DNA of 64,000 nt, from NCBI GenBank assembly GCA_037178675.1, contig JAYMGJ010000375.1:1-64000 (forward strand), in the 5' to 3' direction. The stretch's first letter is position 1. The number at the start of each line of letters is the position of its first letter. This DNA is from Scleroderma bovista (Eukaryota; Basidiomycota; Agaricomycetes; Boletales; Sclerodermataceae). Below are positions 1-64,000 of the stretch, in pieces. The notes beneath the pieces are model-generated. The model was given only the letters and a program-made list of their open reading frames with translations, searched no databases and had not been told where the DNA came from. Position numbers and translations under genes: made by a program.

Positions 1-1058
1 GGTGATCATTACGACGTTCAGGACCACCATTCTTCCGCGCAGACGTGTAGGCGAGAGCTCCTGGATGTAGAGCGGAGCGACGCACGATGCGAGTCCGACA
101 CCGATACCAATCAGGAAACGACATCCGACCTGTAAAATTCGTTGTGGGGTAGTATAACCTGTTGGGAGAAGAGGAAGATGGCATACCATGCTCCATACAG
201 TGTGGCTGACGGCCTGGCCGACGGCACCACCTATGAAAGTAAGGTCTGCAATCCCGATCACGGGGCGGCGACCTGTCCAGTCTGACATGACTCCTGCTGC
301 TAAACCACCGAGAAGCGCGCCGAGTGTAGTAGCGGAGGTGATGAATTCCTGGAGTTGTGACGGAACTGATGAACAGGTGAAGCTATTCTCTGCACATTAA
401 ACTGACTTTTTCCCCATCGGAAAGCTGGGCAGGACCTAAATCGCCATTGATCGTTACAAGTGTGCCTGAGATGACACCAGTGTCATATCCTGCGAAGGCG
501 TTCGTTCACTACATATTGAAGTCATCAGCAAGGCCGACGTACCGAAAAGCAATCCAGATATCGTGCAGCAGCAGACTAGGAGCCAAATGAACCATGTCGT
601 CCTTTCCTCCCCCTCTGCGATGACGGCAAACTCAGAGATTTCGCCAGCAGCAATGCACTGTGCGACATCGAGATATGCATCGGCGTTAACAGCCGGCGAG
701 TGGTCGTTGTCTTCCTCTCCCCGAGCCATTCTACAAATCTCCGGATCGTGCTTAGCGTCTTCTACGGCCTTTCGGGCTCGAATCAGGTGAAACGGTGACT
801 AGCGCTTCTTCTAAATCTTGTACTTCGAAGTTTGGTCACATGCATTGAACTGCGGCATGCATGCAATAGCTGTTCTTCGCGGTTTTCCCTCACCGAACTA
901 TTCTCAGAAGAGGAAGCCGTTTTGACATCGGCCATGCATTGATACCCGAAGGACATTTCCCGTGATGCAGATGAACTCGCCAACAATTCAGAGTACATAC
1001 CAAGAGAATTCTGCCTCTGAGCTACACTTGGAGACGAACGCTGATTCAGACTCAACAT
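1..1058 (-). CDS. MFS sugar/myo-inositol transporter, N-terminal part (gene runs off the left edge)
   Basis: Major facilitator superfamily sugar porter of the plasma membrane, most like fungal proton-coupled myo-inositol transporters. Spliced reading gives a hydrophilic N-terminus (FHLIRARKAVEDAKHDPEIC), the first transmembrane segment (WFIWLLVCCCTISGLLFG), then YDTGVISGTLVTINGDLG, LGALLGGLAAGVMSDWTGRR and GVGLASCVAPLYIQELSPTR. YDTGVISG, DxxGRRP and PLYxxELSPxxxRG are sugar-porter hallmarks. Introns I place: 490-542, about 361-401, one near 130-185, and 799-893 upstream. The ATG at 1058 depends on the 799-893 intron (phase 0); ATG 729 is a later in-frame alternative. The C-terminal half lies outside the window. 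Family sure; substrate and start inferred. Confidence 0.8.
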
Positions 1059-1677
1059 GGTGGACAACTTACAACATATTCCTGGTACGTATATTATGTT
1101 AACCTGGACTATGCATCCATCTTTACCTATTATAGAAGTGGCGGCCGCATGACCTATCATATACGGGGGTTAGTACCAGTGCAATGAATTTCAAACCATA
1201 CAACTTTGTCCCGATTGCGGCATTCCTCAGAAATGTTCATCCGCGTGCTTGCCCCCTTCCCTTGTTCGACAAGGGTTCTGGGACCGTTTTAATTCATGGG
1301 AACGTGACATTGATTAACGGCTTGAACTTTTTGCCCTTTTAAGGGCATGTAGAGAGAGATTCAACCCTTTTAAATGTGGATATGTTATGCAGTCGAGAGT
1401 CCGGCGTTTACAACGAGAAGCGCTAAGATGACTGACCAGACTGTAGCAGAGTTAAGCAAGGATTCTGCCGGCGCAGATCCCCCGGAGCGGCGGCCGCATC
1501 TCAGAACTAATACATACGAGAGTCAGTACTACAATAAATTTCAACCCTTCTTCCTCCTTCCTCTCCTAAAAATGTCTTGTAATATCAAAAGCTTAGCTAA
1601 ATGTACCAATCAAATTAGATTTCAAAACACTGACCTTATCCATCTCTTGCTTAGTGTATTAACGACTGGCCGCTGAC
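1059..1677. other. Gene-free spacer
   Basis: Lies upstream of the transporter and downstream of the FNT gene, both on the minus strand. The open frames are short and show no family motif. No RNA gene or repeat recognised. Confidence 0.5.
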
Positions 1678-3105
1678 CTATGGGTGAACATCGACTGAAC
1701 TTTGTCCCGAAGAGATTGAATCATCCTGGTCCTTGCAATTGGCACAGCCCTCCTCAGCGTTAACCAATCCTTCTCTCTTGGAGGCACCAAAGTAGAAGTA
1801 GACCGCAGGAAGGCCCACGAAACTGGCGCCGACAAGATTCCCCAGGAATGACGCAATCAAGGACCTTGGGTGAAGAAAATGAGAACGGAACCTACAGGAT
1901 CAAATCAGGGTAGACCGACTACTTTTTAATGTAGTAAGCTGGCGTCAACTGTAACAAATTAGCTTTGTGTAATTGAGAAAATGTCAAGCACGAACGTCAG
2001 CACGAAGCATAATTCCTAAGGTGATTTTGAACATGTTGACAACCACTATAAGGGACCGTAATTAGCCTCGTTGAAATTTAAATTAAATACCATCTGCCTA
2101 CTGTGATCAAATCCACAAGTAACAAATGCCTTCACAGTCGTACGATGATCAGCTGACACCCGGTGCTAGGGTTTAATGAATAGTTACATACCCAGATGGG
2201 CAACCAGAGAGAGACAATTTTGGAGATTGTCTCCCGAGCTCCTGTCGCTTGCTGTGGAGCCCGTCAGACAAAAAGGAGTAAATCCTACTATCATTTCTCA
2301 CCCAAAAACCGATACAGACCAGCCAGTTGCAGCCAATACCCTTGAGGAAAATTTGGTACCAGGTCGGGGTTACGGCCCTTGTGCTGGGGAAACATTCAAA
2401 AACCGACGACAAAAACATTTAAAGAGCCATTGCTTACACGGCAAAATTTCTAATGTATGCGGCATAAGGGTCGGCAACAACAAGGCCATCGCCTGAAAGC
2501 ATTTACTATCGATATCAGTTAGAAATGATGTAACAATGGCACGAACTCTTAGCAAGGAAGACAGCAGATAAAAGACTTCCACAAAGGTTTCCAAAAAAAA
2601 CTGCATCTAAGCATCAGCCTTGCATCTGGATTGTACGGTCCGACATACCAATGACCCAGTTGGTAGGTATACTCCACCAAGGAAGTGAACCGTTGAGAAC
2701 AGCCATAGGGAAAATCTGCATGCGGGATGTCAAGGAAGCTCTGGAACAAATCTTTTCAGGAACCTACCATAAGGTTACTAGTGAGGAGCTCGAACCCTTG
2801 CAGGGTGATTCTATAGAACCGGTGTCGTTACACAAAGGCGACATGCAATATTTCAAGGGACCATACGCGACAAGCCCAACGGGGAAAACAAATCCACCGA
2901 GAAGTTTAACAATGCCGGGGTTAGTTGACGTCAAGGACGGCGAGCCACCTTGTACGATAAAATCAAAGAGGCTACCGAACGATAAAATGACGCCAGCAAG
3001 GATAGCCTTAACGAACACTTTGTCGTACTGGGTGTTGTGTTTCGTCACCGCTTGTTGGATTATAGCAACAGCGACCTCGGCAGGCTGGAGCGTGGATGAA
3101 TCCAT
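1678..3105 (-). CDS. Formate/nitrite transporter (FNT family)
   Basis: Pentameric channel-like membrane protein moving formate or nitrite. The N-terminal exon (start ATG 3105, MDSSTLQPAEVAVAI) contains VKAILAGVILSFGSLFD and NPGIVKLLGGFVFPVGLV. Later exons give QIFPMAVLNGSLPWWSIPTN, TPTWYQIFLKGIGCNWLVC, an ATGARETISKIVSLWLPIW segment, FVTCGFDHS, NMFKITLGIM and the last helix FLGNLVGASFVGLPAVYFYF, ending at a TAG at 1678. The order and the GFDH-x-NMF region match FNT proteins throughout, so the gene looks complete although cut by many short introns whose exact edges I did not all fix. Substrate (nitrite versus formate) cannot be told; no nitrate-assimilation gene is adjacent. Confidence 0.88.
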
Positions 3106-4865
3106 TTTATTGTATACGTTGAGGGTGAACCAGATAATGAACCTATGGGAAGGATAACAGGAGGGGGACATATTCTGTGAGGCAGGTGGCTAGATATACG
3201 AACCCTGAAGAAGAATAGTTCATGACCCGCAAGATTCCACAGGCGGACACCGGCCCCCATTGCCTCGGACGAATTCGCATCGAAGAGCCTTTTCCTTGGA
3301 AAAAGGGTCCCTAAGGGCAAGAAATGAGATCATGACCTGGAATAAGCGTTTGACTCATCTCTATTATCAGCGAACCTCCGAGGTGGTGTGCAGAGACCTG
3401 GATATTCTTAAGAGAAAAAATGGTCACATTGTTTTAGGACCTCGATAATGCCTCCGTTGTAGACTAGAAGCTATTGTAAACACTATTTAGTAGCAGTTAA
3501 GGGTGATGTATTCTAAATCAGGGGTAGCTTGCCTTGCGTTTCCACAGTTCTTGTTCTTCTCGAAGTCAACGGGTCGGGATGTATTGTCGAATCAACACTG
3601 GGAATGAGGCAGAAGGACGAAAACATTACGGCAAAAAGGTATTGTTCTCTTCTTCAATTGAGATGACATATATCACATTGGGCGAATGGAGTATTCCCAA
3701 ATAGTGAGACGGCATCAACCGTTTTCGAATTCTGCAGGGTTAGCCTGGATATATACATTTCGCAGTATTGTTCTCTGAGAAGAAAAAATAAGGTGCTCTA
3801 ACCCAAACCGCAAAGATTGCGAAAGGACCTACAATGGATAGACATCTAGCAAGTATAGCAAGGCGACGAAACATCGTTGTGTCAAAAAATCGCCTCTTCC
3901 TCGCTGGACACTTGGCAGACATCGTCGGAGGAGAGAATCTCAGATGCTGACTGTGTGCACTGACGTTGAATCCAAGTCTGGTCTTGCGATGTAGCGTTTA
4001 GATCGAAGAATTTTGGTTCTGGAATATCTGCTGCGAAGTGGTACTACGATCAGTATTGCCTTAGCATTAAATGTCACGGGGTCCTGTCGTGTTGTCTAGG
4101 AATGTGCATGTCATTGGTAGAAGCATTGACCTGGTGCGAGGGTAAGCCGGCGACACGAGCGTCTGGGTCACATGCATTTTTTTTGTCCCCTGGAACTTTT
4201 CAGAATCCGACTACGGACGAACTCGGAGCATCCAAGATGGGTGTTTCCATCATTTGTATGTCTCCATATGATGATGATGTCAATTGCGCTTGTGAAAGAT
4301 GGATGGATTTACGTCCTTGTAGTCTCGGTGTGTACCAATTTCATCGAGGTGGATGGATAGAAATCAGAAACCATCCAATTTTCGTTCATCAGATGAGTCC
4401 TAGGTTGAGTTTGAAGAGACGCGTAAGCCGTGTGGACACATTTTTGGAATGATGAAGACCAGACAACAATCGACAATGGATGTTCGGAGAGACGGCTACA
4501 AATTGAGTCGTGTACATTGTAATGCCCTTCTCATTTCGACATTGCCTCAACAACGCGCACGAGTCTCAGGTCAAACTTCCAGTCTGCAAGAGAAACTCCC
4601 ATATAGGCTCAGAAACTAAATACCAGTACCTTTATTTGGTATGGCCTACCCCAATTTAATGTCTGGATGCCTTGGGCAGTGCACCATGTCTATCTCTCTA
4701 CATCCAGAGGAAATTGTCAGGTTTGAAGTGACAAACAAGGTTTACACTGGACTTCCCCGAGTTATCATCAGCAAAGAAATCGATACATATACGAATGCTC
4801 TAACCCAAATCTCAAAAGATGAGTCCAAATTGACAATGCGGGAAAGATATCTATGACAAACGGCT
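3106..4865. other. Gene-poor interval
   Basis: About 1.8 kb with only short open frames. A 60-codon minus-strand frame at 3740-3922 contains a plausible hydrophobic segment (IVGPFAIFAVWVRAPYFFF), and a 116-codon plus frame covers 4102-4452. Neither has a recognisable domain or convincing neighbouring exons. Could hold an unannotated small gene; nothing supported. Confidence 0.3.
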
Positions 4866-7088
4866 TCAGAGGGTAAAACTCCATGCATCTCGATTATCTG
4901 CCCATAGTCTGGCATATTCCAAACACAGCCGATACACATACGCTGCCATCATATCAGCCTTGGTCTAGGTGAATAAGAAACGAAAAAAGAACCTTCCATA
5001 TCGACAGTGCGTCCTATTGTCCTCTTCCATTGCTTTCCAGCCCTCGCAATCTGTCTAAGTTGCCTGTCCCCATTCGCTCGTATCGTACTGATATCAGCAC
5101 CAAGAGTACTTGTCATATTTGCGGCTTGGAGCGTTGAATACGTTGGTCCTGAGAAATAGGCGTGGATATTGTATATCTCCGAATAAGAAGATGAGAGAGG
5201 AATGTAGTGCAACCTAGCAAGGATGCGTTACCATCGTCATTATCACAAGGCGAAGGTTGACGGAGATGATGGGGGACACTCACCAAGGCTGTACCCAATC
5301 TGAAAAGTACTCCTTGTACACGGTCGATTTAATAACTGCGCTATCAGACGCCATAAACGCCATAAATCGACCAGAATACCCCATTCCATCCAGATCGATG
5401 AGGTACTTATATGCCCAGTGTTCGCCCAACGGCACTGCGTCTGCGAACCTGTGTGCTCTCCGAAGGGCTTCTTCACCCCCCGGATAGCTCCCCACAGAAG
5501 ACACGAACGCAACGTCCGTGATTTCTCTGTTAAGAGAACCTGCATGAACTGCGGTGGATATAAATGTGCCAGGACTCAGAGGGGACTCGTGGATGATAGT
5601 ACAGTTGGCTGCCGCATCCTCGTGGGTCATATGGACAAATCTAGGGTCGCGAAATTAGTTTCTCGCAAAAGATCTCATGATATATACCTGTGTCGCTGAT
5701 AGTTAGGAGAGAACCCTGGGGGTGTACTTCCTCCACCGGTAGTAGCCCCGCGCCAAAAGATAACGTCGCTCTTCTCATCCCAAGGAACTTCCATATCGTC
5801 GATCCCCTTAGGCTCAAGGTTAACAGGATCCCATCCATATGTATATCTGCTATTTTGACCATGGTAATAATGACTTGGGATCCTAATATCTGCAAATCCC
5901 TTCGCCTTTGCAGGAGAGAACACAGGGTACAGCTTCGACATGGTGCGCCAGTCGGAAAAGAAGTGCCCCTGGGTAACGTGGGCCCATGGATATCGACAAA
6001 AATCAAGATCTACATCGACCGTGGATACGAATGCGAATGATTCGCCTGGCGTGTTGGATGTGCCTAGTAGACTTCGGGGCTTTTCTACGTTGGGGTTGCG
6101 GTAAGAGCTGAATAGCCGGCGTGCTTGGGTGTTTGGAGCGCAGGTGCGACGGAATGCGTCCCAGACGCTACCGGCTCCTTGCCAATCTGGGGTGAATTCG
6201 TCCACTGCAACTCGGTGAGACTCCAGTGCGATGAGAAGGAAGGAATGGATTCGTACCAGAGCTCTCGAAGGTGAGATTAGAGTATTGCTGGTATTCCCAA
6301 GGTACTAGAACGCGACCTTCTGCTTTGGCATTAATCGGGAAGTCCATGTTCGGGAGCTGAATGAAATGTGAGCGTGACTCCAATTCGATTGCAGAAGCGC
6401 ACAACCTTGTGTTGGTATTTTTCTACAAGACGCCGAAACCCAAGGGAGCGGTGACCCTTTTCTTGGTCCTTGAACTTTTTCTGTATCTTGAAGTCGATAG
6501 CCTGGCCGTCCTGTATGCGCACTAGATCGATGGATGGCAGCTGACCCGCCTGCATACAAATGTCCACGTGAGCGCTATCACCAGGGTCGGGCAACGTACT
6601 TCATATGCCCTCTCCCGAAACTCCCTTCCGCTTAGCAGCCAGAACGGACCAAGGTCTTCGAAAATGGCATCATATTCATCGACAAGCTTGACATCGTTCT
6701 CCGTCGCAAATTCCCACCAATCATCAAACCCACGAGGCGGGTCCCTACCATATCGTTTCTTGTATTCTGCAACAGCCTGTGCGAGAGTCTTGCTCTGTTT
6801 AGCGAGCAACGCCTTGAACTTTTGTTCTGCGTCTGCCATGAGCCTCGGAATAGGGTGTTCGTCGAATACACTGATGTCGCCGCCTTGCCGAGAGAATGGG
6901 AGCCATTTTGGGGAGACGCTGAACCAGTTTGAGCGAACTTTTGAGTGTGAGGAAGAGGAAGAGAGAGATGTGCGATCGCGCCTCGCTGCGAAGAGACCTC
7001 CGAGCATGAAGAACGAAAATACCCATGCTATGTAGATCCACCCTCGCGTCTTGCTTGCGCGGGCATTGCGTGGATCGAGGGGGCTCAT
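4866..7088 (-). CDS. CAP10-type glycosyltransferase, family GT90
   Basis: Probable Golgi type II membrane glycosyltransferase related to cryptococcal Cap10 (xylosyltransferase-like GT90). ATG at 7088 starts MSPLDPRNARASKTRGW, followed by one membrane anchor (IYIAWVFSFFMLGGLFAA), a Ser-rich stem and the catalytic region. Blocks recognised in order: YGRDPPRGFDDWWEFA, SIDLVRIQDGQA, PWEYQQYSNLTFESSG, DVIFWRGATTGG, HKYLLD-like KYLIDLDGMGYSGRF, LASDSAVIKST-like ASDSAVIKSTVYKEYFSDW, HYIPLSSSYSEIYNIHAYF and the C-terminal AYVYRLCLEYARLWADNRDA, with a TGA at 4866. Splices read cleanly: YE|AGQLP, W|LHYIP and DME|AYVYR. Length and order match full GT90 proteins. Confidence 0.9.
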
Positions 7089-8523
7089 GTGTGACCTCGT
7101 TGGAGGCGGCGCCTGCTTCCCGAGGGTATCGTCACTGGTGCAAGCAGCTGGTCTTGAGTGGTGATAGAATGACCGGTGATTGTGTGTACATTTGTTTTGA
7201 CGCCCCCGAGGATTTCTACACAAGTACTACTGCGTACGTGAAGCAAGTCCACCTTGGATCAAGTATTTGTGTTTCAAGTTCAATGCTTATTTCTTGATCT
7301 ACATCTCAGGGCCTTTGTAGGGAACTCCTATCACTGTTTTCCCAATCGATCCTCCATTTAGAATCTAGATGATTCAGGAGTCACCCTTGCCTGAGGTTGC
7401 GCTTGCCGGAATTCCTGTGGTTGTTCTACTCTCCATGGTTGGTCCGCGCGATATGATATCTAAGATATGGATGCTCAAGTTGTTTTTGACTCGCAACTCC
7501 AGCCTCTGGGCCGCTCTATCATATCGCGTCCCTCAACTTGTATTACACAAAACACCAGGCTTCCAGGCAAACCCAAACGAGTCGAGTTGCACTCAAGCCC
7601 AATCCTCAACTACTGACCTCACGCACACTTGTTCATTCCGACTTCCCCGCTCACTCCATGTTCATAGTTGCATAGCTGTACACTCTGCTTCCACCTCACT
7701 GTGGCTCATGCACTATCCAAAATTCCCATAACTGAGCCGCAGGCTGACAGGCGTTCCTTCTGGCCATACTATCTGTGTCAATAAGCGGTCAATTTTATAG
7801 GACATGGGGATCGTTCTTACTACCAAACTTGCGAATATGTTCACAAGTGCACTGTAGGAGAGTATACTGCGTACCTTGCCGATGTATGCCTTTCAGGTCA
7901 GTTCGACAGATAAGGCTTCTTTTTGAACCCAAGTCGTTTTCTGCAACACCTGACTCGAACATTTTTATCATTGCTTTGTCCTTGAACCTGCTTCGACAGC
8001 TCGCTGTCATGTAGCATTGCCTGCACTCGCTCCACAAGTGTGCGCTTCACCGGATACCTGTTCTCCAAAGTATTATGCTCAGTGGGTTTTCATCCTGTTC
8101 CCGTTGACGGCTAAACTGCTCGCTCTGGAATTCGCTACCTCAATCAGCATTTCATCTTTAGTCCCGCTGCAGGTCCAGCCATGCCTCACAATTCTTAGGA
8201 CTTGAGAGCATTGTCCTTCGCCTTCAGCAGATATAGCACGGGGCTGCATATCTATATCATCAGCACTGAATAATCTATCGATAAGTAGATTTCAACATCG
8301 TGTGCAACCGGCCTCGCTCGCACAACCATCAGACTACACGAGTTAACAATAGAGGCTGCCTGGTCGTTGCGTGCTATATTTGCTATACGTAACTAGGTCT
8401 TGTGTGCGGTCACCACTTCTTTCTCACGTGATGACTTGTCTATCCGAAAAAGGGAAGTCAAGAATCCGCCGTTTGAGCACAGTCGACTCCTTCCCTCGTT
8501 CTGCCGCTCAGTCGACCAGCTCA
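7089..8523. other. Intergenic region between divergent GT90 and AMSH genes
   Basis: About 1.4 kb shared upstream region. Plus frames at 7369-7731 and 7775-8014 have no recognisable domain. No repeat or RNA gene seen; probably promoters and 5' UTRs. Confidence 0.4.
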
Positions 8524-11235
8524 ATGAGCTCCCCAAACCCAGTCACACCCCGTCCATCCCCACAACTAACTTCTGCAACCAACCGCAGACCTCTCAGCAT
8601 TGCAGAACTTGCAGATAGAGCACTGCACAATCTATGGGATCCATCAAGGAGTCTCAAGCAGTGGTTGAAAGCTGCCGATGGGTTCCGGAAAGCTGGTAGG
8701 AGCTACGTGGACGCAGGAGATCTCGAGGCTGCCTTTGTCGAGTTTGCTAAGGCAGCTACTATCATCCTCGAGAAGCTTCCTACTCACAAAGAATACTACA
8801 CACTCCTGTCACCAACACAACGCCATAATCTTGGTATTGTGAGTATCGTCTATCGTATCTATCCCCTCGTCTGTTTTTCCTATTATTACAATGACGTCGT
8901 TTACTGTATTCCCTTTATTGGCATCCTCAGCCCTTTCATGTCTTGACAATATAAGGCACCCTTGCCGTTAACCCTCCCGAACTGGATACTCACTGACCCC
9001 CACATACAGAATGGACAGCATATTCTCGAAAATCTCGGGGATCTAAAACCAACTTTGGTTGACCGTTATGAGCGTTGGGCGAGTCGAAACCCAGAAGAAG
9101 CCGTCCGTGCACGTGCTGCGGCTGAGCAAGCAGCGAACTTGAAACAACCAGACGAATGCCGAGATGTTGCCAGATATCCAGCACAGGACGAATCAGGGTG
9201 GCAAGCTCAGGAAGCTGCACGTCGTGACTCGGGGAGAAGACGTGAAGAAGAGAGAAGGAGAGATGAATACCGCCATAGACCACCTGTAGACCAGGGAACA
9301 CCGGAACAACCCATCCGCTTACAAATCGACACAAGGAATAGGAAACATGAAGACGCCGTGGCGGCTGCTAGGCGCGCCGCTAGCTCGTCTTCCGGAGAGC
9401 ATCATCGACAAGAGAGAACTCCAGAATCAATGACACCCGTGAGTGGTGAAGACCGACAACGGGAACAAGATGACCTATGGAGACGGGAAGAGGAAGATGC
9501 AGCGCGAAGACGACCTCGAGAGCAACAAGGCATCTTGAGGCGCCAGCAAGAAGCAGAGGTAGCTTCTCGTGTTGCACGACGCACCTATTCCACCCCCACG
9601 GCACACGTTGCTGGCCCCTCTACCCTAACACCACAGCGTTCGATAATCGAAGAACCAGCATATGAAGATGCTATTCCCCTATCAATGCCTTTGGAAAGCC
9701 CTACAAGGTCTGCGTTATCTTGGCAGTTCTGTCACAGCAACTGATCTGGGCGTTGTGCCACAGGGATCCAGTGAATAAACCACAATCTGTGAAAAAGTTT
9801 GTATCCCTTTCATTCGCGTTCGACCGACAAGTGCTGACACCTCCGCCAGCCTTTCATACCCCGTACCAGTGACCACAACTTCACCTGCCCCGCCAGACAG
9901 TTATGTCCGCTATCCTCAACTTATGTCACAACATCAACGCTTGCAAGGGTATACTCCTTCCCTGCATTCTATGTTTAGTTACCCAAGCCTTAGACCTTCC
10001 AATGTTGCACCCTCATCATTACTGTTCATTCCACCACCACCATCACCAGATCCATCGAAGCTGGGCTCCGATAGCAATATCCACTCACGCGATCTATTCC
10101 CTCCCCATCGTCAACCCTTACCTAACGCCTCTTCTGTCCCTCCTGCGACCCAACAACAACAGCAACAACAACGGCCACCTGCACCTACCGGACTTGCGTA
10201 TCCCCCTCTTTCCCGACACCCGCACAACCAGGGACCACCAGCGTCCCTTCCTCACACACTCCAACATGTCAGCGCCGATCGCTTTCGCACCCCCTCCCAA
10301 GAATCCGCACGCATCATTCGAGACAGAACAGTAGTAGACAACGACCGCGTACCTGACCTTAAAACAGTCTTACTTCCGCGTGACTGTCTCCCCCGCTTTT
10401 TATCGATCGCAGCGCTCAACACGGCTCGCAACTGCGAGACCTGTGGGTTGTTGTTGGGGAGGGATCAGGGTGGGAAGTATGTGGTTACTGTATTATTGAT
10501 TCCCCGACAGCATTCGACGAGTGATACTTGTACGATGGATGAAGAAGAGTTGGTTATGCAGTTTACGGAGGAGAGAGCGTTGATCACGCTTGGATGGGTG
10601 AGTATTAGTTTGGAGAGGGATGGGTGCATAAACCGCCTGACACCTCTGGGTATTTGTTTGACAGATCCACACGCACCCCTCTCAATCATGTGAGTGGTGC
10701 CTGCATCAGCATCACATCGACCAACGAATGAAACAGGTTTTATGTCCTCCGTAGATCTGCATACACATTCTGGGTTCCAGCGAATGCTCCCAGAATCGTT
10801 CGCTGTCGTCTGTGCACCCAAGTTTACACCAAGGTAAGCACGCTCCCATTCCATCTATCGCCATAGATCCGCCGTGTGCGGTGTATGATATGTCATTAGA
10901 CATACGTGTGTTTCCGAGTTTGAAATTGAACTGAAGTAACTGACTCCACGACAGCTTTGGAATCTTCCGCCTGACAGATCCGCCTGGATTACAGACTATA
11001 CTGGGATGTAATTCTAAAGAAGCGTTTCATCCGCACCCAGATCTTCCGATTTATACTGTGCGTCCCCATCCCTTCCTCTTTTTTTTTTTCCGCAACTTAC
11101 CTCACGCTGACCCCCATTTTTTGTTCCGGTTTTCGTTGTTGGATCGGTACTCAACTGACCCCGTGCCTGCAGGACGCAGATAAGGGGCATGTGCAGATGA
11201 AGGATATGGCGCTAGAGATTGTAGATTTGCGTTAG
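8524..11235 (+). CDS. AMSH: AMSH/STAMBP-like JAMM deubiquitinase
   Basis: Zinc metalloprotease of the JAMM/MPN+ class that cuts Lys63-linked ubiquitin on endosomes with ESCRT-0. ATG 8524 ([14 protein letters not shown]) precedes a USP8-type dimerisation/MIT-like helical region ([20 protein letters not shown] to [14 protein letters not shown]). Next comes a long Arg/Glu-rich region, a Pro/Ser-rich linker with a glutamine run near 10150, then the MPN domain: ETCGLLLG with the catalytic Glu, and [14 protein letters not shown], which fits HxHx7SxxD exactly after removing an intron starting near 10688. The C-terminal exons read [18 protein letters not shown] and [16 protein letters not shown], with a TAG at 11233. 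All catalytic residues are present. It resembles S. pombe Sst2 and human AMSH. Confidence 0.93.
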
Positions 11236-12289
11236 TATGACTGTCTGGCACGCTAGCTGGTTAGCTCCATTCCCCTCACTTGCAATAATGCATGGGGCGA
11301 GCTTGGTCAGATTCATGTTCTTCCCCGTCGTCTTTCCCATCTTTACTACATATGTACGTGCTTGTCGAGTACGGCAGGTGTAAGAGGGGTTACCGTCAGA
11401 TTGTCTGTCTACTTCTACGCATGCATTCATCATTTGTGCTGTCCTGACTCTTCTTCCGCCCGTCTTCATGGCGTCCGTGTGCAGCTTCATCGGCATTCTT
11501 GGTTTTCAATTAATTCATGCCTGCGGACAGGAAGCACTACTGGATTCCAGGCCCGTGCGCAAAACGCTGGAGTTCGAATTGCAGGTTCGTTTGAGGCTCC
11601 ACTACACCCAAAACCATTGATTGCATCCGATGTAATTCCTATGACTTCAATCCCGCCGGAACAGATAGGACTGTCTAATGAAGACAATGTCTCTCCGTCT
11701 CACATATGCCGCCACCTTCAACTCGACGGCCGTCAAGGCCTGACATTAGCCAAAACCGTTCAATCAACTTTCGTATCGACCCATTCGTACATGACTGCTG
11801 AGCTATACACAGCCAAGCTTTCTCGTTGGCGAAGCAGACACGATTCTTCTCTACTACCAAATAACAAACAAAACACTGCGAACGTAGTCTTTCCCTGTAA
11901 CAAATATATTGAACACAAGAATGGGGCTAAGAAAGGGTATGACTGGCGATATAACATCCATTTTTTTTAAATTCAGATTTATAGTGCTTCTTCGAATATC
12001 CACTGGAAGGGCGATAGTAAGTGTATTAGTTCAGCGTCGAACGAGAGTCATGGGAAGTCGAAACAGTTTCTGCAGCATCTTTTTGGGACCGAGTTTGCCT
12101 AAGTTATTTGGCCCTATAAGCAGTGAAGGAGAGAGTGACCGCGAACATCGTTGCGTCTCCACCGCTGGGTTCCCCCTTTCCTCCATACAGTCACAACACT
12201 TTGCCGTAGAATGTTCATGGGAAGACCGCCGAGCGGACGAAGAATACTGAGGTGGCGCGTCCACGTCGGCGACAACAAGCCTCGGAATT
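11236..12289. other. Interval without a supported gene
   Basis: A 202-codon plus frame at 11362-11970 lacks a domain and shows no splice-linked partner. Minus frames at 12031-12405 may be the C-terminal part of the coding-like segment that follows (IDIGVCPEIPRLVVADVDAP). Confidence 0.3.
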
Positions 12290-12871
12290 TCCGGGCAGAC
12301 CCCGATGTCAATGACTTCGTAGCGCACCAGACGCGATGACACGATCCGCCAGGCAGGCGGGCTGATCCTGACGGACTTTCGTTGTCCATCTTTGATGAGG
12401 TTCACAGATAATGTAATTCGATTTCCGTCGATCCTTGCGAGTGTCGCAAATGCGGACTGTGCATGCTGTAGCGCTCTCTACACACGTCGCGTGTGAGCCC
12501 ACAAAGAAATGCCAGAACCTATCCAGACCCACCGCCCAATTGGAATCAAGCGGAACATAGACCATCTGGTCTTCATGACGGTACGTAATCACATCTGCAA
12601 TGGCAGTAGATCTACGACCAGCCTTCGTACAGTTTGCAGTCATGTCCTGGGTGGGTGAAGTGGGCAGGATACTAGGAAAATGAACATAACTCACTATATA
12701 CTTGTATGAGTAACGATGGCGACCGCCGACAGATGACATAGATAGCACCTGCTGCCGTGACGTGACGTCGACGACAGCATTTCCCCGTCCGAGGATCACT
12801 CTCAGCCGAGCAACGGTGCTGGAGATAAGAATGCCTGACCAAAGCCTAGAAGTGCGGGTCACTGATTCCAA
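12290..12871 (-). CDS. Unrecognised coding-like segment, possibly beta-propeller/F-box-associated protein fragment
   Basis: A 187-codon minus frame contains a believable intron of about 50 bp (GTGAGT...CCCAG near 12650-12700). It joins VGGRHRYSYKYI to DMTANCTKAGRRS, followed by YRHEDQMVYVPLDSNWAVGL and CTVRICDTRKDRRKSNYI. The alternation of hydrophobic strands resembles the unnamed F-box/WD40-type proteins common in polypores, but I see no F-box or certain WD repeat and cannot fix start or stop. Further scraps extend to about 12031 and 13137. May be a decayed gene. Confidence 0.3.
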
Positions 12872-15800
12872 GATCGACGGAATAGCTTTTATATTTAGTT
12901 CCGATGGATGAGCAAAATAATGAGCCTTCTCGCCTTGTTCCCTTTCGTAATATGACGTCGTGGCATGTACAGTATAAAAAATTGGCTGAATCGGTTGGTC
13001 TTGCAGGTCAATATGTACTTTAGTCTCTGTAGGTTCCGTAACATTTCATCGATGGCGACGAATGCGAGAACAATCTGGGTACGTAGGCGAGGTATCGGTC
13101 CTCGACGAGATGACATTGGTTGGCGAAAGCGACTCATCCTCCACGTATGAAACAGCTGCCTGATGGTGGCATAGCGCTCATGGAGCCTGCGGTCTATTAG
13201 CGATTTTGGCTCGTCGAAGCGAACGGTCTTAGTGCAGACCTCCTGTCGTACGTCGCTAGAGTGACGATACTTATCTTCATCGTTGTATGGGCGTGAGGGG
13301 CGACCTTGACGCCAGATGGAGGTGCTGAGAGGTCTCGAGCTGAGCGGGGGCGAAGGGTCATCGGATTGTTCTTATCGACGTTGGCAAGTCGGTAGTATCG
13401 AGAACAATGTGTCTGACTTTAAGCCTTGACCTTTTCAAAATTGGGAAATTCTGTATGGATGTGCTTCGGAAGGCCTTACCAGAATAGCTTGTCGCCCGCG
13501 TTGACGTTCGGAAAGCTTGTGACCATTACACCAAAAGGCCCAAGTACTGCCAAACAGGCTCTGGCACCACAGACAATAGTACATATGCTGATAATCCGCG
13601 CTCAGGTAAGCCTTACAGCAGGTAATCAACGTTTCATCAAGGACAATGGTACCTAATGACGACAGCGGCGCAGTCCACCCCTTACCATTAAGTATGTCTG
13701 GTTATGAGGGGCCTACCCCTGGGTAACACGGCAGGCAATAATCAACGTTTCATCAAGTGGAATGGAAATGACGACAATGGCGCACCGGTGTTGACCTGCT
13801 GCGTACGTGAATGTATTGTGATACTTAATTCTGTCTCCCTGAAAGGTACCGACTGCGATTCTGAATTCATTGACCATGAGGCGTTTTTCGAACTCTTTCC
13901 TATTTCCTATCTACAGCATTGCTTATTATGCGCCACGATACCCACGCACATCTTCATAGAATGGTGCAATTGTAGAATGTTCTGTTCTCCTTGCCTCCCG
14001 GGGCGCTGATGCCTTGAAAAGGACTTGCAATGATCGATGCCCTGCTCAGCGACGACGATCAAACATCGAGTCAGCTTGCCAGGCCAGGCATCAATCGGAG
14101 TACTAGATGCATCTTATTTTTGAGTTCGACAAATTGCCTGGCAAAGAAGCCATGTGTTAAACTCTACCCTGTCCTGCCATGATTGCACATAGCCGGCCGG
14201 ACGTGAAAGCGCTGCGGCAGCACGCGGGCGATAAATATGTATGATACTTGCATACTAGGACGAACACGCGTTTGCCTGCCTGCCTGCCTTCTTCATGCAT
14301 GTGTGACGAATGGGGTATAGCTCTGTGGTACTTTGTGTTTCGGATCTGAGGTGGGGTAGGGTTACCGGGTATGGCGGCTGGTGATACGGGAACACCCGTA
14401 CTATAATAGTATGTAGTGGCCCCTCGGCGCCCATTGGCAGGATTACGAGAGGATAAAATGAAGTGTGGGGTGTTCCTCGACTGTCCGGCGCTGTCGGAGC
14501 CAGGTCATGAGGATACCGAGGGTAATGCGGGTGGAGTAGGTGGAACGAAGTGCACCATTGAACACGAAGTTACTTTTGGCATACATACGTTCGGTGACCT
14601 CGGAGAGTGAGGGAGCTATCATCGATGCCTCTCTTGATTTCTCCAACAGCCGCTGTGTGGAGCAGCGCCCTAATAAGCTTATATGTTAGTGAGGCGCAAA
14701 CCTTCACGTGAAGCCGAATAATGGAACACAGCGTGTCCAGCGGCCTAGTACGACGTGGATTCGATTCTAGCGTTGATAGCACGATCATGATGTCGCCTCG
14801 ACGCCGGGGAACCCGGGGATTGCATATTCACTACTTGGGGAAACGATAAACATCAGGTATGTCGTTGAAACTTGAACCCTGCCTGTCGCCGCAATTTCTG
14901 GTGAGAATAGTACGGAACCGAGTACTAGAACAGACATTTCAAAAAGTCAAAGAGCGATTTTTGGTGGACATTTGATCCTTGGGCATCGATCGTGACCACG
15001 TCAGATGGCAGATGTCGATGCGTTTGTACAGTGCGCATGCTGCTAGTGATGGGCATCGGGTGACGGAAATTGATGTCCGAGGTAGGATGAACGCTTTCCG
15101 CCTGTGCACGGTCAGTTCTCAAGCACATTATACGCACGTTCGTTTGGATGAAGTCCCGTTCGAAGTTTCGTGTGACCTGGGCCATCGACGAGTGGTATCT
15201 GTGATAGCATTTGCGCTGGATCCGTCCTGGGTGACAGATTACCTGCGATCCGAATACATTAGTAGAGTATGGATTGTTCTCTTGCACGACTCGCAGCAGG
15301 TGACGAAGAGGGAGAAAGCTAAGGGTGGACAGCTTGCACCAGCTACTGTTCTTCGCCGTACGATCTCTTGGGTTCGACGGAGATAATCCTGTTCTGATGA
15401 AGAGATTACTCGACACAGATAATCCACTGCCCACTCCTCATGGTACACTCGTGGAGAATCGGATCCAGAAGAGTCGGCCATGAAGAGGACTCAGGACCAA
15501 CAGCCCAGCTTCTGCCAATTGACTCTATCCTGTGTTGCACACCATCCAAAGGCATTGCCTCGTCCTTCGAGTTGGTCAGCTGATAAGCACGATTCGGAGG
15601 ATATGCTAGTAATTGGCAATTGGTCCTCCAATCCAGTTGCTACCACTGTACACACACGAGGAATGCGTGCTGATTCGACGGAGGAAGTGTCCCTGCTCGG
15701 CGAGAATGTGTGAACTCGGTCAGTGCACATTGCCAATAGGTGCGCGTGTGTGTATGATGATACCAAAGATGGCGTCGGAGTGCCGTACCGTGTCATGCTA

Positions 15801-18312
15801 CGACCCCATGATAGAGATGCTTCTTTGTACATCTCAAATACCTGTCACGATGAGTCCGCTCGTGGCGCGATCCTACTTGACCCGGTCAATGTTCCCATCA
15901 GTAGGATAGGACAAGAATTCCATGTTGCAAGATGGTTGTGATGAACGTTTCTCGCAGCTGCCAATATCAGAAAGTGTGAACCTTGGGCGGACCTACAAAT
16001 CTTTTGGATTTGTCTGATGAGCTGAATGGTATCCAACGTGTCGCCATCCTTGAAATTGTATACCAGTTGTCGGCCGCATTGGAAGTTAGCGGTGATAGTA
16101 GTAGTCAGCACACTAGCTGATTGGTGCCCCTGACAGATTGGGCTGGCATCACCTGAGTGGGCTTGGTCATTCCCAGGAGGAACGAGTTGAATGCTGAGCG
16201 CTGTCTAGTACTTGCCAACAAGCTGGAAGGTGCATGGTATGTAGAAGTTCCCATGCTTTAGTTTTGACGCACTACACTGTCAGGGTCAGTCACGGAAACT
16301 CCCGCCCCGATAACACTTCATACATCGAAGTCTCACACTAAAACATTGCGAAGATGTATATCTGCTTCCGCGGCGTGTGTACAGTCGGCAATTTCCAGAT
16401 GATTGTCGCCACTGTCAACGTTCTATCGGATTTCCTGCGGAATTTGCCAGCGATAATGCACAGTCTATCGGAGGCAATGTCATTTGGACCTGCCTTTAAT
16501 AAATGTCGCAGAAGGCGCACATTAATAACAATCAAGACACCGAACGTTCCTCTGTTCTATTCCATGATTCATGTGCAGCTTGGTATGGGCGGACAGGCTA
16601 CTGCAAGGCATTTGGCGCTGCAGGTGATTGCATGAGAAGCCGACAACGAACACAGGAGAGGATGTCCATACCTGTGGATCGGGTCAGTTATCACCCGGGC
16701 ATAATAGTAACCTCCACAAACCTAGGAACCGCGAATTTTGCAAATAGTAAACACGTGTATCAGAGGCATTGCATCATAGGAACAGGCGTCCCGAGCGGGC
16801 TAATGCATCTTATCGTGGACCCAAATCGGTTGGAATGCCTGCCCAGAGCCAAGATGAAACAAGATCTATCGGAGAGTAGGAATTTGAAAACGGAGGCTTC
16901 AAGTTCCTGCGCAGCCCGGAAGGGCACTAGGAAGACGGTGGTATGATGGGATGGCGAGTGGGTCCAGGGTGCTATCGCGATCTTGATCATCATAGTATCA
17001 GCGTGTTCATCGCAAGAGTGCAGGGCACACCGCAAATCAAATGTCTTGTGCGAACTTTGTCGTTGAATACTAAAGTCGGAAAAGAAAACCCTCTGAAATA
17101 AACGAAGACACGAGATTTCGTATCTGAAGATCTGATACTTCAAACCGTAGTGTGGGGATTCAGGTTTTGAAACTCGAAGTCGATACACACAAAAGGACCA
17201 GAGCCCCTTCGGTACAATTAACTGTTGCTACAAGTACGTAATTCTTGCTCTTCTCTGCGACAATCCGTCTTCTCCACACACTCGTATGTCTCATCCAAGG
17301 TGGCGTTCGGCATCGCTGTGCACTGTCGTGGTATTGTTAATTAACGGTTCTCCGCAGCTTCTTCCGTCAGCGCCTTTGTTCCAGTACTCGTCCTTCTTTG
17401 GCATCCTCCGGGATATTCGGGTCGCTCTGAACATTCGACTTGATCCGACAGTGGCTCCCGCATCGGTGCACCGACCCTGACCTGCGAGTGATCTTAGGCT
17501 GTTGACAAAGTTGGCAGCTCTCGTGTGCTTGGCTAACCTAATTCAAGTCCACCATTCCAAATGCACCTCGCTTCCACATCACAGTCGTAGTTGCGGCCGT
17601 CCATGATGGAGGTGTACAGCTTGAACGCTCACAACGTGTTGGTTTATCCCACTACCGCCATAGCAAACCGAAAATTTACATAGTGGCGGGTACCCAAGTG
17701 GAAGCCGGTAGGTCACCTCATCTTGTCGGCGCACTGTGGGCTCACCCTCAAAGGATCTCTTAATTTCGCTTGAACATATAACAACCTTGCGTTGGCAACT
17801 CGTTATAATGACTAATCACAATGTTACTTAGGGCCGCGATCCGTTGTTTCTATGACTTATTTGTTTCAGTGGTCGGTTACTGCAGGATATCTCCATACGT
17901 AAGTTTCTTGTGTCCTACTATTCGTCTTTCTCCTCTCGTCACCACGTTGAAACCGCGTTGTGGTGGTCTATCCTTGCTGTGCGAGAATGAGAAAGCTTTT
18001 TATGACCTTCCTGACCCAACGACGCATTTCCCAAGCGCAGCTCAAGTTCACGCGGGTGGAACAGAACCTTGACTTCCGTAAGTGGATCGCCCCCCTGTTG
18101 TCCCTTTTCTGTGTTCCCATTCTGGTCTCCCATTGTGTGCTTTTATCATCAACACGTTTTCCACATATTTGGAAACTACCCATCGTCATAACTCAACCTA
18201 CCTATCCAAGGCAGGTGGCTGTAATACCCCCGGTGCATCCTAAATAGCACCTCATCTCAGTGCCTCCTCCACTACTCCTCCCAGTTAACACCTCTCCCCT
18301 ACTCGATCACCC
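12872..18312. other. Poorly resolved 5.4-kb region with scattered minus-strand coding-like scraps
   Basis: Many 60-170-codon frames on both strands, none with a known motif. Minus-strand stretches at 14925-15434, 15491-15832, 15845-16111 and 16760-17188 have protein-like composition but do not splice into one product by eye. A 116-bp-offset duplication of AATCAACGTTTCATCAAG (about 13624 and 13740) lies inside. At 17821-18072 a plus frame ends in ENEKAFYDLPDPTTHFPSAA. I read the area as either unrecognised multi-exon genes or decayed members of a local family. Confidence 0.3.
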
Positions 18313-19896
18313 ATGCGTCCGTTATCAATACTCAACTCTCCAACACCGTCGTCTGCAAGTCGGCTCTCAGACGGAAGCCGACACTCCGATGCCATATCGT
18401 TTACGCGAAACCGAAGTGTCCCAGACTTCGAGATCGAACGACCACCAAAGTCGACCAACGGCGCTACCAAAAGACCATCAATGCGCCGACTGAAGTCAGA
18501 TCATGCGCCCGAGAGTGCTCTTCGCTGGTGCCTCGAGTCCTTGATCACAGCAAAATCACGTCCATTCACTGTATCGGGTCACATCCCACTCGATCCATCA
18601 GCATTAGTCCTGTTCTTCCGTTCCAAGGTCAGCTCGTCTTTATTATTTGCTTGCCAACATGAGGTTTACCATATGATTTCAGAGTGGCATTACCCATTCG
18701 CTAGATTTCCCCATCGATGTGGATTACGACACCCCTCCTGCACTAGATGTCCTCATTGCCGCCTGCCGGCCTCACTCAACAGCAGGCATCAATGTCGTTT
18801 ACACAGATCGTGACTCGCTCTTCTACCCGCCGAACCTTCCACTCACCGCCACCCTCGAAATTGCGAACCACCCGATTCTAGAAGCTGTTCGTAATGCCCT
18901 CTTTCCTAATTTACCCACCGGACATTACCTCGTTGCGGTCAGGGACCGGCTCGAGATTGTCCTCGGAGGGTGCCGTATGACCCCTCAGCCACGAACACTT
19001 CGCAACGATGGTCGGGTTGCGACAGTTTGCGTCACGCTTCCCGTGCATTATCAAGGAGGTGCCCTGGTTATTCGCAATGCTGAACAGACCGAAGAAAGGT
19101 TCTTTGGTGTTGGTGGCAACCCAGAAGAAGTGGAGTGGACGGCATATCTCGCGGAGTGCGAGTACGAGGTCGAGACCGTGACGGAGGGGTGCCGAATGAG
19201 CATCTCATTTGCTGTCCACCTCAAGACGTACGGCCCAGCCGTGGATCCCTTGATAGCTCCAACCGAACGGTTCCTTGATCTCCTATCTGATGTTCTCAAG
19301 AAGTGTCGTGGAAAGAAAGTGGCGTTTTATCTTACGCAAGACTATAATGTCAACCCAGCCGAAGTATTAGCCGAATCGCTGGTTCCTCATGTGAGTGTTG
19401 CATTTCCCCACATCGCGAAATGGGGTTTGGTGCAGGGATGCTGACGACCTCGTGCTGCGCACAGCTTAAGGGCAGCGATTCGCTTCTGTACCACGCCTTG
19501 AAGGTGTTCAAGCTCGCGCCAGAGCTTCACTGGGCCGCAGGCGGCTACATCTGGCCAATACAGTATCCAGTGGATTGCGGGAATGATCTCTCGGAGTCGC
19601 CAACAACATCAGCAGCGATGCTGGCAGGCTTCACTGGTTCTTCGTTATCTTTTAGCTCGCCGTCGAGACGGAGCGTGGCTGTGCCTCCCATGAGCTATTA
19701 CAGTGACTCGGAACAAACCGATATCATACGACAGAGGGTGAAGGAGAGCGGTGCCGTTCCGATTTCAAAAGCGGAGATAACCATCTTATCGGATACGTCG
19801 CTCGAACCAATGTCGAAGGAGAAGGTCTATTTTTCGTCGAACGGTGAACTGGAGAAGTTGGTCGTGAACGTGCTTTTGGTCACGTATGTCCCATGA
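18313..19896 (+). CDS. Conserved-type fungal protein with 2OG-Fe(II) oxygenase-like fold, metal ligands apparently lost
   Basis: Three exons join as FFRSK|SGITHSLDF (intron about 18630-18681) and VPH|LKGSD (intron about 19391-19464). The middle contains VCVTLPVHYQGGALVIRNAE and then YLAECEYEVETVTEGCRMSI. This matches the core of fungal prolyl-4-hydroxylase-like proteins, where the usual pattern is a His-x-Asp motif, LPxxHxGGxLxV, then CEHEVxxVxxGxR. Here the distal His of HEV is Tyr, and the place expected for His-x-Asp reads GCRMTPQPRTLRNDG. The N-terminal 90 residues are Ser/Arg-rich and probably disordered. ATG 18313 is the first in frame; the stop is TGA at 19896. Family by motif spacing only; a binding or regulatory pseudoenzyme role is inference. 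Confidence 0.7.
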
Positions 19897-20461
19897 TGGC
19901 GTTGTTCCGCCCCCTACGCATTACATATGTCGTCGTCGTCCTTTCGCTGTTTTCACGACTTGATACTGCATACCTTGACGCTCCCATTGTTACATTATAT
20001 ACCACCCTGTAGTAATCGGCTGTGAAGCAACCCGCTGTAGAACACATACAAGGAAACCTCGTACTTTTCGTTGGCACAATAGATGATGATGAAGATAATG
20101 AAGAAGCAGGCTGACTAAGCAATCCGCCTAAACATTGTCATTTCAATCTCCGCTTGAAATGTCGGAAATACGGGCTGTTTGATGGTTCGTCGCCGAGGAA
20201 CGCAACGCGCGACTTTTGTTATTCTTCTCTAACTAATACTGGGCCGAAGGTGCGTGATTTTATGATCGAATGCGCATAATATACCCACAAAGAAACCCAA
20301 TGTATTTGTAGTGATGCTACGACTATTGTCGCGGCGCGCGCCTCCTGCTGGGACGGGGCGACTCGGAAAGGTTGCTCGCAGTGGGTCTTCACAGAAAGGT
20401 GCATGCGTCTTTTCTGCACGTCAACAATAGTGTGTATGGTTTCTGACTAGCGTGATATCGT
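19897..20461. other. Gene-free spacer
   Basis: About 0.57 kb between two plus-strand genes, probably a 3' UTR plus the NDUFS1 promoter. No repeat or RNA gene recognised. Confidence 0.45.
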
Positions 20462-23213
20462 ATGCGTTTTCGTGAACTGGCATCATCACACAAAAACCTT
20501 CCGTATGCCATGACATATATTTCCGCGAAACTTAGGTCGCAGGTCGATATCGTCGACATCTGCTCGCCGGGCTGATATTACCTTGACCGTGGATGGAAAA
20601 GAAGTCACTGTGCCCCAAGGTAAGTGTTTCTATTTGGGGGTTGGCGCTGAGCGCTGAGGGTTTACTGCAGGTTCTGCCTTGATACAAGCATGTGAGGCTG
20701 CTGGCGCCGTTATCCCTCGGTGAGCAGATATCCTAATCGGTTTCGTTTGTCGAACGTTTCTGAGCCCCCACCCCAGATTTTGTTACCATGACAGGTTAGT
20801 TGGCGTGGCTCCTTTGAAGTACGTTTGACGAAGCTCACTTTAAAAAATCATTAGACTTGCCATCGCCGGTAATTGTCGGTGAGTTTACGTTCAAAAAGAA
20901 GTTTTCTAGAATTTACTGAAGCTGTGTTTAGTATGTGTCTTGTGGAAGTCGAACGATCACCGAAGCCTGTGGCATCATGGTAAGTGCGACAAGAGCAATG
21001 GATTCCAGATCTACTCATAGCCTGCAGTGCCATGCCTGCCATGCCTGGATCCAAGGTCTGGACAAACACGCCTTTGGTCCATGAAGCTCGGTGGGTAAAC
21101 ATCCACGACGGTGCATCGTTCACTCAATTCAATCCCTGTAGCGAAGGCGTGATGGAGTTCCTTCTCGCAAACCACCCGCTTGACTGCCCAATCTGCGACC
21201 AAGGTGGTGAATGTGATTTACAGGACCAGGCAATGCGATACGGCTCTGATCGCACGCGTTTCCATGAAATCACCGGTAAACGGGCTGTCGAAGACAAGGA
21301 CCTGGGCCCACTCGTAAAGACGTCGATGAATCGCTGCATCCAATGTACGCGCTGCGTTCGTTTCGCAAATGAAGTTGCTGGTGTTGAAGACTTGGGAACT
21401 ACGGGACGAGGAAATGACTTGCAGATCGGCATGTACGTTGAGAAGACGATAGATTCTGAGTTGTCGGGGAATATCGTCGATCTATGTCCTGTCGGTGCAC
21501 TGACCAGCAAGCCCTATGCCTTCCATGCGCGACCATGGGAACTGAAAAACACGGAGTCGATCGACGTTATGGATGCTGTCGGGTCGAACATTCGCATTGA
21601 CTCACGGGGTGTCGAGGTGATGCGGATACAACCTCGCACGAACGATGATGTCAATGAAGAGTGGATCAACGACAAGACTCGTTATGCCTACGACGGACTG
21701 AAGTTCCAGAGGTTGACGACTCCTCTCATCAAGCAAGGCGACCGCTTCGTGCCTGCTACCTGGGAGGAAGCTCTGCAGACTATCGCTGATGGTCTGGCTG
21801 CTTCCGGAGCCAAGGATAACGAGATACAAGCCGTAGCAGGCCACTTGGCAGATACGGAATCCCTCGTTGCCCTCAAAGATCTTGTCAACCGTCTCGGCTC
21901 TGATAACTTCGCTCTTGACCAGTCGAATGGAAATGCTCCACCAGCACACGGTATCGACGTGCGGTCAAACTATCTGTTCAACAGCACGATTCCCAGTGTG
22001 GAGGAGGCAGATGCCATTTTACTTGTTGGCACCAACCCACGTCACGAGGCTGCCGTTCTTAATTCGCGCATTAGGAAGAGTTGGTTGCATACCCCTCTCG
22101 AAGTTGGTCTTATCGGCGAACGTGTAGATACCGCCTATGGCTATGAATACCTCGGTCCAGACGCGAAAGCCCTTGCTGATTTTATCGCCGGTCAGGGGCC
22201 CTTCGCCGCCAAATTCAAGGCTGCGAAGAAACCTCTTATCATTGTTGGAAGCGCACTTACTGAGCATCGCGATGGTCTTGCTGCGTATAATGCCCTTGCC
22301 AAGTTTGTCGAGAAGAACAAGAGCACCCTTGTTACTCCGGAGTGGAACGGATTTTCGGTGCTTCACCGAGTACGTTATTCGTGGCTGTGTACTGCGGCTG
22401 TGATCGATCATCTCTTTTTCATCTAGGTTGCATCCAGACCCGCTGCGTACGAGATCGGATTCGTACCCTCGAAGAAGGCTTCGGCGACGAAGCCGAAGTT
22501 CATTTATCTCCTGAATGCGGACGAGGTGGACCCTAAATCCATTCCCCGCGATGCATTTGTCGTCTATCAGGGACACCACGGCGATCTTGGGGCATCGCTA
22601 GCAGATGTCTGCCTGCCGGGAGCAGCGTACACGGAGAAGAGCACGACGTGGGTGAACACTGAAGGCCGTGCACAGTTGGGACGGGCTGCAGTGCCCCCAC
22701 CAGGTGCTTCGAGGGAAGATTGGAAGATCGTTCGGTGAGTGATTATCGGATTGCTTATCGGGTTCCCATCACTGAGTATGGCCGTGACTGATCGATTTAC
22801 CCTATCGCCCTATAGTGCACTTTCGGAAGTCCTTGGGTCCCCTCTACCCTACGACGATGTGTTGACGTTGAGGGATCGTATGTGGGAGATCTCACCTACA
22901 CTGGTGCGATATGATGTGACAGAGCGAACGTCGCCAGACCTTGCATTGGCTGGGTTGCAGAGTCTCGTTGCAGCCACTGCGACCGCTAAGATGTCTGGCG
23001 CACCCTTCACCAAGCCTATTTCGAACTTTTACCAAACGGATCCCATCTCACGCGCGTGGGTGTCTATCTTTGTGCCCTGCAGCACTTCCAGTTCTGATAT
23101 GCATCTGCCACAGCTCCGTCACGATGGCTCAATGTACACGCGCGTTCGTCAAGGATTCGGAAAAGTGCAGCTTCAGCAAGTCGCAGTCGGCTCCAGAAGC
23201 AATGTACGCTTGA
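20462..23213 (+). CDS. NDUFS1: NADH:ubiquinone oxidoreductase 75/78-kDa iron-sulfur subunit (complex I)
   Basis: Largest core subunit of the complex I peripheral arm in the mitochondrial matrix, carrying clusters N1b, N4 and N5. Spliced exons give the ferredoxin domain (ITLTVDGKEVTVPQ, GSALIQACEAAGAVIPR, FCYHDR, LAIAGNCRMCLVEVE, ASCAMPAMPG). Next are HPLDCPICDQGGECDLQDQ, SMNRCIQCTRCVRFANE and NIVDLCPVGALTSKPYAF, then the molybdopterin-oxidoreductase-like domain to FYQTDPISRAS. The cluster cysteines checked are all present. The first exon is uncertain: ATG 20462 joined through a 20472-20535 intron gives MRFRRRSISSTSARRADI, a good mitochondrial presequence. The stop is TGA at 23213. At least seven introns, including micro-exons near the 5' end. 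Confidence 0.95.
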
Positions 23214-24380
23214 AGGAGTATTGGACGTATATACTTTTTATATTAGACCGACTCGGCATGTGTTTTGCTGCACGCCACATGTTCATCGTGCATTCATAAT
23301 TCGTAAAGCACGATAGGTTACGGGTGCTGCTCTGTTGACCTCCTGGTCTACGTATCTACTTACATTACACTGATGCGTAGATCTGTTCCTCTTGCAAGAT
23401 GTACATGACATGGCAGGTGAGCCCATTTATCCACCCGGGGTGCCCATACGTAGCCCCTTAATGAAGAGACAACTCGCAAATGCGCACACATATATATACT
23501 CCATCAGAGAGGTAATATATAGGACAGTCAACGATAACCTGGAGGTGGGAACGGACACAAGAACTTGATTCGACCACTTGCCTATAGCTTCGTGCCTGAT
23601 TCCTCCACAGGAACGGTCTTTGAGAAACCCTCAGTTCCACAAAACGGCTAATGGGAAACCGAGTGAAAAAATGACATGTGGTATGGAGATCTGGGACAAG
23701 GCTTGTATGCTTCCAGCGGAATTGTATTGCGTTCATCTGTGCCTTCCGGCCAGATCATACTTGGGCCTGAGAGACTCAGGAACTCTTCCTTCGTTAACGC
23801 ATATAGAGAAGTAATCCTGGGACCCTGGGACCAATGGTAACCTGAGTCCCTCAAAGCCAGTGCCTGGAAAAAGGAATGTAAGTTGTTCCTCTTCCTGTTC
23901 GATGGGCCGTATCCTCGGCTATACCGTGGTCACAGGTAGAGTGCGACGATCTCGCAAGTGGATTGAATAAAGGGTGCAAAGCAAGACCGAAGGCAGAACC
24001 CGAGTTCGATTGTAGGATTTGAAAAGCCCCCCATCCCACGTTATTCTGTTTGCTCCCATACCAATCAACGAATGCATCCGTGGCCGAGTATCAATGGGAA
24101 TATTACCTTGCGAGATTGCTACGACGACTTCGTGAACAGTGGCCCGGTGTAACTCCGCTCCGTCGGCGGGCCAAAACCGTTCGGCTGTGCCAATATCATC
24201 CCTCGACTGGCGTCTCTCTTTTCACCTCAAACCTCACTCTTTTCCTTGGAGAGTGAAGGGTCTCAACTTCTGTGCGACCGACTTCCACTTGCTGTTTGTG
24301 CAAAACCAGAAAACTGGTGCTCAGGAGCACTCATTTCCTTTTACTTGCCTCGGGCCTGATTACCCATGCATTTTCATCGA
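23214..24380. other. Gene-free interval
   Basis: About 1.2 kb. Short frames on both strands show no domain. Nothing supported. Confidence 0.4.
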
Positions 24381-25068
24381 GAATGTCGATAAAACACCCA
24401 TATGCTTCTGCTCCTTCGAGCTATATTTACGCCAATGTGGTGAGTAACCTCGACTAGATAGTCAAATTCGCGTTCTGATGACACTTTCACCAGCCGTACC
24501 ACCACTACGATCGCGCTCAATATAAAAGCACGCCCACTAGCGCCGCTACCGGGAGCCACAATGCCCAGTACTACTATTACAGACTGCCTGCATCCCAGCT
24601 GCACAGCTTCGTGCCGGTGAGGCTCGCTGCTTTCGTTGCGAAATCACTAGTGTGTCTTATATGCCATTAGCAGAGTCTTTCTTCAGATTCCATTTCATCC
24701 CAGTTGCCTGCCGATTCAAAAGGATACGCTGCAGAGAGTTCTGGCCCAAATCCACGCCCCAGAACCTCAGCGTATTACCCCCACCCGGTTTATCTGTCAC
24801 CTACTACTCCGCCCCGCGCAACCCTCCGTGTGAGCATACAAACATCCATAAATGTCTTTAGGGAAACTTATTATTACTGTCATCGCCAGAAGCGCATATG
24901 GCTGGCAATCAAGCGTCTCGGACAGTCGTTGCGTTATCGTCGACGATTGCATCCTCGAGAACCACCTCCTTAGGGGGTCCACTTGCTTCTCACTTTCTTC
25001 ATGTACGCCCTTCGTGCACTACTATTGCTCTTCCGACGTGGAAATGAATGACTACGAACACACAATAT
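24381..25068 (+). CDS. Hypothetical Tyr/Pro/Ser-rich protein (tentative)
   Basis: Three neighbouring segments splice in frame with good GT-AG borders: MSIKHPYASAPSSYIYANV, then PYHHYDRAQYKSTPTSAATG to RLPASQLHSFVP, then LPADSKGYAAESSGPNPRPR to PHPVYLSPTTPPRATLR. A possible last exon is Ser/Thr-rich (AGNQASRTVVALSSTIASS). The composition is that of a low-complexity fungal protein. No domain recognised, and both the start and the last exon are guesses. Could be spurious. Confidence 0.35.
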
Positions 25069-25899
25069 TTTGAACTCTCTTCCGTCCAGGTTGATAATTG
25101 CTATGATGTATGTATGTCTCCTACGTGTCACTCGCATTTTACTGATAATTCTTTGATTATGTCAGGATTGCTTTCCTTTTATATTATCTGGTCATACCCT
25201 AAACTTTGTACCAATGTGGGAGATTGGCATCTTGTTTCCTCCACTCGGCGCTCTTCCCAGCCCTGTCCTGTCGTACGTTAATTTATTGCTAAGCGCTTCA
25301 CTTTATCTCGCGTTCTTCCCTTGAACCGGTCCCGGTCCTTCAGTTACATTGCTGTTGGGGTAGTCGACCTACTAGTGGCGAAGGCACAGGGTGGCAATAA
25401 TAACCGTCTTCACCACATGAATTTCGTTCGTGAATGGGTGCACTTGGCTGTGGTACGCTGACACCGTTGTATAATTGAAGGGCAAGAAGTGAGTGGCCAT
25501 TTCCGTGTATGTTTGCGGATCACCATAGGTGACGTACATCCATCCTGACAACTCGGTTAAGGGTTGGGTTGACCTGTGATGCAATGCTCATCCCAGAGGC
25601 TGACAGGCATTGGAGCATGATTTATCCATGTCTGGTAGGATATGAAGGTTTCAAACCTTACACATAACCATTTTAGTAATACTTGTATAATGGGAATTAC
25701 AGGTGAGTGAACTCAGATATTTACAGTAGACCATAGTTTACAATCACGTATGTATTGTGCAAGTATAATAAGCATATCAACAAATCATGTCCACGAGAGA
25801 AATACTTTAGGGAAACACATAGGACAATATTGCATAGCCTGCAAATCTATGAGCAGGGCTTCGAGCGGAGAATGTGGGAGTTACACATAGTCAAGGCAT
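25069..25899. other. Gene-free interval downstream of histone H4
   Basis: Roughly 0.8 kb of moderately AT-rich sequence between converging genes. Only short frames seen. Confidence 0.4.
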
Positions 25900-26426
<527 letters not shown>

Positions 26427-26609
26427 TGTGTTTTGAAGTGGGCTGAGAGAAGCTGTGAAGAGTTGGGTGATGCTGGTCAAGTGGAAAGGCAGGCGCGTCT
26501 TTGTTGATCGGTTATATGCGATAATTGCATTCACGTGACTCATTATGGTCGTGAGCTTTATACTAGTAATCTTAGTTCATTTCATTTCGATTCACAATTC
26601 AAGTTTACA

Positions 26610-28001
26610 ATGGACTCTGACCTTACCCAGGCGCGGATCGAATTCGCTCGACTAGAAACAAAAGCAGCAGAGCTTTTCGAACAACTTACAGAAGTTCGTA
26701 CTGCATTATCGGCGCAGTGGATTAATATTATGTACCAGCCTTGTCAGACAAAGGCCACCACCTATCCACCGTCTGCCAACCGAGCTACATACTCGTGTCC
26801 ATCCTCGATCTTGACATCGGCGCTCACTCTTCTCACGAACGCAAATGGCAACTAGCTATGGTATCACGCCACTGGAGGGATGTCATACTGGACGATCCAA
26901 TCTTTTGGACAACTATCGACTTACTCACGATGAGTCCCTCCGCCATAAAGACTCATCTGAAGAGGACTCAGCGGCAACTCGCTCCTCGACATGGTCATTG
27001 AAATTGATGGTTCGGCCAGCAGTCACTCTACCAGACTTGACTCATCCATGCGCATTGTCATGCCCCATGTGTATCGTTGGCGTACTCTTGATGTCTTCGT
27101 GACCAGGGTCTACTACTATAATTCCGATGAAACGGTTGTGGAGCTTCCTGAGGAGGCCTTAGAGTTCCCTTCTCTGAAGCGCGCTAGCATCTCATGCTCT
27201 CTTAGCATTGTATACCCAAGTTTCCTTTCCTCAACATGCGATTGAACCCCCTGGAAGATTCGTCCCAGGTATAGGGTGTGCAATGGAATCATGCAGCACG
27301 AGACTCGAAATCTCAGCGTGGATCAGCAACCAAACAGTTTCCAATTTCCAGTTCTCAAAACTCTCATCCTCTGTGTTCAGCAGAACGAAAGCGTTAATGC
27401 AGGCCATCGTTGCGCCGAATTTGGAGCACTTCGAGTACCAGCCCTCGTTTTCCAGGCGGATTCGCCTTCTATTGTCTTTGACGGTCTCGGACCCTAAATT
27501 CGCCAGAGTTCACCGCATCTCTTTCTTTAATTTCATCGAGATCCAACATCTCCTCGATCATGACCATAGTGCTTTGCCTTCCCTAATATACGCCATGTGG
27601 AACTTTCGCTGCAAGACCTGGATGGCCTCTTTGTGCCAGTTCCTCCGTACATGGCTGAGTCGACACACAGCTGCCAGTATCTTATCGACCTCTGGAAGGA
27701 CCTTCAGAGCTTGACTCTCCATGGACCAAGTGACGATTGGGTTCAAAGGCTTGATCAACTCTCTGGGTGGCTCATGCAGCGACGGAAGTCAAACTTACCT
27801 TTATTGCGCATCACGATAACTGATCTTGGTCGCTTCGGTTCTACCGCCAATCTCGTCGAATATTTCCTGTACCTCCATAATTGCTTGCAAGGCCATTGCA
27901 TTCTAAAGTGTAACATCCCCGCCGATCGGTGGAGCTATGTCTCTCGGAATGCAGAGTCCTTCTTTAGGGTGGTGAGTACCTTGTGTCTGTCCAAGTTATA
28001 A
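26610..28001 (+). pseudogene. F-box protein pseudogene (several frameshifts)
   Basis: Remnant of a basidiomycete F-box/LRR-type protein. The N-terminal coiled coil MDSDLTQARIEFARLETKAA is intact. The F-box begins IHRLPTEL in one frame but continues LVSILDLDIGAHSSHERKWQ in another, as if four bases (CATA near 26790) were inserted. After WRDVILDDPIFWTTIDLL the frame shifts again before GNSLLDMVIEIDGSASSHS, and again between FQFPVLKTLILC and LMQAIVAPNLEHFEY. The distal part (WKDLQSLTLHGPSDDWVQRL to RWSYVSRNAESFFRV) is still open. Introns cannot explain all the frame changes. Edges approximate. Confidence 0.75.
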
Positions 28002-28575
28002 CCAAGTTCATGTTTCCTCCATTATTCTCGTTTTGGCGTTAACTTGAAGGCACATAAAGCGATTTTACTGTGACCTTCCTGGTAGACCTTGTTGCTAGTA
28101 TTGAGGTCGTAAGGCATATTATGGTACAGTAATGTCCTTAGTCTGTGGCTACACGTTTGCTATCGATGAGTGGGGTTTCACCGGAGGCGAGCCTATCTGA
28201 GGAGCGCCGTACATAGTAATCTACGATGCTCCATTTACCAGCAAAGCGTTTTGCTGGGAAACGGTGGACGTTCATTCCCAATCATACTCCAAACCCATGA
28301 TAATTGACATCCAACCTGAACATGGGAGAAACTGGACCAGATCTGGACATCAAACGTTCGAGTTAACGTGGAAATCCGTGTTCTATTGCAATTGATAGGT
28401 ATACAAAAATGAGTGTGGCTAGTACTACAACAGGCGTAGACGTGCTTTGTCGTTAAAAAGAAAAAGAAAGGCAGAAAAAGTTAGTTCGAAAGGGTCGAAA
28501 GTACTGGTATCAATATAGAAAGGAATGCATAAAAAAAGGTATGCAGATGATGATGATGAAAATGATGCAAATATA
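28002..28575. other. Gene-free spacer
   Basis: Between the F-box relic and the 3' end of ste6, probably 3' UTRs. Nothing else seen. Confidence 0.45.
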
Positions 28576-31500
28576 TCACTGCCCAACCCACTCCCCCCCG
28601 TTCGCAAGCTCCGCAAATACCCCCTTGCGGGACACAAGCTGCTCCCAGGGGCCCTCCTCAACCACAACGCCATCGCGCAGGACCACGATTCGATCACACA
28701 TCTTCATTACGGGCACCTGGTGTGTAATCATCACCGTCGTCCGACCGACCTTGGCATGCTGCAGTGTCTCCAGCACAGCAGCCTGGTTCGCGCCATCCAA
28801 TGCGGATGTGCACTCATCCAGGACAAGCACCGTCGACGGCCGCGCGAGCGCACGCGCGATCTGGACCCGCTGCGCCTGACCACCGGACAGAAGCGACCCG
28901 TTCTCCCCGACGGTTGTGTCATACCCTTGCGGCAAGCCCAGCACGAACTCGTGCACGTTGGCTGCGCGCGCGGCACGCTCGACATCCACGTCCGATATTG
29001 ATGTCGCTCCGTACGCAATGTTCTCCCGGATGCTTCCATCGAACAGATTCGGCTGCTGGCTGACGACCGCGACGTGCTCCCGAAGATGGTGGACATCTGT
29101 ACTGCGCAAATTGATCCCACCAAGGGTGACTGTGCCCGATGAGGGCTCGTACAAACGCTGCAGCAGTGCAGCGACTGTCGACTTGCCACAACCCGACGTT
29201 CCGACGAGTGCAACGCACTCGCCCTCTCGTACTGACATGGTCAGTCCGCGCAACACGGGCTCGTCGCTGCGCGTGGGGTAAGCGAAAGTGACATCTTTGA
29301 GGACGAGGTCGCCACCAAGTGGGGAGGGTCGCAGCATTCCTTGGGCCTCGCTTGTCTCGTCGGTGCGCAGCTGGACGAGGGAATACAGGTCCGTCGTAGC
29401 CTGAACAGACTTGGCGATCTTATGCGTGAAGGCCATAAGCTGGCTGCCAATCGTAACAGTGAACACTACGAGGTTGAGGACCTGGACCATCTGGAGGTAC
29501 GTGTACGTCCCACGAGCGATAAGTACCGCGCCGACGTAGAAGAGAAGTGCTTCTGCGAAGTAGATGAGTGCCGATGCTACGCCGTATGTGCACCCCTCGA
29601 CAAATGCGCCTCGGATGCCAGTCGCAAGACACGCCGAAGTGGCACGATCGAACTGTTCCTGCAAAACAGGCTCGAGCGACATCGCACGAATACTGCGCAC
29701 GTTCAAAATCGACTGCATCTAAGATTAGCATGCCATCTCGTACACAACGAGGAAAAAACACATACCTCGTAATAAACCCTCGCGACCTCCTCGCGTGCAC
29801 GCTTGTTTCGGACCTCGCATCGTCCCACGAGCCCCGTTTGCACACCCATTACGGCCACAAACACCGGCCCGATCGCGACGCCAACAAGGGTGAGCTGCCA
29901 ACCCCACACCATCGCCCACAAAAGCCCAAGCCCCATCATCGCAAACACAACAACACACTGACCCAACACGACAGCGACGAGAGTGCGTGCGTCGTCTGCG
30001 TCCTTGACGAGTGTTTGTGCAAGTGCGGGGGGAGCATGTGCGGGAGCATCGAACCATGCCTTGTCCTGTCGAAGCACACGTGCATACGCTGTGTCCCGCA
30101 GACACGTGACCCATCGAATTGCAGACACTTCCATGAGTACGTATTTCGCGCCAAGCAACAACCCGTCGAGGGCGGCGATGCCTAGCACAAGGCCGCCGTA
30201 CTGGTTGATGATACTGTTCGAAGGATCCGCGGAAACCTCGAACATGAGTCGCGAGAGGAGGAAAGAGAACACAGGCGTCATGGCTCCGCTAAGGAGACAC
30301 ACGATGAGACCAATGAGGAGCAATGGTTTGCTCGGAATAGTGGGCCATACGAGGCGCAGCGTCTCGATTAGGCCTGGAAGGGGACGTCCTGCATCTTGTG
30401 CTTCGACCGCTTGGTGGTTGGCCTTGGATCGTGGTGCAGGAGGCAAAACTGGGATCTCGGTGTGTGCAGCCCGGCGCACGGCCCTTCGCTCCCCACGACG
30501 CCCTGCAGCCTGTTGTGCACTCCGTCGTAGTGCCTCCTTGTCTTTTTCGAATTCATCGTCGTCCTCGACCATCGGGGGCGAGGAAGTATCGGGAGTAGGG
30601 ATTGCTGTAAATGTTGGCGATGTTGGCGTGAATTGCAAGCTGAGCCTGCGTCCATCATATGCACGAGGCGGAAACGTCGGGGAGGGGATGATAATGGACA
30701 TACTTGAGGTACGCCTCACGCGAGGCCCGGTAGGCTGCGTAACGGAGTGCGTAGGGAGAGGTGGAAGAGGCGGATGTGCTGAGCCAGCGCTATTGGCTGC
30801 GCGTGTGAGCTCTGCAACAACGTCGAGCATCCATCCGCCAAGCGCCAATGTGACGGGCCTAACGCCCGCCAACGTCGGAGCGAGACTCAAGTGTCGATCT
30901 GCTTTGGCTTCATCCGCACGCTCACGCTCCTCCTGCTCGGCCAGGATATCCCCAACGTCTTCATAAACTGGCAGGGTGCTCGTCCCAGACTGGGCATCAT
31001 TGTCGAGGTCGAGTTCGGCACCGATTTCACGAACCATACCCTCCCATACACCCCCTGCGTACTCCAAATCGCCCCTGAAACCTTGCTCAACAATATGTCC
31101 CGCACGCATGACATACACAAAGTCGCTCCGGCCTACGCTGGAGAGGTCATGCGTGATCACGATCGTGGTTTTGTGTGTACGTGCACGCCATGCGAGAAGG
31201 GCGGTAGTTGTGAGGAGGCGAGTTGCTGGGTCGAGCGCGGATGTTGATTCATCTATGGCCGTGTCAGTTTTCGGTGTAAACAAACAGAAGGAAAGAGAAC
31301 TGACCGAGAATAAGAACTTCGGGATCACGGATTCGGGCACGGGCAAGTGCGAGTCGTTGGCGCATTCCCCCGCTCAGTGTAATACCACCATCCTGCTCCT
31401 CAGCCCCACCGCTGCCAGAAAGAACAGTATCATAGCCCACATCGAGGCCATTCACCCATCCCTCGAGCATTGCAATCCGACAAGCTTCGCGTACTTCCTC

Positions 31501-33183
31501 GCGTGATACATCTTCGACATGTCGACCGCTCCCGACAACGCCGAGCGCCACGTTCCAGTGTACACTTCCTCGAAAAACTTGTGCACCCTGGCCCGCAGAG
31601 CCCTGCACGACGCCTGCGACGTGGCGGCGCACCCAGGTCGGGTCGAGGTATCGTATGTCCTGTTCATCGAGGAGCAGATTTCCGTTTCCTTCGCTGGGTA
31701 GAGCGTACTGCCCAAGAAGGAGGGCACCTATGGTGGATTTGCCACATCCCGATGGGCCGACGATGTATGTCGTTTCGCGAGCGGGGAGATACATGTTGAC
31801 GCCGCTTAGGACAGGTGTGTCAGGGCGAGTTGGATAGGAGAATGTGATATTAGTAAGGCAAAGGTCACCCGTGAAACGGGCTGGTGTGATTCGCCGGAGA
31901 ATTTGGGATTTATGAGGTTGAGCGCTTGAGGCCTCGGAGTCATCGCGTGTGGACGTGTGTGGGGGAGTCGAGGACACGATGAGAGATGCGAGTTCGGCAG
32001 CTGCGATTTTTCCTTTGGCGAGCACGACAAGGAGTGGCACTGCCATTTGGAGGTTACTCGTAGCTATGAGACACGCCCAGAAGACGCTCATGACGCCTCC
32101 AGGCTGGATCTTGCCCTGGCGCACGAGATGTGCGCCGAACCAGAATCCTTCGACGAACATGGCCATCGTGACGAACTGGGATGCCCCAGTAGTAGCACCC
32201 CATATGGCGGGGAGTGCTGGCAGGGCGGCAGGGATGCGCGCGAGGAGAGAGGATTCGTGGGATTCCGCGTTGGAGGCTTTGAGCGCGCCGATGTTAGCGG
32301 CTGCGCGTGAAACAAGGGATGCAGCACGCGCAAGGAGGTTACGTTCATGGGCAAGGCGAGGACCCGCAAGTGCCTGGGAGAATCCCTGGACAAAGATGAG
32401 AATGGGCAAGGCAGAAAGGATAACGAGGGTGAGCAGTGGGCCCCAGTAGAAGGCCAGCGCGAGAGAGGTAAGTGTCGTGGTGAGGTACTGCAAGAGCTGG
32501 CCAGACACGAGCGAGGATGCTGCCCTTACGTCATCTGTTTCCCTGTGATGTATGCGTGAGCGAGGAGACATTGTGTGCGTGTGGACGAGTGCTTACCTGG
32601 CGAATTTGGCCATGAGGCCGCCTGCGCCGATGGGTGCACTGGAAGAGGCATCCTGCACACCAGGTGCGGGGGACGCATCATCAGCGCCCATACGTCGGTC
32701 AAACCATTCCATCTGCATATGTACGACGGCACGGTAGACCTGTCTCCTGAGTTCGACGACGTTGTGCTCGCCGGTCCATATCCAGAGGCTGCTGGTCACG
32801 CTACTCATGATGAGTGCGGCGAAGCCGAGGGCAACCAGCTCAATGGCTGCAAGGCCGACACCGTGGAGAAGGTCGTCTTTTGCAGATTGGGGTGGGTTGG
32901 GAGTGAGTGGGAAGGCGGCAAAGGCGTTGAAAGAGCGTCCGACAACGTAGGTCATGAAAGGTGCGATGCCCCCTGCTGCGATAGAGGATGCAACGGCGGG
33001 CGCGAGCAGGACGAGTTTTCGGCGGGGTGTAAGAAAGGAAAAGAGCAGTTTGATAGAAGGCTGAGGTGCTTCTGTTGGGTGGACATCGGGTGAATGGGTT
33101 GGTTCATGTTTGATGTCGATGTGGGTGCTGGACGAGCTCAGCGATGCGGTATCGCTCTCGCGTAATGGGTCGTGGTTGCTCAT
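28576..33183 (-). CDS. ste6: Full-length ABCB transporter, Ste6-type mating-pheromone exporter
   Basis: ATP-driven plasma-membrane exporter with TMD1-NBD1-TMD2-NBD2 order, about 1484 residues. ATG at 33183; introns 32543-32596, 31253-31304 and 29719-29765; TGA at 28576. NBD1: Walker A GPSGCGKST, Q-loop VVQGS, signature LSGGMRQR, Walker B VLILD|EST (split by an intron), switch His in ITHD. NBD2: Walker A GTSGCGKST, Q-loop VVSQQP, signature LSGGQAQR, Walker B VLVLDECTS, switch His in ITHQ. The linker is long, acidic and Ser/Pro-rich. The overall layout matches fungal a-factor transporters, which export farnesylated peptide pheromones. The family is certain; the pheromone role is inferred, as multidrug ABCB proteins share this architecture. 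No mating-type gene is seen nearby. Confidence 0.88.
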
Positions 33184-33908
33184 CGCGCGATGAAGGAAAG
33201 AGAGGAGGAGGAGAACAGTGAGTCCAGCTGCGATAGCCCATTTTGTTGTGTGGCTGGATGCGGAATCGACTCTATTGTCTGGGACGAGGACAATAAGATC
33301 GACACGATTATGTAAACATTACATTGTCTTGATTAGGTAATCAACCTTGGACAATAGCATTCCCACGCTTATCCCACAAATGTCTTTGTCTCTCCGTACA
33401 ACCCAGTAGTCGGAGAGGGAACGATTGTCTTCCATCGAATCTTTGGTATGCCTTGGGAGACTACAACCCAGTTGTCCGTCGTTTCTGGCTCATCCTCAAC
33501 CATGTTTCTACTCGTGCAGAATATTTCGGTTGTAAGTTCAGCCGTTTATGAGGTGACTCATGTTTGCTGCTTGTACTTCAAACAAAAGAGCGTTTAGACA
33601 AAGAAAAAAGAGATTACGCTAGTTAATCCACGAGGTCCATGGATGCCGGACACGCGGGGTTGGTTGCGGTATGTGGATGCGGACTACCAAGTAGACCGTG
33701 TGCGTGATGGCTCAGCCACACAATTTCCTTCCCCCTGGTTGCATATCACATTCAGTTTCAGGCCGTCAGGCAACGAGAACATTGTGCCTATATGGTAGCC
33801 CACAATGTGCATCCAAGTGCGCGAAGTTGGTTGCGAATTTAGGCGGATGCCATCTTTACATGTTGCCCAGAGGCCGTAATGGTTTCTCCGTGAAAGTGAC
33901 TGTTCCAG
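33184..33908. other. Spacer upstream of ste6
   Basis: Holds the ste6 promoter side and possibly eroded upstream urease sequence (gamma/beta part), but I could not recognise any of it. Confidence 0.35.
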
Positions 33909-35998
33909 GTGGTTTATAGTGACGAGATCAAGTTTGGTGGAGGTAATTCGAAGTGGTTGTGTCCTTCCCTGTCACGGTGTTCATGGTCCCTCCAGGTAAA
34001 ACCATCTGAGATGGGATGGGCCAGGCGACTGGCTGGAGCTCGAAGAACTCGAAAGATTGCCAAGGAGCCCTCGATCTCGCCATCACCAATGCCGTCGTCG
34101 TGGACTGGACTGGAATCTATAAGGCGCATGTATTCCTGTCATTCTTCACACAACACACTTGACGGCCTACCGCAGGCAGACATTGGCGTTTGGTGTCATC
34201 GTCGGCATCGGAAAAGCTGGTAACCCGGATGATATGGATCGCGTCTATTCCTGCTTGGCCAAAGTAGGCGCCTCCACTGAGGTCATCACCAGCGAAAAGC
34301 TAATCATTACCGTAGGTGCCATTGACGCACATGTCCACTACATTTGTCCACAGCTTGTCCCCGAAGCCCTCACGGTTGGTACGACGACAATGATCAAAAG
34401 AGGGACAGGTCCCAGCACGAGAACCAACGCAACGACGTGCACGTCAAGTCCATTTATATCCAGCATATGCTGGCTGCGACAGATGGTCTACCCATGAATT
34501 TTGCGTTTACGGGAAAGGGAAATGTCTCGGAAATGGCGGCGATGAAAGAGGTCGTTGAAGTTGATGCGGCGGGCTTCAAGTTGCATGAAGATTCGGGGAG
34601 CACACCCGCTGTGATCTCGAGATGTTTGGATGTGGCGAATATTTACGATGTACAGGTGGGTGCGTTGTGTTGTCGGATCGATCGTGAACTTTAAGCATGT
34701 TAACACGGATACACTTAACGAGAGTGGGTTCGTAGAGAGTGGGTCGTCGTACTTTCTACTTCTTTATTGTGTCTCAAGATGTCAGGATGTACCATCCACA
34801 TTTACCACACGGAGGGGGCCGGTGGGTGCATACCTCAATTGCATGGTCGCCATTTCTGACTTCTGCAAACATCAGGTGGTGGTCACGCGCCTGCTATCAT
34901 CGTCGCCTGTGGCCTTGAGAGGGTGCTCCCATCCTCAACAAGTACTACCCGCCCTTACGCTACCAACACCCTTGATGAGCACCACGATGTAAGTGCTGTG
35001 TCCCTGTACCAACCCATCATCCTCCTCATTCCCGTCCAAAAGATGCTCACGGCTGCCACCATCTCGACAAGAACATCTAAGAAGGCCCCGCCTTCGCCAA
35101 TTCGCGTATCCGCGCCGAGATAATTGCAGCAGAAGACGTGCTCCACGGTATAGGCGCGATATCGATGATTAACTCGGACTCACAGGCGATGGGTCGTGTC
35201 GGGGAGGTCGTCGCGCGGACGTGGCGCACTGCGAGCAAGATGGCGACGCGTAGGGGACCGCTGGAGGATCTTGGTGATCCGGCGAAGTGAAGAGGTACAT
35301 TGCCAAGTCTATGATTAATCCGTAAGTTGACCATTTACTCGTTTCTTGGTGCCTGGATGCATTAGACTTAACATGTATACGTCAGCGCTATCACGCACGG
35401 CATCAGCACGTACGTCGGCTCAGTTAAAGTAGGCAAGCTCGCAGACCTCGTGCTGTGGAAACCTGAAAACTTCAGTGCAGAACCAGAGATGGTCCTCAAA
35501 TCTGGCGTCATCATATGGGCATAGGTGCTTTTGTCCTTTCCTTTGAACCCATATGCACCTTTCGAGGGAGCTTCCTTTTCTCGTTTGTCACGTTGGTGGC
35601 GTGTATTACGGGCGGGTATGAAGGTGGATCAGACGGAGGGCATGGCGTGCACTGACCATAATATCCTTTTCCACATGTACTCCCGTGTGCATTTAATCGC
35701 TCACATCCTCCTGTCTCAGATGGGTGACGCCAACGCCTCCATCCCGACCGTCCAACCTGCCTACGGCTGCCCAATGTGGGGCTCCCTACCTGGATCGGCC
35801 ACACGCAGTTCGTACGCCTTCGTCTCCAAACACGCGTTCGACAAGAACATTGCGGCGCTGTACGGCCTGTCAAAGAACACGGCACCCGTCACGGGCTGTC
35901 GGGCGGTGACTAAGTGAAGTGGAACGATGCGTTGCCCAAGATGTCGGTCGATCCTGAGAGCTACGAGGTCTATGAGTGGGGAGAGGCAACGCCACTAT
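33909..35998 (+). pseudogene. Urease, alpha-domain remnant with frameshifts and stops
   Basis: Urease hydrolyses urea to ammonia and carbamate at a di-nickel site. Pieces in the right order: [212 protein letters not shown]. Frames change after ADIG and at [14 protein letters not shown] (one base missing). A stop codon interrupts the HLDKNI segment near 35082, and another frame change follows CRAVTK. Some nickel-ligand motifs survive ([18 protein letters not shown]). I could not find the N-terminal domains. Edges approximate. Confidence 0.85.
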
Positions 35999-36504
35999 TC
36001 CGGCGTGGATTATATAAGCGGGAAAATGTGGTCAATCAGTGTATCGAGGGAATCTGGCGGTAGAATGGTATCATAGCAGAGTATAAAATGTCCATTAGGC
36101 TTGAATATGTATCTAGAAGGTGTAGGTATGAATAAAAATGAGAGAACATGAAAGGAGCCCACAAGTCAAAAGCTGTCAGTCACAAGCCCCTGTATACTCA
36201 CCATCAATTGCATCTGATACCTCTGTTCGTGCAATTCAACTCAGTGTGTGAATCTTAGTGAACTGCACTGGTCTACCCGTGGGTGTCTACAGTCAACCCG
36301 GACCTGACCTGCGACCAACCCATACCCATAATACTGAGCCCAGCCTACTAGGTACATATAACAAAGGGTCTCAAGGATAGACCCAGTGCAGGTACACCCT
36401 GGAAGGGTATCAACATTGTTTGTATCATTGTAGCAGATAAAAATTTAGTATTAGATGTATATATACACATGATATCTACAGAGGTACAGCTATTAGCTAT
36501 GTGT

Positions 36505-36790
36505 GTGTTGTCATTGTGATTGTCAGAGGGGTGGTGATCATGGTACTCGTCGAGGTGCGTGTGTGCCACAGCATGCATGGTCAGCGTGAGGGAGATAATG
36601 GAGAGGTGGTGATCGCAGGGCAAGCTAGCAGCACAGGCAGCGGCAGCGTTGTTCATTGCCGTCTGGTGGTGGGATCACATTGGTGGTGGATATGGTTGAC
36701 GTTGACAGTCGTAGTGATCATTGCATTGGTGGTCGTCGTGTTGGTGGTGGTGGCGGTGATGGTTGGTGTTGGCTTGTTTGTGAAAGTAAC
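36505..36790. repeat. G/T-rich low-complexity tract
   Basis: Irregular runs of TGG/GTG triplets on the plus strand (for example around 36719-36765). Not an exact microsatellite. Confidence 0.6.
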
Positions 36791-38073
36791 CAATCAAATG
36801 TTTCGTATGGCGTGTAGTGGGATGTGAGGCCTTGAGGACGTGGAGTACATGACGGATCGGGTAGGGTGAGAGCTTGAGTTTGTCTGAGCCAACCTGTTCC
36901 TTCTGTGGACGCGAGCACTTTCAGCTTGGATTCCACCAGAAACACCGTGACGACATTGCATTGTAGCATTCATGTGATGTGTCAATGACATGCTCATTTT
37001 GCTTATATAATCCCTAAACATGTCTTCCAGCCTGCATTCACCTTTGCATTCGCTGGAGGCACGACACTCACCCAAATGATCATCTAAGTAGGTAAATACG
37101 TGTTTTTTCTACCTGTGGTTGTATTGTCCAAGAGCTTTTTCTATTTAACCAGCAAGAATCATGTGTTTTGTACCTAAACTGGGCTAAAATCAAAACTTCA
37201 GTGGGATTTCTTTCGTAGAATACAATGAGAGTAAAAAATAAGTGCCACTCTTCCCCCAAAAGTTGTTCTCAAAATGTTGTGCTGAGTGTGTAGCACAGTG
37301 AACCACCTTTTCAGCCACATCTCTGCATAAGACATGCACAAGCAAAGTTGAAATTTTGTAGGGCATTGCCTCTCCCCACTATGAGGATGGGGTACTTGCA
37401 AACGTGGAGCCGGTGCAGGAGGCTCTGCCTGCAAGGGAGTATAACTTTTTCTGAACTCTGGTTGGATCCAGAAAGTGACCTTATCACCTCGTTTACACAG
37501 TCACTTGGGTTGGTGGAAAATGCATGATTTTTCCCCACTGATCCACAATTTCGACGACTGCCTAAGCTCTCCATTGACTCTATTAGATAGTTGTGTGGCA
37601 CCTACTCACTGTGGGAAGTAAAGTCACTGGTATTCAGTGATTGAATCACCACTTATCAATGTTGACTGCAGTACATATCAGTAATGAAGCACTGAAAATC
37701 AGCATCCCTGGATGTCATTCAGCATCTGAGTCAGTGTCCAAGGCACTGCTTTTGAGTGTCTTGGCCAGTTATTATCAGATGCATTAGCACTACTTTTCAG
37801 TGTAGAAGTTACTCAATCCAGCCAGATGCCATTGGTTTTCATCAGGGAACTTATCAGCCATTCTCATCAGCAAAAGTGGCCAAGGAGAGCTGACCACCAT
37901 CTTGCCAGGCTGGCACCCCTAGGACCCTGACTCCTCAAGCCCTTGGCCTCAAGCCCCTCACTGCAACAATCTGCTCTGTCTCAAAGACTCCATATACCAT
38001 ACTTTCACCACCTATATCCTAGTGATGAGCTCAAGAGGGTCACCCACCCTCCTGATGACCCACCTGCTGAGGC

Positions 38074-38078
38074 CCTCC
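38074..38078. other. Target-site duplication, left copy (CCTCC)
   Basis: Identical to 47027-47031, immediately outside the two LTRs. Confidence 0.9.
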
Positions 38079-38663
38079 TGTTGAGAAAGTAAGTGCTTAG
38101 TCATCAACAGCATGTGACTTCTCTAGAGCCTTGACATGTGATGTGTCTGGACTCGTCAACTTCCATGTGATACTTCTGTCACATGACCGGTTATCAAAGT
38201 ACCGACTAACCGGAGTCATATCTCTTATCTATGACATCATCAAGATAAGAAGAGATAATGTTCCTTCTAGAACGTTCCTATGAGTCATGTCTAGACCATT
38301 TCTTATCTCTTATCTTACCTATGACTCACTGTGGTATTCTACGAGGTTCTACGAGTTTCCACAGGACTACTATGTTAGGAAGGTACTTATCTGCCTGTCC
38401 GTTTATGGACTCTTATGGCCACTCTACTTTACATGGTCTGTGCGCAGCTCAGACGTATAAATACCCTTATGCTTCGTTGTAGCATAGTAGGATTTTACCC
38501 ACCTGTTTTACCCTCTGTTGTTATCAACAAACTCTCAAACCACCTTCGGTTATTACTCCAAGTTAGAACTGTCTACCCAAGTGAGTTAAAGACTTCATAT
38601 CATTTGTGTAGAGCCCGCTGCGTAGTGTCCACTCTCTCCTGTTGTGGACATTGCCTCCCGTTA
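38079..38663 (+). repeat. 5' LTR
   Basis: Begins TGTTGAGAAAG and ends CCCGTTA, so the 3' end is TA rather than the usual CA. Aligns with 46443-47026 across its length, with substitutions and single-base indels only. Confidence 0.95.
38456..38463 (+). promoter_or_regulatory. Putative LTR TATA box
   Basis: TATAAATA in the 5' LTR about 200 bp before its end, conserved in the 3' LTR at 46820-46827. The position suits the U3/R border. Confidence 0.55.
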
Positions 38664-38677
38664 GGTTATGAGCCCTG
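38664..38677 (+). promoter_or_regulatory. Primer binding site for a half tRNA-iMet
   Basis: Directly after the 5' LTR, GGTTATGAGCCCTG is complementary to CAGGGCTCATAACC, the anticodon stem-loop of fungal initiator tRNA-Met. Copia-type elements prime from such an internally cleaved tRNA fragment rather than from the tRNA 3' end. The tRNA match is from memory of the yeast sequence. Confidence 0.75.
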
Positions 38678-38725
38678 TCTAGGCGAACTCCTGTGACGTC
38701 GTTATTCTCGTTGGCCAACGAGAAG

Positions 38726-39493
38726 ATGGATAGGAACGCCGAAGACCGGTTCACTTGGAGGTTATTCCTTTGTGTCATGCAGTTTCTACTTGCCGGACGT
38801 GGTGTACAGGCTTTTCTGTACCCACATCCAGTTATCTCAGCAGAGCTTTGCTTTGCCGCTTTTTTGATTGCTTTTTTCACGTTAGTTGTTGAGATGAATC
38901 AGACTCCTGATGGACGTCGGTTCATTGTTCAGGCTAGCACTGGAGATAGGCAGGGTCGATGGACTGTAACCCTTGAGAAAGAACGATTTCTTCGTTCAAA
39001 TCAGGAGTTATCAGCCATTGAGCGTCAAGCTGCGGAGGCTCGGCGTAGAATTGAAGGACCCATTGTTGTTCCAACAATGTCGGAATTTCTTGAGAGACAT
39101 CTCCGCGAACAGCGAGACGAGTTTCTCTCAAGACATCCGAGAAATGGGGAATACTCACCATCTCCGAGATATTATGCTCGTCTTGCAGCTAACGAGAGTC
39201 TTGTTCTCGATAATGATGGAATCCCCTATGGGGGAAATCCTCCTGCATATGAAAGACTTGAGCTTTCGTCGAGATCGGGTATTTCCAATAGTCGTATTGT
39301 TCAGTCTTTGCCTTCCCCTGGTCATACTAGCGGCGAGTTTATAGGCTTGACTGACAATTCTAACAGGTCCTATTCAATTCAATATCAGGTAATTCCTTCT
39401 AGGCCACCTCCCACTTATATCGACTCTACCGCCAATCAAACACAAGATGTCATCGTCTACCCCCGTTCCCAGTCTCGACACCGTCTTAACTGA
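38726..39493 (+). CDS. Extra retrotransposon ORF 1, membrane-anchored protein of unknown function
   Basis: 255 codons from ATG 38726; an in-frame GTG at 38693 would add 11. The N-terminal 60 residues hold two hydrophobic segments (WRLFLCVMQFLLAGRGVQAF and CFAAFLIAFFTLVVEM). A charged helical region follows (RFLRSNQELSAIERQAAEAR, LERHLREQRDEF), then a Pro/Ser/Tyr-rich tail with PPAYERLEL and PPPTYID, which resemble PPxY-type late-domain motifs. I recognise no family. It lies between the primer site and gag, overlaps the next ORF by 47 bp, and differs from it in frame. Envelope-like or host-membrane-targeting roles are speculation. Confidence 0.65.
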   Translation: MDRNAEDRFTWRLFLCVMQFLLAGRGVQAFLYPHPVISAELCFAAFLIAFFTLVVEMNQTPDGRRFIVQASTGDRQGRWTVTLEKERFLRSNQELSAIERQAAEARRRIEGPIVVPTMSEFLERHLREQRDEFLSRHPRNGEYSPSPRYYARLAANESLVLDNDGIPYGGNPPAYERLELSSRSGISNSRIVQSLPSPGHTSGEFIGLTDNSNRSYSIQYQVIPSRPPPTYIDSTANQTQDVIVYPRSQSRHRLN

Positions 39494-40469
39494 AGAAGCT
39501 CTACGCCTACTCTTGGAACCAGTGCGCGACTCAGTCGAACGAGAGGAGCGGCTCCGTTCCCTTTACATTGGACCCGCTCGGACTCACCAGTCAGTTTCCC
39601 CTTGTTCGATTCCGACAACTAGGGGAAATCCGTCGACTAGTATGGGCTTATATACGCCCACTCGCTCCAGGGCCCTTACTCCTGGTCCTGAAATCTTCGT
39701 ACCCAAACAGTACGAACGAGAAGGTTCTATCCTTAGCACTGATCCAGATTTTGATCCGAACGATCATTGGCATGATCCTCTCCTGGATCCGCGCTATCTA
39801 GCTTTTATCCTTCGGTCGGTATACCATCGAGTCCAGGATCCGATTCCAAATTTCCCTTCACAGATCGTGATACCAGTGGAACGTCTTATTCCTCTTCCCT
39901 GGTATGATTATCCCGATCCTGTTATCCACCTTGAAGACTACATTGTTCAATGTACTGAACAAGAGGTATCTGTTCAAGCGACTCCCTTCCGTGCAGACCA
40001 TACTGGCTGCATTCTCGGCTTCAGTCCTCCTGTCGCCGACCTCTTTCCCACTGGCCAGGGTGACATTTTCTCCATGTTCTTCCTCAAGGAGGACATGTGT
40101 TACCCTTGGCTACGGAGTATTGGGTTTAATGTCGCTAGGAACAAGACACGCTTCAAGCAAAAGTGGATGAGGGGAGAAGTGGATTTTGGAGCTCAGTTCC
40201 CTGGAAAATTCTTTCGCTCTTTATCGTCAATTCAGCAGAAGTTTGCTAAATTTGTCATAGACATTTCAGACTATGTCATTAACCCGGCGGCAGGAAAAAT
40301 TGCTGTATGCAATAGAGAAGCGCTTGCTTCTTACCTCGCCTTGGGTGTCGACGACCACGGCGACTGGATTCTTGGCCAAGATTTTTGGCAATATTTTACC
40401 GATTCGCGCGGTCCCAGTGTACCCCATGCCTCTTTCCTCTCCTGTACCTTACGTCCGAGACGCATTTGA
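39447..40469 (+). CDS. Extra retrotransposon ORF 2, unknown
   Basis: 340 codons from ATG 39447 (MSSSTPVPSLDTVLTEEALR), soluble, with a Pro/Ser-rich first third and a compact-looking remainder (DPRYLAFILRSVYHRVQDPI, FMKW-free core with QKWMRGEVDFGAQFPGKFF, DHGDWILGQDFWQYF). No motif recognised. It overlaps ORF 1 at its start and ORF 3 at its end, each time with a change of frame, which suggests either coupled re-initiation, programmed frameshifting or old frameshift mutations in one larger gene. Confidence 0.6.
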   Translation: MSSSTPVPSLDTVLTEEALRLLLEPVRDSVEREERLRSLYIGPARTHQSVSPCSIPTTRGNPSTSMGLYTPTRSRALTPGPEIFVPKQYEREGSILSTDPDFDPNDHWHDPLLDPRYLAFILRSVYHRVQDPIPNFPSQIVIPVERLIPLPWYDYPDPVIHLEDYIVQCTEQEVSVQATPFRADHTGCILGFSPPVADLFPTGQGDIFSMFFLKEDMCYPWLRSIGFNVARNKTRFKQKWMRGEVDFGAQFPGKFFRSLSSIQQKFAKFVIDISDYVINPAAGKIAVCNREALASYLALGVDDHGDWILGQDFWQYFTDSRGPSVPHASFLSCTLRPRRI

Positions 40470-40845
40470 GTACCTTTCTGTTATTCAAATTAACAATACT
40501 CTTCATCGTCACTTTGATTACACTTCTTTTCAGACTCTTCTTCTCTTTTGTACTACCACCAGTCCAGAGGACTCGGCACAACTTCGACTCACTTCCTATA
40601 TTCCTTTTATACGAATACCGCTTGAGATTCAAGTTGCCAGTTACGTCAAATATCCTTTTACTTCTTGCGCATTAATTTCTTTGTCTTGCTACATGAATAG
40701 TTTTGCGGAATTCCTAGGCACTGCCACGGAGATACCCAATCCGCATTACTTTCCAGAGCTAGATTTTGAAAGCGCAGAAGAAATGGAATGGCAACAATCA
40801 GCGGGTTACCATGGAGTTGAGTATCTGTCAAAAGAGGGTCAATGA
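40426..40845 (+). CDS. Extra retrotransposon ORF 3, unknown
   Basis: Open from at least 40273, with a plausible ATG at 40426 (MPLSSPVPYVRDAFEYLSVI). It contains QINNTLHRHFDYTSFQTLLL and ends in an acidic tail (FPELDFESAEEMEWQQSAGY) with TGA at 40843-40845. It may be the C-terminal part of ORF 2 reached by frameshift. The same frame stays open after the TGA into ORF 4. Confidence 0.5.
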   Translation: MPLSSPVPYVRDAFEYLSVIQINNTLHRHFDYTSFQTLLLFCTTTSPEDSAQLRLTSYIPFIRIPLEIQVASYVKYPFTSCALISLSCYMNSFAEFLGTATEIPNPHYFPELDFESAEEMEWQQSAGYHGVEYLSKEGQ

Positions 40846-40872
40846 AAAGAGAATCGACGAGATCGGACGAGT

Positions 40873-41109
40873 ATGCGGAGATTTGAAAGAAGAGCTAGGG
40901 ACAGAGACAGACGTCTCATGGGATTGCTAACACCGCGCAGAGCACCGGGAACTCACAACGGGAAACATCGTAGACAAACGACATTACGACAATTTCGATC
41001 ACCATCCCCACAGGCTTGGATAAATCCAAATCCTCGGAACATTCATGGTTCTATTCCAAATGGAGAAAACATGATCACTGACCTATTTTTCTTTTCCTCT
41101 TTGCTGTAG
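40873..41109 (+). CDS. Extra retrotransposon ORF 4, small basic protein
   Basis: 78 codons, very Arg-rich at the start (MRRFERRARDRDRRLMGLL), ending TAG at 41107-41109, one base before the gag ATG. It is in frame with ORF 3 and separated only by the TGA at 40843 and nine sense codons, so it may be read as an ORF 3 extension. Nucleic-acid binding is a guess from charge. Confidence 0.4.
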   Translation: MRRFERRARDRDRRLMGLLTPRRAPGTHNGKHRRQTTLRQFRSPSPQAWINPNPRNIHGSIPNGENMITDLFFFSSLL

Positions 41110-41110
41110 A

Positions 41111-42949
41111 ATGTCAACAAAAGATCTCTCCACTTATGTCCCGATTTTCGATGGAACGAACTACAAGGAGTGGTATGATAAGTTGGAAGCTTTCGCGATG
41201 GCGATGAAGTGCGATGGACCCATGACCACTGACAGAGCTACAGTTCCTGCAGCTGACCGCGATGCTTTTGACGTAATAGATCGTCAAATGCGAGGCATGA
41301 TACGTCTCCGCCTTGGAGCAACCTATCAGTCTCATGTAGGTGCTACTGCCAGGGCGACGTTGACAGCACTGAAGACCGCTTTTGGTACTCCTGGGAGAGT
41401 TGGAGCGCTCGTTGAGCTGCGTTCTTTGTTTCAGCATCGCATGAAACCCAACGCTAATCCCATCCATGAGGCCAATAACCTCATTCAGTGCGCTGCCCGC
41501 CTCTCTACGGCAGGATATGCTCTCGCAGACGGACTTATCGCTTTGGCCATTCTTATGGCTTTACCTTCCGATTGGGAGAACCTAGTGTCTACACTTTGTT
41601 CCACCCTCGACGATGCTGGTTTCACTGTTGCCACAGTCACTGCCCAGATTCATCGCGAGTATATGCGACGGCAGGCGAGTCGTGGCAGGTCCACTATATC
41701 TCTACAGGATCGACTGTCAGAGCGAACTTCTTTCGCTGCTGAGTATTCAGACGCCACTCTGGTGACGCGTCTCACAAATGTGAAACCTGCAGTTCGCCCT
41801 TCTTATCAAGGAGGTAACCGAGGAGGTAAAGGCAAGCAACCTGTTCGCGATGGACAGCGCAGCCAGTACCCGCGCTGTGTCTTCCAGGGATGTCGCCGGA
41901 ATCATTTCCCGGCTGAGTTTTGTCCTATTGGTCGTCAGAGAATTTTCTACGATCAAGGAGGCAAACAGATTTGCTGCCAACCTCAAGTCCAATCTCCTCC
42001 GGCTGGAGGATCGAGTAATAATCATCGCGGAACCCCTAATCGTGGTCGTGGAGGAAAAAGAGGAGGACGAGGAAGAGGGAAAGGCCGAGGAGGAGGTGGA
42101 ACTCATGTTGTCTTTGATGAGTCCCTCCAATATTATGACCAACCTGACTATGAGGAGTTTCAGGATTATACGGCCATGATGGTCGATCAACCAGCCACCT
42201 CGGGTCTTGCCGAGATTCCCGTTTCTCCAACTATCGAAAGTCTCGATGCACAGTTGGATGAGTATAACGCGGAGAGACCCATGGCTCCCTTCTCTGAAGA
42301 AGCCGTGCGGGCAATGTGGGCTGATGAATCAATGGGGCCTTCAAGTTTTGATGATATCATCGAAACTTATGAACAGGAGGCCACCTATGATTTTGATCGT
42401 ACCTGTGCGTTAATCCATGTCCCTAGGATTCCAACACAAGAGCCTGACGTCCCTCTCCTATTCTCCCATCCAGAAACTGAGGTTTCTTGGAATAATTGGG
42501 AAGAGATAGAGGATGAGGACTTTGTACGTTTAGTGCGACGCGAGGACGTTTTGTGTCCAGGTAGCGCCTTATGTGTTCGTTTTTGGAATCATGGGGGACA
42601 ACTCCCTTATATGGATGAACATGGCAATATTCGCCTTGATTCAATGAGTTCTGATGTGTTCTTCTTAAATCGTACTTTTGAAGGTCACACAGAGATCGTA
42701 CGAAATTTTCGAATTCCACGAGCACTCATCATTGGATGGTCATTCCTTGGTTTCCCTGCTGAAGTTCACTTTTATAGTGGAGAAGTGGATTGTGATTTGT
42801 GCAATACCTCACATCCACATTTTAGCTTTCGTCAAGCACCTCATAGCGAATCAGATGAAGCCATTCAAATGGCTGTTGATATCGCGAAGCGGAATCTCTT
42901 TCCACCTCGCCGCCCAACTATACCAACATCCTCGTTCCTGACAAATTGA
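41111..42949 (+). CDS. gag: Copia gag polyprotein
   Basis: 612 residues forming the virus-like-particle coat. The N-terminus (YVPIFDGTNYKEWYDKLEAF) and LRSLFQHRMKPNANPIHEAN match the Copia gag (UBN2/DUF4219-like) region. Instead of a classic zinc knuckle there is CVFQGCRRNHFPAEFC (Cx4Cx3Hx5C), followed by an RGG-rich run near residue 315 and a long acidic C-terminal part of about 270 residues that is unusual for Copia gag. TGA at 42947-42949; the frame continues open into pol. Confidence 0.88.
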   Translation: MSTKDLSTYVPIFDGTNYKEWYDKLEAFAMAMKCDGPMTTDRATVPAADRDAFDVIDRQMRGMIRLRLGATYQSHVGATARATLTALKTAFGTPGRVGALVELRSLFQHRMKPNANPIHEANNLIQCAARLSTAGYALADGLIALAILMALPSDWENLVSTLCSTLDDAGFTVATVTAQIHREYMRRQASRGRSTISLQDRLSERTSFAAEYSDATLVTRLTNVKPAVRPSYQGGNRGGKGKQPVRDGQRSQYPRCVFQGCRRNHFPAEFCPIGRQRIFYDQGGKQICCQPQVQSPPAGGSSNNHRGTPNRGRGGKRGGRGRGKGRGGGGTHVVFDESLQYYDQPDYEEFQDYTAMMVDQPATSGLAEIPVSPTIESLDAQLDEYNAERPMAPFSEEAVRAMWADESMGPSSFDDIIETYEQEATYDFDRTCALIHVPRIPTQEPDVPLLFSHPETEVSWNNWEEIEDEDFVRLVRREDVLCPGSALCVRFWNHGGQLPYMDEHGNIRLDSMSSDVFFLNRTFEGHTEIVRNFRIPRALIIGWSFLGFPAEVHFYSGEVDCDLCNTSHPHFSFRQAPHSESDEAIQMAVDIAKRNLFPPRRPTIPTSSFLTN

Positions 42950-42997
42950 GACGCTGAGTGTATTCTTTGTCATTCTTCATGCACCACCACTCTCTGT

Positions 42998-45900
42998 TTG
43001 GATTGTGGACGGAAACAAAGAGATGGAAGTACGCTAATTCTTTTGGATTCAGGCGCGTCGCGACATTGTACTCCTCATTTCGAGGATTTTATTTCCTATA
43101 AGCCGTATGGAGTGTCGAAGTTCTCGACTACTGCAGAAAAAGATACGTTTGTGGAGAAGCTTGGTCTCGGGACCGTTTTGATGCTTCACCACGGCAAGGT
43201 CATTCGACTAATTGACGTTGAGTATTGTCCGTCTGTTGCATGTCGATTGATTTCTACTGGGCAGCTCGTGGGTCAAGGTTATTCCCTGAGCACCACTGCC
43301 TCTGGCACAAGGCTTTTTGCACCTAGTGGCGACTTATATTTGCGGTCGGACCCGATAGCAAGTGTAGGACCTCTTCACTATGTCCGTGTACTTTTGCAGT
43401 GCATAGATGAAAAGGTACAAGTCATTAGTTCAAAGAAAGATGAGTATCTTCTTTGGCATCATCGTATGGGTCATCCTTCGAAAAATGTCATTAAACATTT
43501 GCATAGTGCATCTAGGAATTTTAAAGCCATTGCTATTCCTGCCGACCTAGCTCCTTGTTCTGGGTGTACTGCTGGGAAGATGGCTGAAAAGTCTTTCGCC
43601 ATCTCATATTCCCGTGCCACGAAACCACTGGAACTTGTCCATTCGGATCTCTGCGAGTTTCCTGTTCTGTCCTATTATCGTTGTTGCTATATTGCGACTT
43701 TCATTGATGATTATTCTGCTTTCGCATGCGTTTATCCCCTTGCTGCGAAATCCGACACCTTCCGCGTATTTCAGGAGTTCAAAGCCTGGGCTGAGAATTC
43801 GCTCGGTGCGCGACTCCTTCGATTGCGTTCGGATCGTGGGGGAGAATTTAGGACGAATGAGTTTTCTGCCTTCATGCGCCAGTCGGGCATTGAGCAGCAG
43901 TTTTCTTCGCCTGATACTCCTCAGCAGAATGGTCGTGCTGAACGGTTTAATCGGACGATGGTTGAGAAGGAAGAGGCTATGCGACATTCTGCTTGCCTTC
44001 CACCAAATCTCTGGCAACATGCTCTGGAAACTTCCGTCCATGTTTATAATCGCCAACCCTTTCGCAGATCTCTTTGGAAAACCCCTGTTGAGCTATGGAA
44101 AGGCAAAGTACCGGATGTCTCTTACTTCCGTGTCTTTGGTTGCCTTGCTTATGTATTCATCAAAAAGGACCAACGCAACAAACTCGAACCAAAATCCCGT
44201 CCTATGATATTTCTAGGCTACGAATCTGGCTCGAAAGCGTATAGGTTCCTGGATGAAGGAAGAATCGTCGTATCCGCGAATGCGATATTCGATGAAACCA
44301 TCTTTCCTCGATGTGTAAAAAGGATCGAAGAACCACGTCAAAATGAAGTTAGCCGTGAAGATCACGATGAAGAGGATCACGAAAGTGACTTGGGGGTCGC
44401 TCCTCCAATCATTAGTAGTGAATCAAATATTCCCTACTCGTCCACATACGATCCGCCACAATCTAGTGTGCAGGACAATGATGAGCCACCAGTTATACCT
44501 TCTGGAAGTAGTGCTCACTCTACTAGGATTCCACCAGCAGTAAAGGGCACTGTTTATACCCCTAAACCAATTATGGAGAGAGAAAGGTTTAAACCATATC
44601 CTGATCCATCCGTCCCTAGACGATCTGGTCGAATCAGAGTCGTACCGACTAGACCTGATAATGTCTATGGTGAGAATGCACATCCTGTAGAGGCCGAGAA
44701 ATTCGCCGAAGCAGAGAGTAATAAAGTGCAGGAGGATCAAATGACCTTAGGATTTGGGACTCAAGGAGAGAGTCATGACCTTGTGGATTTACATCGCTTA
44801 CATCATGAGTTTGGTTCAGATTTCTTGAACTTTCTGATGTCAAAAGCTGAAACCCTCACTCCACGGATTCCAGTACAGTATAGGGATATTTTGAGATTAC
44901 CAGCCGATGAAAAGAAGGCTTGGGATAGTGCTTGTCAAGACGAAATTGACGCACTTTGGAAGCGTCAAGTCTGGTCGCTAACCAATCTTCCTCCGAATCG
45001 TAAACCAGTTAAGTGTCGCTGGGTTTTTGCCGTAAAATCTGACGGTCGCAAACGTGCACGTCTAGTGGCAAAAGGTTTTTCACAGGAATATGGAGTGGAT
45101 TACGAAGATGTATTTTCACCCGTTGCAAGATTCGAGTCTGTTCGAATTATTCTTGCCCTGGCTGCGCAGAACGCTTGGAGTCTTCAAGCTTTGGATGTTA
45201 AAACTGCCTTCCTATATGGTAACCTCGAAGAGGAGATCTATATGGATCAGCCAGAAGGCTTTATCAAGAAGGGAAGAGATGAGAAGAAAGTTTACCGTCT
45301 CTTAAAAGCTCTTTATGGTTTGAAGCAAGCCGCTTTAGCGTGGAATATCGAGCTTCACAAGTCCCTTCAACGACTAGACTTTACCCGTGTCGTTTCTGAT
45401 GCTGAGATTTATGTTCACCATGGAGTAACTGGGAACAAAAAGGTCAAAGTTCTTCTCATCCTGATCATCTACGTGGATGATGTTCTCTTTACTGGCTCTG
45501 ACCAGAAATATCTTGGGATGATGAAAGAGAAGTTTATGAAGGTCTGGGAATGCCGCGACCTTGGGGCTGCAAAGGAGTATCTTGGGATGAAAATCCAGCG
45601 AAACCCATCAACAGGTTCTTTAATCGTTGATCAGGTGGAGTACCTGGACAAGATTCTCAAACGCTTCGATATGCAAGATTGTAATCCTGCAAATACCCCA
45701 CTTCCAGAGAAGTATGATCCAGTAGCGAGTATGGGGGAGTCTACTCCCAAATTACGCTCACAATATCAGTCAGTGATAGGATCTCTTCTCTATCTTATGC
45801 TTGGAACGAGACCTGACATTGCGTTTGCTGTCATCAAAATGTCTCAGTTCTCTGCGAGTCCAACAGAGGATCATCTTAATCATGCCAAGTATATCTTTCG

Positions 45901-46456
45901 CTATCTTCGAGCGAATAGAGAATGTGGCATTGAGTTTAAAAGAGATCACTCGTTGCGAGTGGAAGGGTATGTCGATGCCGATTGGGCTTCTGACAGAAAT
46001 GACCGGAAATCCTGTACTGGTTTTACCGTGTTGTTTAATACCTCTCCAGTTTCCTGGGTTAGCCGGAAACAGAAGACCGTTGCCACTTCAGCGACTGAAG
46101 CTGAGTACATGGCTCTTTCTGACGCTGCGAAACAGATATGTTGGATCAAGTCTTTACTTGAGGAGTTGTCTTTTGACATTCCACCTGTCGTTCTCTATGA
46201 GGACAATATGGGCTCCATATTCTTAGCGCAAAACCCCACGCAAGAGAGACGAACGAAACATATTGATATTCGTCATCATTTTATTCGCGAATGTGTTCAA
46301 GAAAGAAAGGTCATTTTGTTACGACATATCTCTACTGATAAACAGTTAGCAGATGTCTTTACTAAAGCCCTTGACAAAGTCAAGTTCCAGGGTTTTAAGA
46401 GTTTTCTTGTTGCCGACTTGACATGTCTCAAGTCTGGGGGAGTGTTGAGAAAGTAA
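42998..46456 (+). CDS. pol: Copia pol: protease, integrase, reverse transcriptase, RNase H
   Basis: Open for 1152 codons in the gag frame, truly from 42950 just after the gag TGA; no ATG opens it, so expression as Gag-Pol is expected. Domains in order: Cys pairs CILC...CLDCG bridging gag and pol; protease LLDSGASRH; pre-integrase LLWHHRMGHPSKN with CSGC; integrase Asp-Asp-Glu in VHSDLCEF, LRSDRGGEF and QQNGRAERFNRTMVEKE; RVT_2 WVFAVKSDGRKRARLVAKGF, LQALDVKTAFLYG and YVDD (45470-45481); RNase H YVDADWASDRNDRKS, ATSATEAEYMALSDAA and YEDNMGSI. Catalytic residues are intact. TAA at 46454 lies inside the 3' LTR. Confidence 0.95.
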   Translation: MDCGRKQRDGSTLILLDSGASRHCTPHFEDFISYKPYGVSKFSTTAEKDTFVEKLGLGTVLMLHHGKVIRLIDVEYCPSVACRLISTGQLVGQGYSLSTTASGTRLFAPSGDLYLRSDPIASVGPLHYVRVLLQCIDEKVQVISSKKDEYLLWHHRMGHPSKNVIKHLHSASRNFKAIAIPADLAPCSGCTAGKMAEKSFAISYSRATKPLELVHSDLCEFPVLSYYRCCYIATFIDDYSAFACVYPLAAKSDTFRVFQEFKAWAENSLGARLLRLRSDRGGEFRTNEFSAFMRQSGIEQQFSSPDTPQQNGRAERFNRTMVEKEEAMRHSACLPPNLWQHALETSVHVYNRQPFRRSLWKTPVELWKGKVPDVSYFRVFGCLAYVFIKKDQRNKLEPKSRPMIFLGYESGSKAYRFLDEGRIVVSANAIFDETIFPRCVKRIEEPRQNEVSREDHDEEDHESDLGVAPPIISSESNIPYSSTYDPPQSSVQDNDEPPVIPSGSSAHSTRIPPAVKGTVYTPKPIMERERFKPYPDPSVPRRSGRIRVVPTRPDNVYGENAHPVEAEKFAEAESNKVQEDQMTLGFGTQGESHDLVDLHRLHHEFGSDFLNFLMSKAETLTPRIPVQYRDILRLPADEKKAWDSACQDEIDALWKRQVWSLTNLPPNRKPVKCRWVFAVKSDGRKRARLVAKGFSQEYGVDYEDVFSPVARFESVRIILALAAQNAWSLQALDVKTAFLYGNLEEEIYMDQPEGFIKKGRDEKKVYRLLKALYGLKQAALAWNIELHKSLQRLDFTRVVSDAEIYVHHGVTGNKKVKVLLILIIYVDDVLFTGSDQKYLGMMKEKFMKVWECRDLGAAKEYLGMKIQRNPSTGSLIVDQVEYLDKILKRFDMQDCNPANTPLPEKYDPVASMGESTPKLRSQYQSVIGSLLYLMLGTRPDIAFAVIKMSQFSASPTEDHLNHAKYIFRYLRANRECGIEFKRDHSLRVEGYVDADWASDRNDRKSCTGFTVLFNTSPVSWVSRKQKTVATSATEAEYMALSDAAKQICWIKSLLEELSFDIPPVVLYEDNMGSIFLAQNPTQERRTKHIDIRHHFIRECVQERKVILLRHISTDKQLADVFTKALDKVKFQGFKSFLVADLTCLKSGGVLRK
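46436..46442 (+). promoter_or_regulatory. Polypurine tract
   Basis: GGGGGAG abuts the 3' LTR. This is the expected site of plus-strand priming. Confidence 0.7.
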
Positions 46457-47026
46457 GTGCTTAGTCATCAACAGCACGTGACTTCTCTAGAGCCTTGACA
46501 CGTGATGTGTCTGGACTCGCCAACTTCCATGTGATACTTCTGTCACATGACCGGTTATCAAAGTACCGACTAACCGGAGTCATATCTCTTATCTATGACA
46601 TCATCAAGATAAGCAGAGATAACGTTCCTTCTAGAACGTTCCTATGAGGTCATGTCTAGACCGTTTCTTATCTCTTATCTTACCTATGACTCACTGTGGT
46701 ATTCTACGAGGTTCTACGAGTTTCCACAGGATACTATGTTAGGAAGGTACTTATCTGCCTGTCCAATTATGGACTCTTATGGCCACTCTACTTTACATGG
46801 TCTGTGCGCAGCTCAGACATATAAATACTCTTATGCTTTTAGTAGCACAGTAGGATTTTACCCACCTGTTTTATCCTCTGTTGTTATCAACAAACTCTCA
46901 AACCACCTTCGGTTATTACTCCAAGTTAGAACCGTCTACCCAAGTGAGTTAAGGACTTCATATCATTTGTGTAGAGCCCGCTGCGTAGTGTCCACTCTCT
47001 CCTGTTGTGGACATTGCCTCCCGTTA
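46443..47026 (+). repeat. 3' LTR
   Basis: Same ends as the 5' copy. The pol stop codon TAA (46454-46456) lies inside its first 14 bases. Confidence 0.95.
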
Positions 47027-47031
47027 CCTCC
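47027..47031. other. Target-site duplication, right copy (CCTCC)
   Basis: Identical to 38074-38078. Five bp is the usual Copia target duplication size. Confidence 0.9.
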
Positions 47032-48179
47032 CTGACAAGGGCCTCCACTACCAGCATCACTACCAGAAGACAGACCAGTGCCTACAGAAGCCTGGACACA
47101 GGATTATTGAGAGAAAACATGTTGAAGCCTCCCACCTTCTCCTCATCCATCACAACAGTCTCCACTGCTCAGAACTTCCTTGCTGAACACTCTCTGTTGT
47201 CTTAACCATCAGCAACTTAACAAATTTTCTGAAACAACTTATTTGTCTGGAAAGGGCTGAAATAGTCTGGAGGGTCTTAAGGATCTGAGATATCTGAGAA
47301 TTTTTGGGTATCAGACTGGCCAACTACCTGAAGTTTCTCATCAGCAAACCAACCCTTTTGATTAGCCAAGCTGACAGCATTTGACAGTGCTTAGCCACCC
47401 ACCCAGGCTGTCTGACTCTGTACCAGTCTGGTTCAGCCCATTATTCACTCCATTGTATCAGTAAAGTAAAAAAATAAATTTATTAGTACTACAAATACAA
47501 TACAGTGTGGGTCATTCAAAATACATCAGCAAACTGACCCATGCCCTGTACAGTCTGTACAGCTGATTACAGAAAACTACAGCAAGGTACCCAGTAATAC
47601 AGGGCTGTACAGAAAATGGACAAAAAAACTGGCCTATAAACCTTGCCTAAAAATTTCACTGAACCTTCTTTGTATCAAAAATAAGCTTTTTACATACCAG
47701 GTTTGACTGTGGACACTGAATTGCTCATGTGATATGTCAAAACTTGGGGTGGCAAAAGTGCTGTTTTGCTGATGTAGGCAACTTGACTATAGCAAAAAAT
47801 TAAATTGTATCTACACCTTCAATACACCTCATGCTGGTATTTAAACTATATAGACATACAGTAGTGTGCTAGAGCTTGAAGGCTATCTGAACAGAATATT
47901 GAATTTCTCACTTTTTCAAAGTTGAGTTCCCTGAAAGTGGACTTGAGCTGGAGACTGCTGGAGTTACTATATATGGACATTGGAAGACCAGACCACCAGC
48001 TCCATAATCAGTTGAGCAACACATCAACATTCATCATTACCATAGGTCCACAGTGGCAATGAGACTTGTATTTCTTGACTGCAAATTCAGCTTGTCATGT
48101 GTTTAAACCATTTCTGTTGACATGTGAGGCAAAAAAATGGTGATCAATGAGTGATGTTCTGTACCTGCCATAAGCCAGG
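47032..48179. other. AT-rich gene-free spacer
   Basis: About 1.15 kb between the retrotransposon and the giant palindrome. Only short frames; no repeat recognised. Confidence 0.5.
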
Positions 48180-48261
48180 TAGTTCAGTCACAAACCCTCG
48201 CAAAAGTGGGTCATCGGACATGTACATTTGCCTGTAAAGGTGGGACTAGCTGACGCCGGCC
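48180..48261 (+). repeat. Outer terminal inverted repeat, left
   Basis: 82 bp; matches 56320-56401 in reverse complement with about four mismatches. Contains AAAAGTGGGTCATCGGACAT and ends in GACGCCGGCC. Confidence 0.85.
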
Positions 48262-48915
48262 GATGCTCACAAAACTGGGCCAGGCCGATGTTTTCTATTA
48301 TTGCAAATCTAGTACAGGCCTGAGGGACATTAATCACTGCAAAACTGGGATGGGCTGATGTTTGATAAAAATTGTAGAACTGGGACTGGTGGGAGCATTG
48401 TAAAACTAGGTCAGGCCTGTTGAACAAAAAAATTGACAAGTGTTTCAAAGCTGGGACTGGCCGATGTTGTAGATACATTGCAAAACTGGGTCAGGCCTGT
48501 TGAGAAAAAAGTTGTCAATTACTGCAAAACTGGGTCAGGCTGACATGGCAGAATTGGGTCAGGCCTTTTGAGGAAAAAATTGTCAAGCATTGCAAAACTG
48601 GGTCAGGCTGACATTGTATATACATTGCAGAACTGGATCAGGCCTGTTGAGAAAAAAAGTTGTCAAGCATTGCAAAACTGGGTCAGGCTGACATTGCAGA
48701 ACTGGGTCAGGCCTGTTGAGGAAAAAGTTGTCAAGCATTGCAAAACTGGGCCAGGCTGACATTGCAGAACTGGGTCAGGCCTGTTGAGGAAATAGTTGTC
48801 AAGCATTGCAAAACTGGGTCAGGCTGACATTGCAAAACTGGGTCAGGCCTGTTGAGCAAAAAAGTTGTCAACCATTGCAAAACTGGGTCAGACCCAAAAT
48901 TGATACACATTGCAG
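48262..48915. repeat. Tandem repeat family A, left arm
   Basis: Irregular units of 30-75 bp built from GCAAAACTGGGTCAGGCTGA, GCAGAACTGGGTCAGGCC and TGTTGAGRAAAAAGTTGTCA. Mirror of 54340-55075. Confidence 0.85.
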
Positions 48916-49670
48916 AATTAAATTACTGTGCTGACTACCAAAAATGTGGACCATTGATTAGGCAATATTGTGTACTGTTGGTGTGATAGTGTTGACTACC
49001 AAAGATGTGCAGCTTGGATTATCTAATGTTGTGTTCTATTGGTGTGGTAGTGCTGATTACCAAAAATGCGGACTATTGATTAGCCAACGTTGTGTAGTGT
49101 TGTTGTTGTAGTGTACTACCAAAAATGTGTAGTATTGATTACCTAATGTTGGGTACTCTTGGTGTGGTAGTGCTGATTACCAAAAATGCGGACTATTGAT
49201 TAGCCAATGTTGTGTAGTGTTGTTGTTGTAGTGTACTACCAAAAATGTGTAGTATTGATTACCTAATGTTGGGTACTCTTGGTGTGGTAGTGCTGATTAC
49301 CAAAAATGCGGACTATTGATCAACCAATATTGTGTGGTGTTGTTGTAGTGTACTACCAAAAAAAGTGTAGTACTGATTACCTAATGTTGTGTAGTATTGA
49401 TGTGATAGTGTTCATTACCAAAAATGCGGACTGTTGATTAGCCAATATTGTGTAGTATTGTTGTAGTGCACTACCCAAAATCTGTAGTGTTGATTACCCA
49501 ATGTTGTGTAGTGTTGATTACCAAAAGTGCGGACTTCTGATTAGCCATTATTGTTTAGTGTTGATTACCAAAAATGCGGACTATTGATTAGGAAATGTAG
49601 TGTAGTGTTTGTGTATTGGAGTTGATTACCAACATTGTGTAGTTTTCATTAACTAAATTCAGTAGTGTCA
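48916..49670. repeat. Tandem repeat family B, left arm (about 0.75 kb)
   Basis: Degenerate units of about 60 and 120 bp around TTGATTACCAAAAATGCGGA and TATTGATTAGCCAATNTTGT. Shorter than the mirror array at 51475-54340. Confidence 0.85.
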
Positions 49671-49689
49671 ACACTTGATTACATAAGCT

Positions 49690-50522
49690 CTCCAAGCGCC
49701 ACTACTCCCAAAACATTACCATATTTGGTCAATAGTTGACTTCAAATATTCCCACCTTTGTTCTGGTACTTTTCTTCCCCTTCTGTGCTTCATCCCTGGT
49801 CCAAATGTACTGTAAAAATGATTCTGTATCCCATATTACCCTATAGGATCACCATTGGACCCTCATCTAAATGTGCAAGGGGCTCTGTATCCCCAGAGAG
49901 TAGTGCAGGCTTAAAAACACCAAAAATGTTCGCATTTTTGATACATTCAACATATCAACTTAAAGAATGCATCCCCATACAGGGGATATATGTACCTACA
50001 ACATATTTACAGTCCACAGCATGGGATCCATGTCCTGGTGCGATGTTTTATGTTTTTCCTTTGCAAACATATCACCATGGCAGGCAATTACTAGGAGGTA
50101 TGGTGGCTACTGGATGGTCTCCAGTGGTATTACTATGCTATACCAAAGTCCCAATACAATCTAGTGAGCAGCTGACCACTCCAAGAGGAGCAGCATAGAA
50201 AACAGCACTTTCATAACAATAGGTGCTGTATGATCCTCCAGATCAGGTATGCACAATATGACTATCTCAAAAGCTGGGGGATACCATACAGTAGTGGATA
50301 CAATTTACTCAAGTCAATACCGCTTGATGTGGGGGAGGGAAGGGCACAATAACATACAGAAGGCGTGGGAAAATACCCCACAAAATGCGGAGATATGCAA
50401 AAACATTACATATCACACAACACATAACATCTACTGACCTAGAAATGCTACCAACAGCCTACTAATATCACATAATGCTTATACTCAGCTGTTCCTGACA
50501 TGCTTAGAGGCACAAATCATTT
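49690..50522. repeat. Inner palindrome arm, left
   Basis: Near-identical inverted copy of 50618-51450. The open frames in it (49758-50198 begins with TTG) occur equally in both arms and have no recognisable domain; I treat them as non-coding. Confidence 0.9.
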
Positions 50523-50617
50523 GAACCAAGAACATGTTGTTACTGTCCATATACACTGCAGCTTTGCACCTGCAGTACTGATATGATGTAGCACATTTCC
50601 GCATTTTTCAAACCTTG
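50523..50617. other. Central spacer (loop) of the palindrome
   Basis: About 95 bp without inverted symmetry between the two inner arms. Confidence 0.8.
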
Positions 50618-51450
50618 AATGATTTGTGCCTCTAAGCATGTCAGGAACAGCTGAGTATAAGCATTATGTGATATTAGTAGGCTGTTGGTAGCATTTCTAG
50701 GTCAGTAGATGTTATGTGTTGTGTGATATGTAATGTTTTTGCATATCTCCGCATTTTGTGGGGTATTTTCCCACGCCTTCTGTATGTTATTGTGCCCTTC
50801 CCTCCCCCACATCAAGCGGTATTGACTTGAGTAAATTGTATCCACTACTGTATGGTATCCCCCAGCTTTTGAGATAGTCATATTGTGCATACCTGATCTG
50901 GAGGATCATACAGCACCTATTGTTATGAAAGTGCTGTTTTCTATGCTGCTCCTCTTGGAGTGGTCAGCTGCTCACTAGATTGTATTGGGACTTTGGTATA
51001 GCATAGTAATACCACTGGAGACCATCCAGTAGCCACCATACCTCCTAGTAATTGCCTGCCATGGTGATATGTTTGCAAAGGAAAAACATAAAACATCGCA
51101 CCAGGACATGGATCCCATGCTGTGGACTGTAAATATGTTGTAGGTACATATATCCCCTGTATGGGGATGCATTCTTTAAGTTGATATGTTGAATGTATCA
51201 AAAATGCGAACATTTTTGGTGTTTTTAAGCCTGCACTACTCTCTGGGGATACAGAGCCCCTTGCACATTTAGATGAGGGTCCAATGGTGATCCTATAGGG
51301 TAATATGGGATACAGAATCATTTTTACAGTACATTTGGACCAGGGATGAAGCACAGAAGGGGAAGAAAAGTACCAGAACAAAGGTGGGAATATTTGAAGT
51401 CAACTATTGACCAAATATGGTAATGTTTTGGGAGTAGTGGCGCTTGGAGA
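50618..51450. repeat. Inner palindrome arm, right
   Basis: Inverted copy of 49690-50522. Confidence 0.9.
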
Positions 51451-51474
51451 GCTTATGTAATCAAGTGTTGACAC

Positions 51475-54340
51475 TACTGAATTTAGTTAATGAAAACTAC
51501 ACAATGTTGGTAATCAACTCCAATACACAAACACTACACTACATTTCCTAATCAATAGTCCGCACTTTTGGTAATCAACACTACACAACATTGGGTAATC
51601 AACACTACAGATTTTGGGTAGTGCACTACAACAATACTACACAATAATGGCTAATCAACAGTCCGCATTTTTGGTAATGAACACTATCACATCAACACTA
51701 CACAACATTAGGTAATCAGTACTACACATTTTTGGTAGTACACTACAACAACACCACACAATATTGGTTGATCAATAGTCCGCATTTTTGGTAATCAGCA
51801 CTACCACACCAAGAGTACCCAACATTAGGTAATCAATACTACACATTTTTGGTAGTACACTACAACAACAACACTACACAATATTGGCTAATCAATAGTC
51901 CGCATTTTTGATAATCAGCACTACTACACCAACAGTACACAACATTAGGTAATCCAAACTACACAATATTGGCTAATCAATAGTCCGCATTTTTGATAAT
52001 CAACACTACCACACCAACAGTACACAACATTAGGTAATCCAAACTACACATTTTTGGTAATCAACACTACACAATATTGACTAATCAATAGTCCGCATTT
52101 TTGGTAATCAACACTACCACACCAACAGTACACAACATTAGGTAATCCAAGCTACACATTTTTGGTAATCAACACTACAACAATGACACTACACAACATT
52201 GGTTGATCAATAGTTCGCATTTTTGGTAATCAACACTACCACATCAATAGTACACAACATTAGGTAATTAATACTACACATTTCTGGTAGTACACTACAA
52301 CAACAACACTACACAATATTGGCTAATGGTTCGCATTTTTGGTAATCAGCACTACCACACCAACAGTACACAACATTAGGTAATCCAAGCTACACATTTT
52401 TGGTAATCAACACTACAACAACAACACTGCACAACATTGGCTAATGGTTCGCATTTTTGGTAATCAGCACTACCACACCAACAGTACACAACATTAGGTA
52501 ATCCAAGCTACACATTTTTGGTAATCAACACTACAACAACAACACTGCACAACATTGGCTAATGGTTCGCATTTTTGGTAATCAGCACTACCACACCAAC
52601 AGTACACAACATTAGGTAATCCAAGCTACACATTTTTGGTAATCAACACTACCACACCAACAGTACAAAACATTAGATAATCAATACTACACATCTTTGG
52701 TAGTACACTACAACAACAACACTACACAATATTGGCTAATCAACAGTCCGCATTTTTGGTAATGAACACTATCACATCAATACTACACAACATTAGGTAA
52801 TCAGTACTACACTTTTTTGGTAGTACACTACAACAACACCACACAATATTGGTTGATCAATAGTCCGCATTTTTGGTAATCAGCACTACCACACCAAGAG
52901 TACCCAACATTAGGTAATCAATACTACACATTTTTGGTAGTACACTACAACAACAACACTACACAACATTGGCTAATCAATAGTCCGCATTTTTGATAAT
53001 CAGCACTACTACACCAACAGTACACAACATTAGGTAATCCAAACTACACAATATTGGCTAATCAATAGTCCGCATTTTTGATAATCAACACTACCACACC
53101 AACAGTACACAACATTAGGTAATCCAAACTACACATTTTTGGTAATCAACACTACACAATATTGACTAATCAATAGTCCGCATTTTTGGTAATCAACACT
53201 ACCACACCAACAGTACACAACATTAGGTAATCCAAGCTACACATTTTTGGTAATCAACACTACAACAATGACACTACACAACATTGGTTGATCAATAGTT
53301 CGCATTTTTGGTAATCAACACTACCACATCAATAGTACACAACATTAGGTAATTAATACTACACATTTCTGGTAGTACACTACAACAACAACACTACACA
53401 ATATTGGCTAATGGTTCGCATTTTTGGTAATCAGCACTACCACACCAACAGTACACAACATTAGGTAATCCAAGCTACACATTTTTGGTAATCAACACTA
53501 CAACAACAACACTGCACAACATTGGCTAATGGTTCGCATTTTTGGTAATCAGCACTACCACACCAACAGTACACAACATTAGGTAATCCAAGCTACACAT
53601 TTTTGGTAATCAACACTACAACAACAACACTGCACAACATTGGCTAATGGTTCGCATTTTTGGTAATCAGCACTACCACACCAACAGTACACAACATTAG
53701 GTAATCCAAGCTACACATTTTTGGTAATCAACACTACCACACCAACAGTACAAAACATTAGATAATCAATACTACACATCTTTGGTAGTACACTACAACA
53801 ACAACACTACACAATATTGGCTAATCAACAGTCCGCATTTTTGGTAATGAACACTATCACATCAATACTACACAACATTAGGTAATCAGTACTACACTTT
53901 TTTTGGTAGTACACTACAACAACACCACACAATATTGGTTGATCAATAGTCCGCATTTTTGGTAATCAGCACTACCACACCAAGAGTACCCAACATTAGG
54001 TAATCAATACTACACATTTTTGGTAGTACACTACAACAACAACACTACACAACATTGGCCAATCAATAGTCCGCATTTTTGGTAATCAGCACTACCACAC
54101 CAAGAGTACCCAACATTAGGTAATCAATACTACACATTTTTGGTAGTACACTACAACAACAACACTACACAACATTGGCTAATCAATAGTCCGCATTTTT
54201 GGTAATCAGCACTACCACACCAATAGAACACAACATTAGATAATCCAAGCTGCACATCTTTGGTAGTCAACACTATCACACCAACAGTACACAATATTGC
54301 CTAATCAATGGTCCACATTTTTGGTAGTCAGCACAGTAAT
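51475..54340. repeat. Tandem repeat family B, right arm, expanded (about 2.9 kb)
   Basis: Reverse-oriented units such as TAGTCCGCATTTTTGGTAAT and CAACAGTACACAACATTAGG. Includes a run of 118-bp units (starts 52323, 52441, 52559) and 120-bp units near 53940-54180. Organised into 1085-bp higher-order repeats, listed separately. Confidence 0.9.
51651..54060. repeat. 1085-bp higher-order repeat, two copies plus a partial third
   Basis: The marker CTAATCAACAGTCCG recurs at 51651, 52736 and 53821, exactly 1085 bp apart. A second marker (the end of AACATTAGGTAATCC) recurs at 51955 and 53040, again 1085 bp apart. Between markers the order of subrepeat variants is the same. The third copy loses similarity around 54060. 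Confidence 0.9.
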
Positions 54341-55075
54341 TTAATTCTGCAATGTGTATCAATTTTGGGTCTGACCCAGTTTTGCAATGCTTGACAACTT
54401 TTTCCTCAACAGGCCTGACCCAGTTCTGCAATGTCAGCCTGACCCAGTTTTGCAATGCTTGACAACTCAACAGGCCTGACCCAGTTCTGCAATGTCAGCC
54501 TGACCCAGTTTTGCAATGCTTGACAACTTTTTTTCTCAACAGGCCTGATCCAGTTCTGCAATGTCAGCCTGGCCCAGTTTTGCAATGCTTGACAACTTTT
54601 TCCTCAACAGGCCTGACCCAGTTCTGCAATGTCAGCCTGGCCCAGTTTTGCAATGCTTGACAACTTTTTCCTCAACAGGCCTGACCCAGTTCTGCAATGT
54701 CAGCCTGACCCAGTTTTGCAATGCTTGACAACTTTTTTTCTCAACAGGCCTGATCCAGTTCTGCAATGTATATACAATGTCAGCCTGACCCAGTTTTGCA
54801 ATGCTTGACAATTTTTTCCTCAAAAGGCCTGACCCAATTCTGCCATGTCAGCCTGACCCAGTTTTGCAGTAATTGACAACTTTTTTCTCAACAGGCCTGA
54901 CCCAGTTTTGCAATGTATCTACAACATCGGCCAGTCCCAGCTTTGCAACACTTGTCAATTTTTTTGTTCAACAGGCCTGACCCAGTTTTACAATGCTCCC
55001 ACCAGTCCCAGTTCTGCAATTTTTATCAAACATCAGCCCATCCCAGTTTTGCAGTGATTAATGTCCCTCAGGCCT
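54340..55075. repeat. Tandem repeat family A, right arm
   Basis: Mirror of 48262-48915: units CTGACCCAGTTTTGCAATGC and CTTGACAACTTTTTCCTCAA. Confidence 0.85.
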
Positions 55076-55136
55076 GTACGGTGTAGAGACGCAGAGGTGC
55101 ACATATACCGATCAGTATTCACCTGAACTCGCTCGT

Positions 55137-55354
55137 GCTACTCAGCACAGCCACCCGCACCCAACCCGCACGAGAGCTCTCCAATGCGCAGCTTGGTACA
55201 CCCGGTCCTGGCCACATGAGTAGCTATTCCCTATCTCTTCCTGCGAGCGTCGTGCGGAATAGCTTCGGGTCTGTTTGGACTAGTCCACGCTACTCAGCAC
55301 AGCCACCTGCACCCTACCCGCACGAGAGCTCTCCAATGCGCAGCTTGGTACACC
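55137..55354. repeat. 66-bp direct repeat, two copies
   Basis: GCTACTCAGCACAGCCACC... at 55137-55202 and again at 55289-55354 (offset 152), almost identical to CAGCTTGGTACACC. Confidence 0.8.
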
Positions 55355-55439
55355 TGATAGGGCCCTGCAAAGGTCCTGCATGCGTAGCTCATCCCTATCC
55401 CTTCCTGACTGTCTCAGTCACTTGGAGTAGCATCGAGTC

Positions 55440-55720
55440 ACACTACTACATTGCATTGGGTCGTGCTACATTGCATTGGGTCGTGCTACATTGCATTGGG
55501 TTGCACTACATTGCATCGAGTCACGCTACATTGCATCAGGTCACACTACATTGCATCGGGTCGCACTGCATTGTGTCGGGTCACTCTCCTGCGTAGGGTC
55601 TCACTGCATAGGGTCGCATTGCATCGGGTCGGGTCACTCTCCTGCATAGGGTCTCGCTGCATAGGGCCGCATCGCGCTGCATAGGGTCGCATCGCACTGC
55701 ATAGGGTCACACTACATAGG
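55440..55720. repeat. 20-bp minisatellite
   Basis: Units of GCTACATTGCATTGGGTCGT, exact at first, then degenerating into GCATAGGGTCGCATCGC-like units. Confidence 0.85.
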
Positions 55721-56319
55721 GTTTGCTCTCCACTTCTCTTCCTGTCACTTTAGCTTCTGCCTTTGTGTCCCTCAGCCTTTCCCCTCGCTTTAGCATCCCT
55801 GACAGCTGTCATTATGTTAGTATTACATTCCCTCTTAGCGCTGTCATCCTCTCTCCTTCTCTTCGGGTCGCTTGTACCCTTCCCCCTGGATTAGGCTTCA
55901 GTATATAGCCCTAGTCCTCACAAAAATAAGAAGTTTCTTTTCCGCCCCCGTCTGAGTGTCTAAGTGCGAGTTCTGTCGTTTCCGGTGTTTCTCTGTCGTT
56001 TCTCTCGTGTCCTGCCGCTCTCTCTTTGTTTTCTGACGACCCTAGACGACCCTATTCGGTGCTCCAACGATTTCCAGTGGATCCCGCTATTCCCAGCTCT
56101 CCCTAGCGCGTGTCTACACACACTAGGCAACCTCCCTACTCCCTAGTCGCGCACTCCCTGCGCATTTTCGCTGCATTCCTCACTCCTACCCTGCTCTCTC
56201 TCGACTCCCGGAACCTCCGAGTGCGCTCCTGCGCTCTATTCTCCTTAGCTCCCCTAGTCAAGCCAGACCAGGTCTCCTTGGGCGGACACCCATTTTCGCG
56301 CCTTCAAGGGACTCACCCC

Positions 56320-56401
56320 GGCCGGCGTCGGCTAGTCCCACCTTTACAGGCAAATGTACATGTCCGATGACCCACTTTTGTGAGGGCTTTTGACTGAACT
56401 A
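56320..56401 (-). repeat. Outer terminal inverted repeat, right
   Basis: Reverse-complement partner of 48180-48261. Confidence 0.85.
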
Positions 56402-56416
56402 TGTGCATAAGCATCC

Positions 56417-56518
56417 TAATGGGAGGCAATATCCACAACAGGGAGATTGTAGACAATGCACAGTGGGCTCTATTCAAATGATAATGAAGTTTTAACTCAC
56501 TTGAAGTAGATGGTTTGA
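56417..56518 (-). repeat. Diverged LTR 3'-end remnant
   Basis: On the minus strand, CAAGTGAGTTAAAACTTCAT, ATCATTTGAATAGAGCCC and CTGTTGTGGATATTGCCTCC closely follow the end of the Copia LTR at 38520-38663, including its CCATTAGG junction, with an internal deletion. A related but older LTR in opposite orientation. Confidence 0.7.
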
Positions 56519-58682
56519 GCCCATGCACATGTGTAGGCCATATGTGATGGCCAGATGAGGTGATATTCACCCACATCAGCAAAACTACAGCTGTCTTGGA
56601 ACAACTTAATTACTGAGCCCATGCACCTACTTAGGCCGTCTTACACGGCCACCCCAGGGTGAAAATCGGCCGAGTATGACGGGCCAGCGGACAGAGGGCC
56701 CTGGATGAGTTGTTATCGGTTTGTACGGGTTGGCTAGCTACAAGGATATTGTTGCAATGTGTGAGGATGGGCTAGGGTGTCAATTAAGGGGAGGGTATAT
56801 AGATCAAATTAAATATTATCATGGAATCATATGAATGAGCCCTGAAAAGATTGTGCCGCATATTAATGGGGGGTACATAATGTGTTATCACCATATCAGT
56901 GGGTTGGACCCAGACATTGCTATCATCCATGGTAATTGATGGGCCCATATTGCATTGTAATCAAAGCATATAGCAAAGCTGTATAGAATCAGCACAAAGC
57001 AGGGCATACCGCTAGGCATGCAGGACTGCAGAAAAGGAAACACCCGCGGGCTTTTTGTAGTAAATGGAAAAAGGGAATACTTAATGGGATGGAAACTGTT
57101 GTTGGTGATACTACAAAGCACCATGAGGGGGGGGGGAATAAATAGGATGGGATCCATGGATGCTACATATCCACGGTTTGTTTGGTTGGTACACCACAAG
57201 AGATAGGAAAGGAAATGAGGTAGCATAACAACTAGAGCAGGACCTTGTGGGTGACTAGTACCGCAGTATACTAATAAGAATGATGGAATGCTACAGCAGG
57301 TGTGAAGACGCACATCAAGAGCAATTAAATACAGTATCCTGTTAGATATATTAGTATATCACCCGCGGGAACAAATTACCAGCGGATACACGATATTGCT
57401 AGAGAGGTAACCCAGCATACAAGTGCTAGGTAGTACGGTGCCAAAGGTAAATTTGCCTAGAATGAAATCCGGGTGCGAATGAGTTCATCACCGCGGGTGC
57501 AGCGGGTAGATACAGGGAATGGGTGCCAATGATTACTAGTGATTATGTTCCCTACTGGTAGCACAGGAGAATGGTACCGCGGCGAAGTATACTAATCAGC
57601 AGTCATTAACACTTATTGAAATTTATTAGATTATGGTGAAATTAACAAAGTGTAAGGTTTTGAAGGTAATTAGTCAGTGGGATGTTGCTGAACACACGAG
57701 CCGCGCGGTATGTGACTGAACCCGCAGTCATTTCAGCAGGCACAACTGAAACACCCACACAAGAATACATTATGTTCAAAATAGCATAGTAAGAATGTGT
57801 AGAGAAACATTAATATATAGATCAGGACACATTAAATATGAACCAAGCCATGGTTGCCTCAAGGCTTAGAACCCACAGTGAATTAGTTTTCAGAGGCCTT
57901 AGAAAGACAATGCAGGTACTTCCTGGAAATTAACCGATTATATGGAGGTGTGGATAACAAGTGGATGATACTATATACACTATCTACTAGGATAACAGTA
58001 CCAATCAAAGAGAAGAGGGATACCACAAACAGCATGCTATGCTGCAAAATGATTGGGTAGAAACTTATGCTAGATGAAAACAACAGATAAATATACAATA
58101 ACTTAATATGGCGTGGGATCTGACAATGGATTGGTCGGATTGGGTTGGGCAGTGCCAGGTACCGCGGTCAATTCAATTGCATATAGCTACTGCTGTTCTG
58201 CTGGTAGGATGCTAGTTGAGGAACTACATAAAATAGACCATGGTGACGGTGGGTAGATACAACCTTATCCGATCACCATATCAGTGTTTATTCAGATCAT
58301 GGTAGTACCTGCAAAAAATGGGGTGTACACTAGTTTAATTAATATAGAAAAAACATAGAGACATGGTCTACAAAAATATAAATTACACTGTGAAGAACAG
58401 GGGTTCACAAAGAGTTTCATATTCAAATACCTAGCCTGCTGAATGTTCAAAAGCCGCGGTTAGCCTCATTTGACATGGAATTAATTAAATTAATCACACC
58501 GGGTACATTAAATCACTATTGAAAGACACAAATTATATATTCAAAGAATGCATGCATGACATTCCAGTACTCCAATGACACAAGTAAGTAGATGACTTGC
58601 ATAAAGGGAAAAAAGAAAAATTGTTTGGGTGTACAAAAAGAATAGTCCAAGAGGGAAACATACAAAAAATGTAAGTAACAAA
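56519..58682. other. Gene-free, AT-rich stretch with six CCGCGG palindromes
   Basis: About 2.2 kb. Frames at 56888-57313 (-) and 57018-57206 (+) lack domains. Contains two related 17-bp hairpin motifs near its left side and CCGCGG at 57044, 57363, 57491, 57577, 58162 and 58454. Probably regulatory or structural DNA of the element on the right. Confidence 0.5.
56536..56650. repeat. Pair of related 17-bp hairpin motifs, 98 bp apart
   Basis: 56634-56650 is GGCCGTCTTACACGGCC, a perfect 6-bp-stem hairpin. 56536-56552 is GGCCATATGTGATGGCC. Both are preceded by GAGCCCATGCAC, so they are a direct repeat; the first looks like a CpG-depleted copy. Confidence 0.6.
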
Positions 58683-60560
58683 TCATGCGGTTGTATCCAT
58701 TTGGGTATCCACCCCATCACCTACCGATCCTTCGACAATACCCGCGGGACCCGGTGCTGACACATCCAGTGATGTGACCACAATGGTGGGAGGGGGGACA
58801 GCGGGAGTATCCACGACCATTGTGGCATCTGAGGCATTTGTCGGAAGAGGGCAGGGGGGTGGCGCATAGTCTTCATCAACACCAGAGTCCACCGACCGCG
58901 GCGAGTGTGCATCCCCGGTGGGCGACCACAGAGTCACCAGCAGGTCAGTTGGCACATCGATTGGATGGGGATCTGCGACTGAGGAATCCTGGCCCTCCAG
59001 CAATGCAGGTGCTGTAGATGGAGACTGACCTGGCACCTGGTCGTCGGGCATATCAGCGGTGGTGTGGAAGGTGAGGCCAGCAGATGCAGGGACCGAGGAA
59101 GGTGAAATGGGACCTGGATTGGATGCAGGACCATCCACAGGTGTGGATGTTTGCACAGCAGCGGTGGGCAATGGCGTTGGAGGGGCAGTGAGCGTACTTG
59201 ATTGCAAATCTTCCACCAGCTGACGAAGGGTGTCCATTTCCAGCTCCTGGGCGTTGAGTCTTCGATTAACATCGCCCAAATCCTCTTTCAACTGCGAGCA
59301 TTCGCTGCAGGCACTCATTGTCGCAGTGGTCGCATGCTCGCTCCATTCTGCACTTGTGCCGCGGTTGCGGGATTTTGACAGCCATTTCAGTCGGACTATA
59401 ACCACTCCATCAAATTCTGTTTAGACTTTCAGAAGAACACAAAAAGGAAATATAATCACTCACTTTCACGCCTGCCCCTTGATGGCCCAGGTGTAGGAGG
59501 GCGGGGTGCAGACCGGGGATGTGGGGTATCATCCGCGGGAATGGGACTCTGAGCTTTGTGCTTGCGAGTCGAATGGGAAGGGTTGACGCGAGTAGGTGCC
59601 AGTGGGACTGTCTTCGATGGAGGAGACACCCTGCGACTGGCTTGCCTGGTTGGTGCACGCGACCGCGACCGAGACCTTCCACGTTTGGATGCCAGGCTGC
59701 ACCCATGCTTCGATTTGTTGCATTGGAAGCATGCGCGATCTTCTTTCCTCGCACAGGGCAGCTGGCGACGGGCACAGTAGTCGCACCGGTCCACAGCTGG
59801 AAGGATCGGAAAGTCGGGTGGGGGGTGTTGAAGGTCGAATGTCTTATTGGAACCACGACCAGTGGGGTTCTCTTCCTCGTCGCTGTCAACCATCGGAGCA
59901 GACTTGACGCGTTTGCGAGGGCGACGGGACTGGCTACGTCCCCGTGTCTGCCCATGCCCACGACCGCGGCGACTCCCTCTGACTTCCTCACCACCTGCTG
60001 CCTGTGACGAGCTAACCTCATCATTACTCACCTCATATTCCCTTCCCTTCCCCTTATCCACAGCCTCTGTCACTTCCTCCTCTCCGTCCATCTGGGTGTC
60101 TTCCATTGCTGCTGGAACCGCTCCACCGTCCTGACATGGTGGACCGCGGTGTGACCATGGATGGTCAGCGACGGTCTCCAATGGGCACTGTAGAAGTTCA
60201 GGCCACCTCGGCCACTCCGTAATACCATCGTTTGGGTCTTCCAGGTACCGGTCAAGGGCCATGAGCATGGGAGGAATGCTCAAACTGCGGGGTATGTCTC
60301 CCGCAACTGCTCTAACACGGTTCTGCCAGGTATCAGCTAAATGAAACTAGCATAAAATGATAACTTACCAACTGAGTCCAGACATCCCGCTGAACCTGCA
60401 TCCACAGCGTCATATCCTTCATTTTCTTAATGGTTGTGACTGTTGAGATGATGACGGACGTGGCATCCGCGATAATTTCGGCAGGCATCATGGGAGTGTC
60501 AAAAAGACCGGACAGGTCAGATGTGGGTGCGAGTAGGGCAGTCGAAGGCTGGGCAGACAT
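58683..60560 (-). CDS. Unrecognised Cys-cluster, RS-rich, coiled-coil protein of a putative mobile element
   Basis: Three exons (60560-60369, 60322-59464, 59395-58683) with introns of 46 and 68 bp; 587 residues from ATG 60560. Regions: N-terminus MSAQPSTALLAPTSDLSGLF; a conserved-looking block PPMLMALDRYLEDPNDGITE with WPRWPELLQCPLE; basic RGRGHGQTRGRSQSRRPRKR; a Cys cluster CDYCARRQLPC...CFQCNKSKHGC that could bind zinc; an Arg/Ser run (RGRSRSRSRAPTRQ); CSECSQLKEDLGDVNRRLNA starting a coiled coil; a long Pro/Ser/Thr-rich tail. I believe similar Cys-cluster proteins are multi-copy near DNA transposons in Agaricomycetes, but give no family name. It carries six CCGCGG sites. Confidence 0.7.
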
Positions 60561-61380
60561 AGCAGAATGAGACAAAGGGTGATTGGAGGTGGATAGCAAG
60601 GACGCGGTGTGGAATCCTCACGGCAAGGTTGAATATTTATTATGGTTACGTCATCCAGGGTCCACTATGGCCGCGGTGTCAGATTGACAGATGTACGTCA
60701 CACCGCATGGAAATGATGGCCGATGACCTAGAATGTCGGAGAAGCCTGCCACATGTCTGGAAATAAATGTATGTAAGAATTGTATGTTACTCCTCCAAAA
60801 TATTGTATTGAATAATGCTGGTAGAGAACATGTGACAATCATGAATTTATGAAGATCATTACATTGCATCTGCTTCCATTGACTACGGGAAAATAATACA
60901 TACTTCAGACTGTTCAAACTACATGAAAAAATGGCAAATTGTACAGACAGTAATACCACAATCTCACCCAAAATATGAAGTTAGACAAATCAAACCAGAG
61001 TCCACTCCATGGGTAAAGCTGCGGCTGACAGGTAATTAGTAAAATTTGACTGCCATGGCCACCACATGATGGACAAGTCAAATAGTCAAATACCTACCAT
61101 TATATGTAATATGTACCACTATCTGCCTGGAGGATAACATTTGGGATATTGCCTGTGATATTATACACAATTACCGTGGATGATGCCCTATTACAACCTA
61201 AATATGGAATAATGGGCGCATTGTAGATACATTCCAGGCTGCATTCCACCGATGACATCACGCGGCTCATTGTGCCCGCGGGAAATGTCTTATATAAGCT
61301 AGTCCATACAATATATATTTATTCTGGACCTGTCCATCCCACCCTTGCACTCCGTCGTACCTCGTTCCTCTATTTACATC
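60561..61380. other. Divergent intergenic region
   Basis: About 0.8 kb between two head-to-head genes, with CCGCGG at 60671 and 61276. Likely a shared promoter; TATATAAGC-like TTATATAAGC near 61290 lies about 90 bp before the plus-strand ATG. Confidence 0.45.
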
Positions 61381-62923
61381 ATGAGTGGGCAAAGGAATGT
61401 GAGATTCATAGATGATGGCGCAGCCAACTCAGGTATGTCTATGAATCCAAGTCTCCTCAAAGTAACTCCCAAACTTATTTTCATTAGCTTTATTCGGTAG
61501 CCCAGGATGGATACCTCCCATTAGAAATGCTACACGCACCTCGTGTTTGTATATCTCTCTCGATATTAGGCACTGCTAATCTAATCATCGCAGCGAGCAA
61601 TAGTAGCACTGGATGGTCTCCACCGCGGATTCCAGCAACTGTGGATTCCACAATGATGGTGGACACCAAAGTTTCAAATAGTCCTTCCGCAAGGTCTCAA
61701 AGGGATTCAGGTATGTATTTATTGTTTTATATTTCTTATAATTCATTTCATGTTTGCAGCTAGTGAGAGGAGCACAGGCGGGTCTCCAACACAGTATCTG
61801 CCGTCCATGACCGCGGCTATGACAATTTCTCGGAGTGGGTCGTGTATGTATTCTATTTGTTGCCTTTATTGCACCTTATAAAATCTTTTCAGCAAGTTCC
61901 AGTAGCAGCAGGGGTTGGTCTCCACCACACGTCCGGCCGCGTATGATCCCCGGTGCTGCAATGTCGGTGCACAGCACCAGTCCAAATATTCTCCTGGCCT
62001 TGGAAGTTGCGCTTCGTAAGGATGAACAAGAGCAACTGTTGCGACAAGATCAATCCTCCACTACCGATTGGGATCCTCCCGCACTCCCACCAACAGGGAG
62101 ACATCCCCGCGATGCTGGGCCCCACAACAAATTACAAGAGGTACCGACACCTTCATCCATACAAAAAAGTCCATCAGAAGTCTCCATGGATACCGACACA
62201 TCCACCAACAGTGGTGGATGGACTCCCCCTCCCCAAAGACCCCAAGAAATATTCCGCGGGTTATCCACACCACTCTCACCGCTAACTCAATCATCCATGT
62301 CGATGTCGCCACACCCTGCATCAACTATTGATAGCGATACTGACAGGGAACAAATTTCCCGCAAGGACCAGTGGCCAAGGGTTATTGGTACCAGTCCCAC
62401 CACCCACAATAGAGTGCTGGAGAAAGGAAAGGCGCCGGAAACCGAGCTGAATGAGGTGACCTGTCCAAAGGTTGCGGAGGGTAAGTTTGCCTTCAAATTT
62501 GATACTGTTAGCTCACAGGTCCATAGATAAATGGTGGCAGTTAGTCTACAGTATGGCCAACATGGACATCTATGGCGGTAGGTTCAATGGGCCGCGGCAT
62601 GAATGTGAGTTCTCATTGGATAATATTGTATTGATACTTACAAAGAAATAGTAACAACAGCCCGTGAAATAGCTGCAAGATTTCACCCAAAGGATAGAAG
62701 GGTCACCAAACTGGACGACCTCTATGACAAACCGATGGTCGTGATGTACAAACAATATGCGGATAGGTTGGTAGAAGAGACATGAGAATGGAGAAGGCTT
62801 GTCAATGGCCGGGCACAGTATGCAGAGATGAGGGAGAGACTGGTGCACATGGACAAAGGTGAGGGATCCGACTCAGACAATGGCATGTATGATATGGAGG
62901 ACTTGGATCCTACCATGTTGTAA
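61381..62923 (+). CDS. Modular protein with repeated G-W-x-P-P motif, all introns phase 1, in-frame TGA near the end
   Basis: Seven exons: 61381-61432, 61488-61544, 61594-61710, 61760-61843, 61893-62480, 62545-62604 and 62652 onward. Each intron is phase 1, and internal exons measure 57, 117, 84, 588 and 60 nt, all multiples of three. Motif copies: GSPGWIPPIRN, SSTGWSPPRIP, RSTGGSPTQYLP (degenerate), SSRGWSPPHVRP, TDWDPPALPP, NSGGWTPPPQRP. The C-terminal part (MANMDIYGGRFNGPRHE, TAREIAARFHPKDRR, KQYADRLVEET) reaches TGA at 62783-62785. The frame then stays open (EWRRLVNGRAQYAEMRERLV, acidic tail DMEDLDPTML) to TAA at 62921, suggesting a recent nonsense change or readthrough. No family recognised; mostly disordered. 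Confidence 0.65.
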
Positions 62924-62996
62924 TTACATTCCTGTGTATATAGTGAACCGGAAAACAATACTTTCTCACTAATATATTTACATGCATGTATGGTAA

Positions 62997-64000
62997 CTAC
63001 TTTCGGGATCTCTTTGGAATGCGGTCGTCCAGGTAGTCCTCAAGCTGCGGTGGAAGCCTCTTATGCCGGGTGGACTGCCGCTGTGCAGGCGCAGCCATGG
63101 CGGTAGGTGGCTCAGGAACCATTGGCACGATGCTGTCTGAATTTGCAGGCTCTGTGGCAAATTGTCTGGGAGGTGCCTTGTCACCGGTGGCAGGGCCCAC
63201 GGTTTCAAACTGCACCCGGCGAGTACTTGTTCTGGCGTCTGGGAATTCTTGTTGTAAATATATATTATATATATAAGATACACAATGACAAACTTACTTG
63301 TCATCTTGGCACCTCGCTTATCCTGTGGCTGGTCAATTGATGTTTTGGAAGGACCAGTGATTGCCTGCTGAGCTGCGGGAATACTTTTACCTAACGTAGA
63401 TTTTTTTTCTGAACATATGTTAGAAGTATGATAAGATGTGTGTATATATTAGAATACTGGTACCTTTAATTTCGGTTGCCGTCTTAGCCGCGGTGACTGA
63501 TGCAGCTCCATTTTTTGTCCTATGGGCAGCAGTGCTTTTCCCTGGGAGCACACCATGTTTCTCTGAAGTTATGTAATATATGAAACACATTGAAGGTTTA
63601 ACAGCACACAATACTCTTACCTTTTGTCTTGGCCCCTGGTCTAGTTGCTCCGACCTCTGCTGCAGGAAGGGAAGGCACCGACGTTTCCTGCTGCATTGTA
63701 GCACTAGTCTCACCAATTGCTGCAGGTTGTTTCTCTTCAATGATATATAAAAGATTTAACTATTAATAAATGTGTGACCGCATAACATTAGACAAACCTT
63801 TGGTCTTCACCCGCGGCTTTGGTTTGTCACTGACCACAGGATGATTTACCATCATATCTGTGGGTGCATGACCCATATCATCCGGTATTTTTTGTCAATT
63901 TTCACCGTCATATAATGTATTTCTCACCTTTTTGTTTCACAGGTTCAGCATCCTTATGTTGATCGGATCCAGCAGGAATAAAATATGCCTTGTTGGGTGG
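62997..64000 (-). CDS. Modular Lys/Ala/Pro-rich protein built of phase-1 exons (partial, runs off the right edge)
   Basis: Exons on the minus strand: 64000-63928 (partial), 63857-63798, 63734-63621, 63562-63464, 63408-63298 and 63247-62997. All introns are phase 1; complete internal exons are 60, 114, 99 and 111 nt. Several exons begin with Glu-Lys (EKQPAAIGET, EKHGVLPGKS, EKKSTLGKS) and end Lys-rich before the splice (KPKPRVKTK, ATRPGAKTK, ATEIK), which looks like exon duplication. The last exon ends RLPPQLEDYLDDRIPKRSRK and TAG at 62997. It is tail-to-tail with the previous gene, 73 bp apart. Two exons carry CCGCGG. No domain recognised; low-complexity, possibly DNA-binding by charge. Confidence 0.65.

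Follow-up and report, generated by a model that had tools for sequence, protein, structure and literature searches.

DNA transposons that encode TET enzymes are known from the Agaricomycotina as the Kyakuja (KDZ) elements (Kojima 2025, PMC12730594). A published speculation holds that transposon-borne TET enzymes act without a target. In yeast, the zinc cluster protein Pdr1 binds the sequence TCCGCGGA (the PDRE; PMC8211738). Among the papers listed by our literature searches, none linked KDZ or Kyakuja elements to zinc-cluster genes or to CCGCGG; Iyer et al. (2014), with whom work on KDZ and TET began, lay outside their coverage. Here we describe a KDZ transposon of Scleroderma bovista that encodes a zinc-cluster protein and is dense in CCGCGG.

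The CCGCGG cluster and its transposon

The window (the whole 64-kb stretch of DNA analysed) contains 22 CCGCGG sites by exact search. The initial annotation had reported 20 of these at 57044-63816, with gaps of 86-896 bp, against two in the preceding 57 kb, and we find the same: the palindrome, which has no strand, occurs at 57044, 57363, 57491, 57577, 58162, 58454, 58742, 58896, 59359, 59533, 59964, 60144, 60671, 61276, 61623, 61811, 62254, 62592, 63488 and 63811, and outside the cluster at 16368 and 30227. Density over the 6.8-kb region is 2.95/kb; the genomic background, which the annotation proposed to count as a check, is 0.143/kb (7400 sites in 51.83 Mb, about equal to the 7239 of the reversed control GGCGCC), so that the region is enriched about 20-fold. 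Dinucleotide shuffles of the whole window gave a mean of 7.44 sites and a maximum of 16, none of 100 reaching 22. No other palindromic hexamer approaches CCGCGG in the region, the runner-up being ATATAT with 13, and in three control stretches of the window the hexamer z score never exceeded 6.2. Two details had to be revised: the region is not notably AT-rich (GC 47%, against 48% in the rest of the window), and sites remain dense beyond 63816, as far as about 71.2-71.7 kb of the contig (C375).

The cluster sits in a TET-encoding KDZ (Kyakuja-like) DNA transposon. Alignment to other copies places the left part of this element at 56615..64000 (+ strand), continuing to about C375:71405, beyond the window, where the alignment to a complete copy breaks off. 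For the copies in contigs C288, C554, C67, C212 and C604 the alignment to the window begins at 56602-56615, and the terminus GAGCCCATGCACC is found with differing flanks in C375, C288, C554, C67 and C604. CxC2 and KDZ domains lie just beyond the window at C375 69.2-70.8 kb (KDZ: PF18758, E 4.2e-31); the KDZ transposase domain has at least 166 matches genome-wide. The complete copy of this element (A), in C288, is 19.2 kb long with 38 CCGCGG against 1.3 expected, has a Tet_JBP match at 15.6-16.0 kb (HxD present, no stop), and carries GACTAAT on both flanks as a 7-bp target duplication (one copy examined); the window copy's alignment ends short of the point where this copy has TET/JBP. The element is Kyakuja-like in having a KDZ transposase, a TET/JBP gene and a 7-bp target duplication (PMC12730594). 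Its ends are unlike those described for two Laccaria families, which have CA..TG ends without terminal inverted repeats (PMC12730594): the C288 copy ends GAGCCC..ATGTG with an imperfect terminal inverted repeat of about 72 bp. CCGCGG recurs in other copies of the element, as the annotation had proposed to check, but many sites have been lost in diverged copies.

Two modular accessory genes, both delimited by eye, lie to the right in the window: one with repeated WSPP-type units at 61381..62925 (+ strand), with CCGCGG at 61623, 61811 and 62254 within its frames, and one with short exons at 62997..63900 (- strand), with CCGCGG at 63488 and 63811. The sister element has a WMPP-repeat frame (L036:3513-4457).

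Zinc-cluster genes and the words of sister subfamilies

The element also carries a zinc-cluster gene at 58683..60560 (- strand), with exons at about 60369-60560, 59459-60337 and 58683-59417, assigned by eye from open frames and splice-like borders. Its product contains the pattern CX2CX6CX7CX2CX6C (59699..59785, - strand), which is the cysteine spacing of Zn(II)2Cys6 (GAL4-type) clusters, for which the rule is CX2CX6CX5-12CX2CX6-8C; this class of proteins reads CGG triplets. A coiled coil, which may serve dimerisation, is predicted after the cluster by our home-made heptad scan (59202..59297, - strand); for the same stretch Pfam gives CEP63 below threshold (E 0.061). The modelled cluster (pLDDT 86-95) gave two weakly scoring Foldseek matches, both to Pho7, and a second structure search, also with weak scores, listed ten matches among HAP1, PPR1, Leu3, 1cld, Pho7 and GAL4, all of which we take to be Zn2Cys6 proteins. 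When solved structures were searched by sequence, neither a six-sequence zinc-cluster profile nor the cluster of subfamily E found a match, and the cluster of subfamily G gave five unconvincing ones (best E 0.49). The initial annotation had suggested that a protein encoded by a large mobile element, such as a transposase or this Cys-cluster protein, binds the CCGCGG sites; the cysteine spacing and the weak fold matches are consistent with a Zn2Cys6-type reader, and binding to the sites is what such a protein might do.

Zinc-cluster exon 2 of A retrieves 23 similar database proteins, and homologous genes occur in sister KDZ subfamilies of the same genome: each of eight KDZ stretches (seven scanned, plus G) has exactly one open frame with the Zn2Cys6 pattern. 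Two scans of viral contigs found no relatives. The zinc clusters of the CCGCGG elements have RRxLPCxxKED in common, even between A and F at 45% protein identity; elsewhere the residues between the cysteines differ (RKGDKMC in E, VQQDRRC in B).

Each subfamily can be asked for its own preferred word. CCGCGG is the top hexamer in A, in C (73 against 2.3 expected) and in D (59 against 1.5), and ranks second in F (17 against 0.8). E has 54 ACCGGT against 2.1 expected (z 40) and one CCGCGG; B has 56 CGGCAC (CGGCA/TGCCG) against 7.2 expected (z 17.5) and five CCGCGG. There are thus three clear word classes among the KDZ subfamilies, each dense in its cognate element, and all three words (CCGCGG, ACCGGT, CGGCA) contain CGG. 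We assign no word to G: its ACCGTG is an array effect, with 8 against 5.7 expected outside arrays, and AAAAAA and ACTCCG rank above it. Regular phasing of CCGCGG is absent from A, C and D (gap coefficient of variation about 1.1).

The annotation's observation that exon sites are read in different frames is confirmed in the zinc-cluster gene, where CCGCGG occupies all three codon phases. This gene has six sites in 1806 coding nt (exon borders by eye), and synonymous-codon shuffles gave a mean of 1.49, with six or more in one of 500.

Words and zinc-gene types co-localise, with little crossover, among the listed places. We tallied the first 50 of 176 forward CCGCGG-pair places (on 20 contigs), 50 of 905 ACCGGT places (8 contigs) and 100 of 1843 GTGCCG places (both strands; 15 contigs), against hand-entered gene positions on low-numbered contigs, among the matches listed; the figures are raw counts without a random expectation. 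CCGCGG pairs lay near CCGCGG-type zinc genes at 18 of the 50 places, near the E type at one and near the B type at none; for ACCGGT pairs the corresponding numbers were 0, 10 and 0 of 50, and for GTGCCG pairs 0, 0 and 50 of 100. Places without a nearby listed KDZ, TET or zinc-cluster match numbered 12/50, 7/50 and 12/100, respectively. On contig C24, ACCGGT pairs occupy 37.8-54.7 kb and GTGCCG pairs 76.4-92.1 kb, each near its own zinc-cluster type, and contig C19 likewise bears both GTGCCG and CCGCGG pairs near their own types.

What the words may do

Given that related families carry other words, and that each family makes its own version of a zinc-cluster-like protein whose type is known to bind words of this kind, we suggest that every family recognises the DNA of its own elements, perhaps to escape silencing. 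For the element studied here we consider it fairly probable that the CCGCGG array is an address tag by which the element's zinc-cluster protein recognises its own element for an element function. The protein would bind CCGCGG, an everted CGG repeat, as a dimer; bound across its own 19 kb, it would mark the element DNA as self and direct a function there, most likely relief of CpG-methylation silencing, in which the element's TET/JBP dioxygenase may join. Binding, dimerisation, recruitment and anti-silencing are all inferred steps of this proposal. The bound protein might alternatively direct transposase loading.

A rather unlikely explanation is that the words are simply transposase binding sites, repeats on which the CxC2/KDZ transposase, or else a helper of the TnpA kind, would load for transposition, with no epigenetic role. 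Most of the 54 ACCGGT of E do fall in two blocks with 15-bp-related spacing, one at 2.0-3.1 kb and the other at 13.3-14.0 kb in a stretch of 15.2 kb, resembling the subterminal repeats that CACTA elements have. But when the complete A copy is divided into 20 one-kb bins, CCGCGG is present in 17, with some sites about 9-10 kb away from both ends, and is absent from the ~72-bp terminal inverted repeat as aligned; in C and D it is spread through the entire available stretch. A purely positional pattern is accordingly rejected by the site positions for A, C and D, though not for E and G.

Still less probable is that the words are host marks, on which a host methyltransferase or host silencing acts, or to which a host zinc-cluster transcription factor binds. 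The words hold CpG, C-to-T at CpG accounts for 43 of the 45 aligned changes at CCGCGG between close copies, and PDRE-like sites serve host regulation in yeast. Against this, neighbouring elements on C24 and C19 differ in word, each near its own zinc type, and other two-CpG hexamers are lost from close copies about as fast as CCGCGG. We had expected CCGCGG to be conserved among close copies and did not find this; CpG decay dominates. The annotation's guess that these are CpG methylation sites fits in that the CpGs decay as methylated sites would; a role in demethylation would be a further step.

That composition, codon bias or repeat expansion made the words without any function is very improbable: much of the word excess in B, E and G falls in arrays, and amplification of one ancestor accounts for the copies within a subfamily, but neither dinucleotide nor synonymous-codon shuffles reproduce the counts, by our array rule none of the CCGCGG in the two A copies (34 and 38) belongs to an array, and CCGCGG is kept more often than other two-CpG hexamers in A vs C (0.62 against 0.26), C vs D (0.65 against 0.46) and A vs D (0.39 against 0.19), although not in the other three of the six comparisons between CCGCGG subfamilies.

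The address-tag reading can be extended, tentatively and with less than even confidence, to every KDZ subfamily as a sequence-addressed demethylation module, consisting of a zinc-cluster reader, its own CpG word recurring along the whole element, and a TET/JBP enzyme brought by the reader; reader and word would change together, so that subfamilies coexist without mutual rescue. If so, fungal transposons would send their TET enzymes to specific DNA, in contrast to what has been speculated in print.

Comparison with known systems

The zinc-cluster protein resembles Pdr1, Pdr3 and Leu3 (PMC8211738, PMC5415576) in its cysteine spacing, in the coiled coil predicted after the cluster, and in the everted CGG word CCGCGG. 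Unlike them it is transposon-encoded, is RS-rich after the cluster and has Pfam matches that are sub-threshold or absent, and its candidate sites extend into the exons of the element that encodes it.

In its mode of working the proposed system resembles the sequence-specific anti-silencing of VANDAL/VANC in Arabidopsis (2017, PMC5735166). There, too, every subfamily has short words of its own that crowd the element they belong to and change along with an element-encoded factor. VANC words are mainly non-coding and often tandem repeats (PMC5735166), whereas here CCGCGG is also exonic, with 6 of the 20 window sites in zinc-cluster exons and more in modular-gene frames. Methylation loss has been shown for VANC in Arabidopsis (PMC5735166); for the fungal elements it is proposed. 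Further differences are the zinc-cluster pattern of the factor, the CpG in the words and the TET gene in the element. TnpA of maize En/Spm belongs to another protein family and binds subterminal repeats. Like the reader proposed here, it is encoded by an element, and it has been linked to the demethylation of that element (PMC10398659).

The address system proposed here is concrete and testable, a single genome supplies natural variants of its specificity, and its pairs of reader and word would serve the study of how zinc-cluster specificity evolves. If the proposal is right, it would be a fungal counterpart to plant VANC anti-silencing and would give zinc-cluster proteins a role in transposons.

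CCGCGG density and the transposon that carries it

The initial annotation counted 20 CCGCGG sites at 57044-63816, and an exact count bears this out, with 22 in the window and 20 of them in this stretch. The genome-wide comparison that it proposed sets 2.95 sites per kb in the stretch against 0.143 per kb in the whole 51.8-Mb assembly (7400 sites, near the reversed-control count). The contig (C375) is 91 kb long, and the CCGCGG-rich stretch runs beyond the window end, up to about 71.2-71.7 kb.

The stretch is a transposon, as the initial annotation had supposed in proposing a large mobile element. It is matched at 58 places of its own genome, at identities from 98% down to <70%; alignments with five other copies begin at 56602-56615, and the terminus, with differing flanks, is seen in C375 and in four of the five. 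The copy in contig C288 is complete: 19,231 bp long and duplicating GACTAAT on either flank, it has an inverted repeat close to its ends (some 72 bp, imperfect), a KDZ transposase match at 11.7-12.1 kb of the element and, at 15.6-16.0 kb, a match to the TET/JBP dioxygenase with the HxD motif present and without a stop. The sites recur there, another point raised beforehand, with 38 CCGCGG within the element and one in 1,340 bp of examined flank. In the C375 copy, CxC2 and KDZ domains lie directly beyond the window; its alignment with C288 ends near 71405, where sequence resembling the end of another element starts. Counted at exon level among the candidates listed, matches in the genome number at least 166 for KDZ and at least 150 for TET/JBP.

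A second KDZ/TET element adjoins the first (C375 73-91 kb, L036-L037); its word is CGGCA/TGCCG, partly in 17-bp tandem arrays alongside the TET gene. Accessory frames with WSPP or WMPP repeat units (window 61381-62925; L036:3513-4457) are common to both KDZ subfamilies. Elsewhere in the window, 48312-55079 is a large nested foldback structure, possibly a foldback element, with arms at 49519-50521 and 50618-51620 (1003 nt, 99% complementary, 96 nt between) and other inverted arms, 609 and 580 nt long (98-99%). At 41075-46456 lie Copia-type LTR-retrotransposon-like frames (624 and 1168 aa) that on visual inspection resemble gag and integrase/RT; an exact count found no CCGCGG in that stretch.

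Words and zinc-cluster genes of sister subfamilies

The most telling evidence comes from sister elements. We surveyed eight stretches, each 10-20 kb in length and surrounding matches to KDZ, TET or the zinc cluster, that represent seven kinds (A-G, with A, the window's kind, twice), and ranked hexamers by z-score against 60 dinucleotide shuffles. CCGCGG is the top hexamer in A, C and D (z 29-53) and second in F (19.7) after the overlapping CGCGGA (20.8); the top hexamer is ACCGGT in E (40) and CGGCAC in B (17.5), G ranks AAAAAA, ACTCCG and ACCGTG (9.8, 9.4, 9.0), and three control stretches of the window stay at ≤6.2. Outside dense arrays, CCGCGG numbers 38 in A (1.3 expected), 48 in C (2.1), 50 in D (1.5) and 17 in F (0.8); ACCGGT numbers 12 in E (1.8), CGGCAC 19 (6.8) and CCGGCA 26 (8.5) in B, and ACCGTG 8 in G (5.7). 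The CCGCGG excess is thus strong and body-wide, that of E and B mostly array-borne and that of G array-only. Three word classes are clear (the CCGCGG group, E and B); G is not clear-cut. In the F element (G000:C306:16001-34000), ACTCACTA forms another strong repeat besides CCGCGG, with 24 occurrences.

The elements examined encode homologues of one zinc-cluster gene (window 58683-60560, minus strand), whose compared exons are 36-37% identical to A in B and E and 45% in F. RRxLPCxxKED occurs in the proteins of A, C, D and F, the same four kinds with CCGCGG; E has RKGDKMC and B VQQDRRC, and their words differ from CCGCGG. Among the first-listed motif pairs, words lie near the matching zinc-gene type: CCGCGG-, E- and B-type genes are near 18, 1 and 0 of 50 CCGCGG pairs, 0, 10 and 0 of 50 ACCGGT pairs, and 0, 0 and 50 of 100 GTGCCG pairs, these places being spread over 20, 8 and 15 contigs and not independent. 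For 38/50, 43/50 and 88/100, respectively, at least one match to KDZ, TET or the zinc cluster is listed ≤12 kb away. Two elements that differ in their word lie together on contig C24, and the same is true of C19. One counter-example is the ACCGGT array at C24:68.7-68.9 kb (68728-68969), near a B-type TET gene and with no E-type zinc gene ≤12 kb away among the matches listed; it may be what is left of an element, or else it breaks the pairing. A CCGCGG-pair cluster at C43:18514-22068, which lies >12 kb from every KDZ, TET and zinc-cluster match listed, is possibly a non-autonomous derivative. The analysis covers one genome, with gene models drawn by eye and structure matches weak in score.

Decay and retention of CCGCGG

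Three comparisons of close copies (90-98% identity, C288 in all) gave 45 CCGCGG on one side only, and 43/45 aligned differences are C-to-T at CpG, although one site may count repeatedly. CCGCGG is retained no better there than other two-CpG hexamers (0.57, 0.40, 0.50 vs 0.66, 0.59, 0.47). Methylated, decaying copies would show this pattern. Between subfamilies it is retained more often than these controls in three of six comparisons, by approximate Fisher p values that are uncorrected and come from comparisons with sequences in common: A vs C (0.62 vs 0.26, p 0.0008), C vs D (0.65 vs 0.46, p 0.011) and A vs D (0.39 vs 0.19, p 0.041). Differences are not significant for A vs C173 (0.46 vs 0.34), A vs F (0.18 vs 0.08) and C vs F (0.29 vs 0.20). 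Diverged copies in C59 keep 0/8, 0/8 and 0/7 of the window's sites. Many sites are one-sided, so sites turn over, yet density is still high in C and D.

A possible address for the element

These elements combine a dense, element-bound, subfamily-specific word containing CpG with a gene of their own for a protein that has the zinc-cluster pattern and is of the type matching the word, and the complete copy also encodes TET. We propose that the zinc-cluster protein may bind the word of its own element, that it would thereby mark the element as self, and that this mark could relieve silencing. The sequence pattern suggests that the words are an address, with TET its putative user; the main rival is that they serve in transposase loading. 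Self-tagging through a zinc-cluster protein would work much as two known systems do, a likeness in working and not a claim of membership: VANC21 of Arabidopsis VANDAL elements binds YAGTATTAY, a word enriched in the subfamily to which VANC21 belongs (PMC5735166), and TnpA of Spm is linked to demethylation (PMC10398659).
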